From Oscillospiraceae bacterium (GTDB lineage Bacteria > Bacillota > Clostridia > Saccharofermentanales > UBA5734), in the NCBI GenBank assembly GCA_012521915.1, contig JAAYLM010000064.1, positions 1 through 33,463 of the forward strand: a stretch of 33,463 nt of DNA. The letters run 5' to 3'. This document shows, piece after piece, positions 1 through 33,463 of this stretch (within the stretch, counting starts at the first letter, position 1; every line of letters begins with the position of its first letter). The translations under genes and the position numbers were made by a program. The notes under the pieces were generated by a model, which had not been told where the DNA came from, did no database searches, and saw only the letters and a list, made by a program, of their open reading frames with translations.

Positions 1-750
1 CAAAGCCTCCTGATACTGCTGAGGGTTGTCGATCTGAATCGCGTTACGCCCGAAAACAACACCTCTGGCACCATCATCGATAATCTGTTTGGCCAGTTGC
101 AGAGAATCAACCTGATTTGGCATCCTGCTGCCGCCCAGGCCGAGAATCGGCAGCGGGCAGCTGTCAACAACCGCTCTGAACTGATGCGTGTGAAACGTTT
201 TGACCGCGTCTGCACCCAGTTCAGCCAGGATCCGGCAACCGCGATAGACGATATCATGCATCTGCTCCGGGTTAAGCGCATCGCTGTTATTGGGGAAACA
301 CTCGCCGATCACAGGGATACCCAGCTTCCGGGCTTCGTTGCACAGTTCTGCGAATAAAGCGACATTTTTTGCGTCCTGCGCTTCACTGCCGGTCTGCAAG
401 GTCAGGGATACAAGGACAATCTCAGCACCCAGTTCTGCTGCGTCCGCGACGGAAAAGGCTTTTACGGTCTGTGCCTGGTGGTAGCCCCACTCAAAACAAA
501 AAACCGTACTCCAGTTGAGCCTGACGATCGGTATTGGCGCCCCTTTGTAGTCAAATGCATGACCTAGATGTTTCAACATGCCTGGAGACAGGAGAATGCC
601 GTCAACGCAGGGGTTGATTTTCTTAACCGTCTCATTCAGGTTGACCATGCCGGGGATGGGGCCATCCATGTAGCCGTGATCAATCGCGATCACAACAGCA
701 TTTTCATTTTTTGAAAACAGTTTGTTCAAACGAATTGTCTTTCCAGTCAT
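1..750 (-). CDS. LacD/FbaB/DeoC-type class I aldolase family protein, C-terminus cut by window edge
   Basis: Manual reverse translation gives MTGKTIRLNKLFSKNENAVVIAIDHGYMDGPIPGMVNLNETVKKINPCVDGILLSPGML...IGECFPNNSD...GADAVKTFHTHQFRAVVDSCPLPILGLGGSRM...GVVFGRNAIQ, a TIM-barrel aldolase pattern (AIDHG, K in VKTF, GLGGSRM, GRN). Missing from the ORF track because the frame is open at the left edge. RBS GAAGG lies upstream of the ATG at 750; an in-frame upstream ATG is at 783. Confidence 0.85.
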   Translation of the reverse strand, partial: MTGKTIRLNKLFSKNENAVVIAIDHGYMDGPIPGMVNLNETVKKINPCVDGILLSPGMLKHLGHAFDYKGAPIPIVRLNWSTVFCFEWGYHQAQTVKAFSVADAAELGAEIVLVSLTLQTGSEAQDAKNVALFAELCNEARKLGIPVIGECFPNNSDALNPEQMHDIVYRGCRILAELGADAVKTFHTHQFRAVVDSCPLPILGLGGSRMPNQVDSLQLAKQIIDDGARGVVFGRNAIQIDNPQQYQEAL

Positions 751-882
751 ATCCAGGCCTTCTTTCTTTATTTTCTGATTCATGATGACCGCACTGATCA
801 GCCAGTCAATTTTTACAATCCATGTCCAGTCTGTTTGCCGTATCCAAATTATGTCTATCTGCTCACGGTGTATAAATTCTTT

Positions 883-2244
883 CTATTTCAGGCTATTGAG
901 CAGCTGCAAGGCATGCGCGACAAGTGAATCCTCCAGTTCCTCTGTAAAGGGGTTGTTCTTTGCTTCATAGCCACCTTCCTGGAAGGCTTTTCTGGTCGGA
1001 AAGTATCCGTGAGAACCATTGGTTAATGATGAAATAAAGGTGTTGGCAAAAGGAGAACCTTTCTTGATCCGCCGGCCGATCTGAGAAAAGACTTCTCCAG
1101 GAAGGCCCACATAGGCTATTTCACCTAATGCCACTGCCTGGATCTCTAAGGGCAGGGCGCTTCCCAAAGCAGCGATTCGGACGGTTTGAAAAGCTGTTGA
1201 TATTTCAGCGATACTTGCCATGCCGGCACCTGTAACGGCCCATGTACCGTCATAGAAAGACTGTATGTCTTTACGCGCTTTCACGACTTGTTCCGGACTG
1301 ATCGCCCGCAGTGGCATATCGACAGTGATTCGTCCGCTACAGAAACCCGGTTCACACCCGTTCATGTCACGCGATGAGCTGAATCGCTGATAGACTTTAT
1401 ATACCTCTGCTGCTAGGATACGCCCGACTTTCCGGGAATAAGCATAACCACTTGTTGTATCATGCTCCGGATGCATCGCATCGATATGGTTGATGTCACC
1501 GGCTGCCCCATTGATATACAACACATCACAATCGGGAAGCAGCTGCCGGACCGCTTGCCTCATATGACCAGGATAGTCTGCTGAAAAAAGGCTTCCACTT
1601 GTCATGTCGGGATGCAGTGTGAAATTGACCACCAGCACTTCCCCGCTGCCATCGACGTACTTGAACCTTACAACCCCTACATCGGGGTCGATCTCCCCGA
1701 TCGGTTCAACGATGTCCGGATTTCCCCTGCCTGGATTTGTTGTCATGCTTCCGTCTTTCATGCGATAACGCCTGATGAAGGATATGCTGTCTTCATGTCC
1801 ATATCCGATATCCATCGCAGCGTCTTTGAGCCGACCGGCCGCCATCTGCGCGGCATCAGCGATTTTTCGTTCCAGCATCGCCATATAGGCGTCATCCGGA
1901 CCGCCCATCTGCTTAGCCTTTTCCTTGTCTTCAACCACCCTGACATGCGGCCCGGTGTGCGTGTGTGTGGAATGAATCATGACTTTCTCGATGGACAAGC
2001 CCAGCCTTTCACCGATCAGCTTCCTCGTTGCCTCGCTGTACTCAGCACCTAAGCCGATCAGATCACAACTGATTAAGATCCACTTGATATCATTCTGCTC
2101 ATCAGAAATGGCTATTGCGGACGCATATAATGGATCCAGAACACCTTCTGCTTCGCGCCTGTGAAAGTAACCAGCCATGCAAACACCCAGGGGCGGCGTA
2201 ATATCCACCTTGGCAAAGCCCACTTTGATCCATGATTGTTCCAT
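883..2244 (-). CDS. Neutral/alkaline non-lysosomal ceramidase-like hydrolase (cytoplasmic, no signal peptide)
   Basis: VDITPPLG N-terminus, STHTHTGPH metal-binding motif, NFTLHPDMTSGSLFSADYPGHM, NGAAGDINHID. Confidence 0.85.
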   Translation of the reverse strand: MEQSWIKVGFAKVDITPPLGVCMAGYFHRREAEGVLDPLYASAIAISDEQNDIKWILISCDLIGLGAEYSEATRKLIGERLGLSIEKVMIHSTHTHTGPHVRVVEDKEKAKQMGGPDDAYMAMLERKIADAAQMAAGRLKDAAMDIGYGHEDSISFIRRYRMKDGSMTTNPGRGNPDIVEPIGEIDPDVGVVRFKYVDGSGEVLVVNFTLHPDMTSGSLFSADYPGHMRQAVRQLLPDCDVLYINGAAGDINHIDAMHPEHDTTSGYAYSRKVGRILAAEVYKVYQRFSSSRDMNGCEPGFCSGRITVDMPLRAISPEQVVKARKDIQSFYDGTWAVTGAGMASIAEISTAFQTVRIAALGSALPLEIQAVALGEIAYVGLPGEVFSQIGRRIKKGSPFANTFISSLTNGSHGYFPTRKAFQEGGYEAKNNPFTEELEDSLVAHALQLLNSLK

Positions 2245-2283
2245 TTTGACATCTCCTTTAATTGTTTTATCTTTATGAATCCT

Positions 2284-3585
2284 TTACATGCCCCGATACA
2301 TGTCAACCAGCGTTGTACAAATAATGTCCCCGGCTGCGCTTTCCAGGCCGCTTGTCGGAGCAAGCCGGGCTTCGTAAACACCGGGCACCATACACTCGGG
2401 TGTCGGCACATAGCCACAGTAATCATTGGCGAAATCAGAGAAAAAGACATGTCCGCCGCATGCCTGCTTTACTTTAAAGCCATAAGCCACAAACATTTGA
2501 CAAGGGTTGCCCACGATGCAGACGTCACCAATTCTGATCAACTGGAGATAGACATCACGCTCCACCTTTTTATCCGCTGCTATTTGAAAAGCCTGCAGCG
2601 CAAAAAAAGTCTCCACATAGTCCGGTTCACGGGGCGTTGACAGAGGCAGCGAGTCACCAAGCTTATCAAAATGTTTTTTTGCGGTCAGGAGATCCTCTGC
2701 CGAGGGCTTCCTCAAGCGGACACTTATCGTCTTGTCCGCATGCAGGATCTCTTCCCCGGCTGGAACAGCGCGGTTTATGGCAGCAATCGCTTTCCGGGCC
2801 AATTCGCGCCCGACAACAATCTGTCTGCCGGGCTTGGTGGTTTCTTCGTCAAACACATTGATGTGATTAATGTTACCGCAGGCGCCGTTAACAAAAAGCG
2901 TGACAAAATCCTGACCATATTGTTTTTTCATTTCGCTGGACAAAACGCCAATATAGTCCGCACTCGTTTGGGTACCGGAAACAATAGCGGGATGGCAGGC
3001 AAAATTCACAACCGCCCCGACAGGCTGATGATCATGCATCGCGACAAGAACACCTGCATCCGGATCAATCTCGCCAAACGGCCCTAAAACCTGCCCTTTG
3101 TTTTTTATGCCAGGGTTTGTTTTCAGCGATCCGTCTTTCATCCGGTAAATTCTAATGAATGAAACATCTGTCAGGGTCTCATGGCCCACAAGCAATTGGG
3201 CTGTTTGCGCCCTGTTGTATGCGCACACCACAGCATCCGCCGCACGTCGCACCAATAATTCGAGATAAAACGGATCTGTTACAACCTCCTCACCCCAGTT
3301 CAGCGTCGGCCCGCCTGTATGCGTATGGGTGGCCATGACCATGATTTCATTTTCCCGCATTGGCACGAATGAACATACCCTTGTCCTGATTCGCTTTGTT
3401 ATATCGAGTGTGATACCACAGGCATCAAGGACAACAACAGCTGCTGACAGCCCCTCATGGGCACAATAGAAAGCCCTTGCGCATATCTTCTCTAAAATGT
3501 CCGTGTTGTAACGTGCGCCAAAGCCTCCGGGAATAATGCTTCCCAGAGGAGGTGTAATATCTGTTTCGTAAAAACCGCATTCCAT
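2284..3585 (-). CDS. Neutral/alkaline non-lysosomal ceramidase-like hydrolase, second paralog
   Basis: ETDITPPLGSIIPG, ATHTHTGGPT, NFACHPAIVSGTQTSADYIG, NGACGNINHIN. RBS GGAGAGGA just upstream, overlapping the end of the 3589..3867 ORF. Confidence 0.85.
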   Translation of the reverse strand: MECGFYETDITPPLGSIIPGGFGARYNTDILEKICARAFYCAHEGLSAAVVVLDACGITLDITKRIRTRVCSFVPMRENEIMVMATHTHTGGPTLNWGEEVVTDPFYLELLVRRAADAVVCAYNRAQTAQLLVGHETLTDVSFIRIYRMKDGSLKTNPGIKNKGQVLGPFGEIDPDAGVLVAMHDHQPVGAVVNFACHPAIVSGTQTSADYIGVLSSEMKKQYGQDFVTLFVNGACGNINHINVFDEETTKPGRQIVVGRELARKAIAAINRAVPAGEEILHADKTISVRLRKPSAEDLLTAKKHFDKLGDSLPLSTPREPDYVETFFALQAFQIAADKKVERDVYLQLIRIGDVCIVGNPCQMFVAYGFKVKQACGGHVFFSDFANDYCGYVPTPECMVPGVYEARLAPTSGLESAAGDIICTTLVDMYRGM

Positions 3586-3588
3586 TGC

Positions 3589-3867
3589 TTAGTCCTCTCC
3601 ATGGATGAATGAAACAACTTCCTCACCCCGCCTCGCAGATGGTCTTTTCAGGAGCTTTTGCCTGACAGGCTGAAGAAGCTGCTCCGCAGCCAGACAGATT
3701 GAGCAACAGGCGGATGAAGCACAAAGCCTGTGGTAAAGTGGCGTGCATGGCATGCCCTTGTTCAAGTCAACAGTCATGTGATCAACTTGCGCTGTGTTGC
3801 CAGAAGGCCTGAAGGCCTTTGTAGGATTCAGAATGACCCCGTGAAGTTTTAAGGATGGGAAAGGCAT
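3589..3867 (-). CDS. Small Cys-containing protein of unknown function (92 aa)
   Basis: Well-placed RBS (AAGGAG about 8 nt before ATG), stop 3 nt before the next ATG with that gene's RBS inside its 3' end, and lies downstream of a near-consensus promoter. No family recognised. Confidence 0.55.
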   Translation of the reverse strand: MPFPSLKLHGVILNPTKAFRPSGNTAQVDHMTVDLNKGMPCTPLYHRLCASSACCSICLAAEQLLQPVRQKLLKRPSARRGEEVVSFIHGED

Positions 3868-3911
3868 GATGCAACTCCTTTATGGCCAGCGCGGCATAAG
3901 GATTCGTGTTT

Positions 3912-3941
3912 ATTCTAGCAGTATGCGATTAAGGCTGTCAA
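3912..3941 (-). promoter_or_regulatory. Sigma70-type promoter for the leftward operon
   Basis: Reverse strand TTGACA-N18-TAGAAT (-35 at 3936-3941, -10 at 3912-3917), upstream of the 3867 start. Confidence 0.65.
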
Positions 3942-4019
3942 TACAATGAACATATTCTTTATTATTGCGCCATATTTTGACGATTAAATTCATTTCTAAC
4001 GCGATTTTCTTCAATTAAG

Positions 4020-4049
4020 TTGACATGACACAAACCAAAGCGCTAAGAT
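4020..4049 (+). promoter_or_regulatory. Sigma70-type promoter for the DeoR-family gene
   Basis: TTGACA (4020-4025)-N18-TAAGAT (4044-4049), 62 bp before the ATG at 4112. Confidence 0.55.
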
Positions 4050-4111
4050 ATTTATGATGGCCCTTATGGCAGGCGAGACGATGACGTGATTTGGATTGTT
4101 GAGGTTTTCAG

Positions 4112-4906
4112 ATGAACAAGACCGAAAAACGCAAAACCTTATTGTTTGAGCATCTGTTGCAGAATGGCCGTATTTCGTCAGAAGACGCTGCTCAGATGCT
4201 GCAAGTTTCCGCGTCAACCGTAAGGCGTTTGTTTATGGAAATCGAAGGCGAAGGTAAAGCCATCCGCGTTCGCGGTGCCCTGCAGTCGACCGGTATACCC
4301 AGCGACATCTACAGAATCACAGACACCGAAAACAAGTTTCCCGGACAAAACCGACAGATTGGCCTTTATGCCGCCAGTCATTTTGTCGAGGATGGTGATA
4401 TCATCTACCTGGACAGCGGCACAACGGTTATGCAGCTTTCACTGGCTCTCAAGCAGCGCATCCAGAGAAGTCTGCTCAAGGATATCCAGGTTGTGACCAA
4501 TTCGATTCCCAACATGGAGATCCTGAACAGCGTTGCCAATGTCATTCTGATCGGCGGCCGTTTTCGTGAAGAGCGTCGTGATTTTGCAGGCTACGCGTCT
4601 GAACAGTTTATTCGCTGTTTTAACTACCACAAAGTCTTTCTGGGTGCTGACGGGTTCGACCCCGGGATCGGCTTTCTGGGCAAAGATACCGACACCGCCA
4701 GGATCAACGAGGTCATCATGGCCAGGTCCAGAGCCATCTATATTCTGATGGATTCGTCCAAATTCTTTACGAGCTCTCTTGTCTCCTATGCCCGTCTGTC
4801 CAGTGTATCCGCGGTGATCACAGATTCATTCCTCCCCGCCGAATCAGAACAGATCTGCCTGGCGCACGGCCTGAAGGTGTGTAAAGCGGAGAATGCAGAG
4901 CTTTAG
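4112..4906 (+). CDS. DeoR-family transcriptional regulator (HTH plus sugar-phosphate sensor domain)
   Basis: N-terminal HTH (RISSEDAAQMLQVSASTVRRLFMEIEGEGKAIRVRGAL), C-terminal DeoRC pattern (YLDSGTTVMQL...VVTNSI...LIGGRF...FLGADGFDPGIGF). Confidence 0.92.
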   Translation: MNKTEKRKTLLFEHLLQNGRISSEDAAQMLQVSASTVRRLFMEIEGEGKAIRVRGALQSTGIPSDIYRITDTENKFPGQNRQIGLYAASHFVEDGDIIYLDSGTTVMQLSLALKQRIQRSLLKDIQVVTNSIPNMEILNSVANVILIGGRFREERRDFAGYASEQFIRCFNYHKVFLGADGFDPGIGFLGKDTDTARINEVIMARSRAIYILMDSSKFFTSSLVSYARLSSVSAVITDSFLPAESEQICLAHGLKVCKAENAEL

Positions 4907-5541
4907 AACGAATCACCAACCTTGATCGGCGCGACAGACACCCAGTTCTGATCAAAAGCAGCCAGTTCTGATCTGTTTTTCAGTTCAGCCAGGATTTTTT
5001 CCCAGCGACCGCGCATATCCACGGTATACAAGACAGGGAACCAGGCCAGTTCCAGATACCGCTTAACGGCTGGGATCCTGAAGTCATCTGTATTCAGGAC
5101 GCAGTCGCTGAAACCCAGCTCACTGAGCCGGCGCAGAACCGCAATGATCACGGCAGTGCCGGCACCTTTCCCTCTGTATTCAAACATGGAACCGACATTG
5201 TGCAGGCAGCCCGGACCATATTTCCTGCAGGGGTAGCCGTCTCGCTCTTTGTCTGTGAAAAGCAAGGCCGTTGCCGTGGCGACCGGTTTGCCGGACTCTG
5301 TACAAACGAGAAAAACATGCTCCATTTTCACCCTGGCGTCGCTGCCCATGGCTTTCTGCCAGATGGTTATGGGATCATCCTGCGAGTCCGTGAAGAATCC
5401 GGCTGATTTCATGATGGAGACCCACGCCTCCTCGTCACCTTCCTGCATCGAACGGACCCGCCAACCCTGCGGCAGCCGCATGTCCGGGATCGGCGCCTCT
5501 CGCCTGAGCATCTTCAGTTGTTTTGGCGGATTGTCTGCCAT
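4903..5541 (-). CDS. GNAT-family N-acetyltransferase
   Basis: GNAT pattern: GWRVRSMQEGDEEAWVSIMKSAGFF...PVATATALL...GPGCLHNVGSMFEYRGKGAGTAVIIAVLRRLSELGFSDCVLNTDDFRIPAVKRYLELAW. Start trimmed from the track ORF (5868) to the ATG at 5541, which has an AGGAGGT RBS. Confidence 0.85.
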   Translation of the reverse strand: MADNPPKQLKMLRREAPIPDMRLPQGWRVRSMQEGDEEAWVSIMKSAGFFTDSQDDPITIWQKAMGSDARVKMEHVFLVCTESGKPVATATALLFTDKERDGYPCRKYGPGCLHNVGSMFEYRGKGAGTAVIIAVLRRLSELGFSDCVLNTDDFRIPAVKRYLELAWFPVLYTVDMRGRWEKILAELKNRSELAAFDQNWVSVAPIKVGDSF

Positions 5542-5618
5542 TTGTATGCACCTCCTGCCCTTTTGTCGCCTGTGCTTATAGATTATTACACGATCAGGCA
5601 AACAACAAGAAGAAATCC

Positions 5619-5627
5619 TGATATAAT
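5619..5627 (+). promoter_or_regulatory. Extended -10 promoter for the 5.7-16.5 kb operon
   Basis: TGATATAAT (TGnTATAAT) about 70 bp upstream of the ATG at 5693; -35 region weak. Confidence 0.45.
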
Positions 5628-5692
5628 AACGGTAATACAAAACTGCCATTCCTGCTTGCGCTGCGCAGATCAACTCGAGAGAAGGTGTCCTC

Positions 5693-6682
5693 ATGAAAAT
5701 CGCGTTATTGATGAATGCCCAGACCAGAAAGAATGTGTTTACAGACCGAATCCTGGCCGAACTCAACCGGTTGGGCGATGTTGTCATGAATGAAACCGGT
5801 GAGACGGGACCTGAAATTGTTAAGCAGCTGATTCGCGATGCCGACATAGCTGTCACATCGTGGGGCAATGGCCCTTTGACAGCAGATATTCTCGACTGCG
5901 CGCCTCAATTGAAGCTTGTTGCCCATGCTGCCGGCAGTGTCAAACCCATTATCAGCGATGCACTGTTTGACCGGAGCATCGCTTTGATCAGCAGCGCCGT
6001 GGTGTTGAGCCGCGGTGTATCTGAAACAGCACTGGGCTTCACCATCTCTGCCGCCAAGAATTTCTACCAGCTCAACCAGCTGGTTCATGACGGGGGCTGG
6101 GAGCATGACCGGAAGTCCATTACCGAACTGTTCGATATCACCATTGGCGTGATCGGCTGTGGCTATGCTGGAGCCCATTACATCGAGCTGCTGCAGCCTT
6201 TCTCTGTGTCCATCCTGGCCTACGACCCCTATCAGGACGCCACGAAGATCAAGGCGTTTGGCGCGGAGAAAACCAGTCTGGAGCGTATCCTGCAGGAAAG
6301 CGATATTATTTCCCTGCACGCGCCTTCGATTCCTGAAACAAGGCATATGATCAATGCCGAAACCCTTGCTATGATGAAAAACGATGTCATCCTGATCAAT
6401 ACAGCCCGTGGGTCGCTGATCGATGAAACGGCCCTTTATGCGCACATGAAAAGCGGTAAAATCAAATATGCCTGCCTCGATGTAACGGATCCTGAGCCGC
6501 CGGCTGCCGACAACCCCCTGCGCACGCTTCCCAACTGCGTCATCACCCCACACCTGGCCGGCCAGGCCAACAACGGTCTGGGGCGAATCGGGGTGCATGT
6601 CCATGAAGAGATCAACCGTTTCCTCAATGGAGAATCCCTGGTTACACGTGTGACGCGGGAAATGCTGGCGACGATGGCCTGA
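5693..6682 (+). CDS. D-isomer specific 2-hydroxyacid dehydrogenase
   Basis: NAD-binding GVIGCGYAG..., catalytic region INTARGSLIDETAL, DVTDPEPPAADNPL, TPHLAG. Confidence 0.92.
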   Translation: MKIALLMNAQTRKNVFTDRILAELNRLGDVVMNETGETGPEIVKQLIRDADIAVTSWGNGPLTADILDCAPQLKLVAHAAGSVKPIISDALFDRSIALISSAVVLSRGVSETALGFTISAAKNFYQLNQLVHDGGWEHDRKSITELFDITIGVIGCGYAGAHYIELLQPFSVSILAYDPYQDATKIKAFGAEKTSLERILQESDIISLHAPSIPETRHMINAETLAMMKNDVILINTARGSLIDETALYAHMKSGKIKYACLDVTDPEPPAADNPLRTLPNCVITPHLAGQANNGLGRIGVHVHEEINRFLNGESLVTRVTREMLATMA

Positions 6683-6755
6683 AGGCAATGATCGCCGGAC
6701 GATATCAGGCTGACTTAGCATGCGCGGCACAAGCCGCATGAGGTAAACAAGCATC

Positions 6756-8060
6756 ATGACAACCAAGGAAACAACGCCTGTCCATCTGGCTAAAAATAAT
6801 CTTGGCTTCAGCCGCGAGCCCCTTCTGGCGCCCTTTGGCTTCAAAGGCGGCTCGCTTGATGAACTCTGGCTGGTCAATAGCCAGATTGAAGACACCATAG
6901 GCCATAGCGGCTATGGCATGGCAATCCAGAGTGTACTCTGGTCAGATCCGCAGGTTTTCACCAGTTTCTCGCAGTGCGGCGGCAATGCCGCCATGCTGCT
7001 GGTGACACAAAAAGCCCTTTCGCTGATCAAAGAAATTCCTTTTACGACACCTCCGCGCATGATCGAGTCGATTCTGCCAGCGCTCTATGCCTATGCCAGT
7101 GCGCTGACCGGAATTCCTGATCTGAAAAAGACGTTCGTACTCAACGCGCTGGTCAGTGTTGATTTCGCCCTTTGGCAGCTTTATGCCCAGCAGCATCAGA
7201 TCCATCATTTTGATGAACTGGTCCAAGATTTTTCCAGTGACCTGACAGCCAGGCACAGTCACCTGGGTGTTATTCCGCTGGTCACTTACGGCATGTCTCT
7301 GGAGGAAGTCCATTCACTGGCGAAAGACGGGGTTTTCTTCTTTAAGATCAAACTTGGCCAGGACCCTGGTCAGCGGCACAGCCAGCAGGAAATGCTGGAA
7401 GCCGACAAGCAGCGTGCCCTGGATGTGCATCTGGCGCTGAAAGACTACACCACTCCTTTCACAGACAGCGGGCACATCATGTACTATTTCGACGCCAACG
7501 GCCGATATGAAAAAAAAGAGTTTATGGAGGACCTGCTCAGCTTCATGGATGTTCAGGGCATTCTGGCGCGCACACTCATTCTGGAAGAACCTTTTCCCGA
7601 AGGCATCGACATGTCCGTTATTAACCTTCCTGTGCGGATCGCGGCAGATGAAAGTGCCCACAGTCCTGAAGATGTCCGGCACCTGATTGATGATCTTGGC
7701 TATTCCGCCCTGGCGCTCAAGCCCATCGCCAAAACACTGAGCTTGTCACTGACCATGCTGGAAATAGCCATGTCGCGCGACACGCCCTGTTTCTGCGCTG
7801 ATCTCACCGTCACCCCCTACCTGTGCGACTGGAATCGCAACGTTGCCTGCCGCCTTCCGCCTTTGCCCGGTCTGAAAACAGGCATCATGGAGAGTAACGG
7901 CAGGCAGAATTACCGGAACTGGGAGGCCCTGAAAGCCGCTCATCCCCTCCCGGACGCGCCCTGGCTGGAACCGCAGAACGGACTGTATCTACTGGATGAA
8001 ACCTTTTACCGGACCAGTGGCGGCGTTCTGCTCAAGCCGCAAAACGCCCAGCTGTCCTGA
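6756..8060 (+). CDS. Mandelate racemase/muconate lactonizing enzyme (enolase superfamily) protein
   Basis: KIKLG (KxK catalytic motif), metal-ligand contexts FDANGRY, LILEEPFPEG, AADESAH, second Lys in ALKPIAK; MLE/dipeptide-epimerase-like arrangement. Confidence 0.85.
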   Translation: MTTKETTPVHLAKNNLGFSREPLLAPFGFKGGSLDELWLVNSQIEDTIGHSGYGMAIQSVLWSDPQVFTSFSQCGGNAAMLLVTQKALSLIKEIPFTTPPRMIESILPALYAYASALTGIPDLKKTFVLNALVSVDFALWQLYAQQHQIHHFDELVQDFSSDLTARHSHLGVIPLVTYGMSLEEVHSLAKDGVFFFKIKLGQDPGQRHSQQEMLEADKQRALDVHLALKDYTTPFTDSGHIMYYFDANGRYEKKEFMEDLLSFMDVQGILARTLILEEPFPEGIDMSVINLPVRIAADESAHSPEDVRHLIDDLGYSALALKPIAKTLSLSLTMLEIAMSRDTPCFCADLTVTPYLCDWNRNVACRLPPLPGLKTGIMESNGRQNYRNWEALKAAHPLPDAPWLEPQNGLYLLDETFYRTSGGVLLKPQNAQLS

Positions 8061-8088
8061 TCAAGTTGAAACGAAAGGAAACTGAACG

Positions 8089-9117
8089 ATTCAGGCACCC
8101 CTTCAAGTAGCTATTGTCGGCTGCGGCATGGTCTCCGCGATGCATGTGCAGGCCATCCGCGCTCAGGAGAACACCCTTTTGGCCGGTGTCTATGACCATC
8201 TGCCGGAAATGGCCGCCCAGAAAGCGGTCCTATACCAAACGCGCTGTTACCCTTCCTATGAAGATTTGCTGGCCGACCCGGCGGTTGACGCGGTCGCGAT
8301 CTGTACCCCCAGTGGCCTGCATGCACAGCAGGCGCTGCAGGCGCTGGATGCCGGCAAACATGTGCTCATCGAAAAACCGATCGCCCTGAATCTGACAGAC
8401 AGCGACCGCATCTCAGAAAAGGTGCGCGAGAAAAAACTACTGGTCAGTGTGGTCAGCCAGCTGCGTTTCAGCCAGGCTGTCATTGAGACAAAAAAGGATC
8501 TTGAAGCCGGCCGGCTCGGCCGGATCGTCTCGGCTGACCTCTATATGAAATACCACCGCCCCCAGTCCTACTATGACCAGACCGGCTGGCGCGGCACCTT
8601 TGCGATGGACGGCGGCGGCGCCCTGATGAACCAGGGCATTCATGGTGTTGACCTGCTAAGCTATCTGCTCGGTCCCCTGCATAGCATCACCGCCCATGCC
8701 CGTACACTCACCCGTCAGATCGAAGTTGAAGACACGCTGGCTGCCGTTGTCTCTTTCAGATCCGGCGCGCTTGGCGTTATACAGGCGACGACCAGCGTTT
8801 TTCCCGGATTCCCGCGTCGCCTGGAGATCAATGGTGACAAGGGTTCGATCATGATCGTGGAAGACACCGTCACGCGCCGCGTCATCCTGGGTGAGCCGGA
8901 GATGGAAGAAGCCGGTCCTGACAGCCGCCACCAGGGGCACAACAACCCCATGCAGATCAGCGCGGCAGGCCATATCGCCCAATACAAGAATTTTCTGGCC
9001 GCAATCCGCAAGGAAGCGCCGTTGCTGGTCGATGACCAGGATGGCCGTCGTGCACTGGAGATTATTGTCAAAGCCTATGAATCATCCCGGGACAACCGGA
9101 TCGTTTATTTCCCTTAG
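8089..9117 (+). CDS. Gfo/Idh/MocA-family oxidoreductase; probable ATT (or ACG at 8086) start
   Basis: Rossmann strand QVAIVGCGMVSAMHV begins upstream of the first ATG (8128). In-frame TGA at 8083-8085, RBS AAAGGAA 8 nt before ATT 8089. HVLIEKP catalytic motif. Confidence 0.85.
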   Translation: MQAPLQVAIVGCGMVSAMHVQAIRAQENTLLAGVYDHLPEMAAQKAVLYQTRCYPSYEDLLADPAVDAVAICTPSGLHAQQALQALDAGKHVLIEKPIALNLTDSDRISEKVREKKLLVSVVSQLRFSQAVIETKKDLEAGRLGRIVSADLYMKYHRPQSYYDQTGWRGTFAMDGGGALMNQGIHGVDLLSYLLGPLHSITAHARTLTRQIEVEDTLAAVVSFRSGALGVIQATTSVFPGFPRRLEINGDKGSIMIVEDTVTRRVILGEPEMEEAGPDSRHQGHNNPMQISAAGHIAQYKNFLAAIRKEAPLLVDDQDGRRALEIIVKAYESSRDNRIVYFP

Positions 9118-9126
9118 AGGATACGT

Positions 9127-9177
9127 ATGGCAATGAACGCCTTTCCAGATGCCGCACAGCAAGCGCTGCGTGAATGA
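9127..9177 (+). other. Possible 16-codon micro-ORF MAMNAFPDAAQQALRE between Gfo/Idh and nitrilase genes
   Basis: ATG preceded by GAGGAT at short spacing; ends TGA-TAG directly before the next gene's AGGAGGAA RBS. Confidence 0.3.
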
Positions 9178-9192
9178 TAGGAGGAAGAAAAC

Positions 9193-10137
9193 ATGGCAAG
9201 GTATGTCAAGGTTGGTGTCGTAGCCCCCAGGCCGCTTGATCTGAATCCACAGCAGGATATGAACGCCTGTGTGGACGAGATGATCGCTTTCTGGGATTCC
9301 TGGCTGGAGCACGTGCTCTGTGATCGGCCGGATCTGGTTGTATTGCCGGAGGTCTGTGATCGTCCGGGCAATTTCAGCAAGGATCAACAGAAGGCCTTCT
9401 ACATGGCCCGCGGCGATCGCATCCGCGACCATTTTTGCGCAGTCGCCAAAACGCAAAACTGCAACATCGCTTATTCAGCTGACCGCATCATGCCAGACGG
9501 AACATGGCGCAATTCCATCCAGTTTATCAACCGCCAGGGTGGCCTCGACGGCGTATACAACAAAAACCATGTAACGCTTGGCGAATTCTATGATTACAAC
9601 ATTCTGTACGGTAAAGAAGCACCCGTGATCAAGACGGATGTCGGCACGGTGGGCGGCGTCATCTGCTTTGACTTGAACTTTCAGGAACTGCGGGAAAAAT
9701 ACATGCGCAACAGACCGGAAATGCTGGTTTTCACATCAGTGTACCATGGCGGCCTGATGCAGAATTACTGGGCTTATGCCTGCAAAGCATATTTTATCGG
9801 TTGTGTGTCCAATGACCAGTGTACCGTGATCAGTCCGACCGGTGACCTGATCGCCCAGTCAACCAACTACTATCCATTCGTGACAGCCGACATCAACCTT
9901 GATTACCGGATTGTCCACATCGACTACAACCGGGAAAAATTTCCCGCGCTCAAGCAGAAGTACGGCTCAAGAGTCAAAATCCATGACCCCGGCCACCTTG
10001 GTTGCGTGCTGATCTCCAGTGAGTGTGACGATCTCAGCATTGATGAGGTGATTGCCGACTTCGGGTTGGAGCTTTGGGACGACTATTACGCACGCGCACT
10101 GGCCGACCGGCACACAGCCGGGCATATTGAACCCTGA
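9193..10137 (+). CDS. Carbon-nitrogen hydrolase (nitrilase superfamily amidase)
   Basis: Glu-Lys-Cys triad contexts: VVLPEVCD, YNKNHVTLGE, GGVICFDLNF. Confidence 0.9.
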   Translation: MARYVKVGVVAPRPLDLNPQQDMNACVDEMIAFWDSWLEHVLCDRPDLVVLPEVCDRPGNFSKDQQKAFYMARGDRIRDHFCAVAKTQNCNIAYSADRIMPDGTWRNSIQFINRQGGLDGVYNKNHVTLGEFYDYNILYGKEAPVIKTDVGTVGGVICFDLNFQELREKYMRNRPEMLVFTSVYHGGLMQNYWAYACKAYFIGCVSNDQCTVISPTGDLIAQSTNYYPFVTADINLDYRIVHIDYNREKFPALKQKYGSRVKIHDPGHLGCVLISSECDDLSIDEVIADFGLELWDDYYARALADRHTAGHIEP

Positions 10138-10209
10138 CCCGAAAAGCCAAAGGCTGCGGTGCAGTCGTCAGAGCATGCCTGAACAAGAACCCATCCAGAC
10201 GCCCATAAC

Positions 10210-11244
10210 ATGAAATTGGAGGACAATCAAATGCCGCAAAAAGCAAAAATTGGTGTCATCGGATGCGGCAGCATGGCCAACAGCTGCCATCTGCCCAGTC
10301 TGTCGGAAATCGAAAACTGTGAACTCACAGCGCTGTGCGACTTGATCGAGGAAAAAGTCAACAAAGCGGGTGAGCGTTTCAATGTCAACAAACGATACAC
10401 ATCCCATCTGCAGATGCTGGCTCAGGAGAATCTGGATGGCGTGGTCTGCCTGGTGGAACCGGACCGGATGTATCGCGTTGTTTACGACTGCCTGAACGCC
10501 GGGGTGCATGCCATGATGGAAAAACCGGCGGGTATCAATGCCTATCAGGCTGATTCGCTGGCCAGAACATCAGAGAAAACCGGAAAAATGCTGGCCGTTG
10601 CCATGAACCGCCGGCATATCCCCCTGGTTCAGCTGGTCATGAAAAAAATGCGTGAACTAACCCCCATCAATCAGGTTGACGGTGTCTTCATCAAGAGCAG
10701 CGATATTGCCGACAGCTGGCATTACATGAATGCCTATGTCTCCGATATCATCCATGCCGTCGACCTGGTCCGCTATCTGGCCGGATCAGAGCCCGAGAAG
10801 GTCGCCACAGTGACGGCCTGCAATGACAGCCCGGTTGATAACGCCTGGAGCAGCGTGATCCGCTTTGCCAACGGCGTCACAGGAACTTTGAAAGCCAATT
10901 ACCGGACTGGCGGACGTGTCCACAGTTTTGAGATCCACGGACCTAAGGCCAGTGCTTTCATTAACCTCGGATTTGGCAGTGTGGCGTGCAACGCGACCAT
11001 CCTGCACGCTTCCGGGGAAAGTATCTACTCATTGGCAGCTGCCGGCGTTCAGGGTCCAAACCGTGAAAAAATCGACGGTATGGCTCTAGCGGGCAGTAAT
11101 CAGTATTATCAGCATTCAGGCTTCAAACAGGAGAATATGGATTTCATCAACGCGATCTTAACCGGCCGGGAGCCCCTCTGCCCCATCGCGGACGCGGCTA
11201 AAAGCATGCATATGGCGGAAATGATGCTGGAGAACACAATTTAA
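10210..11244 (+). CDS. Gfo/Idh/MocA-family oxidoreductase
   Basis: KIGVIGCGSMANSCHLPSL Rossmann motif, HAMMEKPAGIN. Confidence 0.92.
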   Translation: MKLEDNQMPQKAKIGVIGCGSMANSCHLPSLSEIENCELTALCDLIEEKVNKAGERFNVNKRYTSHLQMLAQENLDGVVCLVEPDRMYRVVYDCLNAGVHAMMEKPAGINAYQADSLARTSEKTGKMLAVAMNRRHIPLVQLVMKKMRELTPINQVDGVFIKSSDIADSWHYMNAYVSDIIHAVDLVRYLAGSEPEKVATVTACNDSPVDNAWSSVIRFANGVTGTLKANYRTGGRVHSFEIHGPKASAFINLGFGSVACNATILHASGESIYSLAAAGVQGPNREKIDGMALAGSNQYYQHSGFKQENMDFINAILTGREPLCPIADAAKSMHMAEMMLENTI

Positions 11245-11268
11245 GCCAGTTTCCCAGGGGAGGCGTTT

Positions 11269-13434
11269 ATGCAAGCGGAACAGGGATACAGCCGGACGAT
11301 ACCGTGGACTGAGCGTGTCGCAACACTGCGCCTGCGCTGCCTGGAACGCAAAGATCCGGCGGCAGATGGCAGAAATCTTTTACAGAACCGGCCTGACTAT
11401 GTGGCTGTCTGTGACGCGCAGGCCCTTGCGGACAGTGTTTGCGTGCAATCATGGCAGCGCCGCGCAGGTCTGCGCACCCGGGCCAGGCTTTTAGCCTTGC
11501 CATTCGCTGTCGATGAGCTGGAGTTGCTGGCTGGACGCCCGGATTTCGCCGACATGGCGGTTTCCACAGATCAGCTGGAAGCAGCGCGCAAGGTCCTGGC
11601 CAACCGGAAAACACCAGGCGGGCAGACAGGACATTGCGCGCTCCATCTGGAACCTTTGTTTTCCGGCGGTATCAAGGGTGTTCACAGGCGTATTGAAAAT
11701 CGTCTGCAGAATGCCACAGATGAAGAAGCCGATACCCTGCGCGCTTATCTTGACGCCCTGGACGGCCTGTCCATCATGATCCGCCACGCCGGGGCAACGG
11801 CTTCGAAAGCGCTTGTTCACGCAGCGGACTGGCGCCGTGCTGAACTGGCAATCATGAAAACAAGCTGTGACTGGATCAGTCTGAATCCACCCCGCTCTTT
11901 CCGCGAGGCGATCCAGCTTCTGTGGCTTGTCAATCTGGCAGTCGAATACGGCGATAACGCCGGACTGATCTGCCCGGGTCGCCTGGACCGCACCCTCAGG
12001 CCCTTCTATGATGCCGACATAGCAGCCGGCCGGCTTAACCGCCCTGATGCCCTTATGCTCATTGAAAGCCTCTACCTGCTGATCAACCATTTTGTTGCGG
12101 ACGGCCTGGCCGTTGCCGTCATGGTGGGCGGCACGGATGAAAATGGCGCTGACACAACGCATGAACTGTCCTTCCTTTGCCTGGAGGCTCTGCGGCGCAC
12201 ACGCCTTGTCTACCCGACGGTCGGCGTTTGCTGGCATCCGCAAACGCCACCGGCACTGACAAAATTGGCTACAGAGCTGATCGCGTCAGGATTGGCCACC
12301 CCGGCCTTTTTCAATGATCCCGTCATTCGACGCGGTCTTGAGTGTTATGGCATCCCACAGGCAGAATCCGGTCATTACATCAACTCAACCTGTGTGGAAA
12401 TAACCCCAATCGGCCGCAGTAATGTCTGGGTGGCTTCGCCCTATTTCAGCCTGTGCCAGCTTTTGCTGGATGAAATAGCAGAACAAGCTGAGGCGCAGCA
12501 GCCTGTGTCTGATTTCCAGACCTTCATGCAGCATTATTTCAGCCGGCTGGCCAGCCAGATCAGCCAGGCCGTGCTAGAGCAGCAGACATTGCGCGCGGAA
12601 AGGCATGAATATGGACGCAAGCCGTTACAAAGCGTCTTTACGCGGGACTGCATCAGCCGGGCTAGTGATATCGACGCCGGCGGTGCCCTGACCAACTGGG
12701 TCGAGTGTTCTTTTGTTGGCCTGGCCAATCTGGTCGATTCCCTGGCTGTGATCCGCGCAGAAATTTTCCAGAAAGGTTCCTACAGTTTTACCACCCTCAA
12801 GGATCTGCTGGACAGAGATTTCACCGATCATGAAGACATCCGCCAGCGCTTTCTCAACGAGCACCCCAAATACGGCAATGCTATACCCGCTGTTGATGAT
12901 TTAGTAGCCACCACAGCGCAGGTCCTGCAGCAGGCGTGCGCCAGACACCGGCTGCCACCTGACCGATCACCCTTCATCCCTGGTACTTTTTGCTGGATTA
13001 TGCATGAACGGCTGGGTTCCCAGTGCGGGGCGACACCGGATGGTCGCCGCCGGGGCATGCCTTTCGCGGATGGAGGTGGCCCGGCACAAGGGCGGGATCA
13101 GTCCGGCCCGACCCGTTCCATCCTCTCAACGACGTCCTGGGACCATCATCACCTGATCGGCGGTCTGGCTTATAATATGAAGTTTTCCAGCAGCCTTTTC
13201 ACATCACAAGCAGCCATTGACAGCCTGCACGATCTCATCTTGACCTACCTCAGCCGGGGCGGTTTCGAGACACAGATCAATGTGGTCAGCCGGGAGCGGC
13301 TGGAAGACGCAGAGAAGCATCCGGAGCGCCACCGTGATCTGGTTGTGCGGATCGGCGGCTATACGGACTATTTCACGCGCCTGTCACCGGAAATGCGGCG
13401 TGAAATCATAAACCGGACGGACCATGCACGCTAA
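11269..13434 (+). CDS. Glycyl radical enzyme (PFL-like), paralog 1
   Basis: Thiyl-radical Cys in NSTCVEITP (CxE), C-terminal glycyl radical motif VVRIGGYTDYF (predicted radical Gly697, codon 13357-13359), TPDGRRRGMPFADGGGPAQGRDQSGPT. Strong RBS GGGGAGG. Confidence 0.92.
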   Translation: MQAEQGYSRTIPWTERVATLRLRCLERKDPAADGRNLLQNRPDYVAVCDAQALADSVCVQSWQRRAGLRTRARLLALPFAVDELELLAGRPDFADMAVSTDQLEAARKVLANRKTPGGQTGHCALHLEPLFSGGIKGVHRRIENRLQNATDEEADTLRAYLDALDGLSIMIRHAGATASKALVHAADWRRAELAIMKTSCDWISLNPPRSFREAIQLLWLVNLAVEYGDNAGLICPGRLDRTLRPFYDADIAAGRLNRPDALMLIESLYLLINHFVADGLAVAVMVGGTDENGADTTHELSFLCLEALRRTRLVYPTVGVCWHPQTPPALTKLATELIASGLATPAFFNDPVIRRGLECYGIPQAESGHYINSTCVEITPIGRSNVWVASPYFSLCQLLLDEIAEQAEAQQPVSDFQTFMQHYFSRLASQISQAVLEQQTLRAERHEYGRKPLQSVFTRDCISRASDIDAGGALTNWVECSFVGLANLVDSLAVIRAEIFQKGSYSFTTLKDLLDRDFTDHEDIRQRFLNEHPKYGNAIPAVDDLVATTAQVLQQACARHRLPPDRSPFIPGTFCWIMHERLGSQCGATPDGRRRGMPFADGGGPAQGRDQSGPTRSILSTTSWDHHHLIGGLAYNMKFSSSLFTSQAAIDSLHDLILTYLSRGGFETQINVVSRERLEDAEKHPERHRDLVVRIGGYTDYFTRLSPEMRREIINRTDHAR

Positions 13435-13475
13435 AAAGTGCTGTCATCCTGATCCGTGGAGGTGACGCAGGATAT

Positions 13476-15584
13476 ATGCCGGAATTAGATGCCACAATAT
13501 TGCTTGCTGCCAGCGAGCCCTTTGCCGCCGGTTTGTGCGAGCGGCTAAGCGCACTGCCCGTGGAGCGGTTCGCCCATGCATGGCGACGCTGGCTGGAACA
13601 CACGCCTTTGCCGTCATATGATGGTTCTTCCCTATACCCCTGCGGTAAAAATCTGCCGGACCATACACGGCAAGGTGTTCTCCCCAATTATTCATTTACT
13701 TTCAGCTGGGATCGGAATGTACTGAACACCAAAGCAGCTGAGCATCCTGAACTAGCCGGGCAGATGAAAGCCTTGGCCGATCTTATGGCAGAAGAAGAGG
13801 CCTGCATACCCAGAAAAAACCAGCGGCATACTGTGGGCGGGAACGCTTACACCCATGCCATTCCAAATTATGACAGGGTTTTACGCGAGGGTCTGGCGTC
13901 TTATGCCGAACGGGCAGAAGCAGGCCTGCGTGTCGCATCAGATCCAGAAACAAAAGCTTTTTATACCGGTATGCTCGATCTGCTGGATGGCATTCGCGTC
14001 TGGCATGCCCGCCTGATCAGGCAGGTCCAGCAGTACACTGCTTCCAGTTCCTGGAAAGACCGGCTGCTGGCCGCGCTGGAGCAGGTGCCTTTTCATCCTG
14101 CCCGCAGTTTCTACGAGGCCTTGGTCGCCTACAATGTCGTCTACTATCTGGATGGTTGCGATAACCCGGGACGAATGGATCAAGTTCTGCATCCCTACTT
14201 CAACAACGGCCACGATCAGGAAGATGCCTGGCAGACGTTGAGCAATTTCGCCGACAATGTCAGTGCCAACAATGGCTGGAGCATGGCTCTGGGCGGAACA
14301 ACAGCCGACGGACAGCCGGCTTACAACGATTTGACCCGTCTAATCCTGCTGGCCATGCGCGGTCGTTTCCGCCCCAGTATCGAACTGCGCGTGCGCCATG
14401 ATATGCCTGGAGAAATCTGGGACGCCGCTGCAGAGGCGCTGGCTTCAGGTAACGGACAGCCGGCTTTTTATCACGAAGAAGCTTATCTCGCCGGATTAAA
14501 TGATGCACAGCTGGGCATCAGCGCGTCTGACCTTGTCCGCTGGAACGGAGGCGGCTGTACCGAAACCATGATCCACGGCTGTTCCAACGTCGGCTCTCTG
14601 GATGCCGGCTTCAACTTACCGCTCATCCTGGCAGATTCCCTGGCAAAAAACCTGCGCGATGGCACAACGTTCGACAATATCATGACCGCCTTTCTGCAAG
14701 ATCTGCACCGGGAGATCCATACGGCTTTATCTTTGCTCAATGAACATCTCGCAGCCCGGGCACGGCATCGCAGCCAACCGATGCGTTCACTTCTGATTGA
14801 TGATTGCCTTGAACGCGGCCGCGACTTTAACGCAGGCGGAGCCCGCTACAACTGGTCAGTCGTCAATGTGGCCGGCCTTGCCGATGTCGCTGATGCCCTG
14901 GAGGCTTTACGGGTAGCGGTCTACGAAGAGCATCTGCTTACGCCCGGGGCAATGCAGGCCGTAATGGCAAATAATTTCGCCGATCATCAGGCTTTGCGCC
15001 AGCGATTGCTGGCCTGCGCGAAATTCGGCAACGATGAGCCTTCTGTGGATGCGCTGGCTGTGCTTGTGGCAACAGCGGTTTATGACGCGATAGCCGCGGT
15101 ACCCTGCGTGCGGGGTGGCAAATTCCTGCCGTCGCATATCATGTTTGAAACCTTCGCCACAGCCGGTATACCGGTTGGCGCCTTGCCGGATGGCCGGCTG
15201 GCCGGAACACCACTGTCTGACAGCGTCGGTCCCGTACAGGGACGCGACCGCAAAGGGCCGACCGCGATGCTGCGCAGCGTAACCCGCCTTCCTTTGCGAC
15301 GGGCGATTGGCACACCGGTGCTGAACCTGCGTCTGGCAAAAGCCACTTTAAACAGCAATCCGGGCCGGCAGCGCTTCAAACAGCTGACCGAAGCCTATTT
15401 CGCCATGGGCGGCCTGCAAATCCAATATTCCCTGCTGGATCGCGAAGAACTGGAAGATGCCTTGGTCAATCCGCACAAGCATGAGGATCTGATCGTTCGC
15501 ATCGGCGGTTACGCAACGTACTTCAACAGGTTGACACCGGAACTGAAACGTGAAGTCATTATAAGGACGGAACACGTTGTATAG
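13476..15584 (+). CDS. Glycyl radical enzyme (PFL-like), paralog 2
   Basis: GGGCTETM (CxE), C-terminal IVRIGGYATYF (predicted radical Gly678, codon 15507-15509), LPDGRLAGTPLSDSVGPVQGRDRKGPT. Confidence 0.92.
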   Translation: MPELDATILLAASEPFAAGLCERLSALPVERFAHAWRRWLEHTPLPSYDGSSLYPCGKNLPDHTRQGVLPNYSFTFSWDRNVLNTKAAEHPELAGQMKALADLMAEEEACIPRKNQRHTVGGNAYTHAIPNYDRVLREGLASYAERAEAGLRVASDPETKAFYTGMLDLLDGIRVWHARLIRQVQQYTASSSWKDRLLAALEQVPFHPARSFYEALVAYNVVYYLDGCDNPGRMDQVLHPYFNNGHDQEDAWQTLSNFADNVSANNGWSMALGGTTADGQPAYNDLTRLILLAMRGRFRPSIELRVRHDMPGEIWDAAAEALASGNGQPAFYHEEAYLAGLNDAQLGISASDLVRWNGGGCTETMIHGCSNVGSLDAGFNLPLILADSLAKNLRDGTTFDNIMTAFLQDLHREIHTALSLLNEHLAARARHRSQPMRSLLIDDCLERGRDFNAGGARYNWSVVNVAGLADVADALEALRVAVYEEHLLTPGAMQAVMANNFADHQALRQRLLACAKFGNDEPSVDALAVLVATAVYDAIAAVPCVRGGKFLPSHIMFETFATAGIPVGALPDGRLAGTPLSDSVGPVQGRDRKGPTAMLRSVTRLPLRRAIGTPVLNLRLAKATLNSNPGRQRFKQLTEAYFAMGGLQIQYSLLDREELEDALVNPHKHEDLIVRIGGYATYFNRLTPELKREVIIRTEHVV

Positions 15585-15593
15585 GAGCCGCAC

Positions 15594-16502
15594 ATGTCGC
15601 TAAAAGGCACTGTTTTCGACATCCAGAAATTTTCGATCCATGACGGGCCTGGCATCCGCACAACGGTCTTCCTGAAAGGTTGTCCGTTGCGCTGCCTTTG
15701 GTGCCACAATCCTGAATCACAAAAAAAAGAAACAGAGCTTTCTTTTTCCGCGGATAACTGTATCGGTTGCGGCTGGTGTTTTGCCAATTGTCCGAACACT
15801 GCTCATGTTATGGTAGAAGGTAAGCATCGCCTGCTGCGTGACCGGTGCGTCCGATGCGGCATCTGCGCACAACAATGTTATGCCAGGGCGATCGAGGTGA
15901 TCGGCCGCCCGATGTCTGTTGATGAGGTTATCGCGGAAGTGATCAAGGATCTGCCTTTTTATCTGACGTCCGGCGGTGGTATGACCCTGTCAGGCGGCGA
16001 GCCCATGATGCAGTTCCCTTTTACTGCGGCTTTGCTGCGCGCGGCCCGCGAAAAAGGTCTGTACAACTGCCTGGATACCTGCGGCTATGCCCCAACCGGA
16101 CAATACCTCTCGATTCTCGGTGATGTCGATCTTTTCCTGTATGACATCAAAGACACTGATCCCGAGCGTCATCTGAAAACAACCGGCGTGCCCCTGGCGC
16201 CAATACTGCGCAACCTGGAGCAGATCAATGCCGCCGGTGGCCGCCTGATTTTGCGCTGTCCGCTGATACCGGGCATCAACACGGATCGGGAACACCTTCA
16301 TCGGCTGGCTGATCTGGCCAGCTCGCTGGAAAACGTTATCGAAGTCACCCTGCACCCCTACCACCCTCTTGGCCAAAGCAAAGCGGAGCGCATCGGCGCC
16401 ACCTATCCGCTACCGGATAACGGCTTTGCCGCTAAAGAGGATATTGCTTTCTGGCTGAAGGAAATCAGCTGCCGGACACAAAAACCGGTAAGGCAGAATT
16501 AA
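15594..16502 (+). CDS. Glycyl-radical-enzyme activating enzyme (radical SAM plus two 4Fe-4S motifs)
   Basis: SIHDGPGIRTTVFLKGCPLRCLWCHNPES (CxxxCxxC), CIGCGWCFANCP and CVRCGICAQQC, TLSGGEPMMQ. Confidence 0.95.
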   Translation: MSLKGTVFDIQKFSIHDGPGIRTTVFLKGCPLRCLWCHNPESQKKETELSFSADNCIGCGWCFANCPNTAHVMVEGKHRLLRDRCVRCGICAQQCYARAIEVIGRPMSVDEVIAEVIKDLPFYLTSGGGMTLSGGEPMMQFPFTAALLRAAREKGLYNCLDTCGYAPTGQYLSILGDVDLFLYDIKDTDPERHLKTTGVPLAPILRNLEQINAAGGRLILRCPLIPGINTDREHLHRLADLASSLENVIEVTLHPYHPLGQSKAERIGATYPLPDNGFAAKEDIAFWLKEISCRTQKPVRQN

Positions 16503-16540
16503 CTGGCGAACAGCTGCTGCACGATCCGGTTGTAAGGCCG

Positions 16541-17836
16541 TCAGATTGTTGTCTTCTTTTCCATCAGGACAGATGCCGGTTTAAGTCTTAGGGCAAGCAA
16601 TAAGGAAACAACGCCTGCCAGCGTGCTCACGATAAAAACCGGCAAATAGCCAAAATGCTGGACAAAAAGACCGGCCAGGAACGGGAGAAAGGAAAACGGG
16701 AAAACCGTCAGGTTGCTGATCAGCAGATAGATGGTCCGTTCTTCGTCGCTGACGATGTCGATCGTATGGTTCATAAAGCCGATCCAGGCGGAAAGGTTCA
16801 CGCCATTGATAAAAACCAGCGGCCAGATCAGGTAGACCGGCAACAGCTGCTGAAACGGCAAAGCCATGACCATCATGGAAAAAGCCAGCAGCAAGCCCAG
16901 GCCTTGCGTAAGCAGGATGACCCGATGGTTGCCCAAAAACCGGCTGACACGACCCCAGATGACACCGCCGGATAAACCGCCGACCAGTTGAATATAGATC
17001 AGTGTGGACACGGCGCCAGGTGATAAAGCCAGTTTGTTTTGTCCGAAAAGAATGACGAAGGGCGCGATCATAGCCATAACAAATGACAGGATACGGATCA
17101 GGACCACCTGCCTGAAACCCGCATGGCGCCGCAGATAAAGCGGCAGTGCCTTGTAATACTGCCGGTGACCGGGGCGCGTGGCTTCTGTTGTACGCGGCAG
17201 GTCACGGGTGAAGGGCATCGTTGCCGCCGATAAGGTCAAAAACAACGCGGACGCGCCGAAGATGATGGCATACCGCTGGTCATTGACCAGATGCGGGCTG
17301 TCCAGGACGGCTTTGACGATAAGGCCGGCCAGCAGCGCGCCCACACCGCCGATCAGCTGCTGGGTCCCAAGCAGCGAACCCCGTTTTCCGGAGCTGACCG
17401 TGCGGCTGAACAAATCCGTCCAGGGCACCAAAATCAGGCCATCACCGGCGAACAGCAGGGTATAGATCAACAGGAAGACAGCAACCGTCAGCCAGGGATC
17501 CGGATGGATGTAAAGCAGGGGGATCATGATAAAAGGCAATGGGCGGAACAGAAACATGACCCGCGTGATATAGGCAGGTACATTACGGATGCTCCTGACA
17601 TAAGGTCCAACCACAACCTGCAGGATAATCGAGGCAGCATGGGTAATGGTGGTTGCCAGTCCAGCCAGCAGCACACTGCGTGTGTATGTGTGGATAAAGA
17701 CAGGGATAACCGAACTGGCATTCATAAAAGCCATGCCGGTAATAAAAAAGCTCCCTTCCGCCAGCAGGGCGCGGTAATTACGCCGCTGGACAGCCTGCTC
17801 ATTCAGGGACATCATGTCCGTCAGCCCTGCAGCCAC
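16541..17836 (-). CDS. Major facilitator superfamily transporter
   Basis: About 12 hydrophobic helices across 431 aa, MFS-like loop pattern (FSRTVSSGKRGSLLGTQQLIGGVGALLAG). Confidence 0.85.
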   Translation of the reverse strand: MAAGLTDMMSLNEQAVQRRNYRALLAEGSFFITGMAFMNASSVIPVFIHTYTRSVLLAGLATTITHAASIILQVVVGPYVRSIRNVPAYITRVMFLFRPLPFIMIPLLYIHPDPWLTVAVFLLIYTLLFAGDGLILVPWTDLFSRTVSSGKRGSLLGTQQLIGGVGALLAGLIVKAVLDSPHLVNDQRYAIIFGASALFLTLSAATMPFTRDLPRTTEATRPGHRQYYKALPLYLRRHAGFRQVVLIRILSFVMAMIAPFVILFGQNKLALSPGAVSTLIYIQLVGGLSGGVIWGRVSRFLGNHRVILLTQGLGLLLAFSMMVMALPFQQLLPVYLIWPLVFINGVNLSAWIGFMNHTIDIVSDEERTIYLLISNLTVFPFSFLPFLAGLFVQHFGYLPVFIVSTLAGVVSLLLALRLKPASVLMEKKTTI

Positions 17837-18861
17837 TGCTGCAGCCAGGGGTAAGCCTTTTCTCCCCAGATGCGGTGTTCTCCCGGAAATATCTCATAAG
17901 AAAAACGGTCTTCAGCGGACAGGACATGGTAGATCTCCGTGATTCTGGTGATGGCCTCCCGCGTGGCAGCGACAGGAAAAATCGGATCGTCCTGCCCGCT
18001 TTCAACCAGAAGCGGACGGGGCGCGATCAAGCCGATGATGTCCGGCATTTCAGCGTGGTTAAGCACACCGGGGATAAAATTGTCAACACAATGGAACATC
18101 GCCATAACACTGCCCTTGAAGGTGTTTGCATAGCCACTTACAACAGCCGCCTTGATACGATCATCAAGGGCTGAGGCAAAAGCGCAGACCAGCCCGCCGC
18201 CGGATATACCCATGCAGCCGATTTTTTGCTGATCTACCTCCGGCTTTCCGGACAACCAGTCAAGGACGCGCATGATCTGCCAGACACGCAAGCCGGCCAT
18301 GGTGTAACCCATCATCAGGAGATTGCTGGAAATCCGCTGGCAAGAGCTGTTATTCAGTGGCTTTTGCTCATCCTCAGCCAGACGCAGGTCACCAAAGCCA
18401 AGAAGCTCGGGCACCACCACAACAAACCCCCTGCGCACCAGTGCAACAGCGAAATCCTGCTGGTAGCCAGGATCGTCGTCCGTCTTATCGCTGCCATCTG
18501 GCTGCAGACCGACGATATCACGGCTGCCGTAGCCATGCCCGTGGCAGGCAATGACCGTCGCGCAAGGTGCCTGGTCATGGTCTGGCAGCAAAATATAAAC
18601 CGGGACAATCAGTTCATCCGCCAGCTTGAGGCTGACACGCCGGCGTGTATAGCCGTTACAGGCCTTTTCTTCCAGCAGATGCTCTTGCGGATATTCTGCT
18701 GCGTCCGCCAGGCTGGCCGCCAGGCCAAGATCTGCAGAAAAAGCTGACCGCAGCTCTTTTTGCCAGACCAGCCATTCATCATGTGACGTTGCCGCGAACC
18801 GATGCTGCTGCACGTTCTTTTCGTATAACGAGGCTAAAAAAGAATCGACTTGTCTACCCAT
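17821..18861 (-). CDS. Alpha/beta hydrolase (acetylxylan-esterase/dienelactone-hydrolase-like)
   Basis: Nucleophile elbow GCMGISGGGLV, ATVIACHGHGYGSRD oxyanion region, LVESGQDDPIFP (acid), GEHRIWG (His). Start set at the ATG at 18861 with RBS GGAGGAT. Confidence 0.85.
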   Translation of the reverse strand: MGRQVDSFLASLYEKNVQQHRFAATSHDEWLVWQKELRSAFSADLGLAASLADAAEYPQEHLLEEKACNGYTRRRVSLKLADELIVPVYILLPDHDQAPCATVIACHGHGYGSRDIVGLQPDGSDKTDDDPGYQQDFAVALVRRGFVVVVPELLGFGDLRLAEDEQKPLNNSSCQRISSNLLMMGYTMAGLRVWQIMRVLDWLSGKPEVDQQKIGCMGISGGGLVCAFASALDDRIKAAVVSGYANTFKGSVMAMFHCVDNFIPGVLNHAEMPDIIGLIAPRPLLVESGQDDPIFPVAATREAITRITEIYHVLSAEDRFSYEIFPGEHRIWGEKAYPWLQQWLQG

Positions 18862-18936
18862 TCTGTATCCTCCGCATGTCAAATATGATGATTCATCCTA
18901 ACACATATGGCCTCAGCGCGTCACGGTAAAATTGGC

Positions 18937-20802
18937 TTAACAACGGTTATGGATCAGCCCGACTGCGGTCATCTCCCGTTGAGGCTGCCCGTTCTCCCGG
19001 AAAAGCAGCGCAAGCGTTTCACCATCATTCAGGCTGTCCTGCAGTCTGAACTGCCAGAACAAGCAATAGTCAGGATTGTAAGGGCTCAGGGAACTGCCGG
19101 ACGTCAGGGCGGGCACAACAGCTGTTTGGATCTTATCATCAAGCAGCTGCAAGCCAGCCGGAACGAGAGGATCCAGTCTGAACAACCGGGGCACCTGATC
19201 GTGATTGGTCATCTCGACAGTAACCTGGACAAGGCTGCCCGGCGCGGCGGTCTGTTCAAACGGAACCACGCGGCACCAGGCGTCATCCCAGGCCCAGCCT
19301 GCTGCTTGTCCGGTTATTTGTTCAGTCAGCAGCTCCCGCTCCAACAGGTTTTTCTTGAGGGCTTGCCATTGATCCGCGGAAAAGCGGAAAGCCTGTGTTT
19401 GATGCTGGTTGATCAGGCAGTCGGGCTGGTATGAGCGGATACGATCCAGACAGAGGCGCATGCCTCTGCCCGGTCCGGGCAGAACACGGTTTTGCGGGCA
19501 ATAATCGTCCAGACCAGTCGCTGAAAAAGAGTCACCGGCAAAAAGAACGCGCCGACCCTGTCCTTCGACCAGAAGGCCGCCATGATAAAGGGTCTGACCG
19601 GGAAACTCAAACGCTGTCAGGGTAAATCCGCGCCAGGTGAACACGGTCTGGTCAGCCAGGCCTGTCACCGCGAAAGGTTCAGGGTACTGGCAGGGAATAA
19701 AATAACGATCCGGGTGACACAACGTGTCCGCCGTCAGTCGGCTGGCATAGACCGGGCAGTCAAAAAGTGTGGCCAGGCATGCCAGACCCTCTGTGTGGTC
19801 ATAATGCATGTGACTGATCCAGACACCTTCCAGGCCTTTGATTAAACCTGACTGAATCTCCTGATGAAGAATTTCCGCAATCTGGGGCAAACCACAGTCA
19901 ATGAGGAAAGCATAGCCGTCCTGAGAGACCAGTAAGAAGGCAGGACCTTCCAGCCGGCGGATAAACGGAGGAAGCGGCAGCGTCTCAGCTTTGGGAAAGC
20001 GTGGCCAGTCCGCCTGCCAGGACTGATACAAGTCAGGAAAATAATGGTTCAACGCGGAAGCGTAGACAATATTTTTCTGCAAGCCGGTTAAACGATTTCT
20101 GAGCCGCTCAAGGCAGACAGAAGGATCTTTTTCCAGAGGGCCAAAAGCCGGCACCAGCAGATCAGGTTGTGCAGCCTTAAAGCGTTGCCAGGTTCGTTGC
20201 AGCTCCGGTGCGGCTCCCAGTATGCCATGGTAATCCGTAATCTGGCCAAACCCTTTCTGCAACGTCCACAGGTCTCGCAGCTTTCCACCTGCCATTGCGG
20301 CAGTGCTGGAAAAAAGAAACCGGCTATGACCGCTTTCCACCAGACCAGCCAGGGCACCAGGACATGAACCTTCTGCGTCGATGATATGCAGTAAAAGTCC
20401 GTTTGTGTTCAAGGTATCGCCAGGACTAACCCGGAAGGTGACCGCGACATTCTCTATCGGCATAGCCAAGTCTGGCGTCATGCGGGCAAAACGTCGCCAG
20501 CGAAAATCCGGATCAGTCCAGCGGTCTCCGGCTTTTTCAAGAATGTCGGCAACCGCTGCTGAGCAATATACCGGAACACGCTCCTCCAGCCAGCTGCTTA
20601 AGCCGTCAATCAGGTCACGGCGGTGCTGTGTCAGCAAAATACCGGTCAGTTCAGCAACGCCTAACGAACGGATCAGGTCGCGGGTACAGCCACGATGGCA
20701 GTCAATCAGAAAACCGCGTCCGTCCTTTTGCAGCAGACCAGCATTGACACCATGGTCTGCCAGTACCATAAGCTCATCTGTGAGTCGGATAACTTCAGTC
20801 AT
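18937..20802 (-). CDS. Tandem MBL-fold protein: degenerate N-terminal domain plus intact C-terminal domain
   Basis: C-terminal SHMHYDHTEG, TLYHGG, FAGDS, INQH metal motifs. N-terminal LLTQHRRDLIDGL and FLFSSTAAM look like altered equivalents. Confidence 0.8.
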   Translation of the reverse strand: MTEVIRLTDELMVLADHGVNAGLLQKDGRGFLIDCHRGCTRDLIRSLGVAELTGILLTQHRRDLIDGLSSWLEERVPVYCSAAVADILEKAGDRWTDPDFRWRRFARMTPDLAMPIENVAVTFRVSPGDTLNTNGLLLHIIDAEGSCPGALAGLVESGHSRFLFSSTAAMAGGKLRDLWTLQKGFGQITDYHGILGAAPELQRTWQRFKAAQPDLLVPAFGPLEKDPSVCLERLRNRLTGLQKNIVYASALNHYFPDLYQSWQADWPRFPKAETLPLPPFIRRLEGPAFLLVSQDGYAFLIDCGLPQIAEILHQEIQSGLIKGLEGVWISHMHYDHTEGLACLATLFDCPVYASRLTADTLCHPDRYFIPCQYPEPFAVTGLADQTVFTWRGFTLTAFEFPGQTLYHGGLLVEGQGRRVLFAGDSFSATGLDDYCPQNRVLPGPGRGMRLCLDRIRSYQPDCLINQHQTQAFRFSADQWQALKKNLLERELLTEQITGQAAGWAWDDAWCRVVPFEQTAAPGSLVQVTVEMTNHDQVPRLFRLDPLVPAGLQLLDDKIQTAVVPALTSGSSLSPYNPDYCLFWQFRLQDSLNDGETLALLFRENGQPQREMTAVGLIHNRC

Positions 20803-20803
20803 C

Positions 20804-21676
20804 TTATCGCTCCGCGTGGTCTTTTATGAATTGTTCATGATCCAGTTCCCAAAAAGCCAGATCCAGCTCTTCACGCGTGTTCATAACAATAGGACCGCCC
20901 CAGGCAATCGGCTCATGCAAGGGCCTGGCTGCCATAAGGATAAAACGCAGATCCTGATCCGCTGCTTGCACCCAGAACTGCTCGCCCTGGCCAAAGAGTA
21001 TGGCCTGTTTTTCGGCAATCAGGTTTTCCGCATGTTCTGTGCTTAAGTTCGGGTCAAAAACGGCATGCCCGGAAAAAAGATAAACAAAAAGCGTTTGCTC
21101 AGGATCAATGTTGTAAGACCATTCCTGCCGGGCTGGCAGGGAAACATCCAGATAGGTCGCCGGTACATACTTACCGGTAAAGGCCCCCTGCCTGCCAAGG
21201 TAAGATCCGGCGATAACGCGAACCTGCGCACCATTTTGATTAATGACCGGAACATCCGCCGCCTTGATATCACCATAGGCTGGTTTCACCATCTTATCTT
21301 TGGCCGGAAGGTTCAGCCAGAGCTGCGCGCCCAGCATGCGTGTGCTGGCTTTGGGCATTTCCTGGTGAATGATGCCCGATCCGGCTGTCATCCACTGGCA
21401 GTCCCCGTCCAGAATGCTGCCGCTGTTGCCCAGGCTGTCACCGTGTTCAATATCACCGCTGATTAGGTAAGTGATGGTTTCAATGCCCCGGTGCGGATGC
21501 CAGGGAAACCCTTTGATGTAGTCTGCCGGATCTTCAGCGTCAAAAGCGTCCAGCATCAGGAATGGATCATAGTCCTTTGTGTCGTTATAACCGATGACAC
21601 GGACCAGCTTCACACCGGCGCCATCAACAGCCGGTCTTCCTTTTGTGATTTTTATGATTTTTCTTAAACCATCCAT
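20804..21676 (-). CDS. Pirin-family (bicupin) protein
   Basis: FPWHPHRGIETITYLISGDIEHGDSLGNSGSILDGDCQWMTAGSGIIHQEMP. RBS GGAAGGAAA before the ATG at 21676; track start is 21694. Confidence 0.93.
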   Translation of the reverse strand: MDGLRKIIKITKGRPAVDGAGVKLVRVIGYNDTKDYDPFLMLDAFDAEDPADYIKGFPWHPHRGIETITYLISGDIEHGDSLGNSGSILDGDCQWMTAGSGIIHQEMPKASTRMLGAQLWLNLPAKDKMVKPAYGDIKAADVPVINQNGAQVRVIAGSYLGRQGAFTGKYVPATYLDVSLPARQEWSYNIDPEQTLFVYLFSGHAVFDPNLSTEHAENLIAEKQAILFGQGEQFWVQAADQDLRFILMAARPLHEPIAWGGPIVMNTREELDLAFWELDHEQFIKDHAER

Positions 21677-21738
21677 ATCAATTTCCTTCCTCACCTTATG
21701 GCAAATACTGGTGTAACAGACTGGCCTGATTGATCATT

Positions 21739-21747
21739 ATTATAGCA
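21739..21747 (-). promoter_or_regulatory. Extended -10 promoter for the pirin-MBL(-esterase-MFS) block
   Basis: Reverse strand TGCTATAAT (TGnTATAAT), about 65 bp upstream of the pirin ATG. Confidence 0.5.
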
Positions 21748-21755
21748 CAAGAGAG

Positions 21756-21777
21756 AAAAAATCCGCTGAACAGCGGA
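21756..21777 (-). terminator. Rho-independent terminator-like hairpin (minus strand)
   Basis: Perfect 7-bp inverted repeat TCCGCTG-TT-CAGCGGA followed on the minus strand by a T-tract. The loop is only 2 nt, so the outermost loop pair probably opens. Confidence 0.4.
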
Positions 21778-21833
21778 CGCGTGCAGAAGCAGCAGAATGA
21801 CCGGGCCGCGCCCTGAGTCAGAGCTTATTCGGG

Positions 21834-21862
21834 TTGCGTGCATTCAGGTCAAGGTATATACT
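21834..21862 (+). promoter_or_regulatory. Sigma70-type promoter for the glutamate dehydrogenase gene
   Basis: TTGCGT-N17-TATACT, about 140 bp upstream of the ATG at 22005. Confidence 0.45.
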
Positions 21863-22004
21863 TTCTGAAACAGGAGCAGCCGTGCCCTGAACAGAGCAAT
21901 CAGCCGGCAAAGATAGCCATTTCCGCATTGTGAAGCGCCCCGGTAAACCAATTATGGCGGCGAAACAATAAAAACAAGACAAAGACAGAGGAGATAACAA
22001 GCTT

Positions 22005-23291
22005 ATGGAACAGGGAGCCTATAACCCTTATATGACAGCGCAAACACAGTTTGACCAGGTGGCCGAGCAGATCAATCTGGACCCGGCTGTCCGGGCTTTG
22101 ATCCGTCAGCCCAGCCGCGAGTTTCATTTCACGATCCCGGTTAAGATGGACGACGGCGGTACCAGGGTATTCAATGCCTACCGCATCCACCACAATGATG
22201 CCAGAGGTCCCGTCAAGGGCGGCATTCGCTTCCATCCCCAGGAAACGGTTGACACCATACGGGCATTGTCCATGTGGATGACCTGGAAATGCGCTGTGGT
22301 GGACATTCCGCTTGGTGGCGGCAAAGGCGGGGTTATCTGTGATCCGCACGACCTGTCCATGGGTGAGCAGGAGCGTCTGTGCCGCGGTTACGTGCGGCAG
22401 ATGGTCAAAAATTTCGGGCCGGCTGTGGATGTTCCCGCTCCGGATGTCATGACCAATGGTCAGCATATGCTCTGGATGATGGACGAATATGAGGCGATCA
22501 CCGGTGGCCATTATGCTGGTGTCATAACCGGTAAACCGGTCGGCATGGGCGGGTCGCTGGGGCGCAGAGAAGCTACAGGTTACGGTGTTATCTATACGCT
22601 GGCGGAGGCGCTGCCGAAACTGGGTATGGACCTTGCTCAAACCACCGCGAGCATCCAGGGATTTGGCAATGTCGGCGAATATGCGGCAAGGCTTTATGAA
22701 ACGCTTGGCGGCAAGATCATCGCGATAAGCTGTTGGGACCAGCATGACCGCAAAGCCTATACCTTCCGCAAAAAAGAAGGTCTCGATATCGGCCGGCTCG
22801 CTGAAATCAAAGACACGTTTGGCTCGATTGATCTTGATAAGGCCAGGGCACTTGGCTGCGAAATTCTGCCAGGTGATGCCTGGATTGCACAGGAAGTCGA
22901 CATCCTCATGCCCTGCGCCCTGGAAAACCAGATCACTTCTGAGGCATTCACCAGAATCAGCGGTCAGGTCAAGGTGATCTGCGAAGCTGCCAACGGCCCG
23001 ACAACACCCGGTGCCGACAAGCTGATCCGCGAGAAGAATATTTACCTGATCCCTGATTTTCTTTGCAACGCAGGTGGTGTCACCTGCAGTTACTTTGAGC
23101 AGGTGCAGTGCAATATGAATTATTTCTGGCCGCTGGACGAGGTTCTGGATAAATTGAAATTCAAAATGACCGCCGCTTTTCATGCGGTTCATGACCTGGC
23201 CTGGCAAAAATCTCTGTATATGCGGGATGCAGCCTACATCATCGCGATCAACCGTGTTGCTGAAGCCGTTAAAATGCGCGGTTGGGTATAA
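22005..23291 (+). CDS. Glu/Leu/Phe/Val dehydrogenase family, probable glutamate dehydrogenase
   Basis: NDARGPVKGGIRFHP, VVDIPLGGGKGGV, VPAPDVMTNGQHMLWMMDEY, GFGNVGEYAA, ANGPTTPGAD. RBS AGAGGAGAT. Confidence 0.95.
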   Translation: MEQGAYNPYMTAQTQFDQVAEQINLDPAVRALIRQPSREFHFTIPVKMDDGGTRVFNAYRIHHNDARGPVKGGIRFHPQETVDTIRALSMWMTWKCAVVDIPLGGGKGGVICDPHDLSMGEQERLCRGYVRQMVKNFGPAVDVPAPDVMTNGQHMLWMMDEYEAITGGHYAGVITGKPVGMGGSLGRREATGYGVIYTLAEALPKLGMDLAQTTASIQGFGNVGEYAARLYETLGGKIIAISCWDQHDRKAYTFRKKEGLDIGRLAEIKDTFGSIDLDKARALGCEILPGDAWIAQEVDILMPCALENQITSEAFTRISGQVKVICEAANGPTTPGADKLIREKNIYLIPDFLCNAGGVTCSYFEQVQCNMNYFWPLDEVLDKLKFKMTAAFHAVHDLAWQKSLYMRDAAYIIAINRVAEAVKMRGWV

Positions 23292-23371
23292 AAGAGGGTT
23301 TGCACCCACAGCCCGCGCCAGAACCGGCCTGGCCTATTTTCCGGCATGAACAGGTACAGGAGACCGCGACC

Positions 23372-26098
23372 ATGGAGCGATATAAAAATGTGGCCAAAGA
23401 TGATCTGGTAGAGCGCGCCAAAGAACTGGAGTGCCTTTATCTGATCGATGAAGCGTTGGCCGGCACACCCTTTCCGGATGTTACACGTCAGATTGCTGAG
23501 ATCATTCCCGTCGGTTTCCGGAGCTTGTCCAGCTGCATCGTCTCCATCAGGCTGGATGGGGAAACCTACAGCACCAAGCCTGACGTCCAGGGTGCTGATA
23601 CATTGCAGACACCGATCATGGTCAACGGGGCCGAACGTGGCTATATCAAAGTCGCCTATCCCAAAAACACTTTCTCCGAGGACAGCCCTGTATTTCTGGA
23701 GCAGGAGAAAAAGCTGCTGCATACCATCGCAGCCCGTGTCGCAGAACAGGTGACCAGCAGAACAGATCGAGAAACCGATAGGTATCAGAATAAATGGAAA
23801 ACAATCATCGATCTTCTACAGAAGACAGATCATGAAAGCCTGTTATATGTCTGTGGCAGGATGGTCAACATGCTTTGCCGCGCAAACCCACAGTTGCTGA
23901 CAGCTGTTTACCAGGAAATGGGCTGGGCACATCTGGCCTACCAATGTGAAATGAACGCACCGCTGGACAGGCTGCCGGATATGGATGTAATTCGTCTGAG
24001 CGAACGCCTGTTCTCTTCAGCCGCAACCTTTCTTGACGATAAAAAGATCTATGAAAACATCAATCTGTGGATCTACCAGGGTAAAACCTATGACATAGCT
24101 CGTATTGTCAACAGGAAAGACTCGGATATTAAAAGCATCATCAAAGCACTTAAGAAATACGTTCAGACCGTCAAAGCCAATGAAGGATCCAGCGAAGCAA
24201 CCAACCGCTGGCTGAAAGCAGAACTGATCCGCCGCTTCCTCACCGAAAACCCCGCTTCAATCACAAACGCGCAAAAACATGTCAAAATTGAAGCTTTTTG
24301 TGAACTGCTGGAATCGTATATCGCCTCACCCCGGGGGATCGGCAAAATCGGCGGAAAAGGGTCCGGCCTGTTTATTGCCCGCCAGATCCTTGAAGCCCAA
24401 AAGGATGCACACCCTCAGCTCGGCAGCATCAAATGCCCGCGCACATGGTATATTTCCGCAGAGGAGATGTACAACCTGATCGATAACAACGGTCTGGATG
24501 AACTGCACGAACACAAGTACAAAGACTTGACTGAGATCAGGGCGACATATCCCGGCATTATTCAACGGCTGAAGAATCTGAGTTTTTCAACCTTTGTTGA
24601 TGACGCACTCAGTGAGATTCTGGATGCCTGCCCGGACAAACCTTTGATTGTCCGCTCATCAAGTCTGCTGGAAGATCAGATTGACACCTCTTTTGCCGGC
24701 AAGTACAAAAGTCTTTTTATTCCCAATACCGGCACAAAGGCAGAACGCCACAGACAGCTGGTCGAAGGAATTCTGGAAGTCTACGCCTCGGTGTACAACC
24801 CGGATTCCATCCAGTACAGGAAGAAGCATAACCTGCTCGATTACGCGGAGCAAATGGGTATCCTGATCCAGGAAGTCGTCGGCAAGAAAGTTGGGCCATA
24901 CTATTTTCCGCTGGTCGCCGGACTGGCCTTCAGCAGCAACGAGCTGCGCTGGTCGCCGCGCATCAGGCGCGAGAGTGGCTTGATGCGTCTGGTCATGGGG
25001 CTTGGCACCCGGGCTGTCGACCGTATCGGAGATGATTATCCTGTGCTCATCTCACCCGGGCAGCCAGGCCTGCGTGTCAATCAGACACCACAGGATGTCA
25101 GGAAATACGCGCCTCGGAAAATCGACGTGCTGGATCTGGAAAACAAATGTTTCAGCACCCTGCCGATAATCGAGATGCTGAAAGCCTACGGCGATAAAAT
25201 CGATCATATTGATCAGGTCGTGTCTGTGTACCAGCAGGACATGATCAGAGACACCAACCGGTTTACAGCGGATTTTACCCATGATGAATTTGTCGTGACC
25301 TTTGCCGGCCTTATGCAGAAAACACACGTTAACGCGCAAATCAAAGCCATGCTGTCGGTTCTGCAGGAGCATCTGGGCTATCCGGTTGATGTTGAATTTG
25401 CCAGCGACGGGGAATCTCTCTACCTGTTGCAGTGCAGGCCGCAAAGCCGCGGCCGCGATAACGCGCCGCCACCCATCCCGGCGGACATCCCGCATAACAA
25501 CATCCTGTTCACCGCGAAAAAATACATCACAAATGGCCAAGTCAGTGGCATAAAAACCGTGGTGTATATCGATCCTGCGGCTTATGCCGGCATGGCCGTC
25601 CATGAGGATTATCTGCGTGTCGGCCGTGTGGTCAGCGAGCTGAACACACGCCTGCCGCGACGCAGTTTTATCCTGATGGGGCCAGGCCGTTGGGGCAGCC
25701 GCGGCGATATAAAACTGGGTGTACCCGTTACTTACGCAGACATCAACAATACAGCGATGTTAATAGAGATCGCGACCAGCACGGCAAATTACCAGCCGGA
25801 ACTTTCCTTTGGCACCCATTTTTTCCAGGACCTGGTCGAGGAAAACATCAAATACCTGCCACTCTACCCGGATGAGACCCAAGTGCTTTTCAACCAGTCT
25901 TTTTTTAGCAGCACAAGCAACAGGCTGGCAGAAATGCTTCCTGAATATGCCGATCTGGCACCGGTTATCAAACTCATACAAGTTGATAAAGAGTACCAGG
26001 ACCAGGAAGTCTGTGTGTTGATGAATGGTGATCTGGAAAAAGCGATGGCTTTCCTCACCCGACCACGAGAAAATGCCGAGCAGGCAACCACGCCATAA
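23372..26098 (+). CDS. PEP/pyruvate-binding (PEP-synthase/PPDK N-terminal ATP-grasp-like) protein with extra N-terminal region
   Basis: IGGKGSGLFIARQIL, PLIVRSSSLLEDQIDTSFAGKYKSLFIPN, LQCRPQSRG. No downstream PEP-binding TIM barrel seen. Start trimmed from 23282 to 23372 (AGGAG upstream), giving 908 aa. Confidence 0.8.
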   Translation: MERYKNVAKDDLVERAKELECLYLIDEALAGTPFPDVTRQIAEIIPVGFRSLSSCIVSIRLDGETYSTKPDVQGADTLQTPIMVNGAERGYIKVAYPKNTFSEDSPVFLEQEKKLLHTIAARVAEQVTSRTDRETDRYQNKWKTIIDLLQKTDHESLLYVCGRMVNMLCRANPQLLTAVYQEMGWAHLAYQCEMNAPLDRLPDMDVIRLSERLFSSAATFLDDKKIYENINLWIYQGKTYDIARIVNRKDSDIKSIIKALKKYVQTVKANEGSSEATNRWLKAELIRRFLTENPASITNAQKHVKIEAFCELLESYIASPRGIGKIGGKGSGLFIARQILEAQKDAHPQLGSIKCPRTWYISAEEMYNLIDNNGLDELHEHKYKDLTEIRATYPGIIQRLKNLSFSTFVDDALSEILDACPDKPLIVRSSSLLEDQIDTSFAGKYKSLFIPNTGTKAERHRQLVEGILEVYASVYNPDSIQYRKKHNLLDYAEQMGILIQEVVGKKVGPYYFPLVAGLAFSSNELRWSPRIRRESGLMRLVMGLGTRAVDRIGDDYPVLISPGQPGLRVNQTPQDVRKYAPRKIDVLDLENKCFSTLPIIEMLKAYGDKIDHIDQVVSVYQQDMIRDTNRFTADFTHDEFVVTFAGLMQKTHVNAQIKAMLSVLQEHLGYPVDVEFASDGESLYLLQCRPQSRGRDNAPPPIPADIPHNNILFTAKKYITNGQVSGIKTVVYIDPAAYAGMAVHEDYLRVGRVVSELNTRLPRRSFILMGPGRWGSRGDIKLGVPVTYADINNTAMLIEIATSTANYQPELSFGTHFFQDLVEENIKYLPLYPDETQVLFNQSFFSSTSNRLAEMLPEYADLAPVIKLIQVDKEYQDQEVCVLMNGDLEKAMAFLTRPRENAEQATTP

Positions 26099-26099
26099 A

Positions 26100-28367
26100 C
26101 TACCGGACAGGGTCGGCGGCTAAATCACATACAAACTGCCGCATGATACGGGCGCCATACAAGAGCGCGGACTCATCAACATCAAAATCATTGTTATGTG
26201 TCATCGAGACGATATTGCGGGCGATATTGCGGCCGCCGAGAAAGAAATAAACGCCTTTCCGTTTTTCCAGATAATGGGCGAAATCCTCTCCATACATGAG
26301 CGGCCTGTCGCGATAGAAAGCTTTGACGCCTGCAGTTACGGCAGACTGGAACATCCTGTCCGCCAGTGTCGGGTCGCTTATGACAACCGGCAGACCTGCG
26401 CCATATGTGATCTCGAACCGCCCGTGGCAGTACTCGGCGATGGATGCGCAAAGCGCTTCCATCCGTTGCTTGATGTAGGCAGAAACCTGGTTGTCATGTG
26501 TACGGATCGTCCCTTCCAGGAGACAGTGATCCGCCAGGATATTACTGGCCTTGCCAGCCTGGAAAACACCCACACTCAACACACGGGAGACAAGTGGATC
26601 AATTTCTCGGGATACCATGGTCTCCAGTGCTGTATAAGCTTTAACACCCATGGCGATCGCGTCGATAGCGGCATGTGGTGCAGCGGCATGGCCGGCTTTA
26701 CCATAAAAGGACAGGCGGAACGTATCTGAAGAGGCAAAGGTAGCGCCATGGATCACGGCGGCCTCACCGCTGTCAATCTTATTATCCATATGACAGGCGG
26801 CAATAACATCGAAAAGTTCGTCCACGCCATCATTCATCATGAGACGTGCCCCGCTGCCGCCACCTTCACTGGCTTGACCTTCTTCATTCGCCTGAAAAAT
26901 GCAGACCACACGGCAGTTGATCTGTTTTTCGATCGCCTTCAACGCTTTAACCGTACCGAGCAGGATAGCGGTGTGCGCATCATGGCCGCAAGCGTGCATG
27001 AGTCCTGCATGCTGTGATTTGTAAGGCACCGCATTTGTTTCCTGAATGGGTAGCGCGTCCATATCCGCACGCAGGCCGATAGAATAGTCCGATTTGTCTT
27101 CATTGATAAAAGCAACAAGGCTGCTCTTCCCATAGCGTTCGGTAAAGGGAACGCCAACGGCCTGTAGTTCTTTTTTGACCAGCTTCAGAGTCCCGGGCAG
27201 TGTATAACCCAGTTCCGGGTACTGGTGCAGCTGTCGCCTGATCCGTATCATGTCATTGAGATCGATAAAGTCCTGATCCTGTTTCATCGCAATACGGGCC
27301 TGGCCATGGTCTGACCCCTGCCCTGCCTCCTGACTATGCTGTAATGAGCCGCTGTTCTGGGCATGGCATTGGTCCATGATCTCCATAACCGCTAACGTTT
27401 CTTCCAGAGGAACAAAAGGGGTCTCGTCCAGGGCATAATAGGCATAACACTTGTCATAAAAATCTATGCTGCGCTCCTGGGCAATGGAAAAATCCCGCTC
27501 CAGCCAGGGGGAGGCGGCACGATCATTGATTGCGCTGACAGGATAATACTGCTGGTGCTGCACATCATGCGCCGGATCCAGATAACGCGCCCTGATAACC
27601 TGCTGACCATCTTGAGTCTGCAATTGGACTGCCGTACCGTTTTCCCCGAAGATCATCCAGGGATTGACCGTAACGGATGTCACCATGAGCATATCGATAT
27701 CCAGTACGATATTATGGTCTGTTTCAATGGTGACACGGGCACAGTCATCCGCATCACCCGGTGTCCTGACCGTCATCAGCTTGCTGAAAACTTTTTTCGC
27801 CTTGCTGTTGGTCAGGTGCAACAAGAGGTCGATATAATGGGCACCATGGATATTCAGGGTACCTCCGCCCTGATTCAGGTAGGCCTTCCAGTTGGTTCTA
27901 ACAAAGAAAGAAGACATGGTCCGCTTGATCATATAGATCTTGCCTAGCAGCTGGCTGTCCAGCAGCTGCCGCACCGCTTCGGTATCCGGCATCACACGCT
28001 GCGGCTGGTAGACCATCAGCTTACGGCCTGTCTTTTCCTGAGCGGCCTTGATCTCCAGGGCTTCCGCCATATGGTTTGCCATGGGCTTTTCCAGAAAAAC
28101 GTCGATACCCCGCTCAAATGCCCCCAATGTGTGGGGCAGGTGAAAATTATGTGGCGAAGCGACGACAACAAGGTCCAATGCTTCCTGATCCATCATGGCA
28201 TACGCATCAGTATAGCCTTTCACCTGGTACTTTTCCTTTGCTGACTGCAGTTTCTGCACATCCGGATCCGCTACGGCGGTCAAAAGAAATCCCGGATGGT
28301 TGATGATGGCGGGGACGTGGTAGTTCAGGCCCATACCCAGGCCGATGACTGCTGTTTTAAGTTGCAT
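26100..28367 (-). CDS. Gfo/Idh/MocA oxidoreductase fused to M20-family amidohydrolase (755 aa)
   Basis: N-terminal AVIGLGMGLNYHVPA and DVFLEKPMANH; C-terminal GLRADMDALPIQETN, MHACGHDAHTAILLG, FQANEEGQ...GGGSGA. Internal ATG 27285-27287 marks the probable domain boundary. Single uninterrupted frame. Confidence 0.85.
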   Translation of the reverse strand: MQLKTAVIGLGMGLNYHVPAIINHPGFLLTAVADPDVQKLQSAKEKYQVKGYTDAYAMMDQEALDLVVVASPHNFHLPHTLGAFERGIDVFLEKPMANHMAEALEIKAAQEKTGRKLMVYQPQRVMPDTEAVRQLLDSQLLGKIYMIKRTMSSFFVRTNWKAYLNQGGGTLNIHGAHYIDLLLHLTNSKAKKVFSKLMTVRTPGDADDCARVTIETDHNIVLDIDMLMVTSVTVNPWMIFGENGTAVQLQTQDGQQVIRARYLDPAHDVQHQQYYPVSAINDRAASPWLERDFSIAQERSIDFYDKCYAYYALDETPFVPLEETLAVMEIMDQCHAQNSGSLQHSQEAGQGSDHGQARIAMKQDQDFIDLNDMIRIRRQLHQYPELGYTLPGTLKLVKKELQAVGVPFTERYGKSSLVAFINEDKSDYSIGLRADMDALPIQETNAVPYKSQHAGLMHACGHDAHTAILLGTVKALKAIEKQINCRVVCIFQANEEGQASEGGGSGARLMMNDGVDELFDVIAACHMDNKIDSGEAAVIHGATFASSDTFRLSFYGKAGHAAAPHAAIDAIAMGVKAYTALETMVSREIDPLVSRVLSVGVFQAGKASNILADHCLLEGTIRTHDNQVSAYIKQRMEALCASIAEYCHGRFEITYGAGLPVVISDPTLADRMFQSAVTAGVKAFYRDRPLMYGEDFAHYLEKRKGVYFFLGGRNIARNIVSMTHNNDFDVDESALLYGARIMRQFVCDLAADPVR

Positions 28368-28405
28368 GATACCTTCCTCCCTGATTGCTGATGCCTGTTT
28401 GTTTA

Positions 28406-29638
28406 TCAGGTGGCTTTGAAGATGCCGCCCTGCTCATAGATATACTGCCCTGCCAGGTAATGGCGCTTGATGGCCCTTTCCAGACTGGTCTGTTCCGGCA
28501 GGTCCTCCAGCTTTTTAAAGGGACGCACAAAAACAAAGGAAAAGACGCCTTGTCCGGTAGCCAGCCTTGGATAGGGCAGGTAGCGGTTCTGGAAGCTGAC
28601 AATATTGGATTTTGGCGATAGCATCTGCTTGAGTTGCGGATCCATCAGCCAGGAATTGCAGATGATGGCTTTATAGGGGTAGTCCGGATAACAGCTGGCG
28701 AGAACGGCTCTGGCCTGCTGATAAGACTGATCGCATATTTCCGGTGTAAAGGGGCTGCTGACCCGGGCGTTCGGTATGTGGACGCTGACGATCGGATCGC
28801 CGGCTTCCAGAACGAGATGCCATTCAGTTTTAGGCAGGCAAATACGGCTGCTATCCGCCAGACCATCTGACCGCACCGGGTAACCTTCAAAATAAGACTC
28901 TGTTTCCCTGAAGTCAGCGTCCAGAGCCTGTTCCTCGTCCTGATAGCCAGGTGAACCGAATACCATGCCATCCTGCAAACGGCAGTCTGCCATCAGGAGG
29001 CAGGGTTTTTGTTTTTTGTTCCGGAAAAGCTTGACGGAACCATTGAAAGCTCTGAAAAATTCGAAATTCAATCTGCCGACCTTCAAGATACGATGGTCCA
29101 GGTACAACTGGAACCAGTTGAAGTAACGGAAAGATAGTCCAGGCCGGCCTGTGAGAAAATGAGTCTGGTTGATGCTTTCGGGGAGGGCTTTCAATGTGTC
29201 CAGGCAAATATCATCGGGGACACCGCGCTGACGCATCGCCTGGGCTACGCCCTCGATCATGGGCGCCAGTGCGAAAAACAAAATAAAATCATAGGCTTCG
29301 GAAGGCTGCCCTTCCGGTGTCTGCGGCGGACTTATTTCGCTTATCTCCTGGAGAAATGCTTTGCGGTCGCGCATGGCAAACTGCAACAGTTGTATATAGC
29401 CGGTCAACAGCGTGTCCTCCCTGATTTGCTTTGCAGCTTCCAGTACAGCCTGCTCATAACCCTGCATGACACCGTATGACTGGTTAAGCTGCTCCAGGAA
29501 ATGGACAGACGCAAAACAGGCGCCTTCACGCTGGTAATCAGCCATCGCTTTGGCAAAGATCGTGTCCCAGCGCGCGGGATAATGATCAACATGCAGCTGT
29601 CGCATCAGGTCCGCTGCCGTGCTCATGGTACCGTTCAT
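28406..29638 (-). CDS. Acyltransferase-domain protein (GNAT_C-like), function unknown
   Basis: C-terminal pattern IVSVHIPNARVSSPFTPEICDQSYQQARAVLASCYPDYPYKAIICNSWLMDPQLKQML resembles the GNAT-like C-terminal family. Alternative start at 29626. Confidence 0.6.
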   Translation of the reverse strand: MNGTMSTAADLMRQLHVDHYPARWDTIFAKAMADYQREGACFASVHFLEQLNQSYGVMQGYEQAVLEAAKQIREDTLLTGYIQLLQFAMRDRKAFLQEISEISPPQTPEGQPSEAYDFILFFALAPMIEGVAQAMRQRGVPDDICLDTLKALPESINQTHFLTGRPGLSFRYFNWFQLYLDHRILKVGRLNFEFFRAFNGSVKLFRNKKQKPCLLMADCRLQDGMVFGSPGYQDEEQALDADFRETESYFEGYPVRSDGLADSSRICLPKTEWHLVLEAGDPIVSVHIPNARVSSPFTPEICDQSYQQARAVLASCYPDYPYKAIICNSWLMDPQLKQMLSPKSNIVSFQNRYLPYPRLATGQGVFSFVFVRPFKKLEDLPEQTSLERAIKRHYLAGQYIYEQGGIFKAT

Positions 29639-29639
29639 G

Positions 29640-30914
29640 TTAAAGGGTGCTTTCCAGTTCGAGCAGTTTCCGGCTCATGACCGGACCGGCTTCCGGAACA
29701 AGTTTGCTGGAGCTGCAAAGTCTTGCTTCGTAGATGCCCGGCTGAAACTGTTCGGGAATAGGGACATATCCGGCACAGCCATTGGCCAGATTGGCTGTCA
29801 TGACGTGTCGGTCCGGTGTGTTTTTTTTCATAAAACGAGCATATTCCGTATAGATCTCACCGGGCATATCATAAAGGACCACATCGGCAATGCGCAGAGC
29901 CTGGACGACGACCTGTACTTGCTGAACGCCTTCCCTGGCAAAACGCTGTGCCTCTTCCGCGTAAAAGCGGTCAACAGGGGATGATCCGGCATCAGCCAGC
30001 ACACGCACTGCCCATTCCAGAAGTTCAGCTGAGGGCTGGCGGGTGTCGATTGACAGGTAGGCATGAGCGCCCCGGATGTTTTCACAAGCCATCGGCTCCG
30101 CAATCTCACGTGTCCGGATCACTTCAGAAGCCAGCCGGTTGCCCATTTTAACGTAGTAATCGGGAACCTTATGTGAGCCTTTCTCAAAATCACTGTGGTT
30201 GAGGTTACCGCAGAACCCGTTGATAAAGACAGGAATAAATGAGCTGCCGAACATTTTCTGCAGACGATCTTTAAGTGCGCCGGGATAATCGCTGGAAAAA
30301 GAAGAGCCGCCGACGCAGTCGCAATGACAAGCATAATTGATGATCGCGCCGTAGGGCGTTTTATCCAGGTTATCGATGCGGATGACGCCGACCTCGGGAT
30401 CAATCTCCCCGAAAGGCTTTTTTTCACCACCAACACCGGGATTGGTTTTATACTGACCGTCTGCCAGGACAAAATCCCGGTAGTGGGCGATCTGGTTGTC
30501 ACTGCCCTGACCCCAACTCAAGGTCACCGGCCGGCTTTGCGCAGCCGCCAGGACCGCCGTATCAATGATCCGTTGTTTGAGAAAGGCGATATAGGCGGTG
30601 TCTTCTGTTGCGAAATCCCCCCATGTCCAGACCGGTCCGGCAGTGTGCGAATGTGTTGCGGCCAGCATGATGTTTTCTTTGGGCATTGCAAGTTTTCCGG
30701 CAATCTCCGAACGGGCTTCTTCTGCCATAGCGTCAGGCAGCAAGATGACATCCGCTGACGCGACCACCGTTTTTTCGCCTGTTTCATTCTCCAGGTATGC
30801 CGTATGCACATAGAGTTTTTCGCGTATACCCTCTGCTGTTCTGCGGTAAAGCTGACCGGGGATGTTACTGCCTAAAGCGGGTGTTATATCCTGAATATAC
30901 AGTCCACATTTCAT
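29640..30914 (-). CDS. Neutral/alkaline non-lysosomal ceramidase-like hydrolase, third paralog
   Basis: IQDITPALGSNIPG, AATHSHTAGPVWTWGDF, NYACHCDCVGGSSFSSDYPGAL, NGFCGNLNHSD. Confidence 0.85.
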   Translation of the reverse strand: MKCGLYIQDITPALGSNIPGQLYRRTAEGIREKLYVHTAYLENETGEKTVVASADVILLPDAMAEEARSEIAGKLAMPKENIMLAATHSHTAGPVWTWGDFATEDTAYIAFLKQRIIDTAVLAAAQSRPVTLSWGQGSDNQIAHYRDFVLADGQYKTNPGVGGEKKPFGEIDPEVGVIRIDNLDKTPYGAIINYACHCDCVGGSSFSSDYPGALKDRLQKMFGSSFIPVFINGFCGNLNHSDFEKGSHKVPDYYVKMGNRLASEVIRTREIAEPMACENIRGAHAYLSIDTRQPSAELLEWAVRVLADAGSSPVDRFYAEEAQRFAREGVQQVQVVVQALRIADVVLYDMPGEIYTEYARFMKKNTPDRHVMTANLANGCAGYVPIPEQFQPGIYEARLCSSSKLVPEAGPVMSRKLLELESTL

Positions 30915-30969
30915 TTTGCTTCCTCTTTCTCACAAAGGTTCGTGCTAATCAGGCCTACATAAGGCATGA

Positions 30970-32184
30970 TCAGATTTCTATACCCTGTGGATAGGGCACA
31001 TCGGGAATCAGCACCGGCATGCCGCTTTCCTCTGATTCAGCGGCGGCGATGGCAATGGCAGCGCTGTCACGGGCCCCTTTCGCGCCTTTCATCGACGGTT
31101 TGCCTTCCTGCAGACAGCCCAGGAACGCTTCCACGATGCCGGTGTCACCACCCCCGTGGCCACCTTCCGACTTCTCCGGGTAAATATATCGAGGTTCTTT
31201 TTCGAAGCGCTTCCAAAGCTTGATTTTAAAATTCTGTTCATTGTCATAAAAGGCTTCGATCTTGCCTTTATCGCCAACGAACATAAACTCACGGGTATAT
31301 TCAGGCGTGAAATGGCATTCCATATACGTCAGCCGCGCGCCATTGTCGTAATCAACCAGAACATGGCTGTTATCCGAAACATCGCACTCGCGGGCGAAAA
31401 CACAATAGTCCGGTACATCGGACAAGACCGCGCCATAATCCATTTTAAAGTTGTTGGTATCCTTGAACTCCGGACATGTGTCGCGAATCTCACAGTCGCG
31501 GCAGCGCTTGTCATTTGGCGCGTCACCGCCGTAGACATCGAGTCCGCCTGAAGCATAGACTTTTCTGGGGGTGGCATTAACCAGCCAGTTAGCCAGATCC
31601 AGTGAATGCGTTCCTTTTTCCAGGAGCAGGCTCTTGATGTATGCTTTGCGGCGCCTGGGTCCGTGGAAATAGTACTGGCCGCCCACCGATACATTATCGA
31701 CGACGGTGCCGATGATGACCTTGCCGATCTCGCCGGCTTCAATCAATGCCTTGCAGTCACGCATGAGAGTGCAGTATCGCAGTTCCAGACCGACCATAAA
31801 GACCACATCACTTCCCTGCCAGGCTCCGATGATCCGATCACAGTCCGCAATGCTCTGCGCCATTGGTTTTACCAGAAACATGTTCTTCTTCGCCTGCAGG
31901 ACTTTAACCGCGCAATCTGCATGCGCGAAATCAGGTGTGGCGACAACAACCGCGTCCAGGCCAGGATGAGCCAGGAAGGCGTCGATATCTGTATAGCCTT
32001 TAACCGGCTGTTCCAGCAGGTCATGATCCTTCAGCCAGTCGATGGCCGAATCGATCTTGTCCTGACGAACATCACACAGACACTCAATATAGAAATGACC
32101 GTTACGGACAAAAGCACCACCGCCAAAAAAAACACCGCGGCCGCCCAGCCCCAGAATCCCAATACCGTATTTACCGTTTTTCAT
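30970..32184 (-). CDS. Gfo/Idh/MocA-family oxidoreductase with internal Cys cluster
   Basis: GIGILGLGGRGVFFGGGAF, NMFLVKPMAQS (K retained, usual E replaced by V), CRDCEIRDTC. RBS CGGAGGG. Confidence 0.9.
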   Translation of the reverse strand: MKNGKYGIGILGLGGRGVFFGGGAFVRNGHFYIECLCDVRQDKIDSAIDWLKDHDLLEQPVKGYTDIDAFLAHPGLDAVVVATPDFAHADCAVKVLQAKKNMFLVKPMAQSIADCDRIIGAWQGSDVVFMVGLELRYCTLMRDCKALIEAGEIGKVIIGTVVDNVSVGGQYYFHGPRRRKAYIKSLLLEKGTHSLDLANWLVNATPRKVYASGGLDVYGGDAPNDKRCRDCEIRDTCPEFKDTNNFKMDYGAVLSDVPDYCVFARECDVSDNSHVLVDYDNGARLTYMECHFTPEYTREFMFVGDKGKIEAFYDNEQNFKIKLWKRFEKEPRYIYPEKSEGGHGGGDTGIVEAFLGCLQEGKPSMKGAKGARDSAAIAIAAAESEESGMPVLIPDVPYPQGIEI

Positions 32185-32318
32185 CTGACCCTCCGTAATT
32201 TTTGAATAGACTGTTATTTACGTCGCGCGGGTCAGGCCAAGCCGTTTTCAATAAATGATCGCCAGTTCAAGCCTGGTCCGGCCCTTTTCTGAAACCAGTA
32301 TAGCATACAACGCCAGCT

Positions 32319-33463
32319 TTACACGGTTGTCTTTGAGACACCTGATCTCGTGCCAAAAACGGTAAAACTGATCACACCAGGCGTAATCCCCTTTGGTGCG
32401 CCGGTAATCTGCAGCCGGATCTTCATGTAGTTTCCTGGTGAAAACCTGCGGTAGTCAATATTATGGTCCTCAACATTATGGCTCATATCCAGAAGGGTGA
32501 CCCATTCATCGGATTCCGGTTTCTGGCCTTTGATGATGTATTGGTAGGGTCCAGGCAACGCAGCATGAGCATAATCCAGACCAACATCGCGCCAAATCAA
32601 ACGCGACGCGGCGATCACATAGGGTGCTTCCAGATTGACATCAATCCAGCGTTCCGTATCACCTTCCGCAGGTTGCCACCATGTCAGCAGACTATCATCA
32701 AAAGCATAAAGAGGATTACGGCCATCCACAAAGCTTGATGCCCTGATGTGCGCGCGTCTGCGGAAAGTAAGCGGCAGCAAACCTGCGTCGTTTCCTTTGA
32801 GCGGCTCTGAAATGACGCCAGGACCATATTGGGGTGTTTCCGTAATTCCGGGGCAAAAAAGCTCACCATCCTCGTTAACACCTATCAGATCCATGCCGAT
32901 TCTACGTTCGAAACAATGCGTGTAGCACAAGGTACAGGTGTAAAACGCCCATATCGTACTTTCTGGTCCGTCCACAATGCAGCCATGGCCTGCACCACGG
33001 ACAATCCCGCAGCGATGCTGGGTGATGGGATTGTTTTTCTGCAGAATGAAATGGCCGAGTGGCCCTTCATCTGAATAATAGGCGCACATGCAATAAGTTG
33101 AAAAAGATGTACCGGGAGACGAGCAAATCAAATAGTATCGTCCGCCGTGCTTGTACATCCATTGTCCCTCCAACCAGCCAAAACGTGTATTTTCATGATG
33201 TTCACCAAAGCGTTCCCATTCATTTTCCGTATTCAAAGCGCAAAGCACGATCGGCTCGGTCTTAAACACCCTAGGATCGTCCGCTTTCAACTCAACGCCC
33301 AGAGTCTGTGAAATGAAAACATACTTGTCATCTGTTTGTAGCGCAGAAAAATAATACAGATACACACGGCCGTCTTCATCGGCAAACAGGGCAGGGTCTG
33401 TAGGTTTGAGCGATGTGCCGTCCGGCAGGATGAAGTCGCCCATATAGTCGAATGGTCCAAGAG
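32319..33463 (-). CDS. GH43-like (five-bladed beta-propeller) glycoside hydrolase with C-terminal discoidin/F5-8-type-C-like domain, N-terminus cut by window edge
   Basis: Frame stays open upstream of the track ATG at 33443 (LGPFDYMGDFILPDG...), with LKPTDPALFADEDGRVYLYY, EGQWMYKHGGRYYLICSS, RGAGHGCIVDGPESTIWAFYT. C-terminal region ASSFVDGRNPLYAFDDSLLTWWQPAEGDTERWIDVNLE is discoidin-like. Confidence 0.75.
   Translation of the reverse strand, partial: LGPFDYMGDFILPDGTSLKPTDPALFADEDGRVYLYYFSALQTDDKYVFISQTLGVELKADDPRVFKTEPIVLCALNTENEWERFGEHHENTRFGWLEGQWMYKHGGRYYLICSSPGTSFSTYCMCAYYSDEGPLGHFILQKNNPITQHRCGIVRGAGHGCIVDGPESTIWAFYTCTLCYTHCFERRIGMDLIGVNEDGELFCPGITETPQYGPGVISEPLKGNDAGLLPLTFRRRAHIRASSFVDGRNPLYAFDDSLLTWWQPAEGDTERWIDVNLEAPYVIAASRLIWRDVGLDYAHAALPGPYQYIIKGQKPESDEWVTLLDMSHNVEDHNIDYRRFSPGNYMKIRLQITGAPKGITPGVISFTVFGTRSGVSKTTV

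Follow-up and report, generated by a model that had tools for sequence, protein, structure and literature searches.

The locus raises the question whether an open reading frame on the minus strand of the window (the whole stretch of DNA analysed, 33,463 nucleotides) encodes a single two-enzyme protein, or whether two neighbouring genes are being read as one. The frame joins a Gfo/Idh/MocA oxidoreductase to an M20 amidohydrolase and is laid out as follows:

26100..28367, minus strand: fusion open reading frame, 755 amino acids, ATG start, TAG stop
27345..28367, minus strand: Gfo/Idh/MocA oxidoreductase half, residues 1-341 (PF01408, PF22725 and PF02894 above their cut-offs)
27288..27344, minus strand: linker, residues 342-360, probably former intergenic DNA
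26100..27287, minus strand: M20D amidohydrolase half, residues 361-755 plus the TAG stop (PF01546, PF07687, TIGR01891)

We consider that the frame is probably a lineage-specific fusion of operon neighbours, produced by stop loss and made as one two-enzyme chain. Inspection of the reading frame on the minus strand from 28367 to 26100 found no stop between the ATG and the terminal TAG, as the first-pass annotation had reported for these 755 codons, and the linker sequence that it had quoted at the junction matches the frame exactly. Pfam searches placed GFO_IDH_MocA at residues 4-120 (1.5e-24) and a C-terminal domain at 131-336 in the N-terminal half, and Peptidase_M20 at 432-746 (4.9e-35) with the dimerisation domain M20_dimer (PF07687) at 549-643 in the C-terminal half; each half is complete within the frame. 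The calculated mass of the fusion protein is 83.7 kDa. AlphaFold2 modelled it as two confident domains (mean pLDDT 89.6, pTM 0.56), and the pTM value would fit two domains without fixed mutual placement. The pLDDT score was mostly above 90 in the Gfo half and below 50 at residues 343-364. At its 3′ end the frame lies tail to tail with a plus-strand PPDK_N-domain gene (23282-26098), with one base between the two stops (window 26096-26102).

A pattern scan across the genomes of 84,980 species gave two loci, each matching both halves, in two Clostridiales MAGs (L028, JAAZEK010000066.1, and L029, JAAZHD010000006.1). At both loci gfo and M20 are adjacent, in the same order and on the same strand, as separate genes, and orthologues of both halves share about 50-55% identity with the fusion: the Gfo half is 50-52% identical over its full length to L028:3543-4565 and L029:800-1825, and the M20 half is 53-56% identical to L028:4647-5828 and L029:1842-3014. 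The L028 gfo gene ends in TAA, followed by an 81-nt gap to the M20 start, while the 16-nt gap in L029 contains an GAGAGGAAG ribosome-binding site. Every gene of the two pairs has its own stop, and each M20 gene has its own start and SD. A family search placed both MAGs in one family; the orthologous pair was not found in the order to which the window belongs.

Because the pattern scan reaches close relatives only, we also searched whole genomes (58 relatives, 188 of the order, 391 of the class, 399 of the phylum and 30 of the relatives' order). No further orthologous gfo-M20 pair was found in these sets, and a second Gfo-M20 fusion appeared neither in 1082 whole genomes nor at the two loci from the 84,980-species scan. 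Eight genomes of the class with distant gfo homologues (34-41% identity) had no M20 gene in the flanks that were read. M20 homologues at 38-46% identity stand alone, and the stretch surrounding the best of them (46%) holds no Gfo gene. Plasmid and viral collections gave no match, and a literature search returned no relevant paper on a Gfo-M20 fusion or on the Gfo active site. Long open frames at Gfo matches in four related genomes (G002, G006, G011 and G017; up to 767 codons) were rejected as fusions, being upstream-extending open frames in GC-rich DNA without M20. A match across the junction in another genome (G004, residues 321-735, with two TAA) proved to be an M20 gene whose upstream neighbour is ceramidase-like and not a gfo gene.

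The first-pass annotation had suggested looking in relatives for the same fusion or for split adjacent genes; the search gave split adjacent pairs at both loci and no second fusion. It had also named homologues that are always separate as one part of the case against a fusion, and both orthologous pairs found elsewhere are indeed separate genes. A conserved Gfo-M20 fusion family would have representatives in independent genomes; the dehydrogenase-amidohydrolase domain combination occurs in no other genome searched and, as far as that set goes, pairs two ordinary enzyme families in a new way.

Alignment with these relatives suggests how the frame arose. In both relatives the M20 protein begins with a Met that aligns with Met361, which indicates that the M20 half retains its whole original length, beginning at its old start. 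In these relatives the gfo proteins end 5-6 residues past a conserved CH (window 334-335), near window codons 341/342, and residues 342-360 are for this reason probably former intergenic DNA. Codons 341 (TCA) and 342 (TTA) are each one substitution away from a stop. We infer stop loss by parsimony, as the simplest history of an ordinary gene pair, and the join of the two operon neighbours looks recent; no evolutionary intermediate between the split and the fused state was found. That the linker is open is unremarkable, not improbable in itself, since 41% of 75-nt intergenic windows of the same genome are stop-free in a given frame. Its codon score of 0.20 falls at about the 25th percentile of coding windows and above 97% of stop-free off-frame windows, and a quarter of stop-free intergenic windows are as coding-like by this score, which is therefore ambiguous between coding and stop-free intergenic DNA and leaves selection on the linker as protein undecided.

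In the history that we propose, a Gfo/Idh/MocA dehydrogenase and an M20D amidohydrolase would have begun as adjacent genes of one operon. Loss of the dehydrogenase stop near codon 341/342 would then have created a single frame, in which about 19 codons of former intergenic sequence became a flexible linker. The product would be one ~84-kDa protein carrying two independently folding enzymes in a 1:1 ratio, with an NAD(P)-dependent dehydrogenase-type domain followed by a di-metal amidohydrolase.

The translation signals bear on whether one polypeptide or two would be made. SD energies of 748 internal Met codons were compared with those of 119 long genes, all taken from 13 contigs or stretches of the same genome. 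The Met361 ATG (27287) scored -3.6 kcal/mol, the median for internal Met codons being -3.0 (n=748), and in 96% of the 119 long genes the best ATG was stronger. With this internal-Met-like energy, and with the AGGAGG lying inside the linker 38 nt upstream, the earlier observation that no well-spaced ribosome-binding site precedes the internal ATG holds. Such a value favours one polypeptide, and we infer translation as a single chain. A short frame overlaps the junction:

27284..27307, minus strand: out-of-frame seven-codon ORF, ATG GCC AGG CCC GTA TTG CGA TGA (MARPVLR)

Its TGA overlaps the Met361 ATG as ATGA, and its start (27307) has an SD energy of -8.5 kcal/mol, which only some 3% of the internal Met codons attain. 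Judged from these features, it is a possible coupling leader or a remnant of an overlapping gene end.

An unlikely explanation, though the most serious of the alternatives, is that the organism normally keeps two genes, possibly overlapping by ATGA, and that they have been joined at the 3′ end of gfo by a mistake in sequencing or assembly or by a private indel of one base; the fusion would then be artefactual or a rare mutant form. No stop interrupts frame +1 between codon 326 and the TGA that overlaps the M20 ATG, while frame +2 stops at codon 344, so that gaining or losing one base near the end of gfo would leave two genes in the usual overlapping arrangement. Overlaps of the ATGA type (-4 nt) rank among the most frequent gene arrangements in prokaryotes and couple translation by termination-reinitiation (PMC10666635), which would also explain the missing SD. 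Neither relative, however, shows a gfo-M20 overlap, the frame +1 ending would give gfo a tail of ~20 residues that is absent from every homologue, and codons 336-345 contain no long homopolymer. The ATGA together with the open frame +1 could also have arisen by coincidence, with a rough chance of 10-15%. The fusion is known from one assembled contig of one draft MAG (538 contigs, 94% complete, 7.25% contamination), and the lack of a second genome carrying it adds to the case for an error.

It is rather improbable that the DNA is correct and that M20 is nevertheless made also, or mainly, on its own by ribosomes that re-initiate from the leader at 27307, with the fusion as a minor read-through form. 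The strong SD of the leader and the ATGA overlap would allow a separate M20 protein without an SD of its own, and weak ribosome-binding sites are possible in coupled genes (PMC3711429), but ribosomes arriving from gfo in frame 0 would read straight across the leader. Moreover, at 18 nt from the ATG of the leader the AGGAGG is more distant than is usual for an SD, and the AGGGG closer to that ATG makes a weak one. The open frame, the domain matches, the aligned relatives, the weak internal SD and the predicted structure support the fusion reading, and the initial description of a single frame with a linker at this junction was borne out on the same grounds.

Within the fusion, the M20 half matched TIGR01891 at 291.8 bits against a cut-off of 153.75 (residues 373-737), and by this profile it belongs to the M20D amidohydrolase subfamily. 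Its metal-ligand motifs are intact (HACGHD at 458-463, EEG at 495-497, CH at 525-526 within CHMD, and MTHN at 722-725), and all four are conserved between this half and its relatives. We regard it as a predicted di-metal amidohydrolase. It reached none of the named equivalogs, scoring below the NCBIfam cut-offs for CpsA, a carboxypeptidase (316.7 versus 500), and DoeB2 (232.6 versus 550). A six-residue insertion, QASEGG, follows EEG (residues 498-503 of the fusion) and is absent from both orthologues. Elsewhere in the window's own genome, a PGA_cap (CapA-like) gene lies directly upstream of an M20 paralogue (L058, G000:C215).

The Gfo half contains both the Rossmann (NAD-binding) domain and the C-terminal domain of its family according to Pfam, and the EKP motif with its lysine is present at residues 93-95; a curated profile search reached no named equivalog cut-off for this half. 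The Asp or Asn of the DxGxH motif contributes to catalysis in the Gfo family, and this residue together with the His is common in Gfo/Idh/MocA proteins, although not universal. In the fusion the corresponding segment reads GGGTLNIHGAH (167-177), with His177 present and an Ile in the catalytic Asp/Asn position:

27849-27851, minus strand: Ile173 codon, replacing the Asp/Asn of the Gfo catalytic motif

Across 24 distinct motifs compared, this position was Asn in 14, Asp in nine and Ile only in the fusion, so that 23 of the 24 carry D or N. The first-pass annotation had described intact motifs in both halves. This is only partly right because of Ile173: LEKP is intact, and so are the metal-ligand motifs of M20; DxGxH is not. 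The substitution lowers our confidence in catalysis by the Gfo half, not in its homology. It seems quite improbable that the fusion is a decay intermediate whose Gfo half, with Ile173 and a lost stop, is losing function and serves as a mere leader for a working M20 enzyme, for although no other motif of the 24 has Ile, the frame, cofactor-binding motif and EKP are otherwise intact, full-length identity to intact homologues is 50-52%, and the codon score of the half (0.38) is coding-like.

The proposed fusion closes a run of genes on the minus strand, in which it is preceded by:

32319..33443, minus strand: GH43-like protein with a weak F5/8 type C match, first of the run in the window, frame open past the edge
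30970..32184, minus strand: second Gfo/Idh/MocA oxidoreductase, 404 amino acids
29640..30914, minus strand: neutral ceramidase-like protein, 424 amino acids (PF04734, 35.6 bits against a cut-off of 32.1), 1 nt before the next gene
28406..29638, minus strand: NAT_N/GNAT_C acyltransferase-like protein, 410 amino acids (PF18164, PF18082), 38 nt before the fusion

The amide theme previously noted for this neighbourhood is present at the level of family labels only (ceramidase-like, GNAT and CN_hydrolase genes). Neutral ceramidase-like (PF04734) proteins occur three times in the 33-kb contig (883-2244, 2284-3585 and 29640-30914 (-)), and a possible fourth, seen by eye only, adjoins an M20 gene in a congeneric genome (L023). 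The plus-strand region 4112-16502 encodes a DeoR regulator, a 2-hydroxyacid dehydrogenase, two Gfo/Idh/MocA proteins, a CN_hydrolase, two neighbouring glycyl-radical enzymes (721 and 702 amino acids) and a radical-SAM activase, and looks like a catabolic locus centred on the two glycyl-radical enzymes.

The surroundings of the relatives' pairs differ, with Abhydrolase_7 and PGA_cap genes after the L028 pair and an OGG-type glycosylase gene after the L029 pair. The PGA_cap gene (L028:6937-8025) is the second gene after M20. Conservation of the gfo-M20 adjacency in a second family amid different surroundings argues for one shared pathway, which, to go by family memberships, most likely breaks down an N-acylated sugar or amino-acid conjugate. 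The adjacency supports a shared pathway, not direct product hand-over, and the direct deacylation of the oxidation product suggested by the first-pass annotation is one possibility among several. Possible, yet on the whole doubtful, is a true bifunctional enzyme, dehydrogenase and amidohydrolase in one, whose tether makes two successive steps in the breakdown of such a conjugate more efficient.

Gene fusions are used for predicting enzymes that work together. If real, the fusion and the conserved adjacency would tie an uncharacterised Gfo/Idh/MocA dehydrogenase to an M20D amidohydrolase, provide a testable pathway hypothesis for both enzymes, and exemplify how a single stop loss can turn an operon pair and its intergenic DNA into a two-domain enzyme. 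We regard its interest as modest pending a second genome or confirmation at the protein level.

Among the structure matches listed, by sequence and by fold, no solved chain spans both halves, and each half has its own nearest structures. Those closest to the Gfo half are the Gfo-type oxidoreductases DgpA2 (PDB 9m37), 3e82, 3fd8 and 3e18, with which it shares the Rossmann domain, the C-terminal alpha/beta domain, GLGMG and EKP; it differs from them in the Ile that replaces Asp/Asn in DxGxH, in falling below named-equivalog cut-offs and in the attached amidohydrolase. The M20 half is closest to the M20D enzymes 4ewt, YxeP (1ysj), ILL2 (1xmb) and N-acylglutamine aminoacylase (6slf), sharing with M20D structures the fold (TM 0.92 to 4ewt and 1ysj, normalised by target), the metal-ligand motifs and the dimerisation domain. 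Unlike those systems, it carries an attached dehydrogenase and falls below the CpsA and DoeB2 cut-offs. The L028 and L029 pairs, finally, share with the fusion their gene order, strand and an M20 start at the Met361 equivalent, but they consist of two genes separated by 81 or 16 nt and have Asn at the Gfo catalytic position.
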